DNA from: Sideroxydans sp.
GTDB lineage: Bacteria > Pseudomonadota > Gammaproteobacteria > Burkholderiales > Gallionellaceae
Reading direction: 5' to 3'
Assembly: GCA_028707175.1 (NCBI GenBank)
Contig: JAQTUV010000001.1
Span: forward strand, 124,001 to 188,000
DNA length: 64,000 nucleotides
The notes beneath the pieces were generated by a model, which was not told where the DNA came from, ran no database searches, and saw only the letters and a list, made by a program, of their open reading frames with translations. The position numbers were made by a program, and so were the translations under genes. Shown here in pieces: positions 1-64,000 of the stretch (position 1 is the stretch's first letter; each line of letters opens with the position of its first letter).

Positions 1-869
1 AGTTCGATGAAATGATAGCCGAACCCGCGCAGGTATTGATTCTTGCGAATGGCGATGCGAGTCGTGCTGGCTTCGAATAGATGTCCTGCATCGATCATCT
101 TCAAGTGTTTGTCACGATCGGGTACGAAAGCCATCTGCGCTACGATTCCGACGCCCATCCCTAACTCCACATAAGTCTTGATGACATCGGCATCGATAGC
201 CGTCAGCGCGATGTTAGGCGTGATCCCGGCTTCACTGAAAGCTTGGTTGATCTTGTTGCGTCCGGTGAAGGCGAAGTCGTAAGTGATGATCGGGTATTGA
301 GCGAGCTTCTTCAGCGTCAATCGTTTTTCTTGCAGCAACGGATGTTTGGGCGGCACCACTACGCAGTGATGCCATTCATAGCAAGGTAAGGTCACCAACT
401 CATCGTATAGAGCCAAACTCTCGGTGGCGATGCCAATGTCCACCTCGCCACTCAGCACCTGCTCCGCGATCTGTGTCGGGCTACCTTGGTGCAGTCCTAG
501 CTTCACATCGGGATAGTGCTGTGTGAACTGTTTGACGACGGAGGGGAGCGCGTAGCGTGCTTGGGTATGGGTCGTAGCGATGGTGAGTGCGCCGCCTTGC
601 TGGTTCTTGAAATCAGATCCCAGCTGCTTCAAATTGTTTGCATCGAGCAGCATGCGCGTAGCGACTTCGACGATCAGCTTTCCCGGGTCGGTCAGCGCGG
701 CCAGGCGCTTGCCATTGCGCACGAATATATCGACCCCTAGTTCCTCTTCCAATAGTTTGATTTGTTTGCTGATGCCAGGTTGTGAGGTGAAGAGTGCGGC
801 AGCGGCAGCAGAGATGCTCAAGTTGTTCTTCACGATCTCATTCAAGTAGCGTAATTGCTGCAAATTCAT
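1..869 (-). CDS. cysB: LysR-type regulator CysB (3' end outside window)
   Basis: Transcriptional activator of the sulfate assimilation genes; in this family N-acetylserine or O-acetylserine is the usual inducer. About 289 residues are visible, read on the minus strand, and the C-terminal end runs off the left edge. The N-terminus begins MNLQQLRYLNEIV, followed by a helix-turn-helix with the CysB-like run AALFTSQPGISKQIKLLEEE, then a substrate-binding fold containing TTHTQARYALP, a stretch typical of CysB/Cbl. The ATG at 869 is preceded by AGGAG. It diverges from the sulfate gene cluster, which fits a local regulator, and an LTTR-type palindrome lies just upstream. CysB rather than Cbl is chosen from the genomic context; the distinction is not certain. 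Confidence 0.9.
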   Translation of the reverse strand, partial: MNLQQLRYLNEIVKNNLSISAAAAALFTSQPGISKQIKLLEEELGVDIFVRNGKRLAALTDPGKLIVEVATRMLLDANNLKQLGSDFKNQQGGALTIATTHTQARYALPSVVKQFTQHYPDVKLGLHQGSPTQIAEQVLSGEVDIGIATESLALYDELVTLPCYEWHHCVVVPPKHPLLQEKRLTLKKLAQYPIITYDFAFTGRNKINQAFSEAGITPNIALTAIDADVIKTYVELGMGVGIVAQMAFVPDRDKHLKMIDAGHLFEASTTRIAIRKNQYLRGFGYHFIE

Positions 870-882
870 GGCGCGACTCCTC

Positions 883-897
883 ATAACGTATGGTTAT
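883..897. promoter_or_regulatory. LysR-type operator, probable CysB site
   Basis: The sequence ATAACGTATGGTTAT is a perfect 5-bp inverted repeat (ATAAC-N5-GTTAT) that satisfies the T-N11-A rule of LysR-family boxes. It lies in the 102-bp gap between divergent cysB and the sulfate operon, 14 bp from the cysB start and about 75 bp from the transporter start. Position suggests autorepression of cysB and activation of the operon. Binding is inferred. Confidence 0.55.
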
Positions 898-971
898 ATC
901 ATCTTAACATATCACCATTTAATAAAGATAAGCCGCTCCGTTACTATGCGCACCTCTTTAAGGAGTATCGC

Positions 972-1754
972 GTGGATTGGCTCTATACCCTGTCGGGTTT
1001 TCTGGTTGGTTTGATCGTGGGTGTGACTGGCGTGGGCGGTGGCTCATTGATGACACCGTTGCTGGTCTTGTTCTTCGGTGTGTCGCCTGCGACGGCGGTA
1101 GGTACCGATCTGTTGTATGCCTCGATCACCAAAAGTATGGGCGGCTGGGTACATGCCGTCAAAGGCTCGGTGGATTGGAAAGTGGTCAAGCTGTTGGCGC
1201 TGGGCAGTATCCCTGCCGCCATTATCACCATCGCCTCTCTCAAGATGTTGGCTCTCGAAGAAAAGACGCTACGCAGCTTGGTCACCAGTGTGCTGAGTGT
1301 GGCGCTTTTGGCAACGGCGGCGGTACTGCTGTTGAAAGATTGGATTAAGAAAATAGCGCTACGTGATGACGGTACGGTTTATGAACTGCATCATCGTTAT
1401 TTACCCGCCGCCACTATCGCGACTGGTGTTGTGGTCGGTGCACTTGTGACAGTCTCATCCATCGGTGCCGGCGTGTTGGGCACGGTGGCGATCTTGTTCT
1501 TGTATCCACGCCTACCTGCTGTGAAGGTGGTCGGTACAGACATCGTACATGCGGTTCCTTTGACTGCGGTGGCGGGCATGGGGCACATGGCGCTGGGTAC
1601 GGTCGACTTTGTGTTGCTCGGAAGTTTGTTGCTGGGTTCGTTGCCGGGCATCTATATCGGCAGTCACTTGAGCGCCAAGGTTCCAGAGAAAGTATTGCGT
1701 CCTTTGTTGGCAATCATGTTGCTCATCATCGGATTGAAGATGGTGTTTTATTAA
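972..1754 (+). CDS. TauE/SafE-family sulfite/sulfate transporter
   Basis: Integral membrane protein of 260 residues, predicted to move a sulfur anion (sulfite, sulfate or thiosulfate) across the inner membrane. It has about eight hydrophobic segments and two copies of the family motif, GVTGVGGGSLMTP near residue 17 and SSIGAGVLGTVAILFLYP near residue 155. The frame is open back to 855, but the start is set at GTG 972 because AAGGAG lies 7 bp upstream and the preceding 39 codons cover the divergent promoter region and look non-coding. It is first in the sulfate operon. Direction of transport cannot be read from sequence. Confidence 0.85.
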   Translation: MDWLYTLSGFLVGLIVGVTGVGGGSLMTPLLVLFFGVSPATAVGTDLLYASITKSMGGWVHAVKGSVDWKVVKLLALGSIPAAIITIASLKMLALEEKTLRSLVTSVLSVALLATAAVLLLKDWIKKIALRDDGTVYELHHRYLPAATIATGVVVGALVTVSSIGAGVLGTVAILFLYPRLPAVKVVGTDIVHAVPLTAVAGMGHMALGTVDFVLLGSLLLGSLPGIYIGSHLSAKVPEKVLRPLLAIMLLIIGLKMVFY

Positions 1755-1766
1755 GTGAGGTGAAGT

Positions 1767-1994
1767 ATGAGTACGAACAACCCAAATAAGCCAAAACAAG
1801 TGAGCTGGTTCAACGGCTGTGGTGGACGTATCGGCGTCGTGGTCGGTCAGACTGGTGAGTACGCCTACATCGGGGCTGCCTTGCGCCACGATGAAGATTC
1901 GGATGTTGCGCACATCTTGGCGTATGGCGCCAAGTTCCCGCTGGAGGCGGCTTTGCTGTTGCCTGTCTCCAAAAGCTACCCAGTAGAGGCATAA
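1767..1994 (+). CDS. Small conserved-looking protein of the cys operon
   Basis: A 75-residue soluble protein of unknown function, placed 12 bp after the transporter and 2 bp before cysI, with GAGGTGAAG upstream of its ATG. No signal peptide, membrane segment or metal-binding cysteine pair is visible. It is glycine-rich in the first half (WFNGCGGRIGVVVGQTGEYAYIG). The tight spacing to both neighbours indicates a real gene translated with the operon, so a role near sulfite reduction or sulfur transport is inferred from position only. I do not recognise a family. Confidence 0.7.
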   Translation: MSTNNPNKPKQVSWFNGCGGRIGVVVGQTGEYAYIGAALRHDEDSDVAHILAYGAKFPLEAALLLPVSKSYPVEA

Positions 1995-1996
1995 CG

Positions 1997-3742
1997 ATGT
2001 ATCGCTACGACCGATTCGATCATCAACTTGTCGCCGAACGTGTCGCGCAATTCCGCGACCAAGTGCGCCGCCGTTTGTCGGGTGAGCTCAAGGAAGACGA
2101 GTTCCGTGTGCTGCGTTTGCAGAATGGTGTGTACATGCAGGTGCATGCCTACATGATGCGTCTCGCTGCGCCTTACGGCATGGTCAGCTCAGACCAGATG
2201 CGTATGTTCGCGCACATCGCGCGCAAGTATGACCGTGGGTATGGTCACTTCACGACGCGCCAGAACATCCAGTTCAACTGGCTCAAGCTGCAAGACACGC
2301 CAGATATCTTGGCTGATCTGGCGACAGTGGAAGCGCATGCTATTCAGACATCGGGTAACTGCATACGCAACATCACGACGGATGAGTTTGCTGGTGTGGC
2401 ACAGGATGAGCTGATCGACCCACGCCCTTATGCGGAGTTGTTGCGTCAGTGGAGCACACTCCATCCCGAGTTTGCTTACTTGCCGCGCAAGTTCAAACTC
2501 TCCATCACGGGCGCTGCGCAAGACCGTGCCGCTATCGAGATCAATGACGTCGGTTTGCAAGTGGTGAAGAACGCGCAGGGCGAAGTCGGTTTCCGCGTGT
2601 TGGTCGGTGGTGGTCTAGGGCGCACACCCGTCATCGGTACAGAGATCAACGCGTTCGTGCCGTGGCAACACATCATCACCTTTGCTGAGTCCATCGTGCG
2701 TGTCTATAACGAGTTCGGTCGTCGCGACAATCTGTACAAGGCACGCATCAAGATATTGGTGAAAGCCATCGGCATCGACGAGTTCCGCCGCCAAGTGGAA
2801 GAAGAATGGAAGCTCAACAAGGACGGCCCCAGCACGCTGACACAAGCGGAGCTGGATCGCGTCGCTGCTTGCTTCACTGCACCGGGCTACGTCACCTTGC
2901 CCGCAGAAGATGTCGCTGTAGCAGCATTGCAGCGTGATAACAAAGCATTTTCCAGCTGGCTGAAACGCAACGTCAAATCACACAAGATTGCTGGATATGC
3001 GGCGGTGGAGTTGTCGCTCAAACGCACGGGCATCGCACCCGGCGATGCGACTGCCGAGCAAATGGAAGCGGCGGCCGCGTTGGCTGATAAATACAGCTTC
3101 GGAGAATTGCGCATCACGCACATGCAGAACCTGGTGTTGGCCGATGTGAAGCGATCAGACCTCATCGCCTTGTGGGAAGCCGCTAAGGTGCAGGGCTTTG
3201 CAACGCCGAACATCGGTCTGTTGACCGACATCATCTGCTGCCCCGGCGGCGATTTCTGCACACTGGCCAATGCACGATCCATCACGCTAGCCAAAGCAGT
3301 GGACGAGCGTTTCGACGACATCGACTACCTGCAAGACATCGGTGAGGTCGATCTGAATATCTCTGGCTGTGTGAATGCCTGTGCGCATCACCATGTCGGT
3401 CACATCGGCATCCTTGGTGTGGATAAGTCAGGTGACGAGTGGTATCAAGTATCCATCGGTGGCGCCAAGGGTAGCCCTGCAGCAATCGGCAAGATCATCG
3501 GGCGTTCGTTCTCTTTCGCGCAGATACCCGAAGTCGTTTCACGCTTGTTGCAGGTGTATGTGAAAGCGCGATTCGCTGACGAGAGATTCATCGACACCGT
3601 GCGTCGTGTTGGGTTAGATCCCTTTGTGGAATACGTGTACGCCACACCCGTACCGGAAGAGGCCAAGTTGTTGCTGCCCGATTACGAATTGATCCAACAG
3701 GGTACGCCTTACGACGCACCCTATTATTCGCCGAGGTTCTGA
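1997..3742 (+). CDS. cysI: Siroheme nitrite/sulfite reductase, sulfite-reducing type
   Basis: Reduces sulfite to sulfide with six electrons using siroheme and a 4Fe-4S cluster. The 581-residue protein carries two ferredoxin-like halves, and the cluster ligands are visible as C415-X5-C421 and C458-X3-C462 (in CCPGGDFC and GCVNACAHHHVGH). No CysJ flavoprotein is present nearby, so the electron donor is not NADPH-CysJ in this operon and may be ferredoxin or another carrier. The gene follows the 75-residue protein by 2 bp and its TGA overlaps the next ATG by one base. Nitrite reductase activity is possible for this family, but the CysH/CysD/CysN context favours sulfite. Confidence 0.92.
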   Translation: MYRYDRFDHQLVAERVAQFRDQVRRRLSGELKEDEFRVLRLQNGVYMQVHAYMMRLAAPYGMVSSDQMRMFAHIARKYDRGYGHFTTRQNIQFNWLKLQDTPDILADLATVEAHAIQTSGNCIRNITTDEFAGVAQDELIDPRPYAELLRQWSTLHPEFAYLPRKFKLSITGAAQDRAAIEINDVGLQVVKNAQGEVGFRVLVGGGLGRTPVIGTEINAFVPWQHIITFAESIVRVYNEFGRRDNLYKARIKILVKAIGIDEFRRQVEEEWKLNKDGPSTLTQAELDRVAACFTAPGYVTLPAEDVAVAALQRDNKAFSSWLKRNVKSHKIAGYAAVELSLKRTGIAPGDATAEQMEAAAALADKYSFGELRITHMQNLVLADVKRSDLIALWEAAKVQGFATPNIGLLTDIICCPGGDFCTLANARSITLAKAVDERFDDIDYLQDIGEVDLNISGCVNACAHHHVGHIGILGVDKSGDEWYQVSIGGAKGSPAAIGKIIGRSFSFAQIPEVVSRLLQVYVKARFADERFIDTVRRVGLDPFVEYVYATPVPEEAKLLLPDYELIQQGTPYDAPYYSPRF

Positions 3743-4254
3743 TGCTGATTAAGAATAACGAAATCGTTACGGATGAATGGACTGTGCTGCGTTTGCAGGA
3801 GGGTGAGGCTGCCAACAGCGTTGTTGTCCCCGAAGGAAAAGTGATCGTTCCATTGCCTGTGTGGAACTGCCAGCATGATGCATTGCAGGGACGTACTGAA
3901 CTGGGATTGTGGCTGGCTGGTTTTGAACGCGCCGAAGATATTCCCGATGCAGTACATCGCTTTCCCGTGATTGCGATCGATTTCCACAAATACACCGATG
4001 GTCGAGGCTACACATTGGCATATCGCCTGCGCAAACAAATGGGCTATCGCGGTGAACTTCGTGCGATGGGTGATGTCTTGCACGACCAATTGTTCTACTT
4101 GAAGCGAGTGGGCTTCGATGCGTTTGCACTGCCTAAAGACAAAGATGCGCAGGCTGCATTGGCAGGGTTCACAGATTTCTCTCTGAGCTATCAAGCATCA
4201 GTAGATTTAGATGCGCCACTACATCGGCGCGTAACACGAGGAAGTGCTGCATGA
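3742..4254 (+). CDS. DUF934 family protein, probable CysI partner
   Basis: A 170-residue protein of the DUF934 family, which regularly sits between the sulfite reductase gene and cysH in beta- and alphaproteobacteria and is often described as an oxidoreductase needed for sulfite reduction. It starts with the ATG that overlaps the cysI stop (TGATG) and its own stop overlaps the cysH start (ATGA), so translation of the three genes is coupled. It contains FHKYTDGRGYTLAYRLRKQ, the most family-like stretch. It has only one cysteine (in VWNCQHDAL) and no cysteine cluster motif, so it is unlikely to hold an iron-sulfur cluster by itself. The biochemical role is inferred. Confidence 0.8.
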   Translation: MLIKNNEIVTDEWTVLRLQEGEAANSVVVPEGKVIVPLPVWNCQHDALQGRTELGLWLAGFERAEDIPDAVHRFPVIAIDFHKYTDGRGYTLAYRLRKQMGYRGELRAMGDVLHDQLFYLKRVGFDAFALPKDKDAQAALAGFTDFSLSYQASVDLDAPLHRRVTRGSAA

Positions 4255-4952
4255 GTGATTTGAAACAAAAGATCGAACAGACCGTCGCCATATTGGAACA
4301 GGCGGTGCGTGAGTTTTCTCCAGTGACCTTTGCCAATAGCTTAGGTGCAGAAGATATGGTGTTGACTGACCTCATCGCCAAACACCAGCCCAACATCGAT
4401 ATGTTCAGTTTGGATACGGGGCGCTTGCCGCAAGAGACCTACGAGCTGATGCAAAAGGTACGCAACAACTATAACGTCCCCTTGGTTGTCTATTACCCCG
4501 AAGCGACGGCTGTGGAGCTTTATGTCGCACAGCATGGTGTGAATGGGTTTTATGAAAGCGTGGATGCGCGCAAGGCTTGCTGCCATGTACGTAAGGTTGA
4601 GCCGCTACGCCGTGCCTTGGTTGGCACACGCGCTTGGATCACCGGTATGCGCCGTGAACAAGCCGTGACGCGTGGCAGCCTGGAAACTTCTGCATTTGAT
4701 GCGGATAACGGCATACAGAAATTCAACCCCTTGTTGGAATGGACGGATGCCGAAGTATGGGAATACATCAAGACGAATGATGTGCCCTACAACGCGTTGC
4801 ACGATCAGTTCTACCCCAGCATCGGTTGTGCGCCTTGTACGCGCGCCATCACCCCCGGCGAGGATGTACGTGCGGGGCGGTGGTGGTGGGAAAACCCAGA
4901 GAACAAGGAATGTGGCTTGCATGTATCAAGCCGCATTCCGAAACGGGCGTAA
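4251..4952 (+). CDS. cysH: Adenylylsulfate (APS) reductase, assimilatory
   Basis: Reduces adenylyl sulfate to sulfite and AMP with thioredoxin or glutaredoxin as donor. The 233-residue protein has the ATP-pyrophosphatase-like fold with SLGAEDMVL near residue 30 and a C-terminal catalytic cysteine in ECGLH (C221). It keeps both cysteine pairs, C110-C111 and C193-X2-C196, that bind a 4Fe-4S cluster. This marks it as the APS-using type and not the PAPS-using enterobacterial type, consistent with a CysN that has no fused CysC kinase and with no separate cysC here. It starts four bases inside the DUF934 gene. Confidence 0.92.
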   Translation: MSDLKQKIEQTVAILEQAVREFSPVTFANSLGAEDMVLTDLIAKHQPNIDMFSLDTGRLPQETYELMQKVRNNYNVPLVVYYPEATAVELYVAQHGVNGFYESVDARKACCHVRKVEPLRRALVGTRAWITGMRREQAVTRGSLETSAFDADNGIQKFNPLLEWTDAEVWEYIKTNDVPYNALHDQFYPSIGCAPCTRAITPGEDVRAGRWWWENPENKECGLHVSSRIPKRA

Positions 4953-4958
4953 CCCGAA

Positions 4959-5009
4959 GTAGGTCGGGTTTTAACCCGACATGTCCAGTCAGGCTGAAGC
5001 ATGACCTAC
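4959..5009. repeat. REP-type palindrome, copy 1 (partly degenerate)
   Basis: Begins GTAGGTCGGGTTTTAACCCG and ends GACCTAC. The first hairpin (TCGGGTT/AACCCGA) is intact; the second arm has diverged (GTCCAGTCAGGCTGAAGC). It belongs to the same family as the copies at 30226 and 36139. The GTAG start is typical of REP elements mobilised by RAYT transposases. It lies between cysH and cysD. Confidence 0.8.
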
Positions 5010-5021
5010 ACGTAATCGTAC

Positions 5022-5048
5022 GATGGGTTGAGCGTAGTGATACCCATC
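5022..5048. repeat. Short palindromic repeat GATGGGT...ACCCATC
   Basis: GATGGGT and ACCCATC are perfect 7-bp arms around TGAGCGTAGTGAT. Sequences of this form (GATGGGTTGAGCG...) recur in intergenic DNA of many proteobacteria. It directly follows the REP copy, so the cysH-cysD gap is a stack of small repeats 19 bp upstream of the cysD start. Confidence 0.55.
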
Positions 5049-5066
5049 AAAAATAGAGAAGAGAAA

Positions 5067-5972
5067 ATGAGCAAACACAGCCTATCCCATTTGGATGTAC
5101 TCGAGAGTGAATCCATCCACATCATGCGCGAGGTCGCGGCGGAGTGCAAAAATCCTGCTTTGCTGTTCTCGGGCGGTAAAGACTCCATCGTCATGCTGCG
5201 TTTAGCAGAGAAGGCATTTCGCCCAGCGAAATTCCCGTTCCCGCTGGTACACATCGACACCGAGCATAACTTTCCCGAAGTCATCGCCTGCCGCGACAAG
5301 TTGGCAGCCGACTTGGGAGAGCGCCTCATCGTGCGTTCGTTGGAAGACTCCATCAAGCGCGGCACCATCGTCATCAAAGACGAGAGCAAACCGCGCAACC
5401 CCTTCCAATCGGTGACCTTGCTAGAGACCATCGCCGAGTTTGGATTCGATGCCTGCATGGGCGGTGCCCGACGCGATGAAGAAAAGGCGCGTGCCAAAGA
5501 GCGCATCTTCTCCTTCCGCGACGAGTTCGGTCAGTGGGACCCAAAGAACCAACGTCCTGAGTTGTGGGACACCTACAACACACGCGTGCATGCCGGCGAG
5601 AACATCCGTGTGTTCCCCATCAGCAACTGGACCGAGATGGATATCTGGCAATACATCGGGCGCGAAAAACTCTACATCCCGAACATCTACTACGCGCACG
5701 AACGTGAAGTCATCCGTCGCGGCGGCAATGTCATTCCCGTCTCGCATCTGGTGCAACCTAAGCCGGGCGAAAAGGTGGAAGTCGCGACCGTGCGTTTCCG
5801 TACCGTGGGCGATATGACCTGTACCGCACCGGTGGAATCGACAGCGCGTAATGTTGACGAGATCATCGAAGAGACCGCAAGCACACGTATCACCGAACGC
5901 GGCGCGACTCGTATGGACGATCAAACATCGGATGCGTCGATGGAACTAAGGAAAAAAGAAGGTTACTTCTGA
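5067..5972 (+). CDS. cysD: Sulfate adenylyltransferase subunit 2
   Basis: Catalytic subunit of ATP sulfurylase, which makes adenylyl sulfate from ATP and sulfate with the GTPase CysN. The protein has 301 residues, close to the usual 302, with the PP-loop SGGKDSIVML near residue 35 and the FDACMGGARRDEEKARAKER stretch typical of CysD. The frame is open to 5028, but the ATG at 5067 has GAGAAGAG just upstream, gives the family length, and avoids reading into the palindromic repeat. It is separated from cysH by 114 bp of repeat DNA and from cysN by a long inverted repeat, so expression may be modulated within the operon. Confidence 0.95.
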   Translation: MSKHSLSHLDVLESESIHIMREVAAECKNPALLFSGGKDSIVMLRLAEKAFRPAKFPFPLVHIDTEHNFPEVIACRDKLAADLGERLIVRSLEDSIKRGTIVIKDESKPRNPFQSVTLLETIAEFGFDACMGGARRDEEKARAKERIFSFRDEFGQWDPKNQRPELWDTYNTRVHAGENIRVFPISNWTEMDIWQYIGREKLYIPNIYYAHEREVIRRGGNVIPVSHLVQPKPGEKVEVATVRFRTVGDMTCTAPVESTARNVDEIIEETASTRITERGATRMDDQTSDASMELRKKEGYF

Positions 5973-5988
5973 TCGCCCACTAAACCTG

Positions 5989-6097
5989 TTCCTTCCCCCA
6001 TGCAGGGGGAAGGTTAGGATGGGGGTAGAACAGTAGAGCTACGAAAAATAGAAGTTTCTACCCCCTCCCTAGCCCTCCCCCTGCATGGGGGAGGGAA
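5989..6097. repeat. Long inverted repeat between cysD and cysN
   Basis: Two arms of about 42 bp (5989-6030 and 6056-6097) are near-perfect reverse complements separated by 25 bp. Each arm also contains its own small palindrome (CCCCCATGCAGGGGG and CCCCCTGCATGGGGG). The RNA could form a very stable cruciform-like hairpin between the two coding regions. This looks like a dispersed non-autonomous intergenic element; no open reading frame is inside it. Confidence 0.8.
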
Positions 6098-6141
6098 TGA
6101 GTTAGAGAGCGACGAGGCTGAATGATTTAAGGGAATAAATA

Positions 6142-7395
6142 ATGAACACCACCACACAACTACTTCGTTTCATCACCGCAGGCTCTGTCGATGACGGCAA
6201 GAGCACGCTCATCGGTCGCCTGCTGCACGACTCGAAATCCATCTTCGAAGACCAGTTCTCTGCCATCTCCAAGACCAGCGAGAAGCGCGGCATGGCGGCA
6301 GTCGATCTGTCTTTGTTGACGGATGGTCTGCAAGCCGAGCGTGAGCAGGGCATCACCATCGACGTAGCCTATCGCTACTTCGCCACGCCCAAGCGCAAGT
6401 TCATCATCGGCGACACACCCGGTCATGAGCAATACACGCGCAACATGGTGACGGCCGCATCCACTGCCAATCTCGTGGTCATCCTTATCGATGCGCGCAG
6501 AGGGGTGCTGACGCAGACGCGTCGCCATACCTATCTCGCTAGCTTGGTCGGCGTGCCACACATCGTGTTGGCCGTGAACAAGATGGACATGGTCGATTAT
6601 TCGCAAGCGCGTTTCGACGAAATCGTTGCTGAGTACAAAACATTTGCCGCACAACTGGAATTGCATGACGTGACTTGCATCCCGATGTCCGCACTGGTCG
6701 GCGATATGGTCGTTGATCGCGGAGCGAATCTTGATTGGTATAAAGGCCCAGCATTGCTCGAACTGTTAGAGAAGGTAGAGATCGACAATGACGTGAACAC
6801 CAGCGATTTCCGCTTCCCCGTGCAATGGGTCTGCCGTCCACAGACTGACGAATTCCACGACTTCCGTGGTTTCGCCGGACGTATCGAAGCGGGCGAAGTT
6901 TCGGTAGGGGACGAGGTAACGGTGTTGCCGTCAGGGCGCAGCTCCAAGGTCAAAGAGATCGTCACTTACGATGGCAATCTGCAAACTGCTTTCGCTCCGC
7001 AATCCGTCACCATCACCTTGGCAGACGAGATCGACATCTCGCGCGGAGACATGTTGGTGAAGAGCAGTCTGAACGCGCCCAAGGTCGAAAAAGAGTTCGA
7101 GGCCATGTTGTGCTGGTTATCGGAATCGCCACTCGATAAGAACCGTAAATATTTGGTCAAACACACCACGCGCACAGCAAAGTGCTTGTTCTCTCGTATC
7201 TTCTATCGTGTCGATGTGAATACGCTTGAGCCGCATGAGGTGGAAAAGTTGAATATGAACGACATCGCCCGAGTGTCGCTCAAGATCCAACAGCCACTGG
7301 TGTTTGATAGCTATGAGATCGACCGCGCTACGGGCAGCTTCATCGTCATTGATGAGGCGACGAATAACACCGTCGCAGCAGGGATGATCGCTTAG
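6142..7395 (+). CDS. cysN: Sulfate adenylyltransferase subunit 1 (GTPase)
   Basis: Regulatory GTPase subunit of ATP sulfurylase; GTP hydrolysis drives APS formation by CysD. The 417-residue protein has the translation-factor GTPase fold: P-loop GSVDDGKST at residues 14-22, DTPGHEQY near 92 and NKMD near 147, followed by two beta-barrel domains. It ends without an APS kinase domain, so it is CysN alone and not the CysNC fusion, matching an APS-using CysH. AAGGG lies upstream of the ATG. It is the last gene of the sulfate cluster. Confidence 0.95.
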
Positions 7396-7408
7396 TGTTG
7401 GGGTAAAA

Positions 7409-7440
7409 GCCGATACGCCAACAAATATTGACGTATCGGC
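7409..7440 (+). terminator. Candidate terminator after cysN
   Basis: A perfect 9-bp stem GCCGATACG / CGTATCGGC encloses a 14-base loop, 14 bp after the cysN stop. It is preceded by AAAA and followed by CTTAACTACT, so the T-run is weak. It probably ends or attenuates the sulfate operon. Confidence 0.5.
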
Positions 7441-7511
7441 CTTAACTACTCCTCATGTCATTGGCCTGTGGTATCTTTCCATTCATCTTAGTCTGATGCC
7501 ACCTTGAAGCC

Positions 7512-8447
7512 ATGAGTCTACTTTCATTGATCACCGCGTTCCTGTTGGAACAAGTCCATCCGCTCTCGTCGCGCAAGTATCTCCATACGTGGCTTTCGGC
7601 TTATATCGATTTTTTTCAGCGCAACTTCAATGCGGGTGAACACAAGCACGGTCGAATCGCATGGATACTTGCCATCGCTGTTCCACTTATCTTAGTTGCA
7701 GCTATCCATTGGCTGTTGATTGGCGTGCATCCCCTTTTTGCTTGGGCATTCAGCGTATTAGTGCTGTACTTCACCATGGGGTTTCGGCAATTTAGCCATT
7801 TCTTTACCGACATCAATCAAGCATTGAGCAACGATCAGCTCGATCAAGCGCGTGGTGTATTGAGTGAGTGGAGCGGCAAGTCTTGCAGAGATTTGAGTAA
7901 GGAAGAGGTGGCACGTGTTGCGATCGAACAAGCGATCCTTGCTTCGCATCGTCATGTGTTCGGTGTTGTGTTCTGGTTTGTTGTATTCATGATGCTTGGC
8001 TTGGGCCCGATTGGTGCAATTTTGTATCGGCTTGCCTTGACCGTGAGCACCAAGTGGGGTGAACAGCCAAGCACTGAATTTGGGGATTTTGGCATTTTCT
8101 CCAAACAAGTGGCCTATCTACTTGAATGGCTACCCATACGTTTGACCGCCAGCACCTTTGCTATTGTGGGCAACTTTGAAGACACGGCGTATTGCTGGCG
8201 CAACCAAGCAGCTACTTGGCCGAACTCAGAAGAAGGCATTCTGTTGGCGAGTGGTGCAGGTGCGCTCGGTGTGAAATTAGGGCAGACCATCATCCTCGAC
8301 CATGAACCCGTGTTTAGACCAGAGCTGGGCAGCGGAGATGATGCGGATACCGATTTTATGCAAAGTGTCATCGGGTTGGTATGGCGTGCGATGGTCTTTC
8401 AGTTGATCGTACTGCTGATGCTGACCGTGGCGAATTTGCTTGGCTAA
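7512..8447 (+). CDS. CobD/CbiB-family (AmpE-like) membrane protein
   Basis: A 311-residue membrane protein with the LEQVHPLSSRKYLHTW start and several hydrophobic segments (about residues 46-95 and 145-180). The family includes the cobalamin enzyme CbiB/CobD and the AmpE-like proteins. There are no other cobalamin genes nearby, so a cobinamide role is not supported by context and the common label CobD/CbiB-family is as far as I go. It stands alone between the cysN hairpin and a glutaredoxin gene, with the ATG at 7512 used as start. Confidence 0.75.
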   Translation: MSLLSLITAFLLEQVHPLSSRKYLHTWLSAYIDFFQRNFNAGEHKHGRIAWILAIAVPLILVAAIHWLLIGVHPLFAWAFSVLVLYFTMGFRQFSHFFTDINQALSNDQLDQARGVLSEWSGKSCRDLSKEEVARVAIEQAILASHRHVFGVVFWFVVFMMLGLGPIGAILYRLALTVSTKWGEQPSTEFGDFGIFSKQVAYLLEWLPIRLTASTFAIVGNFEDTAYCWRNQAATWPNSEEGILLASGAGALGVKLGQTIILDHEPVFRPELGSGDDADTDFMQSVIGLVWRAMVFQLIVLLMLTVANLLG

Positions 8448-8493
8448 AAACGCGACACTTGAAACAGTACGATCCAATTAAGGTAATGACAAA

Positions 8494-8880
8494 ATGGTAA
8501 AGATGTTTTTTAAAGCACTGCGTTTGATATTGATGCCTTTTATGCTGCTATGGGCGACACTTGCTATGCCCAAAGGGATGCAACGTTCGCCAGAAGGACA
8601 AAAAAAAGTGGAGGCGGAATCGGCCCAGTTGGCGCTCTACCATTTCAAGACATGTCCATTTTGTATCAAGGTAAGGCATGAGATGGGGCGCTTGTCTTTG
8701 CCCATCGAACTGCGTGACGCGCAACATGATTTGCAACATCGTGATGCCTTGTTGCAAGGTGGCGGCAAGGTTCAAACACCTTGTCTACGTATCAGCGATG
8801 CACAAGGAAACGTGCAATGGATGTATGAATCCCAAGCGATTATGCAGTATCTACAACAGCGTTTTGCACAAGTCGTTTAA
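8494..8880 (+). CDS. Membrane-anchored glutaredoxin
   Basis: A 128-residue protein with an N-terminal hydrophobic helix (residues 6-25) followed by a glutaredoxin fold from about residue 45. The active site is TCPFC, the dithiol type, followed by VRHEM; KVQTPCL supplies the cis-proline loop and ESQAIMQYLQQ resembles the glutathione-binding and C-terminal helix of glutaredoxins and GST N-domains. It probably reduces disulfides or glutathione mixed disulfides at the membrane. Which side of the membrane the domain faces is uncertain: a helix-in orientation with the domain in the cytoplasm or a secreted domain are both possible. Confidence 0.8.
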   Translation: MVKMFFKALRLILMPFMLLWATLAMPKGMQRSPEGQKKVEAESAQLALYHFKTCPFCIKVRHEMGRLSLPIELRDAQHDLQHRDALLQGGGKVQTPCLRISDAQGNVQWMYESQAIMQYLQQRFAQVV

Positions 8881-8960
8881 CGTCATACACCTTCAGTGAT
8901 GGCTTTCTGCGCCGCACTTTGAAAAATCTTCAGATGGAATAGTTTCTCCATTGAACCTCA

Positions 8961-9386
8961 TTAGTTCGCAGGAACGATGATCACGCTCTCACTCTGAATG
9001 TATGGTTTCCCAGCGCGGTCCTGAAGGTTTTTGCCAACCACAATGACCGTGCTTCCAATTCCACGTGCTGGTGGTATTGCGCTCAATTCTTGAGGTAGGC
9101 GTCCATTGACGTATATGCAGCTTGTATCGCTTTCCAACATCCAGTCCGATCTCGATACAGGAGGCATGCCTTTGCACTTACCTTGCCACCCAGAGAAGAG
9201 ACCTGTTACTTTGACCTTTTCACCGATCCACTGTTGTGGATGCTCAATAATCGAGTTAACAGTGGGTTGCATACTATTCTGTTGCGGCGCTGCCGCCGGT
9301 GTAGGAGCGGACGATTTCTCAGAAGCTGCACAAGAAACGAGAGAACTGCACACCGTGATTAATATCGCCAACAAACGAGAGTTCAT
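8961..9386 (-). CDS. Lipoprotein with possible OB-fold
   Basis: A 141-residue predicted lipoprotein. The signal peptide ends in the lipobox LVSC (Cys19), followed by an alanine/proline-rich linker and a domain from about residue 43 (VNSIIEHPQQWIGEKVKVTGLFSGWQG), whose G-x-K-V-x-V-T-G pattern resembles small OB-fold domains. Function is unknown. It starts 4 bp after the stop of the C11 peptidase gene on the same strand, so the two are co-transcribed and may act together in the envelope. Confidence 0.75.
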   Translation of the reverse strand: MNSRLLAILITVCSSLVSCAASEKSSAPTPAAAPQQNSMQPTVNSIIEHPQQWIGEKVKVTGLFSGWQGKCKGMPPVSRSDWMLESDTSCIYVNGRLPQELSAIPPARGIGSTVIVVGKNLQDRAGKPYIQSESVIIVPAN

Positions 9387-9390
9387 ATTG

Positions 9391-11214
9391 TTATTTTCCA
9401 GATAAAGTTTTATTCGTGCCCGTTTTTATTTGCGCCTGAGAGTGCACACGTAAATTAAGCGCTTTGCCAGATAAGAGTGTTGACGCCTTGTGTGGTGAAA
9501 GCAGGCGTGTAATGGTTTGATCAAAAATTGCTTGATGGCTGTGAACGTAACGCCAATCAGCATAGGGGTTATTTAACATTGCAACGAAGTCTGTATCCGG
9601 ATAGGAGGAGAGGGGGGCAATAGGTTTTGTATTATCCATCAGTACAAAACTAGCTATTGATACCCAACCTGCACCGCTTCCATCATCGTACTGTAGGGTC
9701 GCTGTAGTTGTACCTGTGCCGCTGTAGTAATTAACGAATAGATCATACCAACCAGCCTCTACAGTGGGTGCCGCCACATAGTATTCAGTCTGTACGCCAG
9801 TAACTGAAGAGTCGCCCGACATATAGCCGTTTGTGCTGGTCGAGCCCATCCACGGGGCGGTTAGGTTCGCAGGTTCATACATATACAAGTCCAAGTCCAC
9901 TGAAGGATTGTCCCAAGTGAGGATATACGCAAAATTGCCCTGCGCTTTGGTGATGTAGGTGTTTACTGTATCCCCAGAGACCAACAGATTTACAAAACCT
10001 GCCCACGCATTTTGCGTACTGGCCCCATTTAAGCTGGCATCAAGTAAACCATAGTCAGCAAGCTCGCCTGTATTCGTTTCGCTCTTTGTGGGCAACCATA
10101 TAGCCATCCCTTTGGAACGAGTAATGGCTTGTGTTGTATCCGGTGTGTAGAGCTGATTGCTGGTTACAGCACCAGTGACTGCAGACTGCACAGCGGTGGC
10201 GGCGTTTATTAAGGAGGGATCGGTGGAGTGGAGTTTTAATTGAGTAGCAAAATCGCTCAAATCACGGTTGTAAGGGTATTCATAATTAGTAGTGGCAATT
10301 TGAGCAGCTTGAATACTCGTCCGAAGGATTCCCATGCCATTTGTCATGACGGTTGCTAAATTATCGATGGCCGTTCTGAGTGCTGCCATTTTGGAAAGAT
10401 CGACTGCTGATTTAGTAACTGAGCTTCGCCCTTGAGCGGCATAAAAGTTGCGATAAGTGCTGGTAATCGTGGCTGATAAAGAACTCGCAGTTTGGCTGGG
10501 TGTATTGGTTAGTGATGTCAATATGGCCGTGTAATCATCACCATCACCTGGCTCAACTTCCTCTGAAGCAACTAGGAAATCCGAAACATCCCGCAGACCA
10601 TAGGCAACCTCATACATCCCCATTAAACAAGCATCAAAATTAATCAAGCCAAAATGAACGCCCGAGTTTTTAATTGCGGTAACGATGTCGTTAAGCGACA
10701 TCATGGGTGCATTGACTCCTGCGGATGTCACGTCTTGCAATGCACCACGTTTTAGTTTCAGCGATTTCCATCCACCGCCGTGTGACCACAAAACGAGCGC
10801 ATAATTTTCTGCAGGGTAGGTGCTTTTAGCCCACGAGATGAATTCAGTCAGTGTTTGAGGGTTGGCCATGTTGACTCCACCCCCCGTGCTCGACCCCACG
10901 GCCTGCCAATCGGCATCGGGCATATTTTTGACAATTCGGCCTCGCCAAGTGCCAGGTCGTGTTGTTGGATCTAGTTCTGCTTGAACGACAATATTGACGG
11001 CAGATGTGGAGCCCACAGCGGTCATTTCTTGGAGGTCTGTAATGGCGGCATCGGAGAGTGTGTTATCTCCAGCGATGTAAACCATGTAAGTCCATTTTGG
11101 CGCAGATGTACTCGGAGGCGCAGATGATGAGCCGCCGCCACATGAAGTTAAAAGGCCAATTATCGTCACGGATAGAAGAAATTGGAGGAATCGATGAGTC
11201 GTTGAGAATCCCAT
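9391..11214 (-). CDS. Clostripain-family (C11) cysteine peptidase lipoprotein
   Basis: A 607-residue predicted lipoprotein (lipobox LTSC, Cys25) with a glycine/serine linker and a clostripain-like peptidase domain. The domain opens WTYMVYIAGDNTLSD, has the likely catalytic His145 in LWSHGGGW and Cys196 in NFDACLMGMYE, and continues with LVASEEVEPGDG. C11 enzymes cleave after basic residues, but specificity cannot be read here. From about residue 420 there is a second, probably beta-sandwich region (ILTWDNPSVDLDLYMYEP) that resembles pre-peptidase C-terminal-type domains. It is probably exposed at the outer membrane and is followed by a small lipoprotein gene. Confidence 0.85.
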   Translation of the reverse strand: MGFSTTHRFLQFLLSVTIIGLLTSCGGGSSSAPPSTSAPKWTYMVYIAGDNTLSDAAITDLQEMTAVGSTSAVNIVVQAELDPTTRPGTWRGRIVKNMPDADWQAVGSSTGGGVNMANPQTLTEFISWAKSTYPAENYALVLWSHGGGWKSLKLKRGALQDVTSAGVNAPMMSLNDIVTAIKNSGVHFGLINFDACLMGMYEVAYGLRDVSDFLVASEEVEPGDGDDYTAILTSLTNTPSQTASSLSATITSTYRNFYAAQGRSSVTKSAVDLSKMAALRTAIDNLATVMTNGMGILRTSIQAAQIATTNYEYPYNRDLSDFATQLKLHSTDPSLINAATAVQSAVTGAVTSNQLYTPDTTQAITRSKGMAIWLPTKSETNTGELADYGLLDASLNGASTQNAWAGFVNLLVSGDTVNTYITKAQGNFAYILTWDNPSVDLDLYMYEPANLTAPWMGSTSTNGYMSGDSSVTGVQTEYYVAAPTVEAGWYDLFVNYYSGTGTTTATLQYDDGSGAGWVSIASFVLMDNTKPIAPLSSYPDTDFVAMLNNPYADWRYVHSHQAIFDQTITRLLSPHKASTLLSGKALNLRVHSQAQIKTGTNKTLSGK

Positions 11215-11460
11215 TTGAACCCGCGAGATAATTTGATTGAGTCCTCAATAAATTTTGAGGGGCAGGGCGAACCATATTCGCGCTCGCCTAACACTGTCAA
11301 CAGACTTGAGGGCCTATATATTTTTAGTGCTTGCGTAACTGACAGACAGCCGTTAACTGGGGCAGTTTGAAGTGGTGCAGCCGTTTTGGATTGTGAATCG
11401 CTCTCCAACTGGGCTCACTTTAATACCCCCAGAACATAGCCGTTATTGCCACTCTCTAAT

Positions 11461-11502
11461 GCTCTAGAATTTCCACCTACCTTACCGTCCATATTCTAGA
11501 GC
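11461..11502. promoter_or_regulatory. Inverted repeat in the selO leader
   Basis: GCTCTAGAAT and ATTCTAGAGC form a perfect 10-bp inverted repeat separated by 22 bp, ending 9 bp before the selO start codon. It may be a dimeric operator or a hairpin that masks the translation start. The rest of the 297-bp gap 11215-11511 shows no other clear signal. Confidence 0.45.
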
Positions 11503-11511
11503 GAGACATTT

Positions 11512-13059
11512 TTGAAATCTCTCCATTTCGATAACCGATTCATCCGTGATTTACCGGGGGATGCGGGTACGAGCAGCACATCGCACGGCATCTGCTGGTC
11601 GGCAGTTGCGCCGACGGCCGTCAGTCGTCCGTTCTTGTTGGCCTACTCGCCAGAGGTGTTGAGCTTGCTCAATCTGAGTGAGGCGGATGCACGTTCGCCC
11701 GAGTTCTTGCAGGCGTTCGCAGGAAACCGATTGCTTGAGGGGATGGCGAGCTACGCCACGCGATATGGTGGCCATCAGTTTGGTCAGTGGGCCGGCCAGT
11801 TGGGTGATGGTCGTGCGATTGGTTTAGGTGAAGTGATCAATCAAGCCGGAGAGCGCTGGGAGTTGCAGTTAAAAGGCGCGGGGATAACGCCTTATTCGCG
11901 GCGTGCAGATGGGCGCGCTGTGCTGCGCTCATCTTTGCGTGAATTCTTGTGCAGCGAAGCCATGCACCACTTGGGTATTCCCACTACGCGTGCATTGAGT
12001 CTGATCGCGACGGGGGATGGGGTGGTGCGCGACATGTTGTATGACGGCAATCCCGCAGTCGAACCCGGCGCCATCGTGTGTCGAGTATCACCATCCTTCA
12101 CGCGCTTCGGGCATTTCGAGATATTGGCCGCGCGAGGCGAGTATGAGTTGTTGCAACGCTTGGTCAATTTCACCTTGTCGCGGGACTTTCCGTTCATTGT
12201 GGGAACAGATGCCGAGCGTTTCGCTCAGTGGTTCCACTTGGTGTGTGAGCGCACCGCCTTGCTGATGGTGGAGTGGCTGCGCGTCGGCTTTGTGCATGGG
12301 GTGATGAACACGGACAACATGTCCATCCTCGGGCTCACCATCGACTACGGTCCGTACGGTTGGGTGGATAACTTCGATCCGGGATGGACGCCGAACACGA
12401 CGGATGAACAGTTCCACCGATACTGCTTTGGGCAGCAATCCGTCGTGGCGCGTTGGAATCTGGAACGCTTGGCGGAAGCGCTGATGCCCGTCGCCCCTTC
12501 GCGCAAGATGTTGGACGCAGGTCTGGCGCATTTCGATGACACATTCCAATCCTCACTTTCTAAGATGTTGGCGGCGAAATTTGGCTTGCTGGAATGGCAA
12601 GACGACGATGCAGATCTTGTTGAGACAGTATTCGAGCTTCTGCACAATGCCGAAGTGGATATGACGGAGTTCTTTCGCTTGCTCTCGGAAGTGACGTGTC
12701 ATGCCCCCACGGTACAACACCTCAAACCCGCTTTTTACCAACCCTCTTTATTTGATTCACATGCGGAGGCATTCACCGCTTGGCTGTCGCGATATGTCGC
12801 CCGTTTGCAGGGGCAATCAGATAGTGATTGGGCGCGGCGTACACGTATGAATCAAGTGAATCCTCGTTTTGTGTTGCGAAACTATCTCGCACAACAGGCT
12901 ATTGATGCCGCAACTCAAGGCGATATGAGCATGCTGAATCGATTGCTCGATGCGGCGCGTCAACCCTATGCTGATTCACACCCCATCGACTTGATTGCCA
13001 AGCGCCCTGACTGGGCACTGAATAAGGCTGGGTGTTCAAAGCTGTCCTGTAGTTCCTGA
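11512..13059 (+). CDS. selO: Protein adenylyltransferase SelO
   Basis: Pseudokinase-fold enzyme that transfers AMP to protein hydroxyls, linked in other bacteria to redox stress. The 515 residues match the family length and hallmarks: FDNRFIRDLPGD start, GRAIGLGEV, QLKGAGITPYSRRADGRAVLRSSLREF, HGVMNTDNMSILGLTIDYGPYGWVDNFDP. The C-terminus ends CSKLSCSS, keeping the conserved cysteine near the end that is used in redox control. The start is TTG at 11512 because the family N-terminus begins exactly there and no ATG is available upstream in frame; the ribosome site is weak. The older name is YdiU. Confidence 0.93.
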   Translation: MKSLHFDNRFIRDLPGDAGTSSTSHGICWSAVAPTAVSRPFLLAYSPEVLSLLNLSEADARSPEFLQAFAGNRLLEGMASYATRYGGHQFGQWAGQLGDGRAIGLGEVINQAGERWELQLKGAGITPYSRRADGRAVLRSSLREFLCSEAMHHLGIPTTRALSLIATGDGVVRDMLYDGNPAVEPGAIVCRVSPSFTRFGHFEILAARGEYELLQRLVNFTLSRDFPFIVGTDAERFAQWFHLVCERTALLMVEWLRVGFVHGVMNTDNMSILGLTIDYGPYGWVDNFDPGWTPNTTDEQFHRYCFGQQSVVARWNLERLAEALMPVAPSRKMLDAGLAHFDDTFQSSLSKMLAAKFGLLEWQDDDADLVETVFELLHNAEVDMTEFFRLLSEVTCHAPTVQHLKPAFYQPSLFDSHAEAFTAWLSRYVARLQGQSDSDWARRTRMNQVNPRFVLRNYLAQQAIDAATQGDMSMLNRLLDAARQPYADSHPIDLIAKRPDWALNKAGCSKLSCSS

Positions 13060-13124
13060 AGAATCATTCAATCTAGTAAAAATAAGTTAATGAAAATATA
13101 GAGATATATTTTCCAATTCCCCTC

Positions 13125-13151
13125 TCAAGTTTTGATGCGGACTGTCGATAG
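13125..13151 (+). promoter_or_regulatory. Sigma-28 (FliA) promoter for the PAS-GGDEF-EAL gene
   Basis: TCAAGTTT, an 11-bp spacer, then GTCGATAG closely matches the flagellar sigma consensus TAAAGTTT-N11-GCCGATAA. It lies about 40 bp upstream of the ATG at 13190, giving a short leader. Confidence 0.7.
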
Positions 13152-13189
13152 CTGACCAGAGTTGCATAATCGGAGGGGACGTTCGTGTT

Positions 13190-16100
13190 ATGTCGAAGAA
13201 TATGATCAATGCTTCAACGGGCGAAAAGAGTAGGGGGTTGAGCGAAGCTAAGGTGGCTCCGTGCGCCCACGAATGTATTCCGTTGACTCAGGAAACTCAA
13301 TGCAAGATTGCTGGGCAGGTAAATAGTCAGAAAGCTTACGCTGGGGTATTAGGCGCCGTCAGCGAGCATCAATCGACGGAAGAAAAACTACGTGCTAGCG
13401 AAGAAAAATTTCGACTGATAGCAGAGCACTCTACGGATGGCATTGCGTACATTCGTGCTGACGGGGTATTCGAATATGTGTCTCCCTCGTATGTAAAACA
13501 GTTGGGCTATGGTGAAGACGTAGAACTATTGCGTACACCCGAATCGTTATACGAGATTATTCATCCAGATGATCGTGATGCGCTATACGCCAAGATCTAT
13601 GCCGCAATTAACGATAAAAAAAGTGAGCTGCAATACGAATATCGTGTGAAACATCGCGATGGACGTTTCATCTGGCGAGAAGATGGCGCGAAATTTATCT
13701 ATGGTGACGCTGGGCAGCACACCGGAACTTATGTTGTTAGCCGAGACATCTCCGAGCGCAAATTAGCTCAGCAGGAATTACGTATCGCCTCTACCGCCTT
13801 TGAGTCGGTGGAATCAATCGTGATTACGGATGCGGATGGACACATTGTGCGCGTCAATCAGGCATTTTGTGACACAACGGGTTATGCCGCGCAGGATGTG
13901 GTCGGTAAACATGTGCGTCTATTGAGATCGGGGCGTCATGACGATGCGTTCTACGTCACGATGTGGAATACCGTCGCACAACACGGGCATTGGGAAGGTG
14001 AAGTTTGGGAAAGGAAGAAGAGCGGGGATGTGTACCCCAAATGGTTGAGCGTCAAAGGCATTAGCAATGCAGATGGCATCGTAGAAAACTTTGTAATTAC
14101 AGGCGCCGATCTCTCGGCCAAAAAATCTGCAGAAGAAACGGCAAGGCATCTTGCTCTATATGATCCGCTGACAGAACTACCCAATCGTCTCTTTCTGGTT
14201 TCACGCTTGCAGCAGGCATTACATACGAGCGCGAGAAGCCAAAAAAGGGGGGCGCTACTTTTTGTCGATTTAGATAACTTTAAATCGCTCAATGACACCC
14301 TTGGACATGATGTGGGTGATCTATTGCTGCGCCAAGCCGCTTCTCGATTGCTCAAATGTGTTCGTGAAGCGGATACCGTCGCTCGATTAAGTGGTGATGA
14401 GTTCGTTCTTCTTCTGGAAGGCTTGAGTGAGCTTGCTGTGCAAGCCGTCAGTCAGGTAGAGGTGATCGGCAATAAAATATTGCAGGCATTGAATCAGCCG
14501 TACGATCTCAATGGTCAGGCGTGCCGTAGTTCTGCCAGTATCGGCGTAGCCCTTTTTGACGAGTATCCGCAAGCGGTTGAAGATATCTTGCGATATGCAG
14601 ATATCGCGATGTATCAGGCCAAAAAAGCAGGGCGTGGCACGCTGCGTTTCTTTGATCCAAAGATGCAAATCGCTATCAATGAGCGCGTCTCTCTCGAACA
14701 TGAGTTGCATCAAGCATTATTAGAGCAGCAATTTGAATTGCATTATCAGATACAGGTCGATAGTGCATATCGACCTATTGGTGCGGAGTCGCTGATTCGC
14801 TGGAGGCATCCTGTGCGTGGGCTATTGGGCCCCAATCAGTTTATCGGCTTGGCTGAAGATTCCGGACTCATCATTTCAATCGGCACATGGGTATTGGAGG
14901 CGGCGTGCCAGCAACTTAAAGTGTGGCAGCAGAGTTCGGCCACTAGCGAATTGGTTTTGGCGGTCAACGTAAGTCCTAAACAATTCCATCAGGCTGATTT
15001 TTCTAGTCAAGTCATGGGGCTTGTTAATCGACATGGCATTGATCCGAATCGACTCAAACTAGAACTGACTGAAAGCATGTTGGTGGACGATATCGATCGT
15101 GTTATTGCCACCATGACTGCTTTGAGAAGTGTCGGCATTCAATTCTCATTAGATGATTTCGGCACGGGTTATTCCTCCTTGCAATATCTCAAGCGCTTAC
15201 CCATAGATCAACTCAAGATCGACTTGTCGTTCGTCAAAAATATTCAGCATGACCACAACGATCGTTCCATCGTGCAAACGATTGTGAGCATGGCTCAAAG
15301 TCTGAATCTTGAAGTGATTGCTGAAGGGGTTGAGAACGAAGAGCAGAGACAGATTTTGTTAAGTAAGGGCTGTCCTAACTTTCAAGGTTATCAATTTAGC
15401 AAGCCCATACCCATCGAACAGTTCGATGCACTATTAATCAGTATGGCCGAGAAATTCACTTCGACTTTAGCGGAAGAGGTTCATTCGCCCACACTGGATG
15501 AAAGTCTGTTGCGTCAGCGAGATCATCACCTATTGTCGGTGCTCGACAACATGCCGGCAATGATTGGTTACTGGGATAAAAACCTGCGCAACCGTTTTGG
15601 CAATGAAGCGTATGCATCTTGGTTTGGTATCTCACCTACGCAGATGTTGGGGCGGCATATTGCCGAAGTGTTAGGGGAGCGACTGACGCGGCTCAACATG
15701 CCCTACATTACGGGTGCTTTGCGAGGTGATCGACAAGTTTTTGAACGTTCCATCCTCTCTCCAGAGGGGAATGTGCGTCACTCATTAGCTGAATACCTGC
15801 CAGATATCGTCGAGGGAGAGGTGCAGGGCTTCTTCGTGCAAGTGACAGATATTAGCGCTGTGAAAAAAGCAGAGGAAGATAAAAGGCGTTCTGAAGAAAA
15901 GTTCAAAGCTTTGTTTGAATCCAACCAAGATGCCTTGATATTAATCAATGAAACCGGCGTTGTGGACTGCAATCAAGCAGCACTACTGATGTTCGGATGT
16001 GATGCGAGATCTGATTTCTCGCGACTACTTATCACACAGCTTGTTATTGAAGATGTGAATTCCGATTCTCATTCGGAATTATTAGCAGAGCAGCGTATCG

Positions 16101-17746
16101 CTTCTGTCCACGCGCTGGGCAAGGTCGATTTTGAGGCGTATGCAAAGCGCATGGATTCTGGCTTGGTATTTCCGATTCGGGTGCGTCTGAGCCTTGTTGA
16201 ATTAGAAAGTGGGCAAGTCATTCAGTTCGTTCTGCGCGACCTCAGTGAGCATGAGCAGTTGATACGCTCCTTGGAAATCAGTAAGCAAGTCTTGGATGTA
16301 ACGACGGAAGGCTACTGGTTGACCGATGCGCAAGGGTATTTGTTAGATGCCAATCAAGCTTACGCTGACATGAGTGGCTATTCTCTTAATGAGTTATCAG
16401 GCATGCATATCAGTGAGTTGGAAGCACAAGAGGTTTCTCGGGAAGAGGTGCATGCTCATATTGAGCAGATCATTGCGCAAGGCTCGGCTCAATTCGAGAC
16501 ATTACATCGCCATCGTGATGGGCACACCATTCCTATAGAGATCACCACTAGCTATTTAAGAGGGTCGCAGCAGTTTGCTGTATTTGCGCGTGACATCACG
16601 CAACGCAAACTGGCTGAAGCGACCCTGCGCGATAGTGAAGAAATGTTGCGCGGACTCTTCGAGTTGTCATCGTTAGGGATCGCCATGGCTGATATGAATG
16701 GACGTTTCATCGAGTTTAACGAGGCATTTCGGGCGATCTGTGGCTATTCAACAGACGAGTTAAAAGGTTTGGATTTCTGGAAGCTGACGCCTGAGAAATA
16801 TGCCGATGAAGAAAAGCGTCAAATGGAAAATCTGATGCGAACGGGCCGATTGGGCCCTTATGAAAAGGAATACATTCGCAAAGATGGAAGTTTGATCCCA
16901 TTGCGCTTAAACGGAATGTTACTCACCAAAAAAGACACGCAACAGTTCATTTGGTGCATTGCCGAGGATATTGCTCAGGAGAAGGCGAGTCAGGCTGAAT
17001 TATTGACCGCCAAAGAGGTGGCCGAGCAGGCAAATCAGGCTAAGTCGCGCTTCTTGGCAGCCATCTCCAACGAATTGCGTACGCCAATGAATGGAATATT
17101 GGGCATGACGCAGATGCTTAAGATGACAGAGTTGACTCCAGAGCAGCGCCAATACGCAGACCTCATCCTTGATTCAGGTCATACGATGATGACGCTCATT
17201 AACAACATCGTTGAATACGCTCAGATCGAATCCGAAGTAGTCGAACTGGTGGAGGACGAGTTCGACCCGCTGCTCATCATGAAAGAAAGCGCCGCTGTGC
17301 TCATGCATGTCGTTAGGGCAAAGGGGCTGCAATTGACCATGCGTTGGCAAGGTTCTGATGAGCGAATCTTCTGGTCTGACCCGGTTCGCCTGCGTCAGAT
17401 GCTCATTAAGCTGATCGAGAATGCGGTGAAATTCACGTCGTATGGCGAAATTTGGGTGGTGGCCAGTGAGTTCATGGACGAGCAGAATAAGTCTTGGTTG
17501 GAGTTCGCCGTTGTGGATGGTGCGCAAGGTATCCCGCTTGAGCAACAACGGAACTTATATCTCTCGTTCTCCCAAATGGAGGCATCTGATGCGCATATTT
17601 TTGAACACGAAGGCATCGGCCTAGCTGCCGTCGCTCGTATCACGAAAATGATGGGGGGCGAAATAGGGGTTGATAGTGAGCCTGACATGGGGTCGCGCTT
17701 CTGGTTTCGAATTCCCGCGTTGCGCCCTCCTGTAATTGCTAACTAA
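13190..17746 (+). CDS. Multi-PAS GGDEF-EAL protein with degenerate kinase module
   Basis: A 1518-residue protein without obvious membrane segments. Order: PAS (about 70-190), PAS (200-315), GGDEF (320-490), EAL (500-755), four more PAS-like domains (780-1265), then a HisKA/HATPase-like end (1285-1515). The cyclase motif reads SGDEF (401-405) with an I-site R392-x-x-D395; the phosphodiesterase motif reads ESL (533-535) with DDFGTG (655-660), so both could be active variants. In the kinase part the usual SHELRTP is SNELRTP: Asn1294 replaces the phosphoacceptor His. The HATPase glycine motifs are also altered (VDGAQGIP, HEGIGLAAV) while IENAVKFT is kept. It is probably a c-di-GMP enzyme with a pseudokinase sensor. 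A sigma-28 promoter precedes it. Confidence 0.9.
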   Translation: MSKNMINASTGEKSRGLSEAKVAPCAHECIPLTQETQCKIAGQVNSQKAYAGVLGAVSEHQSTEEKLRASEEKFRLIAEHSTDGIAYIRADGVFEYVSPSYVKQLGYGEDVELLRTPESLYEIIHPDDRDALYAKIYAAINDKKSELQYEYRVKHRDGRFIWREDGAKFIYGDAGQHTGTYVVSRDISERKLAQQELRIASTAFESVESIVITDADGHIVRVNQAFCDTTGYAAQDVVGKHVRLLRSGRHDDAFYVTMWNTVAQHGHWEGEVWERKKSGDVYPKWLSVKGISNADGIVENFVITGADLSAKKSAEETARHLALYDPLTELPNRLFLVSRLQQALHTSARSQKRGALLFVDLDNFKSLNDTLGHDVGDLLLRQAASRLLKCVREADTVARLSGDEFVLLLEGLSELAVQAVSQVEVIGNKILQALNQPYDLNGQACRSSASIGVALFDEYPQAVEDILRYADIAMYQAKKAGRGTLRFFDPKMQIAINERVSLEHELHQALLEQQFELHYQIQVDSAYRPIGAESLIRWRHPVRGLLGPNQFIGLAEDSGLIISIGTWVLEAACQQLKVWQQSSATSELVLAVNVSPKQFHQADFSSQVMGLVNRHGIDPNRLKLELTESMLVDDIDRVIATMTALRSVGIQFSLDDFGTGYSSLQYLKRLPIDQLKIDLSFVKNIQHDHNDRSIVQTIVSMAQSLNLEVIAEGVENEEQRQILLSKGCPNFQGYQFSKPIPIEQFDALLISMAEKFTSTLAEEVHSPTLDESLLRQRDHHLLSVLDNMPAMIGYWDKNLRNRFGNEAYASWFGISPTQMLGRHIAEVLGERLTRLNMPYITGALRGDRQVFERSILSPEGNVRHSLAEYLPDIVEGEVQGFFVQVTDISAVKKAEEDKRRSEEKFKALFESNQDALILINETGVVDCNQAALLMFGCDARSDFSRLLITQLVIEDVNSDSHSELLAEQRIASVHALGKVDFEAYAKRMDSGLVFPIRVRLSLVELESGQVIQFVLRDLSEHEQLIRSLEISKQVLDVTTEGYWLTDAQGYLLDANQAYADMSGYSLNELSGMHISELEAQEVSREEVHAHIEQIIAQGSAQFETLHRHRDGHTIPIEITTSYLRGSQQFAVFARDITQRKLAEATLRDSEEMLRGLFELSSLGIAMADMNGRFIEFNEAFRAICGYSTDELKGLDFWKLTPEKYADEEKRQMENLMRTGRLGPYEKEYIRKDGSLIPLRLNGMLLTKKDTQQFIWCIAEDIAQEKASQAELLTAKEVAEQANQAKSRFLAAISNELRTPMNGILGMTQMLKMTELTPEQRQYADLILDSGHTMMTLINNIVEYAQIESEVVELVEDEFDPLLIMKESAAVLMHVVRAKGLQLTMRWQGSDERIFWSDPVRLRQMLIKLIENAVKFTSYGEIWVVASEFMDEQNKSWLEFAVVDGAQGIPLEQQRNLYLSFSQMEASDAHIFEHEGIGLAAVARITKMMGGEIGVDSEPDMGSRFWFRIPALRPPVIAN

Positions 17747-17825
17747 ACAGCTTACTTTGGGGCATGGGCTGAGCGTGTCATTTATGTATCTTTGTTTCCC
17801 TGAAGTGAAATTAACAATCTTTGGC

Positions 17826-17852
17826 TAAAGAGATGCGGGGATCTGCCGATAG
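17826..17852 (+). promoter_or_regulatory. Sigma-28 (FliA) promoter for the che cluster
   Basis: TAAAGAGA, an 11-bp spacer and GCCGATAG match the FliA consensus, with six of eight bases at the -35 and seven of eight at the -10. It lies 120 bp upstream of the first chemoreceptor, which is followed closely by cheY, cheA and cheW. It probably drives the che operon with late flagellar genes. Confidence 0.8.
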
Positions 17853-17971
17853 TCTCAACTGAATAGTGGGTGTTTTCTCTCGCTAATCGAAGGAATGCCT
17901 CCGAACTTCCCTTGATACATATGTAGTGAGAAATATTCAGTGACGTTCACTCTAAATCGAGAATTCAAAAT

Positions 17972-19156
17972 ATGAGCAAGCAAAAGATAGCGTTAGTGCT
18001 TCTCGTGGTGATGTTGGGCCATTGGCTGGCATTCTGGTCGGGGGTAGGTTGGCTTGGGTGGATCGTCAATGTGGCTGTCTCGCTCTCAGCGATTACGCTC
18101 GCCATCCGCAGGTCCGAAAGAAATAAGATATTTAATCTGGAAAATGCACAGAAGCCACATCACGAGAGTGCTGTGGAGTCACTTGTATTGCAGACCCATG
18201 GCAGATTTGCCGAGCAATTCGCCAATGCCAACGGTGATCTAGGGCAAGCTAAGAGCTTGTTGTCTAATGCGATTGAAAAGCTGATGGATAGCTTCACAGG
18301 CATGCATCGGCTCATCGAAAGTCAGCGGCACTCGTCGGATCTCATTTTAGCTCAGCAGGGTGATACCACTGAAAATGCAGATTCCTTGCTTCAGCAATTC
18401 ATGACTGAGACATCGGTCACCTTACAAGCGCTTGTGCAAAGCATTGTCAACAACAGCAAGGCCGGCATGGAGTTGGTCGAGAAGATGGAGACGGTCGGTG
18501 TGCAAGTGCGCAAAGTCCTCGAAGGATTAGGGGAGATTGATGCCATCGCTAAGCAGACCAATTTGCTCGCACTGAATGCGGCGATTGAGGCGGCGCGTGC
18601 GGGAGAAGCGGGTCGAGGCTTCGCCGTGGTTGCTGATGAAGTCCGAAAACTATCTGGACGTTCCGCTCATTTCAGTCATGAGATTCGCAGCAACATCGCC
18701 CTAATGCATAGCTCAATTACCGATGCAGAAGGTTCCATCAATCAAATGGCTTCGCTGGATATGGAATTTGCTCTGAAATCGGAAGATCGCTTAGCAGAGA
18801 CTATGGAGCATGCCAAAAAGATCAATAGTGACATGGCGGCTTCTTTGGCCGAACAAGCGCACATCACTGAAGAGGTTGATGGCGTGATTAGCCGCGCGGT
18901 CACCTCTTTGCAGTTCCAAGACATGATGACGCAACTGCTGCAACACTCATCAACGCGTTTGGAAAGCATACATTCAGCATGGGAAAAAATTGGTGAAATG
19001 TCTCAACATGCACGTGATGGCGTGGTGTTGAGTGCCGAACAGCAGCAGCAAATATTTGCGGAAATAGAGGAATTGCTAGCGCATGCGAATGCGGCAAGCA
19101 GTAAAAATCCGGTGCGGCAAGACAGTATGGATTCAGGCGATATCGAATTGTTTTAA
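17972..19156 (+). CDS. Short methyl-accepting chemotaxis-type receptor
   Basis: A 394-residue protein with two hydrophobic segments near the N-terminus (about residues 4-22 and 23-46) and no periplasmic sensor domain. The receptor signalling tip is present as [49 protein letters not shown], near residues 190-237. It lacks a HAMP domain and a C-terminal CheR-binding pentapeptide. It may sense an internal or membrane-associated signal. It opens the chemotaxis operon behind a sigma-28 promoter, 47 bp upstream of cheY. Confidence 0.88.
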
Positions 19157-19203
19157 GGGTGAGTTTGTTCTCAAGGAAGCGGTTTTTCATGAAGGAGATG
19201 TAA

Positions 19204-19569
19204 ATGGCAAAAACGATACTCACGGTGGATGACTCTGGCTCGATCCGGCAGATGGTGACATTCACACTTAAAGGGGCTGGGTACGATGTAATTGAAGCGG
19301 TAGATGGGCAAGATGGTTTGGATAAGGCTAAGGCGAAGAACGTCGACCTCGTGTTGACTGACCAAAATATGCCACGTATGGATGGCATCACGCTCATCAA
19401 GACCTTACGCAGTCTGCCGAGTTATCGATCAACGCCCATTTTGATGCTCACCACCGAATCGGGTGACGCGATGAAGGCACAAGGCAAGGCGGCAGGTGCG
19501 ACAGGCTGGTTGGTCAAGCCATTCGACCCAGCCAAACTGCTGGAGGTTGTTAAGAAGTGTATCGGCTGA
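19204..19569 (+). CDS. cheY: Chemotaxis response regulator CheY
   Basis: Single-domain receiver of 121 residues that, when phosphorylated by CheA, binds the flagellar switch. The phosphoacceptor aspartate is in LVLTDQNMPRMDG (Asp53), the acidic pair is VDDSGS near residue 9, the switch threonine is in LMLTTESG, and the conserved lysine is in WLVKPFDP. AAGGAG precedes the ATG. It lies 17 bp upstream of cheA. Confidence 0.93.
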   Translation: MAKTILTVDDSGSIRQMVTFTLKGAGYDVIEAVDGQDGLDKAKAKNVDLVLTDQNMPRMDGITLIKTLRSLPSYRSTPILMLTTESGDAMKAQGKAAGATGWLVKPFDPAKLLEVVKKCIG

Positions 19570-19586
19570 TGTAGTGAAAGCCAATC

Positions 19587-21644
19587 GTGAGCATTGATCT
19601 TTCACAGTTCTATCAAGTCTTCTTTGAAGAGGCGGCAGAACATCTCGCATCAATGGAGTCCTTGTTGCTTGGGGTGGATATGTCCGACCCCAGTGACGAC
19701 GACCTGAATGCGGTGTTTCGAGCAGCCCACTCCATCAAAGGTGGTGCGGGAACATTCGGCTTCAACGACATGGTGGATGTGACTCATGTGTTGGAGAACC
19801 TGCTAGATAAAATTCGCAAACACGAGATCCGTTTGACCGAAGAGATGGTCAATGTTTTTCTAGAGGCCGGTGATGTGTTGCATATGCAGCTCACCGCACA
19901 TCGTGGTGAAGGAAAAGTTGAACCTACCGAAGTCGCTGCGGTATGTGAAAAACTCGCTGAACTCAACACGCGAAAACAAAGTGCGCCCGAGTGTGTGCTT
20001 GCAGCGGTGCCTGTTGAGACCGAAAGTGCCTATGGATTTTTCGACGACGAACCCGCTGCTTCTCAAGCGCCAACAGAAGAGGCTTTCGGGTTCTTTGATG
20101 ACGAGCCTACGCCAGCAGCTCGCGCGACAGCAGATGATGACGCGTATGGTTTTTTTGGTGATGAGCCTGTCGTGCAGGATGCTCACACCACCGAGGTGGT
20201 CGTCGAGACACCCAAGGGTTATGGATTCTTAGTTGAAGAATCGACCCTTCCCGCACAACAAGAGATTGCCAAACAAGAGCGTCGCCAAGGATATGGATTC
20301 TTGGTGGACACAGCCACACTCCCCGCTCAGCAAACGGCACATGCCGATGACGCCCATCATGATGATGAGCATCATCATCCCACGCGTCGTGCGACTGATG
20401 TTGCCGATGAGCCTGTGCGTGTCGGCCGTCGAGCAAGTGATCGTGCACCTACACCTGCTGCAGCTGATACGTCTATTCGAGTCAACGTAGAAAAAGTCGA
20501 CCAACTGATTAACTTGGTAGGCGAGTTGGTCATCACGCAAGCGATGTTGGCGCAGTCCGCCTCCGAGATGGATGGTGATTTAGTTGAAAAACTGATGAGT
20601 GGCTTGCATCAACTGGAACGCAATACACGTGACTTACAAGAAGTGGTGATGTCGGTACGTATGTTGCCGATCTCATTTGTGTTTAGTCGTTTCCCCCGTG
20701 TGGTGCGTGATCTGGCGGCCAAGCTGAATAAACAAGTCGATCTAAAAACCATTGGCGAAAACACTGAGCTGGACAAAGGGTTGATCGAGAAGATTGCCGA
20801 TCCACTCACTCACCTCGTACGCAACAGTTTGGATCATGGGGTGGAAAGCCCTGAAAAACGTGTCGCGGCAGGAAAGAATGCGAAGGGCACCATTACGTTG
20901 GCGGCATCCCATCAAGGTGGCAATGTGGTCATCGAGGTATCTGATGATGGTGCTGGTCTAAATCGTAGCCGCATCTTGAGTAAAGCGATGGAGCGAGGTT
21001 TACCTGTGCGCGAAGACATCAGCGATCAAGAAGTGTGGATGCTCATCTTCGAACCTGGCTTCTCGACTGCAGAAGTAGTTACCGATGTGTCTGGGCGTGG
21101 CGTGGGGATGGATGTCGTGAAGCGGAACATCGCAGCACTAGGTGGGCGTATCGAACTCAACTCAGTAGAAGGATTGGGAACGCGCACCACGATCCGTTTG
21201 CCACTCACCTTGGCTATCTTGGATGGCTTGTCTGTCGATGTGGGCGGTGAGACTTACATCATCCCGTTGACTAACATTATCGAATCTTTGTTGATTGGCG
21301 ATGCAGATCTACGAACCGTGAGCGGACAAGGTCAAATGATCCACGTGCGCGGTGAATATCTCCCACTGGTGTCGATGCGCGGCTTATTCAACTTGCCAGA
21401 AAAAGCCTATGCGGCGAGCGGACGTATCGTGGTCATCGTAGAGGCTGAAGGACGCAAAGTCGCTTTGTCTGTCGATGATCTGCTTGGTCAACATCAAGTG
21501 GTGATCAAGAGTTTGGAATCCAACTTCAGGAAACTACCCGGCATCTCTGGGGCGACGATCATGGGAAATGGCAAGGTCGCATTGATCTTAGATGTGTCGG
21601 TGTTGAGCTTGACACCTTCCCAGCAAAATCGTTTGGCAGCATGA
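19587..21644 (+). CDS. cheA: Chemotaxis histidine kinase CheA, P2-less with linker repeats
   Basis: Sensor kinase that phosphorylates CheY and CheB under receptor control. The 685 residues hold P1/HPt (His48 in AAHSIKGGAGTFGF), a long linker (about 135-285), P3 dimerisation (from 286), P4 ATPase (HLVRNSLDHGVESP, DDGAGLN, GRGVGMDVV) and P5 CheW-like. I see no P2 domain; the linker instead carries five repeats, AYGFFDDEP (148-156), AFGFFDDEP (166-174), AYGFFGDEP (186-194), GYGFLVEES (211-219) and GYGFLVDTA (235-243), then a His/Asp-rich stretch (254-264). The start is GTG at 19587, in good agreement with the P1 start. It is followed by cheW. Confidence 0.93.
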   Translation: MSIDLSQFYQVFFEEAAEHLASMESLLLGVDMSDPSDDDLNAVFRAAHSIKGGAGTFGFNDMVDVTHVLENLLDKIRKHEIRLTEEMVNVFLEAGDVLHMQLTAHRGEGKVEPTEVAAVCEKLAELNTRKQSAPECVLAAVPVETESAYGFFDDEPAASQAPTEEAFGFFDDEPTPAARATADDDAYGFFGDEPVVQDAHTTEVVVETPKGYGFLVEESTLPAQQEIAKQERRQGYGFLVDTATLPAQQTAHADDAHHDDEHHHPTRRATDVADEPVRVGRRASDRAPTPAAADTSIRVNVEKVDQLINLVGELVITQAMLAQSASEMDGDLVEKLMSGLHQLERNTRDLQEVVMSVRMLPISFVFSRFPRVVRDLAAKLNKQVDLKTIGENTELDKGLIEKIADPLTHLVRNSLDHGVESPEKRVAAGKNAKGTITLAASHQGGNVVIEVSDDGAGLNRSRILSKAMERGLPVREDISDQEVWMLIFEPGFSTAEVVTDVSGRGVGMDVVKRNIAALGGRIELNSVEGLGTRTTIRLPLTLAILDGLSVDVGGETYIIPLTNIIESLLIGDADLRTVSGQGQMIHVRGEYLPLVSMRGLFNLPEKAYAASGRIVVIVEAEGRKVALSVDDLLGQHQVVIKSLESNFRKLPGISGATIMGNGKVALILDVSVLSLTPSQQNRLAA

Positions 21645-21721
21645 GTTAAACAGCACTTTTCTTCTTGTTCTTATCGCTGCATGGCGAGAGAGGCGTGAGG
21701 GGGGTGAATAAGGAGAGAGTA

Positions 21722-22219
21722 ATGACGACAGCAGAAAATCATTCGACGGGTGGAGCGGGATTAACCAATAACGAGTTCCTCACCTTCACCTTGGGTAAAG
21801 AAGAGTACGGTATCGACATTCTTAAAGTGCAGGAAATTCGTGGCTACGACTCCGTCACAACCATTGCCAACACCCCGAGCTTCATCAAGGGGGTGATCAA
21901 TCTACGCGGCACCATCGTGCCCATCGTTGATCTGCGTATCAAGTTCAACATGTCTACCATCGAATATGACCAGTTCACCGTCGTCATCATCTTGAATCTG
22001 GGCAAACGCATCGTCGGCATCGTGGTGGATAGCGTGTCGGATGTGCTCACACTCAATGCAGATCAAATTCATCCGGCGCCCAACCTGTCGTCAGCTTTGG
22101 ATACGCGTTACATCATCGGCTTGGGAACAGTGGCGGATCACATGCTGATTTTGGTCGATATTGAAAAGTTGATGTCGAGTGCAGAGATGGCGCTGACAGA
22201 TGAAGTCGTTGCAGGATAA
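21722..22219 (+). CDS. cheW: Chemotaxis coupling protein CheW
   Basis: Adapter that links CheA to chemoreceptors. The 165-residue protein has the CheW fold with [42 protein letters not shown] and VDSVSDVL. The frame opens earlier, at 21665, but AAGGAG lies just upstream of the ATG at 21722, which gives the family length and a normal N-terminus. The next gene, a chemoreceptor, starts 12 bp downstream. Confidence 0.93.
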
Positions 22220-22231
22220 GGAGCGGCGGTT

Positions 22232-24604
22232 ATGAATAATATGCGCATCACAACTCGATTTATCTGGCTACTGGGCGCGTTCGGCGTGAGTTTTGTCGTG
22301 GCGGGCTGGATCGCGCTGAACACCTTGGGAATGGCTAAGGTGAATGGCCCTATCTATCAAAAAGTCGTACTTCAAAAAGATCTGGTTGCGGACATATTGC
22401 CGCCTCCCGAGTACCTATTGGAAGCCTACTTCGTTGTGCTGCAATTGGCTCAAGCTGAGCAACAAGAGGTACCTGCGTTGATTGTTAAGAGTCAACAGTT
22501 GCGTAAGGACTATGAAGATCGCCACCAATTCTGGAAAGAAAACCTCTCCGAAGGCAAGATCAAAGATCTGATCGTGGTGGATGCCTACACACCAGGTAAG
22601 GCATTTTTGGATGCGCGTGATACTCAATTCATCCCCGCGATTCAAAAAGGAGACCGAGCCGCGATCAATGATGCCTTGCTTGTGTTGGATCAGAAGTATC
22701 GTGAACATCGTCAAGTGATCGATGATCTTGTCGTGAAAGTGAATGAGAAGACGAAACTCGATGAAACGGAAACAGCTGAAGTCATTCAGTCACGCACCTG
22801 GATGATGGTGTTGTTGATGGCCGCAGGCGGTGTTGCGGTCATATTCTTTGGCATGTGGATCGTGCGTGCATTGATTCGTCAGTTAGGTGGTGAGCCAAGT
22901 GATGCAGCTAATGTGGTGCGCCGTATTGCAGCGGATGATTTTTCTTGTGACATTCCTGTCAAGGCGGGTGATCACACCAGCATGATGGCTTTATTAAAGC
23001 TCATGCAGGCCAAGCTGGTAGAGCGTCTCTCGACTGACAAAAAAGCAGCGCAAGACATGGCTCGTTTGACGGCGGCATTGGATTCCATTTCAGCGCCGGT
23101 AACGGTTTCCGATGCGGAGAACCAAGTGATCTACTTCAACGCAGCGATGGGCAAGCAGATCCGTGTGATGCAAAGCGAGATGCAAAAGAAATTCCCGACC
23201 TTTTCAGAAGACAAACTCATCGGACAAAAGGTAGGCAGCTTCTTCGAAGAAGAGTCCGTACGCACCGCATACGGTGCACCCTTGGATGGACCTAAGACAT
23301 TTGATATTCCCATGGCAGGCCGCGCGATGCGCCTGCAACCGAGCCCCATCCACGACGAAAACCGCACCTACCTAGGCCGCGTCACCCAATGGACAGACCG
23401 CACCACCGAAGTTGCGGTAGAGAAAGAAGTATCCTCGATTGTTGAATCCGCCTCCAACGGCGACTTCACCCGCCGTATCGAAGTGAATGGCAAAGAAGGC
23501 TTCTTCCTCAAGCTAACGGAAGACATGAACCGCCTGCTTGAGACCAGCGAAGAAGGACTGAGCGAAGTGGTTCGCGTACTAGGTGCCCTCTCCCAAGGCG
23601 ACCTCACCCAAACCATCAGCAACCACTACAACGGCACCTTCGGTCAACTCAAAGACGACGCCAATGCCACCGTCGCCCAACTCACCGACACCATAGGCCG
23701 CATCAAAGAAGCCGCCGACACCATCAACACCGCCTCCAAAGAAATCTCATCAGGCAACACCGACCTATCGCAACGCACCGAAGAACAAGCGTCCAGCCTA
23801 GAAGAAACAGCGGCCAGCATGGAAGAACTCACCTCCACGGTAAAACAAAACGCCGAGAACGCCCGTCAAGCCAACCAACTCGCCCTAGGCGCATCCGACG
23901 TTGCCATCAAAGGAGGCGACGTTGTTGGTCAAGTCGTACACACCATGGCTTCGATTAGCGATAGCTCCAAAAAGATCGTCGACATCATCAGCGTCATCGA
24001 CGGCATCGCCTTCCAGACCAACATCCTCGCCCTCAACGCAGCGGTAGAAGCCGCCCGTGCAGGCGAACAAGGTCGCGGCTTTGCGGTAGTCGCCTCCGAA
24101 GTGCGCAACCTCGCACAACGCAGCGCAGCGGCGGCCAAAGAGATCAAAACCCTCATAGGCGACTCGGTCGACAAAGTCACGGAAGGCACGGCCCTCGTCG
24201 ACAAAGCAGGCAAGACCATGGAAGAGATCGTGAATGCGGTGAAACGCGTGACCGACATCATGGGCGAGATCAGTGCGGCCTCGAACGAACAAAGCCAAGG
24301 CATCGAACAAGTGAACACTGCGATCACGCAGATGGATGATGTGACGCAACAGAACGCTGCGCTCGTCGAGCAAGCGGCGGCAGCGGCAGAGTCGATGGAA
24401 GAGCAGGCGCGTGAATTGGCGACGCAGATGAGTACCTTTAAGTTGGCGGGGGAGGGGCGGGCGATTGCAGCCTCTAAGCCAGTGGTGAATGCTCGATTAT
24501 CTGCAGTGAAAGATGTGCATAGAACTGAGTCTGTATCACGTGGTGGGCGTGTATTGCCAGCACCAGTGCAGGATGATGAAGCGGCTGACTGGAAAGAATT
24601 TTGA
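22232..24604 (+). CDS. Chemoreceptor 1 (helical periplasmic sensor, PAS-like, DWKEF end)
   Basis: A 790-residue methyl-accepting protein. TM1 is near residues 11-30, a mostly helical periplasmic domain spans 31-190 (with the motif [14 protein letters not shown]), TM2 is 191-214, then HAMP, a PAS-like domain (about 282-395), a second HAMP-like segment (400-510) and the signalling domain with the tip [31 protein letters not shown] near 590-620. It ends DWKEF, a CheR/CheB-tethering pentapeptide of the NWETF type. From residue 282 to 744 it is nearly identical to chemoreceptor 3, at DNA level too. AAGGAG lies upstream of the ATG. Confidence 0.93.
23075..24461 (+). repeat. 1387-bp direct repeat, copy A (inside chemoreceptor 1)
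   Basis: Aligns without gaps to 28345-29731 at a constant offset of 5270 bp. By eye I count 20 mismatches, all in the first 507 bp, with only one changing a residue (Asn/Ser), and none in the last 880 bp. It covers the PAS-like and signalling domains. Confidence 0.95.
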
Positions 24605-24642
24605 TTTAAGAAAACGTAAGTGAACTGAGAAGGAAATACATC

Positions 24643-26997
24643 ATGAACGTCAGCAAAAAATTGTGGTCGATTATCGGCTTGGCCATCATCGCGGTATTGG
24701 TCTTATTAATCGTGGCCTTAATGCATCAACGTGCTTCGTTGATGCAAGACCGACAGAACGCTACACGATATGTTGTCGAGTCGGCTTGGGGGGTGGTGGC
24801 ATCCTTGGATAAGCGTGCACAAGCGGGGGAGATCACGCAAGAGGAAGCGCAACGCTTGGCCATGTTGCAGTTGAAGAACATGCGCTACGACGAGAAGGAG
24901 TATTTCTGGATCAACGATATGCAGCCTCGTATGGTGATGCATCCCACTAAGCCAGAGTTAGATGGTAAAGATCTGAGTGAGAGCAAAGACCCCTCAGGTA
25001 AATTACTTTTCATGGATATGGTGGGGGTCGTGAAGGCATCGGGCGCGGGTTTCGTGCAATACATGTGGCCACGTCCCGGTAGTGACCATCCGATCCCTAA
25101 AGTCTCTTATGTGAAAGGCTATCAACCTTGGGGTTGGGTGATCGGTTCGGGTGTCTATGTCGATGATGTCGATGAAGAGATCAAGAGCGAGGTCGTCAGA
25201 TTAGGACTCTTGGCATTACTCGTGATTACCTTGATGGCAATCGTGGCGAATATGTTGGCCCGTAATATCGCTCGACGTATCGGTGCGGCAGCTGGGGTGG
25301 CGAATGCGGTATCGCATGGCCGCTACGACAATCACATCGAGCAAGATGGTCATGACGAGATTGCAGGGTTGATGACTTCACTTAGTACGATGCAATCCAA
25401 GCTATTGGAGCGACAAGAGCAAGACCGCATCGCAGCGAATGAGATGTCCAGACTGAAATGTGCCTTGGATAACGTCACCATGTGTGTGCGTGTGGCTGAT
25501 AACGATGGCAAGCTGATCTATGTCAACAATGCGCTTAATGAAACCTTGCACAAGTACGAAAGTGCTTTCCAAAAAGAGATCAGTGGCTTCGTCGCCGATA
25601 AGATCGTAGGTGGCAGCATCGGTATCTTCTATGCCGATCCACAAGCTGCGATACAGCGTTTGCGTAACTTGAATTCGACAACACGTACGCGTTTGGTGTT
25701 GGGTGGGCGTAACTATGACGTCATCACGACGCCTATCCTGTCTGCGGCGGGCGAGAAATTAGGAACGGTTGGTCAGTGGATCGACTTGACCGAGCAACTG
25801 GGCGCAGAAGCAGAGGTGTCTAGCATCGTTGAGGCTGCGGCCAATGGTGATTTCACTAAACGTATCGATGTTGAAGACAAGGATGGTTTCTTCCTGAAGC
25901 TCGCTCAAGATATGAACAAGTTATTGGACACCAGCGAGGTTGGTTTGAATGAGGTCGTGCGTGTTCTCGGCGCACTCTCTAAAGCCGATCTGACTGAAAC
26001 AATCACCAATCATTACAGCGGCACGTTTGGTCGTTTGAAAGATGATGCCAATGCGACGGTGGAACAATTGACCGACACGATCAGTCGCATCAAAGAAGCG
26101 GCTGACACCATCAATGTTGCCGCGCAGGAGATCGCATCAGGTAATACCAATCTTTCTCAACGTACCGAAGAGCAGGCGTCTAGTTTGGAAGAGACGGCAT
26201 CGAGCATGGAAGAACTTACCTCAACCGTTAAGTTGAACGCTGAGAATGCACGTCAGGCCAATCAGTTCGCGCAAGGTGCTTCGGCTGTCGCGCAAAAGGG
26301 CGGAGCAGCGGTTAATAGCGTGGTGCACACCATGGCTTCGATCAGCGAAAGTTCACGCAAGATATCCGACATCATCAGTGTGATCGACGGCATCGCTTTC
26401 CAAACCAATATCTTGGCACTCAATGCCGCTGTCGAAGCGGCGCGTGCTGGTGAGCAAGGGCGAGGCTTTGCTGTTGTGGCAACTGAAGTGCGTAATCTTG
26501 CACAGCGTAGTGCAGCCGCTGCAAAAGAGATCACCGCATTGATCGGTGATTCTGTCGATAAGGTTAAACAAGGCTCTGTACAAGTACACGACGCGGGCAA
26601 AACGATGGAAGAGATCGTGACTGCTGTGAAACGTGTGACGGACATTATGGGTGAGATCACCGCTGCGTCGAATGAGCAAAGCCAAGGTATCGAGCAAGTC
26701 AGCCAAGCGATCACGCAGATGGATGATGTAACGCAACAGAATGCAGCGCTAGTCGAGCAAGCAGCGGCTGCAGCTGAGTCAATGGAAGAGCAAGCGCGTG
26801 AGATGGCACGACTGATGAGCACGTTTAGATTGGCGGGTGCATATCAAGCGCAAGTGATTGCCCCCAAGGCGGTTGCTTCACGTCCACGTAGCTTGGAGAA
26901 GCCCATAGCAGCAAGATCTAGCCCTCCAAAATCTAGCGCACGTCCTTTGCCATCCCCAAAACAAGATGATGACGACGGTGATTGGAAAGAGTTCTGA
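24643..26997 (+). CDS. Chemoreceptor 2 (sCache_2 sensor, DWKEF end)
   Basis: A 784-residue methyl-accepting protein. After TM1 (about 10-28) it has a single Cache domain of the sCache_2 type (residues about 33-180: NMRYDEKEYFWINDMQPRMVMHP, then KGYQPWGWVIGSGVYVDDVD), then TM2 near 185-205, HAMP, a PAS-like domain, a second HAMP-like stretch and the receptor signalling domain. sCache_2 domains in other receptors bind small organic acids; the ligand here is unknown. It ends DWKEF, as does chemoreceptor 1. The signalling domain is similar in protein to its neighbours but its DNA is clearly different, so it is not part of the 1.4-kb direct repeat. Confidence 0.93.
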   Translation: MNVSKKLWSIIGLAIIAVLVLLIVALMHQRASLMQDRQNATRYVVESAWGVVASLDKRAQAGEITQEEAQRLAMLQLKNMRYDEKEYFWINDMQPRMVMHPTKPELDGKDLSESKDPSGKLLFMDMVGVVKASGAGFVQYMWPRPGSDHPIPKVSYVKGYQPWGWVIGSGVYVDDVDEEIKSEVVRLGLLALLVITLMAIVANMLARNIARRIGAAAGVANAVSHGRYDNHIEQDGHDEIAGLMTSLSTMQSKLLERQEQDRIAANEMSRLKCALDNVTMCVRVADNDGKLIYVNNALNETLHKYESAFQKEISGFVADKIVGGSIGIFYADPQAAIQRLRNLNSTTRTRLVLGGRNYDVITTPILSAAGEKLGTVGQWIDLTEQLGAEAEVSSIVEAAANGDFTKRIDVEDKDGFFLKLAQDMNKLLDTSEVGLNEVVRVLGALSKADLTETITNHYSGTFGRLKDDANATVEQLTDTISRIKEAADTINVAAQEIASGNTNLSQRTEEQASSLEETASSMEELTSTVKLNAENARQANQFAQGASAVAQKGGAAVNSVVHTMASISESSRKISDIISVIDGIAFQTNILALNAAVEAARAGEQGRGFAVVATEVRNLAQRSAAAAKEITALIGDSVDKVKQGSVQVHDAGKTMEEIVTAVKRVTDIMGEITAASNEQSQGIEQVSQAITQMDDVTQQNAALVEQAAAAAESMEEQAREMARLMSTFRLAGAYQAQVIAPKAVASRPRSLEKPIAARSSPPKSSARPLPSPKQDDDDGDWKEF

Positions 26998-27054
26998 TTA
27001 GGTGATGTACTTGTTGAGTATGAGCTTGAGTGAATGCGGTTAGGGAGAATGAAG

Positions 27055-30000
27055 ATGCGTACAAATATGCCAGTCACGAATACTGAATACATCATGAAAG
27101 ATGATGAGGTACTTGTTTCCAGTACCGATCTAAAAGGTGTGATCACATTTTGTGAGAGTCACTTCATTGCAGCTAGCGGCTACAGCGAATCTGAATTAAT
27201 TGGCCAACCGCATAATTTGATCCGCCATCCCGATATGCCAGTCGAAGCATTCGACGATATGTGGGCGCATATTAAATCGGGAAAGACTTGGTCTGGCGTG
27301 GTGAAAAATCGTCGCCAGAATGGCGATTTTTATTGGGTGTTGGCTAATGTCACGCCATTGCACAAAGAGGGCAAGGTTGTCGGGTATATGTCGGTACGTA
27401 CCAAGCCTGAACGCGAAGTCGTTGCTGCGTGTGAAGCGGCTTACCGCAATTTCCGTGAGGGGCGCGCGAACGGATTGCGTATTTATGGCGGCAAAGTCGT
27501 GAGTGATAATTTGCTGCACAAAATCAATGTCTATTTGAGCCGCGTGACGGTTGGACAGCGAATGTCTGCGGGCTTTGGCGCGGTGTTGTTCCTGCTGGCG
27601 ATGGTTGGTTTGATGGCGTTTAACAACATGCAGGAATTTGGTGAGCAATGGCATGAATATCGTGCGACCGTCTCCAAGAAGCGCGTGTTGTTGGATCATG
27701 CACGGACTCAGTTGGGGGATGGTATCCACCACTTTAAAAATTATTTGATACGCGGGGCCGATTACAAAGAAAAGTTCTATGCGGATATGGCGGGCTTGGA
27801 AAAGACTGTTGCTGAATTCAAACAGATCCCCGGCCTGACTGCGGATGAAACAGCACAGTTCAACAAGTTAGAAGAAAGCCGACTCGCTTATTTGAAGGCC
27901 ATTGATTCGATGGCGGCCATGAAGGCGGAGAAGAAGGGAATCGCGGAGATTGACGGTGCAATCAAGGGAGCAGATAAGCCAATCGCTGCTGCTTTAGATG
28001 AGGTGGACAAGCGTATCAGTGCGGATGCAAAGGTCAGAAGTGAAGCCGTCGATGCGATGATTGGCGCGGACAATCGCAATATGTTGTTGTTGATCGTAGC
28101 GGCCTTCCTGCTTTCTGCGCTGACCGCCTATTTGATCATTCGCAGTTTGCTGGTTCCTGTTAGAAGAGCGACCAGTGCTGCGGTCGCAGTGGCGAGTGGT
28201 AACTTCAATCATCAGATTGACGTGGGCGGGCGTGCAGATGAGTTAGGCCAACTGTTAGATGGTTTCCGAGCCATGCAGATTCAAACAGGGTTTGCGATGC
28301 GCCAAACTGAACAAAAAGCGGAAGAATCATTACGCATCAAGATTGCATTGGATTCCATTTCAGCGCCGGTAACGGTTTCCGATGCGGAGAACCAAGTGAT
28401 CTACTTCAACGCAGCGATGGGCAAGCAGATCCGCGTGATGCAAAGCGAGATGCAAAAGAAATTCCCGACCTTTTCAGAAGACAAACTCATCGGACAAAAG
28501 GTAGGCAGCTTCTTCGAAGAAGAGTCCGTGCGCACCGCATATGGTGCCCCTTTGGATGGACCCAAGACGTTCGACATTCCCATGGCAGGTCGCGCGATGC
28601 GCCTGCAACCGAGCCCCATCCACGACGAGAACCGCACCTATCTAGGCCGCGTCACCCAATGGACAGACCGCACCACCGAAGTCGCGGTAGAGAAAGAAGT
28701 ATCCTCGATTGTTGAATCCGCCTCCAACGGCGACTTCACCCGCCGCATCGAAGTCAGTGGCAAAGAAGGCTTCTTCCTCAAACTCACAGAAGACATGAAC
28801 CGCCTGCTTGAGACCAGCGAAGAAGGACTGAGCGAAGTGGTTCGCGTACTGGGTGCCCTCTCCCAAGGCGACCTCACCCAAACCATCAGCAACCACTACA
28901 ACGGCACCTTCGGTCAACTCAAAGACGACGCCAATGCCACCGTCGCCCAACTCACCGACACCATAGGCCGCATCAAAGAAGCCGCCGACACCATCAACAC
29001 CGCCTCCAAAGAAATCTCATCAGGCAACACCGACCTATCGCAACGCACCGAAGAACAAGCGTCCAGCCTAGAAGAAACAGCGGCCAGCATGGAAGAACTC
29101 ACCTCCACGGTAAAACAAAACGCCGAGAACGCCCGTCAAGCCAACCAACTCGCCCTAGGCGCATCCGACGTTGCCATCAAAGGAGGCGACGTTGTTGGTC
29201 AAGTCGTACACACCATGGCTTCGATTAGCGATAGCTCCAAAAAGATCGTCGACATCATCAGCGTCATCGACGGCATCGCCTTCCAGACCAACATCCTCGC
29301 CCTCAACGCAGCGGTAGAAGCCGCCCGTGCAGGCGAACAAGGTCGCGGCTTTGCGGTAGTCGCCTCCGAAGTGCGCAACCTCGCACAACGCAGCGCAGCG
29401 GCGGCCAAAGAGATCAAAACCCTCATAGGCGACTCGGTCGACAAAGTCACGGAAGGCACGGCCCTCGTCGACAAAGCAGGCAAGACCATGGAAGAGATCG
29501 TGAATGCGGTGAAACGCGTGACCGACATCATGGGCGAGATCAGTGCGGCCTCGAACGAACAAAGCCAAGGCATCGAACAAGTGAACACTGCGATCACGCA
29601 GATGGATGATGTGACGCAACAGAACGCTGCGCTCGTCGAGCAAGCGGCGGCAGCGGCAGAGTCGATGGAAGAGCAGGCGCGTGAATTGGCGACGCAGATG
29701 AGTACCTTTAAGTTGGCGGGGGAGGGGCGGGTGCTGGCTGTTCCGAGGGGGAGGCATGTACCACGTTTGCCGCAGTCGACAAGTTCTATGGCTCGACTGT
29801 CCGCAGTGACTGTTGTGGATGCGGATTTCTCATTCGACGACGCCATCGCCGCACACACAAAATGGAAGGCTCGCCTAGTCAGTTATGTGAAGGGGACGAG
29901 TAATGAAGAGCTAGAAGTGGGGAAGGTCTCACGCGATGATTTGTGTCCCTTAGGCTGCTGGCTGCATGGGCCCGCAACGAGTTATGACGGGATGAGTGAG

Positions 30001-30177
30001 TATGCTGATTTGAAACGTCATCATGCGGCGTTTCATCGGAGCGTGGGCGAAATTGTTCAATGTGTTCACGACGACAAACAAGATGAGGCAGCACGCAAAT
30101 TGGGTGGAGAGTTCTTTCAGAATTCTAACCACACGATGAAAGCCATCAAATCTTTGCAGGCCAAAGTGCAGGGATAG
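27055..30177 (+). CDS. Chemoreceptor 3 (Aer-like PAS, helical sensor, CZB domain)
   Basis: A 1040-residue receptor. An Aer-type PAS domain at residues about 15-115 ([48 protein letters not shown]) suggests flavin-based redox or energy sensing. Then TM1 (about 180-198), a helical periplasmic domain, TM2 near 345, HAMP, a PAS-like domain, the signalling domain and a C-terminal CZB zinc-binding domain with CPLGCWLHG and HHAAFH. It has no DWKEF end. The start is placed at ATG 27055, 6 bp after AGGGAG; ATGs at 27034 and 27049 are less well placed. Residues about 431-892 are encoded by copy B of the direct repeat. Confidence 0.92.
28345..29731 (+). repeat. 1387-bp direct repeat, copy B (inside chemoreceptor 3)
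   Basis: Second copy of the repeat at 23075-24461, same length and no gaps. The last 880 bp (28852-29731) are identical to copy A. Similarity stops abruptly at both ends, at the codon before the PAS-like domain and just after the signalling domain. Confidence 0.95.
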
Positions 30178-30225
30178 TGAGTGAGTCAAATTGAGTTATT
30201 GATTCGGAACGTTTTAATATTGAAC

Positions 30226-30271
30226 GTAGGTCGGGTTTTAACCCGACATGTCGGGCTAAAGCCCGATCTAC
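30226..30271. repeat. REP-type palindrome, copy 2
   Basis: A 46-bp double hairpin: GTAGGTCGGGTTTTAACCCG, then ACATGT, then a second hairpin TCGGGCTAAAGCCCGA, ending CTAC. It lies in the gap between chemoreceptor 3 and cheR. Confidence 0.9.
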
Positions 30272-30319
30272 CAATCACGGATAAATCAGGCCGGATCAAT
30301 AGAAACCTAGGTGCGTATC

Positions 30320-31192
30320 ATGGCTGAGATGAAAGACCCCGACAGCAGAGAGTTTCACTTCACCGCTCAAGATTTTCAGCGTGTAAGTAAGATGATTCAT
30401 GAGCATGCTGGCATTACGTTGAGTGATAGCAAGCAGGAGTTGGTATATAGCCGTTTATCCCGACGTTTACGTGCTACAGGTACGCGAACATTCGGCGAGT
30501 ACCTTGCGCTACTCAACAAAGGGAACGAGAAAGAGTGGGAGGCATTCGTCAACTCACTGACGACCAACCTCACGGCATTTTTTCGTGAACCGCATCATTT
30601 CCCTCTATTGGCAGAGCATTTGCAGAAGCTGGGGGGCAGCAAACCTATCGTATTGTGGTGTTCGGCAAGTTCGACTGGCGAAGAGCCGTACTCGATGGCC
30701 ATGACGGCGATCGAAACCTTTGGTGCGACGTCGCCGCCTGTGACCATCATCGCAACAGATCTAGATACCAATGTGATCGAAACGGCACGCAATGGGGTTT
30801 ATCCCATGGAGCGTGTGGAGAAGCTTGAGCCGGAAAGATTGAAGCGGTTTTTCTTTCGAGGTGAAGGCAGCCAGCAAGGATTTGTCAAAGTGCGCCCTGA
30901 GTTGCAACGCATGATCACGTTTAGGAAATTAAATCTGCTAGATGCGAATTGGTCGTTGCATGGCGGATTGGATGCGATCTTCTGCCGTAATGTGATGATC
31001 TATTTTGACAAAGATACACAACTCGCCATCTTGAAGCGTTTCGCACCGTTATTGAATGAGAACGGATTGATGTTCGCAGGACATTCAGAGAATTTCTATC
31101 ATGCCGATGCCTATTTCAAACTGCGCGGTAAGACGGTGTATGAGTTATCTCCTAAATACAAGTTAGCGCATCCTCAAACGAGTGGGCGCTAG
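30320..31192 (+). CDS. cheR: Chemoreceptor methyltransferase CheR
   Basis: Uses S-adenosylmethionine to methylate glutamates on chemoreceptors. The 290-residue protein has the N-terminal helical domain, then the methyltransferase with LWCSASSTGEEPYSMAM, IIATDLDTNVIETA and CRNVMIYFD. The ATG at 30320 is used because AGGTG lies 7 bp upstream. The two receptors that end in DWKEF supply a likely docking site for the beta-subdomain. A REP element sits between it and the receptor gene upstream, so it may be transcribed separately. Confidence 0.93.
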   Translation: MAEMKDPDSREFHFTAQDFQRVSKMIHEHAGITLSDSKQELVYSRLSRRLRATGTRTFGEYLALLNKGNEKEWEAFVNSLTTNLTAFFREPHHFPLLAEHLQKLGGSKPIVLWCSASSTGEEPYSMAMTAIETFGATSPPVTIIATDLDTNVIETARNGVYPMERVEKLEPERLKRFFFRGEGSQQGFVKVRPELQRMITFRKLNLLDANWSLHGGLDAIFCRNVMIYFDKDTQLAILKRFAPLLNENGLMFAGHSENFYHADAYFKLRGKTVYELSPKYKLAHPQTSGR

Positions 31193-31201
31193 GGGCAATA
31201 C

Positions 31202-31813
31202 ATGGCAGACCGAGATTACGAGGAAGTTGTTTCACCCAACCAGTATTTTGACCGCAACTTCAATACGGAGGCGGTCAAGATATTGCCTGGTGAGTATTAC
31301 GTGACAGGGCGGGATATGGTGTTAGTCACGGTATTGGGCTCATGTGTTGCTGCCTGTATTCGAGATCGCGTGAGTGGCGTGGGGGGCATGAATCATTTTA
31401 TGTTGCCAGGGAATGATACCGATCCAACGGTGGTGGGAACATCCGCGCGTTACGGTACCTATGCGATGGAGTTGATGATCAATCAGTTGCTCAAATCGGG
31501 TGCCAAGCGAAGTAACTTGGAAGCGAAAGTTTTTGGCGGTGGCAATGTGTTGCGCGGTTTTACGGTGGCCAATGTGGGGCAACGCAACGCAGAGTTCGTA
31601 ATCGACTATCTTCAGACCGAAAGGATCAATGTGTTGGCGGAGGATCTGTTGGGTTTGTATCCGCGCAAACTTTATTACTTCCCCGCGACGGGACGCGCTT
31701 TAGTCAAACAATTGCGCGAAGCCCATAACGATACGATCTTACAGCGTGAGATGCAGTATGGTCAGCGCATCAAGAGCTCTACTGTACAAGGGGATGTGGA
31801 GATATTTTCATGA
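31202..31813 (+). CDS. cheD: Chemoreceptor glutamine deamidase CheD
   Basis: Deamidates glutamines on chemoreceptors to make methylatable glutamates. The 203-residue protein shows the catalytic pair, Cys in [11 protein letters not shown] and His in [10 protein letters not shown], plus the conserved KVFGGGNVL. The stop overlaps the cheB start (ATGA), so translation is coupled. Length is at the upper end for the family because of extra residues at both termini. Confidence 0.92.
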
Positions 31814-32865
31814 TCAACAATAGAAAAATTAAAGTTCTCATCATCGATGACTCAGCATTGATTCGCAGTATCTTGAAAGAGATTATCAATGATCAGTCTG
31901 ACATGGAGGTGGTCGGTGTGGCGACCAATCCTTTAATGGCACGAGATATGATTAAGACGCTCAATCCTGATGTATTGACGCTGGATGTGGAGATGCCTCA
32001 GATGGATGGGCTGACATTTTTGGAAAAGCTCATGCGTTTGCGCCCGATGCCTGTGCTCATGATTTCAAGTCTGACTCAGGCAGGTTCGGAGGTCGCGCTT
32101 CATGCGCTTGAATTGGGGGCGGTGGATTTCTTAACGAAACCGAAGCTAGGTGTGGCGGATGGGATGATTGCGTATACGGAAGAGATCGCAGGAAAAATTC
32201 GCGCGGCGAGTCGGGTGCGTCTAAAACCGAGGGAAGTATCTCCGGTACCTGCGCAACATTTGCCCGCTGTTGGGAATCGTTTGTCGACGACTGAAAAAAT
32301 TATTGCTGTCGGTGCGTCAACAGGTGGAACAGAGGCGCTTAAAGAGTTTTTGATGCCGATGCCTGCGGATTCCCCTGCCATCGTGATTACACAACATATG
32401 CCTGAGGCATTTACCAAATCCTTTGCGGCTAGATTGGATGGCTTGTGTAAGGTGACGGTGTGCGAGGCCGAGCATAATCAGCGCATCTTGCCGGGGCATG
32501 TGTATATCGCGCCTGGGCACTCTCATTTATTGCTGAAACGTAATGGCACCAACTATGTAACGGAATTGAGCCAAGCTGCCCCAGTCAATCATCATCGCCC
32601 TTCAGTGGAGGTGTTGTTTCGCTCTGTCGCACAGTACGCAGGTGCTAATGCTATCGGGGTGATGTTGACAGGGATGGGTAAGGACGGTGCGACGGGGATG
32701 TTGGCGATGCGTGAGGCAGGTTCATACAACTTGGCTCAGGATGAGGCGAGTTGTGTCGTGTATGGTATGCCGCGCGAAGCGGTTGCGGTGGGTGCAGTGC
32801 ATGAGGTGGTGAGTGTTCGAGATATGGCGCAGAGAGTGCTCTATCGTTTGTCACATCTTCAATGA
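31810..32865 (+). CDS. cheB: Chemotaxis methylesterase/deamidase CheB
   Basis: Removes methyl groups from receptors when phosphorylated by CheA. The 351-residue protein has an N-terminal receiver (Asp59 in [11 protein letters not shown]) and a C-terminal esterase with the catalytic triad Ser170 (GASTGGTE), His196 (TQHMP) and Asp292 (GMGKDGATG). It follows cheD with a 4-base overlap and precedes the STAS gene by 30 bp. Confidence 0.94.
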
Positions 32866-32895
32866 TCAAATAAAAATAGAAGTTTAGGAGGCAGC

Positions 32896-33207
32896 ATGAG
32901 TTCTCAAATCATTGTTACGACTGCAGGTGGTTCGGCAAAGATCCATATCGATGGGCGCTTCGATTTTCATATGCAGCGAGAGTTTCGTACGGCCTACACA
33001 CCTATTTTGCAGGATGAAAGCATTCGCACCATCGAAATAGAGCTGTCCAAAGTGAATTATTTGGACAGCTCTGCACTAGGCATGTTGATGTTGCTACGCG
33101 AGCGTTCGCAGGAGTTAGGGAAAGTGGTAGCGCTTGTCTCACCTACGGATACGGTGCGCAAGATTTTCGTGATTGCTAAATTCGATAAACTGTTCAAGCT
33201 GGACTAA
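32896..33207 (+). CDS. STAS-domain anti-sigma factor antagonist (HsbA-like)
   Basis: A 103-residue STAS protein, likely a partner-switching antagonist. The site of Ser phosphorylation is in NYLDSSALGMLMLLRE (Ser58). It has AGGAGG upstream of its ATG and is followed 22 bp later by a REC-PP2C-HATPase gene. In Pseudomonas the equivalent pair HsbA/HsbR regulates FlgM and a diguanylate cyclase. By analogy the unphosphorylated form here could bind an anti-sigma factor such as FlgM. That link is inference. Confidence 0.85.
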   Translation: MSSQIIVTTAGGSAKIHIDGRFDFHMQREFRTAYTPILQDESIRTIEIELSKVNYLDSSALGMLMLLRERSQELGKVVALVSPTDTVRKIFVIAKFDKLFKLD

Positions 33208-33229
33208 TTCAATGCTCCGCGAGGCTGAA

Positions 33230-34942
33230 ATGCCAGTTCGTAAGCCACTACGCATCCTTGTAGTGGATGATGAACGCACGAATATCATGGTGATGCAGGC
33301 CATGTTGGGAAAGATGGGGCATGAGGTGCTGACTGCTCGTAGTGGGCAAGATGCAGTTGCCCTACTCAGCCAAGAAAAACCCAATGTCGTGTTGATGGAC
33401 GTGATGATGCCGGTGATGAGTGGCTACGATACCGTGCGACTGATGCGCAAGATGCCTGAAGGTAATATCCCGATCATCTTTGTGACGGCGCTGAATCGAA
33501 CTGAGGACATCATCGAAGGGGTGGAAGCGGGTGGAGATGATTACTTACACAAGCCGGTTCATTACGAATTACTTCGAGCAAAGATCAATGCACTGCACGA
33601 GCGACAAGGTCTGCTTTACGAGCTTGCTCAACAAAATACTCAACTCCTTGAACATCGATCATTCATCGAAGAAGAACGTAAGTCAGCAGTCAGTTTCTCT
33701 GAACGTCTAGCCGCGTTGGATCGCGCCAATGATCCCGCAGTGAAACATTATTTGCGCCACGCCGAAGATTTTGGTGGCGATTTGATTGCGGTTGCACGCA
33801 CGCCTGATAATTCATTACATGTCATGTTGGCGGACAGTGCGGGGCACGGCTTGATCGCTGCCTTGTCGATATTTCCTGTTGTTGAGCCTTTCTACAAGAT
33901 GACTGCGAAGGGCTTTGATATTGCCTCGATCGTGGTCGAATTGAATAAGCGCGTTAGAAAATATACGGGCCTACCTAACTATGTTGCAGTCAATCTGGTC
34001 TCTATCGATCTATCGGACGGCTCTGCGCGTGTGTGGAATGGCGGCTGCCCAGATGCTTTGTTGATATCAGAGCAAGGTGCCATTTTGCACCGTTTTGTTT
34101 CCGCACATTTCCCGCTGGGGGTGATGCCTGAAAAAGATTTCGACAATACTTTCGAGCGCTATGATTTTGGAAGTACGAAATGCAAACTGTTTTTGACCTC
34201 TGATGGTTTGACTGAGTTGTCAGAGCGCGATGCGGTGGACTTTGATTTTGAACAACTCCTGTGTCATCAGTGTCGTGACTTGCGATACTTTGACGATGCG
34301 ATGAGCACGCTTGCCAATAAGCTTGATGCGCATCAGATCAGTGATGACATCGCACTGATCGCTGTTTCCTGCGAGATGCAAGAAGGGGATGCTCACGTAA
34401 CTTCTCATCCCGTCTCCGCCATTGCGTCAGAGGTCGATCTTGAGCACTCGCCGGAGCATGTTTCATGGCGTATGAATATGTCTCTCACCTGCGAGCAATT
34501 AAAGGGATTGGACGTGGTCCCCATGTTGATGAACGTCACGAACACCATCGAACCCAGTAATGATGGTGGCACTGTATTCATGGTGCTATCGGAATTGTTC
34601 AACAATGCGCTTGATCACGGGATTTTAAAATTGGAATCCGAGTTAAAGCATCATGATGATGGCTTGGGGCAGTTCTTTGAAGAGCGTGCTAGTCGTTTGG
34701 AAAAACTGACGCATGGTCAGATTGACATCGCGCTGGAGCGAATTGATATGGGGGGGCTTCATTTGCTGCGAATCTCTGTACGAGATAGTGGGGATGGATT
34801 TGACTACCAGCGTATTTTCGCGCAACAAGAGACGGAACATCAGCGCCATGGCAGGGGCTTGCGTCTCGTTCAAGGGATGTCAGACAAGCTGGAATTTTTT
34901 GAGAATGGTGCGCAGGTGGTGGCTTGGGTAAGCAACTTTTGA
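33230..34942 (+). CDS. REC-PP2C-HATPase regulator (HsbR-like)
   Basis: A 570-residue protein with a receiver (LVVDDER, Asp in VVLMDVMMPVMSG), a short helical linker, a SpoIIE/RsbU-type PP2C phosphatase (GGDLIAVARTPDNSLHVMLADSAGHGLIAAL, about residues 180-385, and SDGLTELSE) and a C-terminal HATPase (LSELFNNALDHGIL, DSGDGFD, HGRGLRLV). The domain order matches HsbR of Pseudomonas, which both dephosphorylates and phosphorylates its STAS partner under control of its receiver. The ATG at 33230 follows GAGG with 5-bp spacing; upstream in-frame starts overlap the STAS gene. The neighbouring che cluster suggests the receiver could take phosphate from CheA or from an HptB-like protein, not seen here. 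Confidence 0.88.
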   Translation: MPVRKPLRILVVDDERTNIMVMQAMLGKMGHEVLTARSGQDAVALLSQEKPNVVLMDVMMPVMSGYDTVRLMRKMPEGNIPIIFVTALNRTEDIIEGVEAGGDDYLHKPVHYELLRAKINALHERQGLLYELAQQNTQLLEHRSFIEEERKSAVSFSERLAALDRANDPAVKHYLRHAEDFGGDLIAVARTPDNSLHVMLADSAGHGLIAALSIFPVVEPFYKMTAKGFDIASIVVELNKRVRKYTGLPNYVAVNLVSIDLSDGSARVWNGGCPDALLISEQGAILHRFVSAHFPLGVMPEKDFDNTFERYDFGSTKCKLFLTSDGLTELSERDAVDFDFEQLLCHQCRDLRYFDDAMSTLANKLDAHQISDDIALIAVSCEMQEGDAHVTSHPVSAIASEVDLEHSPEHVSWRMNMSLTCEQLKGLDVVPMLMNVTNTIEPSNDGGTVFMVLSELFNNALDHGILKLESELKHHDDGLGQFFEERASRLEKLTHGQIDIALERIDMGGLHLLRISVRDSGDGFDYQRIFAQQETEHQRHGRGLRLVQGMSDKLEFFENGAQVVAWVSNF

Positions 34943-34964
34943 ATGGGATAAGCAGGGCTGTCGT

Positions 34965-35828
34965 TCAGTGCCCTGCAATCTGCTGAAAAAGCTGTAATCT
35001 GCGTCTATCAATCTTTCCCTCTTCTGTTGCTTGCAGTATTGCGCAGTTCGGTTCGTGCGAGTGGCTGCAATTAGCAAAACGGCATTCGCCTAGGTACGGC
35101 AAAAATTCTGGGAAGCTTCTTTCTATCGCAGCAAAATCCAAATGGTGTAATCCAAATAATTGCACACCAGGGCAATCAATGATGTGGCTGTCCGCATTCA
35201 AGTGATACAGCTTGGCGTGGGTGGTGGTGTGTTTTCCTGAATCAAGTACGGTCGATATTTCGCGCGTGTGCGCATGTGCTTCAGGAATGAGCGCATTGAG
35301 GAGTGTTGATTTACCCATGCCTGATTGGCCTACGAAGACGCTACTTTGTCCTTGGATATAGGGCAGCAAAGGGGTGACATCTTGTTTGGCAGAGAGCTCC
35401 AATACGCGGTAACCGATCCGGGTGTAAGGAGCGATCTGCGCACGGGCCGCAGCCACATTCGGTAGATCACATTTGTTGAGGACGATCAAAGTAGCGAGCT
35501 TCTGATCATGAGCGGCAAGCAGGCAGCGGGCGAGTAATTCATCATTGAAGGAAGGTTCAGTCGCCACCACGATGATGATTTGTGTGACGTTCGCTGCGAT
35601 GAGTTTTTGCTTGAACGCATCTGAGCGGTAGAGCAGCGTGGTGCGCGGCAAAATGCGATCGATGACGCCTTGATCAGTGCCGGTGCGTGCGATTTCCACT
35701 TGGTCGCCACAAGCCACTTCGCTTTTTTTGCCGCGTGGTACACATTCCAATATTTCACTACTGGGTAGCTCGACCAGATAGTGGCGTCCGAATGCAGCAA
35801 TGACTTGCCCGTGTAGTTTTTCGCTCAC
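34965..35828 (-). CDS. rsgA: Small ribosomal subunit biogenesis GTPase RsgA
   Basis: Circularly permuted GTPase that assists late 30S assembly. The 287 residues have an OB-fold (VIAAFGRHYLVEL), the NKCD G4 motif, the P-loop GQSGMGKSTL, DCPG for G3 and a C-terminal zinc site (CRFANCSHSHEPNC). The frame continues upstream, but the start is GTG at 35828, which overlaps the stop of the cytochrome gene and matches the family N-terminus VSEKLHGQVIA. It is the last gene of a minus-strand trio with the cytochrome and the M48 protease. Confidence 0.92.
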   Translation of the reverse strand: MSEKLHGQVIAAFGRHYLVELPSSEILECVPRGKKSEVACGDQVEIARTGTDQGVIDRILPRTTLLYRSDAFKQKLIAANVTQIIIVVATEPSFNDELLARCLLAAHDQKLATLIVLNKCDLPNVAAARAQIAPYTRIGYRVLELSAKQDVTPLLPYIQGQSSVFVGQSGMGKSTLLNALIPEAHAHTREISTVLDSGKHTTTHAKLYHLNADSHIIDCPGVQLFGLHHLDFAAIERSFPEFLPYLGECRFANCSHSHEPNCAILQATEEGKIDRRRLQLFQQIAGH

Positions 35829-36205
35829 TTGAATTTGTAATAGGTCTGATTCAGATGGGCGGCTAAATCTTGTTTCTCTTGTGTGGAGAGATTGGCACCA
35901 ATCGCGCCAGAACATTGCTCGATTTGGCTGACAAGATTCTTGCTGCTTGTCACGCGTCGATTACTGCGGGTAAAGATGGCGCTGCCATCTCCTCCTACCT
36001 TACCTTCGTGGCAACTGCTGCATTCATACTGAGCGAACAGTTTTTTGCCATTCTCCGCATGGCCTCCCGCAAAAGGGGCGGCTTGTGCGGCGCTGCTGGA
36101 CAATAAAAGAATGAGTACAGCTTGGCCGATATTGATGGGTAGGTCGGACTTCAGTCCGACATGTCGGGTTAAAACCCGACCTACAGAAAGGGCGACGTTT
36201 TTCAT
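35825..36205 (-). CDS. Small secreted c-type cytochrome with REP-interrupted signal peptide
   Basis: A 126-residue protein with one haem site, C62-S-S-C65-H66, in a class I-like fold, and a C-terminal region of cytochrome c type (SNRRVTSSKNLVSQIEQCSGAIGANLSTQEKQDLAAHL). The signal peptide hydrophobic core is IGQAVLILLLSSSAAQA, with cleavage likely after Ala42. The ATG overlaps the upstream M48 gene by four bases (ATGA), which fixes the start. Residues 8-23 are encoded by a REP palindrome and extend the n-region without breaking the frame. A distal methionine ligand is not obvious. It probably serves in the periplasm, partner unknown. Confidence 0.8.
   Translation of the reverse strand: MKNVALSVGRVLTRHVGLKSDLPINIGQAVLILLLSSSAAQAAPFAGGHAENGKKLFAQYECSSCHEGKVGGDGSAIFTRSNRRVTSSKNLVSQIEQCSGAIGANLSTQEKQDLAAHLNQTYYKFK
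36139..36184. repeat. REP-type palindrome, copy 3, inside a coding region
   Basis: A 46-bp double hairpin starting GTAGGTCGGACTTCAGTCCG, then ACATGT, then TCGGGTTAAAACCCGA, ending CTAC. Same family as copies at 4959 and 30226. It lies 21 bp into the cytochrome c gene and is read through in frame. Confidence 0.9.
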
Positions 36206-37458
36206 TTGGCAGCTCCTAGTTGTTGAAGGTGGGCGATGCGAATTGGTGCTGGGGGATGTGATTCGTAAAATGTGGCGTAGAGAGGATCCGGCGTCAGTGT
36301 CTTGGCGTTGTCTTGATAAAGTTTCACCAGCGCGTTCACCAATTCATTCGCATTGGTTTGTTGTGCGGCATAAGCATCCGCTTCGAATTCATGTTTGCGA
36401 GAGTATGCCGAAGATAGCGGATGCAGCAAAAAGGTAAATACGGGCATCGCCATGAAAAACAGCAACAGTGCGAGTGCTGTGGTTTGTGTGGTGACCCCCA
36501 AACCTTGGAAGAACCATTCTGCATTCAATAGCTGGGCCAACACCCAGAGGAAGCCTAAGCTGATGGCGAAGGTGAAGCCGATGCGCTTGATGACGTGACG
36601 ATGTTTGAAGTGTCCCAGCTCATGTGCTAACACGGCATCGATTTCACTGGGAGAAAGTCTTTGCAGGAGTGTGTCAAAGAATACGATGCGCTTTGTTTTA
36701 CCAAAGCCCGTGAAGTAGGCGTTGCCGTGGGTGCTGCGTTTGCTACCGTCCATCACGAACAAGCCGCTAGATTCAAAACCACAACGGGCGAGCAGTGCTT
36801 CAATACGTGATTTTTGCGCCTCGTCTTGCATCGGTTCAAACTTGTTGAACATCGGCGCGATGAAAGTGGGGTAGATGAACAGCAGCAATAGATTGAACGT
36901 GACCCACACGCCCCAGACATATAACCACCACAGATCGCCCATACTTTGCATCAACCACAGTACACCGAACAATAATGGCAATCCTAATACCGCGCCCAGC
37001 AACATACCTTTTAGGGCATCAAGTAGGTAGAGCTTGAGTGTCAGCTTATTAAAACCGAAGCGAGCTTCGATGTTAAACGCACGGTATAGATCGAAGGGCA
37101 TCTCCAACACAGATTGCAACAGCATCACCAATACGATGATGGCTGCGCCTTGCAGGAGTGGACTGGCGATCATGGATGTCAGTGCTGTGTCTAAGCACTG
37201 GATGCCGCCGCCTACTGTGAATGCAAGAACGAGAATCGTGTCGAACATCACGCTTAATGCGCTGAACTTCACCAAAGTGCTGGTGTAATCGGCTGCTTTT
37301 TGATGTGAGGCGAGATCGATCTGTGTTTGGAATGCGCTGGGTACTTGATCACGATGCGCTGCAACGTGGCTCAATTGCCTAAAAGCCAGCCACCATTTGA
37401 TGATGGCGTTGCTCAGGAGTGCGGCTACGAAAAGTGCCGAGAATTGTGATGCGGTCAT
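36202..37458 (-). CDS. M48-family membrane metallopeptidase (Ste24-like)
   Basis: A 418-residue integral membrane zinc peptidase related to the CAAX protease Ste24. The zinc site HELGHFKHRH and the third ligand in HEFEADAYAAQ are present. The N-terminal half has several hydrophobic segments of the peptidase M48 N-domain. In bacteria these enzymes act in membrane protein quality control. The ATG at 37458 starts the minus-strand operon with the cytochrome and rsgA; the stop overlaps the cytochrome start. Confidence 0.88.
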   Translation of the reverse strand: MTASQFSALFVAALLSNAIIKWWLAFRQLSHVAAHRDQVPSAFQTQIDLASHQKAADYTSTLVKFSALSVMFDTILVLAFTVGGGIQCLDTALTSMIASPLLQGAAIIVLVMLLQSVLEMPFDLYRAFNIEARFGFNKLTLKLYLLDALKGMLLGAVLGLPLLFGVLWLMQSMGDLWWLYVWGVWVTFNLLLLFIYPTFIAPMFNKFEPMQDEAQKSRIEALLARCGFESSGLFVMDGSKRSTHGNAYFTGFGKTKRIVFFDTLLQRLSPSEIDAVLAHELGHFKHRHVIKRIGFTFAISLGFLWVLAQLLNAEWFFQGLGVTTQTTALALLLFFMAMPVFTFLLHPLSSAYSRKHEFEADAYAAQQTNANELVNALVKLYQDNAKTLTPDPLYATFYESHPPAPIRIAHLQQLGAAK

Positions 37459-37538
37459 AGTCTTTTTGTTCGTGGATTTTAGGGGGGCGGCTGTGCCACA
37501 ATGCGCGCCTTATAAATTCATTTAAAGCGCGGCGAATT

Positions 37539-38084
37539 ATGGCACAAAACCAAAACTACCTCGTCTGGGTCGATATGGAAATGACCGGACTGATCCCTGA
37601 AACTGACCGCATCATCGAAGTGGCGATGGTGATCACCGATAGTGATTTGAACACGGTTGCTGAGGCGCCGACATTGGTGGTGCATCAGCCTGATAGCGTG
37701 ATGGATGCGATGGATAACTGGAATAAGTCCACTCACGGTAAATCCGGTCTGATTGATCGTGTTAAAGCGTCTACATTGGACGAAGCCGCTGTTGAGGCGC
37801 AGATGATCGAGTTTATGAAACTTCATGTTCCTATCCGCACTTCGCCTATCTGTGGCAATTCTATCTGCCAAGATCGCCGCTTCATGGCGCGTTGGATGCC
37901 TAAATTGGAAGACTATTTCCATTATCGAAATCTGGATGTCAGCACGCTCAAAGAATTGGCTAAACGCTGGAAGCCTGAAGTGGCGAGTGCTTTGAAGAAA
38001 CATGGTAAGCACGAAGCGTTAGCGGATATCTATGAATCCATCGCTGAGATGAAGCATTACCGAGATAACTTCTTGAAACTCTGA
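37539..38084 (+). CDS. orn: Oligoribonuclease
   Basis: 3'-5' exonuclease that clears 2-5 nt RNAs and the dinucleotide pGpG, the end product of c-di-GMP phosphodiesterases. The 181 residues match the family, with the DEDD residues in VDMEMTGL (Asp12, Glu14), [10 protein letters not shown] and the final YRDNFLKL. It diverges from the M48 gene, and its TGA overlaps the next ATG by one base. Confidence 0.95.
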
Positions 38085-39166
38085 TGCCGCATCTGCTGGT
38101 CGATATCTCTGCCCATGGTTTTGGGCATATTGCGCAAACCGCACCAGTGGTGAATGAGTTGGTGCGGCGCATACCTGATTTGCGCGTCACGGTGCGCTCG
38201 GCCGCCTCCACGGCTTATCTGCAACAGCGCTTCACCATTCCGTTTCAACATATCCCCACTGCGATAGATTTTGGTATGACGATGTTTAATGCGGTGGAGG
38301 TGGATGTGCCGCGCAGTTTGGCGAACTATCGTGAATATCACGCCAATTGGGAGGTCAAAGTGGCGCAGGCTGCGGATGAGATGCGCGTGTTGCAACCCGA
38401 TCTGCTGTTTGCCAATGTTCCTTATCTCTCTCTTGCGGCGGCACATTTGCTTAAGTTACCCGCTGTTGCGATGTGTTGTTTGAATTGGGCAGATATCTAT
38501 CGTCACTACGCGCCGGCGGATGAAGAGAGTGCCGCAATCCATGCGCAGATGCTCGCTGCCTATCGGAGCGCAGAGGTTTTTCTAAAGGTTAGTCCGACAA
38601 TGCCGATGGATAGCCTAGTAAGAACGAACACGCTGTCACCGATCGCACAAGTCGGGAAAGAGCAAAAAAAATTAGCACTTTCCCGATGTGGGGCACACGA
38701 GGGGGACAAGTTGGTTCTTGTGGCGATGGGAGGGATTGCTTACCGTTTGCCGATGGAGGATTGGCCATGTATCCCGGGTGTGCGTTGGCTGGTGCCTCAG
38801 GAATGGGGTGTTCGGCGAGATGATACGAGTGCAACGGAAACGATGGGGATGAGTTTCAGCGATCTATTGGCATCGTGTGATGTGGTGTTAACCAAGCCAG
38901 GGTATGGAACTTTTGCTGAAGCTGCCTATGCCCGCATACCTGTGGTGTATGTGGCTCGGGGAGATTGGCCAGAAGCGCCCTATTTGGTCGAATGGCTGAA
39001 TCAGAATGGAATAGCTGTTGAAGTGCAGCAGGATGCCTTGGCGCAAGGTGATATCTTTGCGGTGTTGGAACGGGCTTGGTCGAAAAAATTCCAAGCCACT
39101 TTGCTTGATTCAGGAGTGGGGGAGGCAGCAAAAATCCTGCAATTAATAATGAAGAGAACCGAGTAA
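38084..39166 (+). CDS. GT-B-like glycosyltransferase
   Basis: A 360-residue protein with an N-terminal HGFGHIAQTAPV stretch and a C-terminal half resembling the glycosyltransferase family 28 / MurG-like fold, with the nucleotide-sugar motif DVVLTKPGYGTFAEAAYARIPVVYVARGDWPEAPYL. No signal peptide or membrane segment. Substrate is unknown. It is tightly coupled to orn upstream (1-base overlap) and to ycgR downstream (stop and start overlap by one base), so the three are probably one transcript. Confidence 0.75.
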   Translation: MPHLLVDISAHGFGHIAQTAPVVNELVRRIPDLRVTVRSAASTAYLQQRFTIPFQHIPTAIDFGMTMFNAVEVDVPRSLANYREYHANWEVKVAQAADEMRVLQPDLLFANVPYLSLAAAHLLKLPAVAMCCLNWADIYRHYAPADEESAAIHAQMLAAYRSAEVFLKVSPTMPMDSLVRTNTLSPIAQVGKEQKKLALSRCGAHEGDKLVLVAMGGIAYRLPMEDWPCIPGVRWLVPQEWGVRRDDTSATETMGMSFSDLLASCDVVLTKPGYGTFAEAAYARIPVVYVARGDWPEAPYLVEWLNQNGIAVEVQQDALAQGDIFAVLERAWSKKFQATLLDSGVGEAAKILQLIMKRTE

Positions 39167-39891
39167 TGACACATTCAATAGAAAATTCACCATTTGCTAT
39201 CCGTGGTCATAATGAGATCGTTTTCATTCTTGAAGACCTGGCGAAGCATCAGGCGCTCATCACACTTGAGACGCATGAAGGCGTAGTGCTGGTAACCACA
39301 ATTTTTTATGTCAGTGCTGATGGTAAGTATGTGTGTATCGATGTGGCGGCGGACGATCATATCAATGAGCGCATCGTTGATAGTCATCACGTCACCTTTG
39401 TCACTCAAACTAACATCAAGGTGCGTTGGTTTTCTTCTCACTTACAACTTGTGGTGATGAAGAATGGGGGATACGCCTTCTCGATGCACGTTCCGTCGGT
39501 GATCGAGCGCATTCAGCGTCGTGAGTACTTTCGATTGGATACGCCTCGCGGTAAGGAGGCATTGATCTGCAAGATACCTACTGAAGCAGGCATTATTGAG
39601 TTGCCATTGATGGATATGGGGGCTGGCGGTATCGGTGTGAACGTGAAGGGAGAAATACCGCCCGTACTGCTACACAGTGAGGTGTTGGAGGGGTGCAGTA
39701 TCGAGCTCCCTGATGTTGGGAGGGTTCCGATAAATCTACGAGTGCGCGGAGAGTGGTCCTGCGTTAAGACCCCTATGGGTGATGAATTTCATCGAATTGG
39801 ACTTCAATTCGAGGGGCTCAGCAGAGGGGCGAGTAACGTTATCCAGCGCTACATGACGCAACTTGAGGCCACTCGATTGAGCCTTGCCTGA
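39166..39891 (+). CDS. ycgR: Flagellar brake protein YcgR
   Basis: c-di-GMP receptor that binds the flagellar motor and slows swimming. The 241-residue protein has the N-terminal YcgR domain (about 15-108) and a PilZ domain with the RxxxR motif at Arg119-Arg123 (RREYFR) and a DxSxxG-like stretch DMGAGG (150-155), in which the serine position is glycine. Binding is probably kept but may be weaker. It shares the orn/glycosyltransferase transcript and ends 2 bp from the hemH stop on the opposite strand. Confidence 0.88.
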   Translation: MTHSIENSPFAIRGHNEIVFILEDLAKHQALITLETHEGVVLVTTIFYVSADGKYVCIDVAADDHINERIVDSHHVTFVTQTNIKVRWFSSHLQLVVMKNGGYAFSMHVPSVIERIQRREYFRLDTPRGKEALICKIPTEAGIIELPLMDMGAGGIGVNVKGEIPPVLLHSEVLEGCSIELPDVGRVPINLRVRGEWSCVKTPMGDEFHRIGLQFEGLSRGASNVIQRYMTQLEATRLSLA

Positions 39892-39893
39892 GA

Positions 39894-40982
39894 TTAGTTT
39901 TTGGCCCCTAGCATCAGCGCAAGCTGACGGCTCTGAATGAGTTCATCTGAATGGGACTCGATCAACCAACCTTGCAGGTTATTCATCACTAGATCGGTCA
40001 ATGCGTGAACCCAATCGTTGCGGTCGTTGAGGCAAGGGATGTAGTTGTATTCGCCGCCCCCCGCGTGTTGGAAATCTTCCTTACCTTCCATCGCGATCTC
40101 TTCTAGCGTCTCCAAACAGTCCGCAACAAAACCGGGGCAGACCACATCTACACGCTTGGTCTTTTGTTTGCCTAGTTCCAGCAATGTCGCCGTGGTGTAA
40201 GGCTTCACCCATTCCGCTTTACCGAAGCGAGACTGGAAGCTCACCACGTATTGTTCTTTGCTCAGTCCGAGTTCTTCTGCGAGCAAGCGGCCTGTCTTCA
40301 GGCATTCACAATGGTAGGGGTCGCCTTTCTCCAAGGTGTATTGCGGTACGCCGTGGAAACTCATCACCAGTTTTTCAGGGCGACCATTCTTCATCCAGTA
40401 TTCATTCACGTTCGCAGCCAAGGCTTTGATGTAACCCGCGTCATCGTGGAAGTGTTTGATGGTGCGGATAGCGGGTGTGTTGCGCATAGACTGCACCGCA
40501 GAGAACACGCGATCGAACACGGTGGCAGTCGAACTGGCGGCGTATTGCGGATACAACGGCACCACCAAGATGCGTGTGCAGTTTTGTGCTTTGAGCTTTT
40601 GCATCACGCTGGCGATGGAGGGATTGCCGTAGCTCATCGCATAGTCCACCACGAAAGGCGCTTTGGTGCGCTCACTCAGATAACCTTCAAGCAAAGTCGC
40701 TTGTTTCGCCGTATAGACACGCAGAGGTGAGCCTTCGGGCATCCACACGCTGGCGTATTTTGCTGCAGACTTCTTCGGGCGCACATTGAGGATGATGCCG
40801 TTGAGAATCAGCCACCAAATAGGTTTGGGAATCTCCACTACGCGCGGGTCGCTCAAGAATTCTTTGAGATAGGGGCGCACAGCTTGGGCGGTAGGCTCAT
40901 CAGGCGTGCCGAGATTGACCAGCAAGATGCCGGTCTTTTCTGGGGTGCCGTGGGTGAAGCTGGGTTCGATGTGATAGGCCAT
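39894..40982 (-). CDS. hemH: Ferrochelatase
   Basis: Inserts ferrous iron into protoporphyrin IX to make haem. The 362-residue protein has [14 protein letters not shown], the catalytic-region stretches [21 protein letters not shown] and [21 protein letters not shown], and QSRFGKAEW. The length is typical for the bacterial soluble or membrane-associated form. It lies downstream of hrcA with a repeat between. Confidence 0.95.
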
Positions 40983-41009
40983 TTGTTTTTATCTCGGACA
41001 GTCAATTAG

Positions 41010-41115
41010 ACCGTTCGTGGTGAGTAGGCCGTAGGCCATATCGAACCATCCGGCATGGTTCGTGCCGGAATCCCTCGATACACACGCACTGCGTGCGGCA
41101 CTCAGGACGAACGGT
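41010..41115. repeat. Palindromic intergenic repeat between hrcA and hemH
   Basis: ACCGTTCGT and ACGAACGGT are perfect 9-bp ends, 88 bp apart, with inner palindromes GTAGGCCGTAGGCC, AACCATCCGGCATGGTT and CACGCACTGCGTG. The CCGTTCGTGGTGAG...ACGAACGG form is a widespread dispersed repeat in proteobacteria. It accounts for most of the 148-bp gap. Confidence 0.7.
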
Positions 41116-41130
41116 TTGGTTATGAAGCAT

Positions 41131-42150
41131 CTAGTGTTGTGAAAGCGCATTGCTCAATAGTTTTGCGGTGATGTCCACGATGGGCACCACGCGCTCGTAG
41201 TTCATACGTTTAGGGCCCACCACGGCGAGTGTGCCGATGATCTGCCCGTCGGCGGTGTATGGGGCGCTCACCACGCTGCATTCATCTAGTCCGAGTAATC
41301 CCGACTCGTTACCGACGAAGATGTGTACGCCTTCAGCATGGCGGCTGGCATCCAATAGTTGCAACAACTCTGTCTTCTGTTCGAACACGTTGAACAGGTT
41401 ACGCAACTGGTTCATGTTGGCGGAGAGGTCGTTGATGTGCAGCAGGTTGCGTTCGCCGCTAATGACGTAATCCTCGTTCTTGCGCGCGATGGCCTCATCG
41501 CTCGCCGCCATTGCTGCGGACATCAGCGCAGTCATGTCGTGTTGCAACTGGCGCAGTTCATTTTGCATTCGCTGGTGGATGTCGCCGAAGCCGATGCCGG
41601 CGTAATGCTGGCTCAAGAAATTGCCCGCCTCGGTGAGTTGCGATTGGGTGTAATCCTTGTGCGTCACCAACACGCGGTTCTCCACCTCACCGTCCGGCAT
41701 CACGATGATGAGTAACACGCGTCGCTCGGACAATCGTAAAAACTCAATTTGGCGCACGGTGATGGCGGCACGTTTGGGCGTGGCGACCACCCCGGCGAAC
41801 TGAGTCAATTCAGAAAGTACGTTAGAGGCTTGGGTCAGCAAGCGCGAAGTGTTGTCAGGCTGCAACTGCGTTTCCATCTGTGACACGCGCGCATCGGAAA
41901 GTGGCTGCACAACCATCAAGGTGTCGATGAACAAGCGATAACCAAGCGCGGTGGGGATGCGTCCCGCAGAAGTGTGTGGGCTGGCCACCAGCCCCATCGC
42001 TTCCAGATCGGCCATCACGTTGCGGATGGTGGCAGGGCTGACTTCCAAGCCTGAGAACTGCTGTAACGCACGCGAACCGACGGGTTGGCCGTCGCTGATG
42101 TAGCGTTCTACTAGGGTCTTTAATAGGACTTGCGCGCGATCGTTGAGCAT
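41131..42150 (-). CDS. hrcA: Heat-inducible transcription repressor HrcA
   Basis: Repressor of class I heat-shock genes through CIRCE operators. The 339-residue protein has the winged helix (LLKTLVERYISDGQPVGSRALQQFSGLEVSPATIRNVMADLEAMGLV, SPHTSAGRIPT) and the HrcA effector domain. The frame is open to 42279, but the ATG at 42150 gives the family start MLNDRAQVLLKTLVERYI; the upstream 43 codons overlap the divergent tetR promoter. No dnaK, grpE or CIRCE element is in this window, so targets lie elsewhere. Confidence 0.94.
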   Translation of the reverse strand: MLNDRAQVLLKTLVERYISDGQPVGSRALQQFSGLEVSPATIRNVMADLEAMGLVASPHTSAGRIPTALGYRLFIDTLMVVQPLSDARVSQMETQLQPDNTSRLLTQASNVLSELTQFAGVVATPKRAAITVRQIEFLRLSERRVLLIIVMPDGEVENRVLVTHKDYTQSQLTEAGNFLSQHYAGIGFGDIHQRMQNELRQLQHDMTALMSAAMAASDEAIARKNEDYVISGERNLLHINDLSANMNQLRNLFNVFEQKTELLQLLDASRHAEGVHIFVGNESGLLGLDECSVVSAPYTADGQIIGTLAVVGPKRMNYERVVPIVDITAKLLSNALSQH

Positions 42151-42232
42151 AGCGGCGAATTCTACACCAAGGGCTGGGAACGCTTGGGCTGGAGCGGCTT
42201 CTGGTTGACGCAGATAGGCCCTAGCGATTACA

Positions 42233-42254
42233 TTACTGACCAGTCGGTCAGTAA
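42233..42254. promoter_or_regulatory. TetR-type operator upstream of efflux operon
   Basis: TTACTGACC-N4-GGTCAGTAA is a perfect palindrome with 9-bp arms, ending 8 bp before the regulator ATG. Its core TGACC-N4-GGTCA resembles TetR-family operators. It fits autoregulation of the regulator and its RND genes. Confidence 0.7.
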
Positions 42255-42262
42255 CTTTAATT

Positions 42263-42901
42263 ATGAACACATCCGCCATCGAACCTCGTCAGCGCCGCAA
42301 AGAGGCGCGCCCAGCAGAATTGCTCTCGGCCGCACTCGATTTATTCGTCGAGCGCGGTTATGCCGCCACTAAATTGGACGACATCGCGATCAAAGCCAGG
42401 GTATCAAAGGGCACGCTGTATCTGTATTTCGACAGCAAAGAAGCGTTATTCAAAGCTGTGATTGAGCAGGGAATCCTGCCTATGTTGGCGGAAGGTGAGC
42501 TGCTCTTACAGCAACATCAAGGGGATGCGAGATCCTTGATGCAAGAATTGATGTTGCGCTGGTGGCAGTTGATGGGAGAGACGCATCTAGGGGGCATCCC
42601 TAAGTTGATGATCTCTGAGGCGGGAAACTTTCCTGAGGTTGCGACCTATTACTACGAGAACGTCATTTTGCGTGGTCGAGAGCTGATTCGGCAGGCGCTT
42701 AATCGAGGTGTCGCATCTGGGGAGTTTCGTGCGCTGAATGTGGAGTCGGCCATTGATGTGATTTTAGCGCCAGTATTGATGTTGGTGGTGTGGCGATACT
42801 CGCTGACCCCCTGCGGATGCGGTACTCAGGACACGCAAGCTTATATGTCCACCTATCTAGATATTTTGATGAACGGATTGACGCAAAAAGGAAGCGAATA
42901 A
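42263..42901 (+). CDS. TetR-family repressor of RND efflux
   Basis: A 212-residue regulator with an N-terminal helix-turn-helix (LLSAALDLFVERGYAATKLDDIAIKARVSKGTLYLYFDSKEALFKAV). The C-terminal ligand domain includes ISEAGNFPEVATYYYE. It stands directly ahead of the adaptor and pump genes, with the adaptor ATG immediately after its stop, and an operator overlaps its leader. No clear Shine-Dalgarno is visible between operator and ATG, so it may be translated from a very short leader. Confidence 0.9.
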   Translation: MNTSAIEPRQRRKEARPAELLSAALDLFVERGYAATKLDDIAIKARVSKGTLYLYFDSKEALFKAVIEQGILPMLAEGELLLQQHQGDARSLMQELMLRWWQLMGETHLGGIPKLMISEAGNFPEVATYYYENVILRGRELIRQALNRGVASGEFRALNVESAIDVILAPVLMLVVWRYSLTPCGCGTQDTQAYMSTYLDILMNGLTQKGSE

Positions 42902-43969
42902 ATGAACTCCAAGCAGAAAAAAATCAGTATCACTCTTGTTTTACTTGCTTCCTTGAGTGCTTGTGGCAAAGCGCCGACTCAGCAAGCTGAAAAAGCAGAA
43001 CTCCCTGCCATGACGATAGTGGTGGGCGATCAGGGCGGTGGACAAAGCAATGTGTATAGCGGAGAGATTAGAGCGCGCCATGAAGCCGTGCTGGCGTTCC
43101 GCACGAGCGGAAAACTGATCGCACGCGCTGCCGATGTGGGAGAGAAAGTCAAAGCTGGGCAGGTATTGGCAAAACTTGATGGGGCTGATGCAGGATTGCA
43201 AGAAGGTGCTGCGAGTGCGCAATTGAAATTGGCCGAAGACGAGTTGAAGAGATTCCGCGAGCTGCGTGACAAAGGGTTTGTCAGTCAGTCCGCTTTGGAT
43301 GCGAAAGAAGCATCGTTCAAAGCTGCATCAGCACAGGCAGGTTTGGCACACAATCAAGCTGCCTACACCAGCCTAACGTCAGACCATGCTGGGGTGGTTG
43401 CCGCGACGATGGTGGAAGTGGGGCAGGTGGTAAGTGCGGGCCAACCGGTGTTGCGTGTGGCGCAGGATGGCGAACGTGAAGTGGCTATCGCGATCCCAGA
43501 ATCGAGATTCTCATCCGTTAAAGTAGGCACGACAGCGCAGATCGAAATCAGTGATGCTGAAGGCGAATTGCAAACCATAGAGGGGCGGGTGCGTGAAGTG
43601 TCACCTGCGGCCGATCCTGCTAGCAGAACCTATGCGGCCCGCATTTCTTTCAAAGCGAGCGCTGACCAAGCTGCATTAGGCATGACTGCTCGTGTGCGTA
43701 TCAGCAACAGTAAGGGCAGCGCGAAGCGTGCAGGCACTTACCGCATTCCCTTAACCGCCTTGTTTCAAGAAGCGAATAAAGCGGCCGTGTGGGTCGTCGC
43801 GGAAGATCATAGTGTTTCATTACGTCAGGTTGAGATCTTGAGTTATCGCGATGATGGCGTATTGATTTCTGGTGGGGTTGTGGCGGGTGATCGCATCGTC
43901 AGTGCAGGAGTACACAAGTTAGCCGCCGGTGACAAAGTGAAAAGCATCGACATGGTGAAAGCACCATGA
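42902..43969 (+). CDS. RND efflux periplasmic adaptor lipoprotein
   Basis: Membrane fusion protein of 355 residues that links an RND pump to an outer-membrane channel. The lipobox is LSAC (Cys21). It has the adaptor order barrel-sandwich, hairpin, barrel-sandwich, beta-barrel: EIRARHEAVLAFRTSGKLIARAADVGEKVKAGQVLAKLD, a helical hairpin near 100-145, then AGVVAATMVEVGQVVSAGQPVLRVAQ. Its stop overlaps the pump gene start (ATGA). No outer-membrane channel gene is present here, so a TolC-like partner is elsewhere. Confidence 0.9.
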   Translation: MNSKQKKISITLVLLASLSACGKAPTQQAEKAELPAMTIVVGDQGGGQSNVYSGEIRARHEAVLAFRTSGKLIARAADVGEKVKAGQVLAKLDGADAGLQEGAASAQLKLAEDELKRFRELRDKGFVSQSALDAKEASFKAASAQAGLAHNQAAYTSLTSDHAGVVAATMVEVGQVVSAGQPVLRVAQDGEREVAIAIPESRFSSVKVGTTAQIEISDAEGELQTIEGRVREVSPAADPASRTYAARISFKASADQAALGMTARVRISNSKGSAKRAGTYRIPLTALFQEANKAAVWVVAEDHSVSLRQVEILSYRDDGVLISGGVVAGDRIVSAGVHKLAAGDKVKSIDMVKAP

Positions 43970-46900
43970 GAATGCCTAACCTATCTGAGTGGTCGCTCAA
44001 ACACCAGCCGTTCGTGGTGTTCCTCATTATTGTGCTGACCGTGGGCGGTATTCTTTCGTATCTCAATTTAGGGCGAGCAGAAGATCCGAATTTCACCTTC
44101 AAGGTGATGGTGGTGCGTACCTTGTGGCCGGGTGCGACAGCGCAAGAAGTCGAGCGCGAACTGACCGAGCGGATCGAAAAGAAATTGCAAGAAACACCGT
44201 GGGTGGATGTGCTGCGTTCAGCATCTAAGCCAGGAGAGTCTTTGGTGTTCGTGATGCTCAAGGACTACACGCCTAAGGCGGAGGTGCCAGAGTCTTGGAG
44301 GCAAGTCCGTAAGAAGTTGGACGATATTCACCATACCCTGCCAGCTGGGGTGCAAGGCCCCTTTCCAAATGATGAGTTCGGTGATGTGCAGATCAATATC
44401 TTTGCACTCACGGGGGATGGTTTTGATCTGGCTTCTTTGCATCGTTATGCAGACCGTATCGCTTTAGATTTACGTCGTGTTAAAGATGTTAAGCGTGTCG
44501 AATTAATCGGCGTGCAGGATGAGAAGGTCTTTATTGATATTGCCCCTGCGCGTATGGCAACCTTGGGTATCACCCCTGCGCAAGTGGCGGATGCTCTGCA
44601 AAAGCAAAATACGGTTAACCCTGCGGGGTTTATCGAGACCGATAGCGACCGCATCCGTATGCGAGTGAGTGGTGGCTTCGATAGTGTGGAGCGTGTGCGT
44701 AACACTGATCTATTGGTGAACGGGCAACACTTCCGCTTGGGTGACATCGCCAAGGTGAGTCGAGGCGTGATCGACCCGCCAAGTCCGCAGATGCACTATG
44801 CAGGTGAGCCGGCGATTGGTGTGGGGGTGGTGATGGACAAGGGCGGTGACGTGATTCGCCTAGGCGAGAACCTGCGCAAAGAAATGGAAAGAATCACCGC
44901 AGAGCTTCCGGTGGGTGTGGAGGTGCACACCATCGCCGATCAACCGGAAGTCGTCCACGGTTCAATTCACTTGTTTGAAAGCTCATTGACCGAGGCGATA
45001 CTCATCGTGTTGGCTGTGTCCTTCCTCAGTCTGGGGATGCGCACGGGTATGGTGGTGGCGCTTTCTATTCCCTTGGTGTTGGCCATCACATTTTTTGCGA
45101 TGAAGATATTTGGTATCGACCTGCAGCGTATCTCGCTGGGGGCATTGGTCATTGCACTAGGGTTGTTAGTGGACGATGCCATCATCGCCGTGGAAATGAT
45201 GGTGGTGAAGATGGAGCAGGGGTGGGATCGTTTTAAAGCGGCCACCTTTGCCTATACTTCAACTGCCTTCCCGATGTTGACCGGTACGCTCATCACAGCG
45301 GCCGCATTTACGCCCGTTGGATTTTCAAAATCAGCAGCGAGTGAATACACCATCTCTATTTTCCAAGTTGTCACCATCGCACTGATCACCTCTTGGATCG
45401 TGGCGGTCGTGTTCACGCCCTATATCGGCTATAAATTGTTGGATCCCAAGGCGCTCATTGCGAAGGCACAAAAACACGGTGAGGATATTTATGACACGCC
45501 TTTCTATCGCCGCTTCCGAGCTTTATTGACTTGGTGTTTGCGAAATCGTTGGAAGGTCATTATCACGACCGTACTCATCTTTGTGTTGTCGATGGTCGCG
45601 TTTGGGAAATTCGTGCAGAAGCAATTCTTCCCTTCTGCTAGCCGCTTAGAACTGATGGTAGATGTGTGGTTGCCAACGGGGGCCTCGATCAAGGCGACAG
45701 CGCATGAAGTGGAGCGTATCGAAAAATTGCTCAAGGGAGACGATGCCGTCGCAACGTATTCGTCCTATATCGGCAATGGTGCACCTCGCTTCTTCCTATC
45801 TTTGGATCAGCAATTGTTCGCCGATAACTTTGGCCAGTTCGTGATTGTCACGAAGGATTTGAAGGCGCGCGAAGCATTGCGAGATCGCTTACAAGCTCGT
45901 TTTGCAGAGCCTGATTTTTCAGATATCCGCGTGCGCGTCGTGCGCTTGGAAAATGGCCCGCCCATTGGCTACCCAGTGCAGTTCCGTGTGATGGGGGATG
46001 ACCTGACCAAATTACGTGAAGTGGCGGGTGAAGTGGCGGGCATGATGCGCGCAGACTCACATCTGCAAAACGTCAATTTTGATTGGAACGAAAAAGTGAA
46101 GAGCGTGCGTGTTGAAGTCAATCAAGACCGAGCGCGCCAACTAGGCACCTCCAGTCAAGAGATCGCCCAATCTTTACAAGGTTGGTTGAATGGCGTCGCC
46201 CTTACGCAATATCGCGAAGGTGATCGACTCATCGACATCGTGTGGCGCGGCGGTAATGATAAAGACACACGATCCTTGAATGGCTTGCCCGATTTGGATA
46301 TTCCTTTAGCAGGGGGCAAACATGTAGCTTTGGCGCAAGTGGCCAAACTTGTCCCTGTGTTGGAGGAAGGACTGATCTGGCGTCGCAATCGTTTGCCGAC
46401 CATGACTGTTCGCGCAGACATGGCCGATTCGACGCAGCCCGCTACGACCTCAACCGAACTGAACGCCAAACTAGACGAAGTGCGTGCCAAATTGCCTACA
46501 GGCTTCCGCATCGAAATGGGCGGCAGTATCGAAGAGTCTGCGAAAGGATCTACCGCCATTGCGGCGGTCATGCCTTTGATGTTGGTCGGCGTCATTACTT
46601 TGTTAATGATCCAATTGCAAAGTATGAGCCGCACCGTGATCGTCTTGCTCACCGCTCCATTGGGGTTGATCGGCGTGGCGTTGGCTTTGTTGGTATTCCA
46701 AGTGCCATTCGGCTTTGTCGCCAATCTAGGCTTCATCGCCCTAGCCGGGATGATCATGCGTAACTCAGTCATTCTGGTCGATCAGATACGGCAGGATGAA
46801 GAAGCGGGCAAGCCCGGCTGGGAAGCCATCATCGGCTCAACCGTGCGCCGCTTCCGGCCCATTGTGCTCACTGCTTCCGCAGCCATCCTCGCCATGATCC

Positions 46901-47040
46901 CGCTCACCCGACAAGTATTCTGGGGGCCAATGGCGGTCTCTATCATGGGTGGTTTGGTCGTGGCGACCTTACTCACCTGCATTTTCTTACCTGCCCTCTA
47001 TGCGGCATGGTTCAAAGTGCGAGAAGAAGGGAGTGTCTAG
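43966..47040 (+). CDS. RND efflux pump (inner-membrane transporter)
   Basis: A 1024-residue proton-driven transporter with twelve predicted membrane segments and two large periplasmic loops. The proton-relay pair is in TM4 (GLLVDDAIIAVEMM), and the C-terminal half has RNSVILVDQIRQDEEAGKPGWEA. It is of the AcrB/HAE-like type by motif and not a heavy-metal CusA type, but substrate is unknown. It completes the tetR-adaptor-pump operon, which lies between hrcA and nadK. Confidence 0.92.
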   Translation: MRMPNLSEWSLKHQPFVVFLIIVLTVGGILSYLNLGRAEDPNFTFKVMVVRTLWPGATAQEVERELTERIEKKLQETPWVDVLRSASKPGESLVFVMLKDYTPKAEVPESWRQVRKKLDDIHHTLPAGVQGPFPNDEFGDVQINIFALTGDGFDLASLHRYADRIALDLRRVKDVKRVELIGVQDEKVFIDIAPARMATLGITPAQVADALQKQNTVNPAGFIETDSDRIRMRVSGGFDSVERVRNTDLLVNGQHFRLGDIAKVSRGVIDPPSPQMHYAGEPAIGVGVVMDKGGDVIRLGENLRKEMERITAELPVGVEVHTIADQPEVVHGSIHLFESSLTEAILIVLAVSFLSLGMRTGMVVALSIPLVLAITFFAMKIFGIDLQRISLGALVIALGLLVDDAIIAVEMMVVKMEQGWDRFKAATFAYTSTAFPMLTGTLITAAAFTPVGFSKSAASEYTISIFQVVTIALITSWIVAVVFTPYIGYKLLDPKALIAKAQKHGEDIYDTPFYRRFRALLTWCLRNRWKVIITTVLIFVLSMVAFGKFVQKQFFPSASRLELMVDVWLPTGASIKATAHEVERIEKLLKGDDAVATYSSYIGNGAPRFFLSLDQQLFADNFGQFVIVTKDLKAREALRDRLQARFAEPDFSDIRVRVVRLENGPPIGYPVQFRVMGDDLTKLREVAGEVAGMMRADSHLQNVNFDWNEKVKSVRVEVNQDRARQLGTSSQEIAQSLQGWLNGVALTQYREGDRLIDIVWRGGNDKDTRSLNGLPDLDIPLAGGKHVALAQVAKLVPVLEEGLIWRRNRLPTMTVRADMADSTQPATTSTELNAKLDEVRAKLPTGFRIEMGGSIEESAKGSTAIAAVMPLMLVGVITLLMIQLQSMSRTVIVLLTAPLGLIGVALALLVFQVPFGFVANLGFIALAGMIMRNSVILVDQIRQDEEAGKPGWEAIIGSTVRRFRPIVLTASAAILAMIPLTRQVFWGPMAVSIMGGLVVATLLTCIFLPALYAAWFKVREEGSV

Positions 47041-47079
47041 CGTGGCGGCTAGGCGGCCGTTATGGTTTAATCGCGGCCT

Positions 47080-47952
47080 ATGAAATTCCCCTTCCAAACT
47101 GTCGCGATCATCGGTAAGCAGAAGACTGCGGATGTTGCTGCGCCCATGCTTTTGCTGGGTGATTATTTGGCTGAACGTGGTGTGGATGTGGTGGTCGATA
47201 ACATCTCTTCGGAATACTTGAGAACGGATCGTTTCAGAGCACTGAGTTTGGACGAGATAGCAAGTTCGGTTGACCTTGCTATTGTCATTGGTGGCGACGG
47301 TACATTGCTGAATATCGCACGCGCATTGGCGCCTCATGGCACTCCGATTGCCGGAGTGAACAAGGGGCGTTTGGGCTTTCTCACTGATTTGAGTATGGGG
47401 TCGATGCTAGAAGGTATCGGCGCTATGTTGGATGGACGTTTCGTCACTGAGAAGCGTTTGCTGCTTTCGGCCACTGTGGTGCGTGACGGCGTTGAGATTT
47501 TTAATGGGCTGGCTTTTAACGAGGTGGTAGTGCATCGCAGCCACGTGAGCAGCATGGTGGAATTTGAGGTGCGTATTGATGGGGAGTATCTCTACAATCA
47601 ACGTGCTGATGGGCTGATCATTTCAACTCCTACGGGTTCGACGGCGTATGCGATGTCTTCGGGTGGGCCTATTCTTCATCCGAGTTTGGATGTGTTGGAA
47701 CTTGTGCCCGTCTGTCCTCACTCGTTAAGTAATCGTCCTATCGTGGTGAAGGGGACGTCAGTGATCGAATTGCTGATGCATCGTACCGGCGACAACTGCG
47801 TACGTTACGACAGCCATACTAATTGTGATTTGCAACTGCACGATAAACTTCTCGTGACGCGTTACGAAAAACCCGTCTGCTTACTTCACCCTGAAGGGCA
47901 TAGCTATTACCACACGCTGCGTGAAAAGCTGCTCTGGAACCAAACGCTGTAA
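47080..47952 (+). CDS. nadK: NAD kinase
   Basis: Phosphorylates NAD to NADP. The 290-residue protein has the GGDGTLL motif near residue 70 and STPTGSTAYAMSSGGPILHP, both family hallmarks. The ATG at 47080 follows a short gap after the RND pump. recN starts directly after its stop. Confidence 0.94.
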   Translation: MKFPFQTVAIIGKQKTADVAAPMLLLGDYLAERGVDVVVDNISSEYLRTDRFRALSLDEIASSVDLAIVIGGDGTLLNIARALAPHGTPIAGVNKGRLGFLTDLSMGSMLEGIGAMLDGRFVTEKRLLLSATVVRDGVEIFNGLAFNEVVVHRSHVSSMVEFEVRIDGEYLYNQRADGLIISTPTGSTAYAMSSGGPILHPSLDVLELVPVCPHSLSNRPIVVKGTSVIELLMHRTGDNCVRYDSHTNCDLQLHDKLLVTRYEKPVCLLHPEGHSYYHTLREKLLWNQTL

Positions 47953-49614
47953 ATGCTCAAATACCTTTCTATTCGTGACTTTGTCATTGTTGATTCGCTT
48001 GAACTCGACTTTTCATCTGGTTTCACCGCGCTGACAGGAGAAACAGGCGCAGGTAAATCTATTCTGATCGATGCGTTGTCCCTGGCTTTGGGAGAGCGTG
48101 GCGATGCGGGTATGGTGCGCAGTGGTTGTGAGCGTGCGGAGATCACGGCGGAATTCGAGACGACTGATCTGCCAGTGTTGCAGGCGTGGTTGCGTGAGCA
48201 AGAGTTGGAAGGCGATGAGGGCATTTGTTTGTTGCGCCGCACGTTAGATGCAAGTGGGCGTTCACGTGGCTTTATCAACGGGAGTAGCGCTACGCAACAG
48301 CAGATGCGTGAGGCGGGTGAGTACCTGCTCGATATTCACGGGCAACATGCGCATCAATCATTATTGCGCGCGGATGCGCAGCGAGATTTGTTGGATACCC
48401 ATGCTGGATTGGGGCAGCAAGTCGATTCCGTTGCGGCTGAGTTTAAGGTTTGGCAGGCGTTGCATCGTAGGCGCGTACAGTTGGAAGAGAATGCCGAGTC
48501 GGTTGCGGCAGAACGCGAATTGTTGGTTTTTCAGCGTAGTGAATTGGAATTGTTGAATTTCTCGCTGAATGAGTGGGAGAGCTTGCAGGCAGATCATGCG
48601 CGTTTGTCGCACGCAGCAAGCTTGCTGGAGACGGCGCAGTTCGGTGTCGATATATTGAGCGAATCGGATTCGGCCTGTTTGGCGCAACTGAACGCTTTGG
48701 TTACACGTTTGCATGTGGGGTTGGCTTTCGATAGCGGATTGCAAGATACCGTGACGATGCTGGAAAGCGCGCAGAACGAGATTCAAGAGGCGGTCTACTC
48801 ATTGCGCCACTATCAAGAGAAGTTGGATGCAGACCCTCAGCAATTACGTGCACAGGAGCAGCGCCTTTCTGATGTGATGGAGGCTTCCCGTAAATATCGC
48901 GCAAAACCAGAGGCGCTCCCTCAAGTGTTGGCGGACGTTGTTTCAAGACTCGACGAGTTAGGTGGGGATGCTGATTTGGCTGCGTTAGCCAAACAAGAGT
49001 CGCTTGCGCGAGAAACTTATCTGGGCTCAGCCAAAAAGCTGAGTGCGGTGCGTATCAAGGCGGCGCAGAAACTCTCGGATGACATCACCCTTGCTATGCA
49101 GACCTTAGCGATGCAGGGGGGGCAGTTTGCCGTGGCCTTGTTGCCGCTTGCAGAGGGAGGTGCGCATGGCTTGGAGAGTGTTGAGTTGCAAGTAGCCGCC
49201 AATCAAGGTTCTCCTCTGCGTAGCTTGGCCAAAGTGGCGTCAGGTGGTGAGTTGTCGCGGATCAGCCTAGCCATCCAAGTGGCGGCAAGTAGCGCAGCCA
49301 GTGTGCCTACCTTGATATTCGACGAGGTGGATAGTGGCATTGGCGGACGTGTGGCCGAGATTGTGGGTGGTTTGCTCAAACAGTTAGGTCGGCAGCATCA
49401 AGTGTTGTGCGTTACTCACTTGCCGCAAGTGGCGGCGCAGGCTGACCATCAATGGCAGGTGAGCAAGGCGGTTAAGAATGGCGTCACGCTCAGCCACATC
49501 CAAGTGCTCAAGGATCAGCAAAGGGTGGAAGAGATTGCTCGTATGTTGGGCGGCGTCACCATTACAGACACGACTCGCAAGCATGCTGCCGAGTTATTAG
49601 GTATCGCGGCTTAA
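47953..49614 (+). CDS. recN: DNA repair protein RecN
   Basis: SMC-like ATPase involved in double-strand break repair. The 553 residues have Walker A GETGAGKS (30-37), a central coiled coil (about 160-370), the signature SGGELSRISLA and Walker B TLIFDEVDSGIGG. Start ATG is adjacent to the nadK stop. The usual next gene in related genomes, fur, is not here; bamE follows after 48 bp. Confidence 0.94.
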   Translation: MLKYLSIRDFVIVDSLELDFSSGFTALTGETGAGKSILIDALSLALGERGDAGMVRSGCERAEITAEFETTDLPVLQAWLREQELEGDEGICLLRRTLDASGRSRGFINGSSATQQQMREAGEYLLDIHGQHAHQSLLRADAQRDLLDTHAGLGQQVDSVAAEFKVWQALHRRRVQLEENAESVAAERELLVFQRSELELLNFSLNEWESLQADHARLSHAASLLETAQFGVDILSESDSACLAQLNALVTRLHVGLAFDSGLQDTVTMLESAQNEIQEAVYSLRHYQEKLDADPQQLRAQEQRLSDVMEASRKYRAKPEALPQVLADVVSRLDELGGDADLAALAKQESLARETYLGSAKKLSAVRIKAAQKLSDDITLAMQTLAMQGGQFAVALLPLAEGGAHGLESVELQVAANQGSPLRSLAKVASGGELSRISLAIQVAASSAASVPTLIFDEVDSGIGGRVAEIVGGLLKQLGRQHQVLCVTHLPQVAAQADHQWQVSKAVKNGVTLSHIQVLKDQQRVEEIARMLGGVTITDTTRKHAAELLGIAA

Positions 49615-49662
49615 GGTATGATGCCGACCTGTTTTTTGACCGCTAACTCAATTTAATCTCAA

Positions 49663-50037
49663 ATGCGCCTGCTAATTATCCTTTCGACTGTCTTGCTCGC
49701 ATCGTGCAGCAACTTTTCTAATTACCTGCCGACTTTTTCGCCCTACAAGATTGAGATCCGCCAAGGGAATCTCATCACCCAAGATATGCGCGCACGTATC
49801 AAGGTCGGTATGACACAAGCACAAGTTAAGGCTGTTTTTGGCGCACCATTGATCAACGACGTGTATCACGCGGATCGTTGGGACTATCTCTATCGATTTG
49901 AACAAAAAGGCCAAGTGTTGGATAACCAACGCCTGACTTTGTATTTTGAAAACGCTACCTTGGTGCGTATCGATGATGCCACGCCATTGAAAGCGACAGC
50001 CGCTGCGACTGGGGAGAAAAGCAATGTCAAAAATTAA
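49663..50037 (+). CDS. bamE: Outer-membrane assembly lipoprotein BamE
   Basis: Lipoprotein component of the BAM complex that inserts beta-barrel proteins. The 124-residue protein has lipobox LASC, then [52 protein letters not shown], the SmpA/OmlA domain. It overlaps dapB by 14 bp. Confidence 0.92.
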
Positions 50038-50812
50038 GGTCGTGATCGCCGGATGCGGCGGACGCATGGGTAAAGTTTTATTGGACTGTGTCGCACAAGC
50101 AGATGATTTGGTGTTGCATGCCGCACTGGAGCATGCGGGAAGCCCCTTGTTGGGTAACGTCGTTAGCGAAGACGTAAAAATTACCGCAGATATCGAGGCG
50201 GCACTGAAAGACGCGGATGTGCTGATCGACTTCACACGCCCCGAAGGAACAATGAATCATCTTGCCATTTGCCGTAAGCACAATGTCAATATGGTGATTG
50301 GTACGACAGGCTTGGATGCGCAGCAAAAAGCTCAACTTGGTGCAGGTGCACAAGATATCGGCATCATGTTCGCGCCCAATATGAGCGTAGGCGTGAACCT
50401 CATTTTCAAATTGTTGGAAACCGCTTCACGTGTTCTCGACAAAGGCTACGACATTGAGATCATCGAAGCGCATCACCGTCATAAGGTGGATGCCCCATCG
50501 GGTACGGCGCTTGGTTTGGGCGAAGTGGTTGCAAAAACGTTGGGCCGTGATTTATCTAAGGTGGCTGTTTATGGTCGCGAAGGTGTTACAGGTGAACGCG
50601 ATCCATCTACCATTGGTTTCGCTACAGTGCGCGGTGGTGACATCGTCGGCGACCATACTGTTCTGTATGCAGGCATCGGTGAACGCATTGAGATCACCCA
50701 CAAAGCCAGTAGTCGCGCTACCTTTGCCTTAGGAGCTCTGCGTGCAGCTCGCTTTTTGAGCGAGAACAAAGCCGGGATGTACGACATGCAGGATGTGCTT
50801 TCCTTGAAGTGA
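50024..50812 (+). CDS. dapB: 4-hydroxy-tetrahydrodipicolinate reductase
   Basis: Reduces 4-hydroxy-tetrahydrodipicolinate in lysine and diaminopimelate synthesis. The 262-residue enzyme has the dinucleotide fold [21 protein letters not shown] and the active-site [16 protein letters not shown]. Start ATG lies inside the end of bamE, with GGGGAGAAAAGC upstream. Confidence 0.94.
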
Positions 50813-50916
50813 TCTTGTATGAGTGTAGGGCTGAGTTAGTCGACCTACAAGCTACTCTGGCCACTATAGGTTTGAGATAGTAATCCATGTGATTCAATAA
50901 ATCTGTGGGGGTTAGA

Positions 50917-53451
50917 GTGGCGGCTTTTGATATGAGGCAGCGCGCTGTGATACATTCTGTGTATCGGATGCCGTTGCTCGACGTAGGGAAATTCTTAATA
51001 TTGCTGGCGGCGATTCAGCTTCTGGCTTGGTTGGTTCCCTCATTGCCTGAGTTTAAGGGCATCCCTAATTACTTACCTCTTCATACATTGTTAGAAACGG
51101 TTTCAATCATCGTTTCGATGATGGTCTTTGCGGTCGGCTGGAATTCACATAGCCAGAAGCTATCAGGCAATATCGTTTTGCTCGCGAGTGTATTTTTTTC
51201 TGTAGCGGTTCTAGATTTTTCGCACACCGTGTCCTATTTGGGCATGCCTGATTTTATTTCACCGAATGATGCGCAGAAGCAACTGAATTTTTGGCTGTCT
51301 GCGCGTTTCATTGCGGCTTTTGTATTGCTTCTTGTTGCCATCAGGCCTTGGAAGCCGCTTAAGTCAAATACGACCCGCCATTTGATTTTTATAAGCTTTA
51401 TTTGTTTTGCCTTGTTCATGAATTGGGCTGTTGTTTATCACCAGGCATGGATGCCAGACACCTTCATTCCTGGTAAGGGGCTGACAGCCTTCAAGAAGGC
51501 GGTTGAGTACGCAATCATTGTGATCAATATCGTCACTGCTATCGCGCTCTGGAAAAAGATGAGGGAGCCGCAGTCTTTCAATGTGGTGTTGTTGTTCGCT
51601 GCAGTGTGTACTTTGGCGATGAGTGAATTTTTCTTCACGCTATATACGACGATGACCGGCAGCTATAACGTGCTTGGTCATATCTACAAAGTCATCGCGT
51701 ATCTATTTATTTATCGCGCCATTGTGGTTGAGTTGATTGAGGAACCGTATAACCAGCTGGCAGAAGCACAAAAGAAACTCTCGATCTCTTTGCAAGCATC
51801 GAATACAGGATTGTGGGATTGGGATCTGGATACGCATCAGGTTTTTTTTAGCCCAGAATGGAAAGCGCAGCTTGGGTATGCGCCCGAAGAATTGCCGAAC
51901 CAGTTCGCCACTTGGGAAGGATTGCTACATCCTGAAGATAAAGAGTTTGCTTTAAGTCGAGTCAATAATTATTTGGCATCAGATAGCAGGCAATATGTCA
52001 GTGAATTTCGTTTGCGTCATCGTGATGGCAGTTATCGTTGGATCTTGGCACGAGGTGAGAAGCAATATGATGAGAAAGGCCGTGTGGAATTACTGGTCGG
52101 CTCTCATATTGATATCACTGAACGAAAAAATGCCGAGGCTGAAATCCATAATCTGGCGTTCTTTGATTCCCTGACACGATTACCGAACCGACGACTTCTG
52201 ATCGATCGTATGCATTTTGCGCTAGCAAATTCGCTAAGAAGCAAGCTTTACGGAGCGGTACTTTTCCTAGATATGGATAAGTTCAAAACCATCAATGACA
52301 CATTGGGGCATGACTATGGAGATCTGTTATTGATAGAAGTCTCAGAACGTATCTTATTCTGCGTGAGGGATTCTGATACGGTTGCCCGATTGGGCGGGGA
52401 TGAATTCGTTGTGTTGCTTGAGGGATTGGATGCGGAGCCTGAAGAGGCATCACGTAAAGCAGCCCTGATCGCTGAAAAGATTCGTGTGGCGCTGGTTCAC
52501 TCCTACGTCTTGCATGAGCATGAGCAGCATAGTTCTCCCAGTATCGGCGTTTGTATATTTCAAGGGGTTGAGGATTCGGTTGAGTCTTTGCTTAAGCATG
52601 CGGATATTGCGATGTATCAAGTTAAGGATGCAGGACGTAATGCGGTGCGTTTCTTTGATATGGAAATGCAGAGCAGAGTCGAGACGCGTGCTGCACTTGA
52701 ATCCGATTTGAGATCGGCAGTGGTTGCTCAGCAATTGGAGTTGCATTATCAGATACAGGTCGATTTTGAGCGTCGTGCTATCGGTGTCGAGGCGTTGGTG
52801 AGATGGCCGCATACTCAGAGAGGTATGGTCCCTCCCTTGCAATTTATTCCTGTCGCAGAGGAAAGTTCGCTCATTGTCGATATAGGGGATTGGGTGCTTG
52901 ATACTGCGTGTCGTCAGCTTCATGAATGGGCAAAGCACGACCGCACTCGACATCTGTCCATGGCGGTGAACGTGAGTGCACGACAATTCAAAGAGCATGA
53001 CTTCGTTGCGAAGATCGAGTCACTATTGCGTGTTTATGAAATCGAAGCATCACTTTTGAAGTTGGAATTGACCGAGAGTGTTGTCTTGAGCAACGTTACT
53101 GATGTCATTGCTAAAATGCACGCGCTTAAAGGGCTGGGGGTGAGTTTGTCTCTCGATGATTTTGGGACTGGATATTCTTCTCTGTCATATTTGAAGCAAT
53201 TGCCCCTTGATCAAATCAAGATCGATCAGAGTTTTATTCATGATCTGACAATAGATACCAACGATGCTGTGATGGTTCAAACCATCATTGGCTTAGCTGA
53301 CAACTTTAGGTTGAATCTGATTGCAGAGGGCGTTGAGACAGAAGCTCAGTTTAGATTTCTAACAGAGCATGGTTGTGCGGCATATCAGGGGTATCTGTTT
53401 AGCAAGCCTTTGCCCATCGAAGAATTTGAAAAACTGCTTGAGCGCTATTGA
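50917..53451 (+). CDS. MASE3-PAS-GGDEF-EAL c-di-GMP enzyme
   Basis: A membrane protein of about 844 residues. The N-terminal MASE3 sensor spans roughly residues 20-275 (FSHTVSYLGMPDFISPND is characteristic), followed by PAS/PAC (about 290-405), GGDEF and EAL. The cyclase motif is GGDEF with an I-site RDSD, and the phosphodiesterase has EAL (VEALVRW) and DDFGTG, so both halves could be active. The start is uncertain: GTG 50917 follows GGGGG, while GTG 50905 and ATG 50932 are alternatives. It is transcribed away from dapB and convergent with the J-domain operon. Confidence 0.88.
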   Translation: MAAFDMRQRAVIHSVYRMPLLDVGKFLILLAAIQLLAWLVPSLPEFKGIPNYLPLHTLLETVSIIVSMMVFAVGWNSHSQKLSGNIVLLASVFFSVAVLDFSHTVSYLGMPDFISPNDAQKQLNFWLSARFIAAFVLLLVAIRPWKPLKSNTTRHLIFISFICFALFMNWAVVYHQAWMPDTFIPGKGLTAFKKAVEYAIIVINIVTAIALWKKMREPQSFNVVLLFAAVCTLAMSEFFFTLYTTMTGSYNVLGHIYKVIAYLFIYRAIVVELIEEPYNQLAEAQKKLSISLQASNTGLWDWDLDTHQVFFSPEWKAQLGYAPEELPNQFATWEGLLHPEDKEFALSRVNNYLASDSRQYVSEFRLRHRDGSYRWILARGEKQYDEKGRVELLVGSHIDITERKNAEAEIHNLAFFDSLTRLPNRRLLIDRMHFALANSLRSKLYGAVLFLDMDKFKTINDTLGHDYGDLLLIEVSERILFCVRDSDTVARLGGDEFVVLLEGLDAEPEEASRKAALIAEKIRVALVHSYVLHEHEQHSSPSIGVCIFQGVEDSVESLLKHADIAMYQVKDAGRNAVRFFDMEMQSRVETRAALESDLRSAVVAQQLELHYQIQVDFERRAIGVEALVRWPHTQRGMVPPLQFIPVAEESSLIVDIGDWVLDTACRQLHEWAKHDRTRHLSMAVNVSARQFKEHDFVAKIESLLRVYEIEASLLKLELTESVVLSNVTDVIAKMHALKGLGVSLSLDDFGTGYSSLSYLKQLPLDQIKIDQSFIHDLTIDTNDAVMVQTIIGLADNFRLNLIAEGVETEAQFRFLTEHGCAAYQGYLFSKPLPIEEFEKLLERY

Positions 53452-53484
53452 TCCTGAGTGAGGCCAAAATTCAAGGACCTCACT

Positions 53485-54372
53485 TTACGGATACTCAATA
53501 TCTTGTTCGTTTCCGGCGTAAAAATCCTGCATTTCGGTAACGATGGTTTTAACTCTGGTTTTGCCGATTATTTTCTTGATAATGGTGGGTTGAAGTTGTG
53601 CCATACGCTCACGGAGGATCTCGTGAAACTCTACGGGTATCTTCTGGAGAAGTTTTCCCCAGCTGGCCGTTACATCAGGTTGTAACTCGCGTACTCGTTT
53701 TACTAACGATTCCACATCTTTTTGTCCTAGGCGTGCCACGATACGTGCATCCCCTGCGATGCCGAATATCACGGCGATACTGATCACCGCACTGGCATCT
53801 AGCTCACTATCTTTGATAATAGATTCGGCGTTGTGTTTGCGTAGCCATAGCGCACACTTGATGATATTTTGATTGTGTTGGCGGTCAAGTAACTCATTAT
53901 TGAAAACGTTATCACCTGTCCAGTTTGCAGCAGGATCAGCACGGCATATTTCGACGAACAACGTCTTTAGGTTGCGTTGTTGAATGAAGGCGTCATTCTC
54001 AAAGTCGGTAATGAAGGTGGCGTAGGGGAGGGCTGATAGTTCTTTGATGTGACGAAAGCCTTGTTGAAATATCTGTTCTGCCCCATGCAACAAAAGGAAG
54101 TCTAATTTTGCTTCGTCACTGGGCGCGATTTTCGCCTGGCTGATACCTAAAGAAATACAGCCAACAGTCAGGAAGAACGCCTCTTGCATTCCGTCAGCAG
54201 TGCGCTCGTTGGTGAATTTTTTGGCGACCAAAAGTGTGATGCCACATAGCTCATCAAATAGCTCGGTTGCTTGTTCTACCTGATTGGTTCGCAAGGCGAG
54301 CGCACTCAGCGCCTGCATTAAGTGCGGCGCCCGTGCAGTGAAGCTGGCAATTTGTGTAGGTTGAATGATCAC
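53485..54372 (-). CDS. Unknown protein of the J-domain operon (295 aa)
   Basis: A 295-residue soluble protein I do not recognise. It is mostly helical by composition, with ISFTARAPHLMQALSALALRTNQVEQATELFDELCG-like amphipathic stretches near the N-terminus and a basic C-terminal helix (IIKKIIGKTRVKTIV). No signal peptide, membrane segment or known catalytic motif. It starts 7 bp after the 271-residue gene and is last in the operon, so it probably works with the J-domain protein. Confidence 0.75.
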   Translation of the reverse strand: MIIQPTQIASFTARAPHLMQALSALALRTNQVEQATELFDELCGITLLVAKKFTNERTADGMQEAFFLTVGCISLGISQAKIAPSDEAKLDFLLLHGAEQIFQQGFRHIKELSALPYATFITDFENDAFIQQRNLKTLFVEICRADPAANWTGDNVFNNELLDRQHNQNIIKCALWLRKHNAESIIKDSELDASAVISIAVIFGIAGDARIVARLGQKDVESLVKRVRELQPDVTASWGKLLQKIPVEFHEILRERMAQLQPTIIKKIIGKTRVKTIVTEMQDFYAGNEQDIEYP

Positions 54373-54379
54373 GTACAGG

Positions 54380-55195
54380 TTACGAGAAAATATCTTCGCC
54401 GAGACTTGGGCGGCTGCGTTTTTTGGCTGTCGCGCTGATCGCTTTGCTTGGTACTTGTTTACGCAGGCGAATCAACAGTTCTTTTGTGGTGCGACCCATT
54501 GCGAATTCATGTTCTCTATCTTCATCTTCGTCATCTAACTCCTCGTCATTGCTGATTTCATCAGCTTTAGCCATGAGTTGATTGGTGCCGGGTTGCCAGT
54601 CGGGGAAGATTTCAAACAGTACGCGATCCCATGCATCTTCATCAGTGTTTGCAATTTCCATTACCAACGGAATTACATCGTGATCGGATGTGGTTTGTCC
54701 GCTACGGTGTGCGCCGAGGTTGTGAATATCATTTGCGATCTCGATGATTTCCTCTACTGCCGTGGAGAAAAGTACAGCAAAAGCAGTTGTTCCCCAGTCC
54801 GTGGCTAAGGCTTCGTGCAATAGTTCGGCGCGGCGCTCCGCATCGTCGGTGGCGAAGATCACGCCATGAATATGCGCGAAGAGTGATTCGGCCAATACTT
54901 CTGGTTCATCTTCGATGCTGTCTTCATCCCACATGGCTGCGAAATACGCCAAGCTTTGTGCCCAAGCTTTCGCGGGGATAAGCATGGTGGCTAACGATAG
55001 CTTCCCCCCATCGAATGCTGAGAGGTGAAGCGAGGCGACATGGGGTTCGAGTGTGTTTAACACTTCGACGACAGCAAGATCCCCCAATTTTTCGGCCGTC
55101 TCGCTGATGGCCTCTTCTGCATGTTCAGTTGAACCCGCCAGTACCAACTCGGTTACTTGCAGGCGAATGGCTGGAAGGTTCTTGTTATCAGGCAT
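54380..55195 (-). CDS. Unknown acidic protein of the J-domain operon (271 aa)
   Basis: A 271-residue protein of unknown family. It has mixed helical sequence, an acidic run near the C-terminus (NDEELDDEDEDREHE) and a basic tail (ATAKKRSRPSLG). The frame is open to 55426, but ATG 55195, with GGAG 6 bp upstream, is used; it overlaps the stop of the preceding gene by 8 bp. No signal or membrane segment. Function unknown. Confidence 0.75.
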   Translation of the reverse strand: MPDNKNLPAIRLQVTELVLAGSTEHAEEAISETAEKLGDLAVVEVLNTLEPHVASLHLSAFDGGKLSLATMLIPAKAWAQSLAYFAAMWDEDSIEDEPEVLAESLFAHIHGVIFATDDAERRAELLHEALATDWGTTAFAVLFSTAVEEIIEIANDIHNLGAHRSGQTTSDHDVIPLVMEIANTDEDAWDRVLFEIFPDWQPGTNQLMAKADEISNDEELDDEDEDREHEFAMGRTTKELLIRLRKQVPSKAISATAKKRSRPSLGEDIFS

Positions 55196-55706
55196 TGTCA
55201 TCTCCGCGCGAGTCAAATAGATTTTCCATTTCTTCGCTGGTCTCGAATTGATCTTCGTCCTCATCGTCGTTTTCGCTGTCTTCATCTTTTTGTAGCGAAT
55301 CGAGGGAGTGGTCATCGTCTGTCCAACGTTTGCGGTTGCTGAACAAGAAAGCGGTGAGGATGGCTTTGCGTGCCAGATCGGGGTTGCTAGTCTCAACAGC
55401 GGCAAGCGCGTTGATGGCGGCAGCACTTGTTCCCGATACCATCTTAATCACACTGGCGGCATCACCTTCTTCGTAGTTTGCGCACTGTGCGAATAAGCCG
55501 GCAGGATCGTTAAATTTTAATTTCTCAACTAAGGCGAAGCTCAATAGATTCACATCGTCATATTCCGCTCCGTTTGCGTATTCGCCGAGCAATGTATTGA
55601 TGACGCGCTCGTAGTTTTTGCGGTCAGGTGGCTCGCCTAAGGTATCTTCGATTTGCACGCCGAGTTCGCGTGATTGATAGGCAAATTCTGGATGGATGTT
55701 TTTCAT
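55188..55706 (-). CDS. Unknown acidic protein of the J-domain operon (172 aa)
   Basis: A 172-residue protein of unknown family with a very acidic C-terminal third (LQKDEDSENDDEDEDQFE). ATG 55706 is used in preference to longer in-frame starts because the region above it overlaps the J-domain gene. It follows that gene by 20 bp and is co-transcribed with it. No recognised motif. Confidence 0.75.
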   Translation of the reverse strand: MKNIHPEFAYQSRELGVQIEDTLGEPPDRKNYERVINTLLGEYANGAEYDDVNLLSFALVEKLKFNDPAGLFAQCANYEEGDAASVIKMVSGTSAAAINALAAVETSNPDLARKAILTAFLFSNRKRWTDDDHSLDSLQKDEDSENDDEDEDQFETSEEMENLFDSRGDDNA

Positions 55707-55726
55707 GAGCTCTCTTTGTAAATAAT

Positions 55727-56017
55727 TTAGTGAGTAATGTTGATGCCGCAACGGTTGAATAATGCGCCCCACAGTGTTTCCGCTTCTACTAACGGATCTA
55801 GCACGATACGGTTGTTCAGGCTGTTGTGATAGGCCGCCCGTTTAGTCGGGTCGGATAGCACTTCATACGCCTGTTGAATAGCGTGGAAGCGAACCGCTGC
55901 ACTGGCACTTGGATTGCGGTCTGGATGATGACGCATCGCCAGTGCACGGAATGCCTTCTTGATGTCATCCGTCGTGGCGTTGGGTGAAACGCCAAGAATA
56001 TTGTAGGGGTTGTCCAA
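55727..56017 (-). CDS. Small J-domain (DnaJ-like) protein
   Basis: A 96-residue protein that is almost entirely a J-domain, residues 3-66, with the HPD motif in [11 protein letters not shown]-domains stimulate Hsp70 ATPase and bring clients. The remaining 30 residues carry no G/F region, zinc finger or membrane segment. The start is TTG at 56017, because AGGAGG lies 8 bp upstream and the J-domain begins at once (YNILGVSP). It heads a four-gene minus-strand operon with three unknown proteins. Its Hsp70 partner is not encoded here. Confidence 0.88.
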
Positions 56018-56122
56018 ATCAATGCCTCCTGTGAACCGCGCATTTTACCTTTTTACCTCTGTGCGGGTAGGGATTGAATTGAGTAAGGTTTCGATTGTGA
56101 GCTTCGACTTAGGTGGGAAGCC

Positions 56123-56656
56123 TTAAGCGAATAGCATTTTGAAACCAATTAGAATCAATACGATTCCACCAAAAATCTCTGCTTTACTTTCTAGCCACGT
56201 CCCGCTGCGCTTGCCGATCTTTACACCAGCCCAACTGAATGCAAAGGTGGTGATGCCAATGATGAGGCAAGCTAAGAGAGGATTGACGTTGAGCAAGGTC
56301 AGGCTAAATCCTGCAGCCATGGCATCTATGCTGGTGGCAATGGCAAGCATGAGCATCATTTTATGGGTAATGGCGGAAATATCTTCTTCAATACCTTCCT
56401 GCATTCCTTCATAAACCATTTTTCCGCCAATCAGAATGAGCAATCCAAAAGCGATCCAGTGAGCGTAGGCGTCGATCCAGCCGAGAACGCCCCTGCCACC
56501 CAAATAACCTATGAATGGCATGATTGCTTGAAATACGCCAAAGTAGAGCCCTGCTTGGAGGGCGAGTTTGCGGCTATCGTGTTTTGCGCCAAGACCGATA
56601 GACACGGCAAATGCGTCCATGCTCAAGGCGATGGCGAGAAAGAGAACGTCGAGCAT
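56123..56656 (-). CDS. mntP: MntP-family manganese efflux pump
   Basis: A 177-residue membrane protein with six predicted segments and the family motifs [12 protein letters not shown] near the N-terminus and [12 protein letters not shown] near residue 112, whose aspartates are conserved in MntP. It probably exports manganese from the cytoplasm. No yybP-ykoY-type riboswitch is evident upstream of its ATG. It is on the same strand as the J-domain operon but separated by 105 bp. Confidence 0.9.
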
Positions 56657-56831
56657 AATTGAAAGATGTGCTGAATTAAGTGGGGCAGGATTCTAGTTGT
56701 TTTGTGCGCGCAAATTGCGCTGACTTAAACTTGGAGGTGGAACTAATTGCTACACAGTTCATCCGAGGTGGCTTGGTGTTTGAGCATCATTTATGATTGT
56801 GGCGACTATTTATTTGTCCATGGGGTGTTGT

Positions 56832-57683
56832 ATGCAATGTAATAAGAAGAGATCTGATTATTTTCGAAAGATTCGCAGTGCTGTCGTATTGCTTATGGGT
56901 TTGCCATTGTGTGCGATAGCTGAAGAGAGCGTGGTGACCGCACCCCAGCAGGTCGTTGTTTCACTTGGCTATTCTTCCATGTCGGACACCTCTGTTCCTG
57001 GTCAAACAATCAGCCAGAAAGATGTGCCGTTGACGGTATCCATTGAGAAGAATCGATATATGTTTGCGGTTAGCATTCCCTACATTCAGCGGAGCGCCCC
57101 TTCTGGGAAGGTCGCTAAAAGTCATCACCATGAGTCAAAGAGTAGCGACACTGTTGCAATGCCAATCATTGCAACAGCAGGTTTGGGGGACATCACTTCA
57201 TCATTGGCATATCGGGTTTTAAGTGAAGAAGAGGCGCCTTTTTCATTAACGACCACAGGAGAGATCAAGTTGGGGACGGCTGATGTCGCTAAGGGATTGG
57301 GAACTGGGGTGAATGATTATTTCTTTGAGTTGGCGGCAGGTAAGTCGTTGGGTGATTTTTCGGGTGAACTGAGTGTGGGGCGCGCCATTCTAGGCAGCCC
57401 TGGTAAGGTTAAAATCAATGATGTAAGTAAGACCATTTATTTCAATAACATCTACTACGGTTCCCTTGAGTTCGCATATCAACTTTCTGAAAGCCTTAGT
57501 TCTGGCGTTGGTTATTCGTTTGGTGAGGCTTCGGAGGCGGGTGGGGTGGGGCAGCGCGATTTGGCGTTGAGCGTCGAATATAAACTCTCAGATAAACAGG
57601 CACTTTCATTTGAGGTGTTGCGTAGTTTATCGCCAGGCATCACTAGTCAGACTTGGGCCGTCGGCTATTCAAGCGCCATGTAA
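56832..57683 (+). CDS. Secreted protein, probable outer-membrane beta-barrel
   Basis: A protein of about 283 residues with a signal peptide (KIRSAVVLLMGLPLCAIAEES) and an amphipathic, strand-rich body with many alternating aromatic and small residues, e.g. VVVSLGYSSMSDTS and LEFAYQLSESLSSGVGYSFGE. It resembles the loosely defined transporter/MetA-type barrel proteins. A His-rich insert (SHHHESKS) lies near residue 105. The ATG at 56832 gives a normal signal peptide; 56793 is also in frame. Function unknown. Confidence 0.65.
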   Translation: MQCNKKRSDYFRKIRSAVVLLMGLPLCAIAEESVVTAPQQVVVSLGYSSMSDTSVPGQTISQKDVPLTVSIEKNRYMFAVSIPYIQRSAPSGKVAKSHHHESKSSDTVAMPIIATAGLGDITSSLAYRVLSEEEAPFSLTTTGEIKLGTADVAKGLGTGVNDYFFELAAGKSLGDFSGELSVGRAILGSPGKVKINDVSKTIYFNNIYYGSLEFAYQLSESLSSGVGYSFGEASEAGGVGQRDLALSVEYKLSDKQALSFEVLRSLSPGITSQTWAVGYSSAM

Positions 57684-57720
57684 ACCATCCCCGCTGTATT
57701 AGCAGGTGCTGTATGGTGCG

Positions 57721-57749
57721 TTGATGAAAGCCCCCCCTTCGGCTATAAT
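57721..57749 (+). promoter_or_regulatory. Sigma-70 promoter of carAB
   Basis: TTGATG, a 17-bp spacer and a perfect TATAAT, 74 bp upstream of the carA start codon. Position and spacing are close to consensus. Confidence 0.8.
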
Positions 57750-57764
57750 GCGCGCCATTCCAAA

Positions 57765-57800
57765 AGCGGGACGAGCCAAGTGCTCATCCCGCTTCTTTAT
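57765..57800 (+). terminator. Hairpin in the carA leader, possible attenuator
   Basis: AGCGGGACGAG and CTCATCCCGCT form an 11-bp stem with one mismatch around a 7-base loop, followed by TCTTTAT. It lies just downstream of the probable transcription start and so is in the carA leader. It could be a transcription attenuator or simply a leader fold; the T-run is short. Confidence 0.5.
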
Positions 57801-57822
57801 GTCCAGATTCGAGGAGTAACCC

Positions 57823-58947
57823 GTGCCGCAAACAAGTCCTGCCATTCTAGTTTTAGCCGATGGGACAGTGTTTCGCGGAACTGCCATCGGTGCCTCAGGT
57901 AGCAGCGTCGGCGAGGTGGTGTTCAATACCTCGATGACAGGCTACCAAGAGATCCTGACCGACCCGTCCTATTGCCGCCAGATCGTCACGCTGACTTACC
58001 CGCATATCGGTAACGTCGGTTGTAACCCAGAAGATGTAGAGTCGCGCCAAGTGTTCGCCAGCGGCCTCATCATTCGTGATCTGTCGATGACGGTGAGCAA
58101 TTTCCGCGCGACGCAATCCCTACCTGAATATCTCAAAGCCAACAACGTGGTTGCCATTGCTGGCATCGACACGCGCAAGCTGACGCGCATCCTGCGTAGC
58201 AAAGGCGCGCAGAGTGGTTGTATCGCTACAGGCGACAATGTTGAAGCGGCATTGGCTGCGGCGCGTGGTTTTGCTGGCTTGGCGGGGATGGATTTGGCGC
58301 AAGTCGTTACCTGCGACAAATCTTACGAGTGGAAACAGCGCGAGTGGGAGCTGGGTGTTGGCTATAGCGACATCGCCGAGCCGAAGTTCCATGTGGTGGC
58401 GTATGACTTCGGCGTGAAGCGCAACATCCTGCGCATGCTGGCTGAACGTGGTTGCCGCATCACGGTCGTTCCTGCGAAGACTGCTGCTGCCGATGTGTTG
58501 GCGCTGAAGCCGGATGGCGTGTTCCTCTCCAACGGTCCCGGCGATCCTGAGCCGTGCGACTACGCGATTGCGGCAACGCAAAAGTTCCTTGAAGTGGGCA
58601 TGCCTTTGTTCGGCATCTGCTTGGGACATCAGATATTGGGTCTGGCATCAGGTGCAAAAACGGTGAAGATGAAGTTCGGTCATCGCGGTGCGAACCATCC
58701 GGTGCAAGACACGCAGACCAAGCAAGTGATGATCACTAGCCAGAACCACGGTTTTGCGGTGGATGCAGCGACGCTTCCAAAGAATGCGCGCGTGACGCAC
58801 ATCTCGTTGTTCGATGGCACGTTGCAAGGTTTCGAGCTGACTGACAAGCCGGCGTTCTGTTTCCAAGGTCACCCCGAGGCAAGTCCCGGGCCGCATGACG
58901 TGGATGTTTTGTTCGATCGCTTCGTTGCGATGATGGGTGGTAAGTAA
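57823..58947 (+). CDS. carA: Carbamoyl-phosphate synthase small subunit
   Basis: Glutaminase subunit that supplies ammonia to CarB for carbamoyl phosphate (arginine and pyrimidine synthesis). The 374-residue protein has the glutamine amidotransferase triad: Cys in [11 protein letters not shown] and His/Glu in [11 protein letters not shown]. The start is GTG with GAGGAG upstream. The stop is followed immediately by carB. Confidence 0.95.
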
Positions 58948-61900
58948 ATGGCTAAGCGTACTGACATCAAATCAATTCTGATCATTGGCGCAGGCCCCAT
59001 CGTCATCGGGCAAGCGTGCGAGTTCGACTATTCCGGCGCACAGGCTTGCAAGGCGCTGCGTGAAGAGGGCTACCGCGTCATTCTGGTGAACTCGAATCCG
59101 GCGACCATCATGACCGACCCCAACATGGCGGATGCGACTTATATCGAGCCGATCACTTGGAAGATGGTCGAGAAGATCATCGCCAAGGAGCGTCCCGATG
59201 CGATCTTGCCGACCATGGGCGGGCAAACAGCGCTGAACTGCGCCTTGGACTTGGCGAAGCACGGTGTGTTGGAAAAATACAAGGTCGAGATGATCGGTGC
59301 GTCGCGTGATGCCATCGACATGGCGGAAGACCGCGAGAAATTCAAACAAGCGATGACCCGTATCGGGTTGGCATCGGCACGTTCCGCTATCGCGCACAGC
59401 ATGGAAGAAGCCTTCCAAGTGCAGCAAGTGATGGGCTTCCCAACCGTCATTCGTCCATCCTTCACGATGGGCGGTAGCGGTGGTGGTATCGCTTATAACC
59501 GCGAAGAATTTGTTGAGATTTGCGAGCGCGGTCTGGAAGCCTCTCCCACCAAAGAGTTGTTGATTGAAGAATCGCTGCTTGGATGGAAAGAATACGAGAT
59601 GGAAGTCGTGCGTGACCGCAACGACAACTGCATCATCATCTGTTCCATCGAGAACTTGGACCCGATGGGCGTGCATACCGGCGACTCCATCACCGTTGCA
59701 CCTGCACAGACATTGACCGACAAGGAATACCAGATCTTGCGTGATGCCTCCTTGGCCGTGCTGCGCGAGATCGGTGTGGAGACGGGCGGTTCGAACGTGC
59801 AGTTCTCCATCAATCCAGTTGATGGACGTATGGTGGTCATCGAGATGAATCCGCGCGTGTCGCGTTCATCTGCGTTGGCATCAAAAGCAACTGGCTTCCC
59901 AATCGCCAAAGTGGCTGCGAAGTTGGCTGTGGGTTACACCTTGGATGAGTTGAAGAACGATATTACGGGCGGTGCGACACCTGCTTCGTTCGAGCCGACC
60001 ATCGACTACGTGGTGACTAAGATCCCACGTTTCGCCTTCGAGAAATTCCCGCAAGCCAATGACCGCCTGACGACTCAGATGAAGTCGGTGGGTGAGGTGA
60101 TGGCGATCGGCCGCACCTTCCAAGAGTCGTTCCAAAAGGCACTGCGTGGTTTGGAAGTGGGCGTGAATGGATTGGACAGTAAATACACTGACCGAGAAGC
60201 GATCTGCGCTGAGATGGGCAACCCCGGTCCTGATCGTATCTGGGCGGTAGGTGATGCATTCCGTATCGGTATGAGCGTGGAAGAAGTCTTCAACATCAGC
60301 AAGATCGATCCATGGTTCTTGGTGCAGATCGAAGACATCCTGCGTCAGGAAAAGACACTGACAGGCTGCACTTTGGAGAGTCTGACTGCTGATGATCTAC
60401 GTGCGTTGAAGCGTAGCGGTTTCGCTGATGCGCGTATCGCCGCCTTGCTGGGAACGGACGATGCAGCAGTGCGTGCGTATCGCCATGCATTGTCTGTGCG
60501 TCCTGTGTTCAAGCGCGTCGATACTTGCGCGGCTGAGTTCTCTACCAACACGGCGTACATGTATTCCACTTACGAAGAAGAGTGCGAATCACAACCGACC
60601 AACAACAAGAAGATCATGGTGCTGGGCGGCGGTCCTAACCGTATCGGTCAAGGTATCGAATTCGACTATTGCTGCGTGCATGCCGCGCTGGCGATGCGCG
60701 AAGACGGCTACGAGACCATCATGGTCAACTGCAATCCTGAGACAGTCTCCACCGACTACGACACATCGGATCGTTTGTATTTCGAGCCACTGACATTGGA
60801 AGATGTGTTGGAAGTGGTCGCGGTCGAAAAACCTGTCGGCGTCATCGTGCAGTACGGTGGACAGACACCGTTGAAGTTGGCACATGGTTTGGCCAAGAGT
60901 GGCGTGCCCATCATCGGCACCTCAGTCGACATGATCGACATGGCAGAAGACCGCGCTCGTTTCCAAACGATGTTGCGCGAATTGGATTTGAAACAACCGC
61001 CGAATCGAACAGCGAGTAATGTGTTGGATGCGGTCGCAGGCGCGGCTGAGATCGGCTTCCCGCTGGTGATGCGCCCCTCCAACGTGTTGGGCGGTCGTGG
61101 TATGGAGATCATTCATGCACAGCCCGACCTTGAGCGTTACATGCGTGATGCGGAAGAGTTGGCCAAGACTTACCCAGAGCGTATGCCTATCCTGCTTGAC
61201 CGTTTCTTGAATGATGCGATCGAAGTGGATGTAGATGCGGTATCCGATGGTAAGCAAGTCATCATCGGCGGCATCATGGAACACATCGAAGAAGCGGGTG
61301 TGCACTCTGGTGACTCTGCGTGTTCTTTGCCTCCTTACTCCCTGTCGGCAGCGATGCAAGACGAGTTGCGTCGCCAGACGGTAGCGATGGCGAAGTCTCT
61401 CAATGTGGTCGGACTGATGAACGTACAGTTCGCCATTCAAGGCGAAACAGTTTATGTGTTGGAAGTGAATCCACGTGCTTCACGTACCGTACCGTTTGTT
61501 TCCAAGGCAACAGGTGTGCCGTTGGCGAAAATTGCTGCGCGTTGTATGGCTGGTCAAAGCTTGGCATCTCAAGGTGTGACGAAGGAAGTCATCCCACCGT
61601 ATTACTCGGTGAAAGAAGCTGTGTTCCCCTTCATCAAATTCCCTGGTGTAGATACCATTCTAGGCCCAGAGATGAAATCAACGGGTGAGGTGATGGGCGT
61701 AGGCGCGACTTTTGCCGAAGCCTTTGTTAAGTCACAACTCGGTGCCAGTGTGAAGTTGCCTAAAGCGGGCAAGGTATTCATTAGTGTGCGCGAAGCAGAC
61801 AAAGTAGGTGCAGTTGAAGTGGCGCGTTCATTGAAGGAATTGGGCTTTACCATTTTGGCGACGCGTGGGACTGCTTCTGTTATTACGGCAGCAGGTGTTG

Positions 61901-62166
61901 ACGTGACCGTGGTGAACAAGGTTCAAGAAGGTCGTCCGCACATCGTGGATATGATCAAAAATGGAGATGTCAGCCTGATTGTGAATACCGTGGATAGCAA
62001 ACCTTCCGTGATGAAGGATTCTTATTCCATTCGCAATGCAGCATTGCAGGGACGTGTCACGTATTACACAACCCTCTCTGGCGCACGTGCAGCATGCCTC
62101 GGTATGCATCACTTGGCTGAGTTGCAAGTCTATGACGTGCAATCGCTGCACCGTCGTTTTAATTAA
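58948..62166 (+). CDS. carB: Carbamoyl-phosphate synthase large subunit
   Basis: Makes carbamoyl phosphate from bicarbonate, ammonia and two ATP. The 1072 residues contain two ATP-grasp halves with [17 protein letters not shown] and [20 protein letters not shown], and a C-terminal allosteric domain near 930-1072. Length is normal. greA follows 11 bp later. Confidence 0.96.
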
Positions 62167-62177
62167 GGAAGCATCTC

Positions 62178-62654
62178 ATGAGTAAGGTTCCATTGACGGT
62201 AGTCGGCGCAGAGATTTTGCGCAAAGAATTGCACAATCTTAAAACGGTAGAACGTCCTTCTGTTATTAATGCAATTTCAGAAGCGCGTGCGCAAGGTGAC
62301 TTGTCTGAAAACGCTGAGTACGAAGCAGCTAAAGAGAAACAATCGTTTGTCGAGGGGCGCATTATTGAATTGGAATTCAAGCTCGGCAGTGCGCAGATCA
62401 TCGATCCTAAAACACTGAATGCAGATGGTCGTTGCGTATTTGGTTCAACCGTGATTTTGGAAGATACCAACAGCGGTGATGTGGTGACATATCAAATTGT
62501 TGGTGAAGACGAGGCGGATATTAAAAAACGCAAGATATCAATCAAGTCGCCTATTGCGCGTGCATTGATTGGTAAGTCGAGTGGTGACATTGCTGAAGTT
62601 CAGGCACCAGGCGGCGTGCGTGAGTACGAGGTGGTGGAAGTTCAGTACGTTTGA
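62178..62654 (+). CDS. greA: Transcription elongation factor GreA
   Basis: Rescues backtracked RNA polymerase by stimulating transcript cleavage. The 158-residue protein has the coiled-coil finger with AISEARAQGDLSENAEYEAAKE and the C-terminal FKBP-like domain (ISIKSPIARALIGKSSGD). It is encoded directly after carB and is probably on the same transcript. Confidence 0.95.
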   Translation: MSKVPLTVVGAEILRKELHNLKTVERPSVINAISEARAQGDLSENAEYEAAKEKQSFVEGRIIELEFKLGSAQIIDPKTLNADGRCVFGSTVILEDTNSGDVVTYQIVGEDEADIKKRKISIKSPIARALIGKSSGDIAEVQAPGGVREYEVVEVQYV

Positions 62655-62664
62655 GTTGGATGGC

Positions 62665-62693
62665 AGTCACAGAAAGTGGAAACTTCTGTGACT
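62665..62693. terminator. Hairpin between convergent greA and yhbY
   Basis: AGTCACAGAA and TTCTGTGACT are perfect 10-bp arms around a 9-base loop in the 55-bp gap. There is no clear T-run, so termination strength is uncertain, but the place fits a bidirectional terminator. Confidence 0.5.
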
Positions 62694-62709
62694 GAGTCGC
62701 GTAGGTTCT

Positions 62710-63054
62710 TTAGGTTCGACTGCCCAATTGCTTCTTAGTAAGTGTTTTCCCCTTGCGCCTTTTTGGTGCTTGCGCAATGGCAACTGCGAGCGGGCGGTAG
62801 ATCACTAATATTTTGCCGATGCGTTGTACAGGTCCAGCATTAAGCGCTTCGCAGATTTCTGTCATCATGATGGCGCGAGCGTCGCGGTCATCATTCATTA
62901 CGCGGACTTTTAGTAAATCGTGACTTTTTAAGGAGCGCTCAATTTCGTCAAGCACTGCGGGCGTAAGGCCGGCGTTGCCAATAATGACGACTGGTTTGAG
63001 GGCGTGGGCGCGACCTTTAAGTTCGAGGCGCTGCGATACAGATAGATTCAACAT
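62710..63054 (-). CDS. yhbY: CRM-domain RNA-binding protein YhbY
   Basis: A 114-residue protein of the YhbY/CRM family, associated with pre-50S ribosomes. It has LKGRAHALKPVVIIGNAGLTPAVLDEIERSLKSHDLLKVRV with the GxxG-like loop, and a basic C-terminal tail (PKRRKGKTLTKKQLG). It diverges from rlmE, the usual arrangement. Confidence 0.93.
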   Translation of the reverse strand: MLNLSVSQRLELKGRAHALKPVVIIGNAGLTPAVLDEIERSLKSHDLLKVRVMNDDRDARAIMMTEICEALNAGPVQRIGKILVIYRPLAVAIAQAPKRRKGKTLTKKQLGSRT

Positions 63055-63090
63055 ATTGACCTTATTCGATTAAGGCGCGGATTCTAAACG

Positions 63091-63714
63091 ATGAAGGCTA
63101 CTAAAACCAGCAAACAATGGATGATGGAGCACGTGAATGATCCCTATGTGCAACGTGCACAGAAAGAGGGCTATCGTTCACGTGCGGCCTATAAATTGAT
63201 GGAACTGGATGAGCGCGACAATCTCATTAAGCCGGGGATGGTGGTGGTTGATTTAGGTGCAACGCCCGGTGGTTGGTGCCAAGTCGTGGCTAAGAAGATG
63301 GGGATGCAGGGTAGGATCATCGCGCTCGATTTGCTGCCCCTACAACCGCTTCCTCGCGTCGAATTTATTCAAGGTGACTTCCGTGAGGACAGCGTTTTGG
63401 TGCAGCTTGAAAAGATGCTGGATGGGCGTCAGATTGGCCTTGTAATGTCGGATATGGCCCCCAATATCAGTGGCGTTGGTTCTGCAGATCAAGCACGTTC
63501 GATGTATTTGGCTGAACTGGCTTTAGATTTTGCGGTGAAACACTTAACGCCAGGCGGTTCTTTTGTGGTGAAGATATTCCAAGGGGTCGGTTTTGAGGAT
63601 TATCTAAAGTTAGCAAGAGGCCACTTTGAGAAAGTGGTGACACGAAAGCCTAAAGCATCTCGTGATCGTAGTAGCGAACAGTACCTCGTTGGTCTGGGTA
63701 AGCTTGAGAAATAA
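63091..63714 (+). CDS. rlmE: 23S rRNA 2'-O-methyltransferase RlmE (FtsJ)
   Basis: Methylates U2552 of 23S rRNA using S-adenosylmethionine. The 207-residue enzyme has [13 protein letters not shown], the SAM motif [14 protein letters not shown], and [11 protein letters not shown] with the catalytic aspartate. It precedes ftsH, as in many proteobacteria. Confidence 0.95.
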
Positions 63715-63765
63715 GCACGGACAGTGTCTAATGCAACTTCGTTTTTCGCTCGGTAAGGAGCTGGT

Positions 63766-64000
63766 GTGAATAATCTATTCAAGAGTGTCGGGATATGGAT
63801 GGTCGTAGCGTTAGTGCTGATGACCGTATTCAATCAATTCAATGCGCGTCAGCAATCGACGGCGCAGGTGCAGTTGGATTATTCACAATTCTTGGAAGAA
63901 GTGAAGGCCGGTCATGTCGACAAAGTGACGATCGAGGGGCGTACGCTTAAAGCGACTTCAACCGATGGAAAACGCATCACCACTTTTGCGCCAAGTGATA
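63766..64000 (+). CDS. ftsH: ATP-dependent zinc metalloprotease FtsH (5' end only)
   Basis: The first 78 codons of the membrane AAA+ protease, cut by the right edge. The GTG at 63766 follows AAGGAG with 5-bp spacing, and the sequence begins MNNLFKSVGIWMVVALVLMTVFN, the first membrane segment, followed by the periplasmic domain start (YSQFLEEVKAGHVDKVTIEG). The AAA+ and protease parts lie outside the window. Confidence 0.93.
   Translation, partial: MNNLFKSVGIWMVVALVLMTVFNQFNARQQSTAQVQLDYSQFLEEVKAGHVDKVTIEGRTLKATSTDGKRITTFAPSD

Follow-up and report, generated by a model that had tools for sequence, protein, structure and literature searches.

The window analysed is a 64,000-nucleotide stretch of a Sideroxydans sp. 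draft genome, and it includes a che operon with three tandem chemoreceptor genes, here called R1, R2, and R3. MCPsignal domains scoring above the Pfam cut-off and adjoining che genes identify these as methyl-accepting chemotaxis protein (MCP) receptors. Their inner PAS-like parts belong to two types, A and B. The features referred to below are as follows.

19204–22219, plus strand: cheY, cheA, and cheW, upstream of R1
22232–24604, plus strand: receptor R1, 790 aa (S1 sensor, type B inner PAS-like part, HAMP_2, MCPsignal, DWKEF end)
22232–23074, plus strand: S1, the sensor part of R1 (66% identity with receptor 1 of sister genome G011), leading-strand codon type
23075–24461, plus strand: repeat copy 1, a module of type B inner PAS-like part, HAMP_2, and MCPsignal
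23168–24310, plus strand: core of copy 1 with lagging-strand-like codons, summed log-likelihood ratio 67.8
23582–24461, plus strand: 880-bp tail of copy 1, identical to the tail of copy 2
24643–26997, plus strand: receptor R2, 784 aa (sCache_2, type A inner PAS-like part, HAMP_2, MCPsignal, DWKEF)
25462–26847, plus strand: R2 module (type A, HAMP_2, MCP), leading-strand codon type, not homogenised with R1 and R3
27034–30177, plus strand: receptor R3, 1047 aa (N-terminal PAS, S3, type B, HAMP_2, MCPsignal, CZB)
28345–29731, plus strand: repeat copy 2, the type B–HAMP_2–MCPsignal module in R3
28438–29580, plus strand: core of copy 2 with lagging-strand-like codons, summed log-likelihood ratio 67.3
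28852–29731, plus strand: 880-bp tail of copy 2, identical to the tail of copy 1
29842–30177, plus strand: CZB zinc-binding tail of R3, which ends the S1 receptor in relatives G011, G056, and G114
30311–32865, plus strand: cheR, cheD, and cheB, downstream of R3

Pairwise alignment bore out the original prediction of a direct repeat: 23075–24461 and 28345–29731 can be aligned over 1387 bp without a gap and differ at 20 sites, namely repeat positions 90, 186, 198, 204, 207, 219, 225, 228, 231, 246, 285, 297, 339, 402, 411, 413, 438, 441, 444, and 507, while the final 880 bp are identical. If all positions were equally likely, the chance of finding every mismatch within the front 507 bp would be p = 1.8e-9, and a mismatch-free run of 293 codons did not occur in 100,000 simulations, the largest simulated run being 230. 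Outside the repeat the flanks show 10–42% ungapped identity per 50 bp, and past the 3′-end a weak gapped similarity runs into the linker, in which 22 of 47 residues agree. Such a near-identical tract with abrupt ends inside otherwise diverged paralogues is a hallmark of gene conversion. The repeat corresponds to one protein module, the inner PAS-like part, HAMP_2, and the MCP signalling domain, common to R1 and R3. The N-terminal parts of the two receptors, including their sensors, are only 24% identical and their C-terminal ends are of different type, which rules out tandem duplication of a whole gene. A search of all 19 contigs of the genome gave nine matches, namely the two repeat copies, R2 (74% over 1013 bp), and six fragments of 95–152 bp. 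As had been predicted, the intervening receptor encodes a similar domain with different DNA, R2 being 65% identical to the repeat over the module length and 85% identical to it in the amino acids of the MCP part.

Nineteen of the 20 mismatches are synonymous and one is non-synonymous. The dS between the copies is 0.164 in the first 507 bp and 0 over the 206.7 synonymous sites of the tail, whereas in the same tail stretch R1 and R2 differ with a dS of 0.77, and R3 differs from receptor 2 of the sister species (G011) with an uncorrected synonymous divergence of 0.66. Since the latter value is similar in the front part (0.61), the clean tail is not due to constraint; the claim that ordinary conservation cannot explain the repeat was thus upheld, and selection or constraint is disfavoured as the cause of the 880-bp identity. 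Transitions outnumber transversions by 17 to 3 between the copies; when R3 is compared with the sister receptor over this stretch, the ratio at third positions is 31 to 48 (Fisher p = 3e-4). This suggests that the point changes arose after copying and makes it less likely that a diverged allele was imported into the front 507 bp, although the mismatches cluster to some degree (11 within 38 codons, p = 0.019, with a width picked post hoc from the data). Recent copying between R1 and R3 is therefore well supported. Of the two causes originally proposed, recent duplication or gene conversion, the former does not hold in its plain form, as more parts of the receptors have moved.

This became apparent from the relatives. 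S1 is joined to a type A module in all five of its closest relatives (G011, G056, G057, G058, and G114; S1 identity 53–66%), and compared with these it is joined to type B only in this genome. Types A and B form separate clades in the tree (each 100/99). R1 and R3 are identical in the inner part at the protein level and in the MCP part at the DNA level, while the sensor of R1 groups with the type-A-bearing S1 receptors; thus, the tree of the tract unites two paralogues of the same genome, in conflict with the tree of the other parts, as gene conversion predicts. The receptor directly following S1 in G011, G056, and G058 has type B and an N-terminal PAS, so type B is probably native to R3. In G114 the receptor at this place carries a third type of inner part, neither A nor B. 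A type A module, the kind linked to S1 in the five relatives, sits in R2 here, and R1 and R3 have swapped C-terminal ends compared with G011 and G056. In its combinations of inner part, signalling domain, and C-terminal end, this operon differs from those five genomes.

Type B inner parts with at least 52% identity were detected in 7 of the 158 family genomes, this one included. The closest other copy (79%) is from the same genus and belongs to the last receptor before cheR; among the family genomes searched, a distant lineage as the outside source at which the codon usage had seemed to hint found no support. No relative with two type B receptors in this operon was found among these genomes, and scanning with R1 gave no module closer than that of G011 among the best 80 of at least 589. 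A plasmid origin was rejected: 1,659 of 72,556 plasmid records matched (1,654 at 60–80% and 5 at 80–90% identity), none over 80% of the query, and the 20 matches listed covered 49–59% of it, from position 523 or later. In a survey in which only the module parts of same-locus receptor pairs were compared, 6 of 60 pairs, counting R1/R3, shared an exact run of at least 100 bp. Identical runs of 386 (L043) and 170 (L117) were discarded as overlapping reading frames on the same DNA.

Considering these results, we propose, with a probability of roughly 80%, that the type B–HAMP_2–MCP module of the last receptor of the operon was copied by homologous recombination into the first one, and that later exchange kept 880 bp identical. 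The incoming module would have displaced the type A module of R1, and subsequent exchange would have held the MCP half identical, while the front of the repeat may meanwhile have collected its 20 point changes. The direction was probably from R3 to R1, in what were likely two or more episodes, and RecA-type recombination is the probable agent. A parallel is provided by locus L091 of another genome, where adjacent receptors with different sensors share 797 identical bases. Copying alone does not account for everything, however: one conversion tract does not explain the swapped C-terminal ends of R1 and R3, type B is not universal after S1, as G114 shows, and simple copying between two leading-strand genes leaves the codon anomaly described below unexplained. 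The overall process is domain shuffling with homogenisation, as part of a wider reshuffling of sensors, signalling domains, and tails in the operon.

Alternatively, an old two-receptor operon (S1–A–MCP–CZB and PAS–sensor–B–MCP–WxxF) could have been broken up by unequal crossing-over within the MCP domains. S1 would then have stayed in R1, while A–MCP ended up in R2 and CZB in R3; the direct repeat would be the footprint of these events, and conversion would only have maintained the identity afterwards. We consider this a serious possibility, although at somewhat less than even odds. S1 (22232–23074), the A module (25462–26847), and CZB (29842–30177) follow one another in the order that they have within a single gene of G011, G056, and G114, the MCP part of R2 falls together with its counterpart in the S1 receptor of G114 in the tree (97/97), and R2 (A with WKEF) and R3 (B with CZB) look like the reciprocal products expected from a crossover in the MCP domain. 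Consistently, CZB was present on none of the eight complete N-terminal-PAS receptors of the family genomes, nor was it found on those scanned at L048 (one) and L091 (two). On the other hand, the A-to-B switch in R1, being located upstream of the MCP part that is well conserved, calls for an additional event, no intermediate layout was seen among the genomes examined, and the S1 receptor of G058 has no CZB, which makes the starting state uncertain. Crossing-over of this kind complements the copying from R3 to R1 more than it competes with it.

The codon usage of the repeat raises the question of its earlier history. The predicted departure from the surroundings was evident in the C-ending codons: C at third positions amounts to 0.46–0.47 in the repeat, whereas the N-terminal parts of the three receptors have 0.22–0.24 and the R2 module has 0.26. 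CTC shows a strong increase (15 of the 28 Leu codons of the R3 copy), its share of 0.54 exceeding those of all 165 genes of the genome compared, of which the next, with 0.38, is the receptor L148. CTA, also said to be frequent, proved mildly raised (6/28 and 4/28 Leu versus 7.8% in the other window genes), but the alleged abundance of ATA was refuted (2 of 28 Ile codons per copy versus 8.5%). Where the strands clearly differ, lagging-strand genes of this genome prefer C and A to T and G at third positions, and the anomaly resembles these genes over the two core segments. The four-fold C+A share is 0.68–0.69 in the repeat, 0.42–0.44 in the N-terminal parts of R1–R3, and 0.39 in the R2 module, while among the genes of the window it is 0.43 on the plus and 0.57 on the minus strand; 5 of 168 genes of the genome (at least 250 codons, 16 sampled stretches) reach the value of the repeat.

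These data may indicate that the core of the module originated in a lagging-strand receptor gene, whether one since lost from this lineage or one of a close relative, and was pasted into R3 and R1 recently enough for its codon signature to persist, an explanation that we regard as less likely than not. Among the 19 receptors of the genome only R1 and R3 join a lagging-type MCP part (0.68) to a leading-type N-terminal part (0.42–0.44), while L138, L148, and L152 have 0.63–0.78 in both parts, and L138 and L148 are on the lagging side of their stretch. The maximal segment scores of the two copies exceed the highest values among 64 leading-strand genes, 39.1 and then 12.3, even though the former, of a gene with purL-type domains, is itself considerable. 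In G062 and G064, a type B receptor scores as lagging type in both sensor and module by the codon model of the window genome, with no cheA or cheR match in the 15–16 kb stretch examined around it. However, the donor gene was not found in the own genome, the bias exceeds that of the average lagging gene (AAC 0.90 versus 0.56), and several sampled stretches, such as L158, L160, and L161, show little strand difference. Moreover, modules of this kind are commonly C-rich in relatives too, though less so: the four-fold C share of the module was above that of its own N-terminal part in 18 of 21 receptors and equal in 3, the rise being up to 0.16 as against 0.26 here.

The same 18 of 21 receptors could also speak for translationally preferred codons in a conserved signalling domain, with the identity partly owing to constraint. 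This is unlikely: the R2 module, in spite of its similar MCP protein sequence, has leading-type codons and no rise in C, the genes around ribosomal L3 use other codons (TTG 0.58, CTC 0.04, CGT 0.61, GGT 0.65), which excludes high-expression codons of the ribosomal kind, and constraint cannot yield 880 identical bases where synonymous sites diverge as described above. Duplication of one tail copy during assembly, conceivable in a draft of 19 contigs, is very improbable, given that both copies lie inside one 640-kb contig with unique flanks and 20 differing sites, that the reading frames of R1 and R3 run intact into different C-terminal ends, that for a two-copy direct repeat in one contig a single order should keep the middle piece, and that L091 presents a similar case. 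A 16S search gave no match in the draft, which says little, as it was positive in only 9 of 14 control genomes.

Copying from R3 to R1 would have given different sensors one signalling part facing CheA and CheW, so that the input could change while the output stays matched to the array. It seems quite improbable that the operon is a shuffling device, in which a cassette made on the lagging strand is pasted under several sensors and loop-out of 5,270 bp switches chemotaxis inputs within the population; if it were, the loop-out, made possible by the direct repeats, would remove R2 and leave an in-frame S1–type B–MCP–CZB receptor. The reshuffled pieces can be traced here to their partners in sister species, strand-specific codon usage may tag the origin of a copied segment, and trees of MCP signalling domains should be read with caution, as they can track recombination instead of receptor history.

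The che operon of G011 and G056 has the same order as here, cheW, receptors, and cheR, followed in G056 by cheD and cheB, and contains the same S1 and N-terminal PAS sensors and module types A and B, but it has two receptors, S1–A–CZB and PAS–sensor–B–WxxF, instead of three. The G011 contig ends in cheR. At L091, which belongs to a metagenome-assembled genome of Candidatus Nitricoxidireducens bremensis, the identical bases likewise lie in the signalling half under different sensors (Cache versus a four-helix bundle); unlike in R1/R3, near-identity extends across the C-terminal end, and the N-terminal PAS parts also resemble each other (74–80%). The listed titles of papers on chemoreceptor concerted evolution in bacteria name no bacterial receptors, PMC9769880 uses "gene conversion" once, concerning pseudogenes, and the passages of PMC6197692 examined mention an MCP gene solely for a heterogeneous site. 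Shuffling and homogenisation of receptor signalling halves have been described for Campylobacter jejuni, where Tlp2, Tlp3, Tlp4, and other Group A Tlps combine different sensors with signalling halves that are identical or nearly so, recombination between these paralogues is reported, the identical C-terminal halves are treated as large repeats, one sensor type occurs with alternative C-terminal sequences, and some Tlps bound invertible chromosome segments (PMC9769880, PMC6433261). As far as these accounts go, R1 and R3 resemble the Tlps in being paralogues with different sensors and a common signalling half, and differ from them in that R1–R3 are tandem genes of a single che operon, the shared module extends to HAMP_2 and the inner PAS-like part, and the exchange has affected the WKEF and CZB ends as well.

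Both copies of the repeat (23075-24461 and 28345-29731) reside in the outer two of three tandem chemoreceptor genes, which follow cheY-cheA-cheW and precede cheR-cheD-cheB.

Chemoreceptor genes of the che operon
R1, 22232-24604: sensor part S1, C-terminal end DWKEF
R2, between R1 and R3: sCache_2 sensor, C-terminal end DWKEF
R3, 27034-30177: N-terminal PAS, sensor part S3, zinc-binding CZB domain at the C-terminal end

C-terminal ends of the xWxxF form are known as tethers for adaptation enzymes. The repeat extends from the start of an inner PAS-like part, which together with HAMP_2 and MCPsignal is referred to here as the module, to just past the MCP signalling domain. The label "PAS-like" was chosen from the position and from weak or clear Pfam PAS matches to the same part in relatives; the inner parts of R1 and R3 themselves gave no Pfam match. 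Elsewhere in the window, a 1518-aa protein (13190-17746, + strand) carries repeated PAS, GGDEF and EAL domains followed by HisKA and HATPase_c, so that c-di-GMP and histidine-kinase parts stand in a single chain in an order that looks unusual to our eye.

Pairwise alignment verified the original observation of a gapless 1387-bp repeat, in which all 20 mismatches lie between repeat positions 90 and 507, within the first 507 bp (the front), and the last 880 bp (the tail) are identical. Under even placement, the probability of all 20 falling in the front is 1.8e-9, and none of 100,000 simulations reached the observed mismatch-free run of 293 codons. Ungapped identity falls abruptly beyond the repeat limits, and weak gapped similarity between R1 and R3 is seen in the 3′ linker past its end. 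No third full copy was found in the own genome (2.89 Mb, 19 contigs). The same genome, rated 99.94% complete, gave no 16S rRNA match on any contig, which may stem from the search itself, positive in only 9 of 14 control genomes, or from stretches outside those searched.

The claim of recent duplication or gene conversion was well supported as far as copying is concerned: 19 of the 20 differences are synonymous, dS between R1 and R3 drops from 0.164 in the front to 0 in the tail, and transitions outnumber transversions 17 to 3, against 31 transitions and 48 transversions at third positions between R3 and receptor 2 of the sister genome (G011) in the same stretch. Constraint does not account for the clean tail, since R3 and this sister receptor diverged alike in the front and the tail (uncorrected dS 0.61 and 0.66, respectively). 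Judged from these comparisons, the identity is best explained by copying. The mostly synonymous, transition-rich front differences and the clean tail fit a series of events in which the whole module would have been copied once, point changes would then have gathered in the front, and the tail would have been exchanged again later. Small further exchange tracts in the front are also possible, since the mismatches are mildly clustered there (p 0.019).

The search of related genomes traced the types of the inner part to other receptor genes. A protein tree of the inner parts (20 rows, four further matches left out) separated type A (6 rows) and type B (8 rows), each with 100/99 support; the tree program warned that long branches meet between them. 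S1 matches (E 1e-20 or better) occur in 26 of 158 family genomes, the own genome included. All five other genomes with an S1 identity of 53-66% (G011, G056, G057, G058 and G114) have type A next to S1; neither type was found adjoining S1 in G006, G062 and G064, the more distant S1 relatives examined. In G011, G056 and G058, type B with an N-terminal PAS comes directly after the S1 receptor. G135 has type B in the sole receptor that separates cheW from cheR, whereas the type-B receptors of G062 and G064 lie in stretches of 15-16 kb where neither cheA nor cheR was matched. The receptor after S1 in G114 has a third inner-part type. The S1 receptors of G011, G056 and G114 end in CZB, which was absent from all eight complete N-terminal-PAS receptors scanned in family genomes; the S1 gene of G057 is truncated by the contig end. 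G058 has a CZB-less S1 receptor with a CZB match upstream, in a locus (L129, 1-5202) that holds another rearranged form of this operon, cut by the contig ends. Set against this distribution of A, B, CZB and S1, the window combines S1 with B and WKEF, the sCache_2 sensor with A and WKEF, and PAS-S3 with B and CZB. The S1-receptor parts of relatives (S1, A module, CZB) are thus dispersed over R1, R2 and R3 with their usual order kept; the order of the reshuffling events we infer from one genome per species. When the MCP parts were compared in a DNA tree (19 rows, the cut receptor 2 of G058 omitted), R2 grouped with the S1 receptor of G114 (97/97), R1 and R3 were identical, and paralogues clustered in the Gallionella MAG locus L048 (100/100) and weakly in G011 (82/28); the base composition of R1 deviates from the other rows.

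Of the unusual codons originally noted, the anomaly itself held (Karlin-type bias against other window genes 0.54; 39 segments of 462 codons taken from those genes reached at most 0.396), but ATA was not raised. Among the 37 window genes listed, GC3 is lowest (0.446) in the gene of a 607-aa clostripain-family (Peptidase_C11) protein (9394-11214, − strand). Third positions differ by strand in genes of the window and several other stretches, L158, L160 and L161 being among those with little difference, and the repeat is of the lagging type. Nine stretches supplied the training genes of a codon model, 85 leading and 48 lagging, labelled by the stretch's own third-position asymmetry in seven and by neighbouring stretches of the same contig in L178 and L179. 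The model's left-one-out score (81/85 leading, 45/48 lagging) is flattering because weak-asymmetry stretches were excluded. The model delimited a lagging-like core at the equivalent place in both copies, within the repeat (23168-24310 and 28438-29580). Against a simple strand reading, the repeat codons exceed the lagging mean in extremeness, 18 of 21 receptors examined in relatives have more C in the module than in the N-terminal part of the same protein (by up to 0.16), and a gene with purL-type domains on the presumed leading strand (L162, 16825-19977, − strand, contig C15 of the own genome) reached a score of 39.1. With its C-rich, lagging-like codons, this gene is a counter-example to strand origin as the only cause. 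The codons give a hint, no more, of a lagging-strand donor for the module core.

Sixty receptor pairs were compared from 27 loci that each hold two or more such receptors, a non-random sample picked by R1 similarity or as relatives. The median exact run inside the module was 32.5, and six pairs had one of at least 100 bp: 879 in the window (the 880th base lies just outside the module limit applied), 797 in L091, 170 in L062, 137 in L126, 103 in L096 and 101 in L048. In the eight pairs profiled, identity was highest in the signalling half and lower in the sensors. L091 (5850-12010), from a Candidatus Nitricoxidireducens bremensis MAG, repeats the pattern of the window: the signalling halves of neighbouring receptors with unlike sensors share their 797 identical bases there. 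Named loci with a similar operon include L048 and a Nitrosomonadales MAG (L042). Campylobacter jejuni Tlp2, Tlp3 and Tlp4 are described as having identical signalling domains and approximately 30% identical sensors (PMC9769880), and the Tlps as showing extensive recombination, one sensor type with alternative C-terminal sequences, and identity in C-terminal halves that makes large repeats (PMC6433261). The window receptors are of the same kind as these Tlps; they differ in that their shared unit takes in the inner PAS-like part and that the C-terminal ends are exchanged too.
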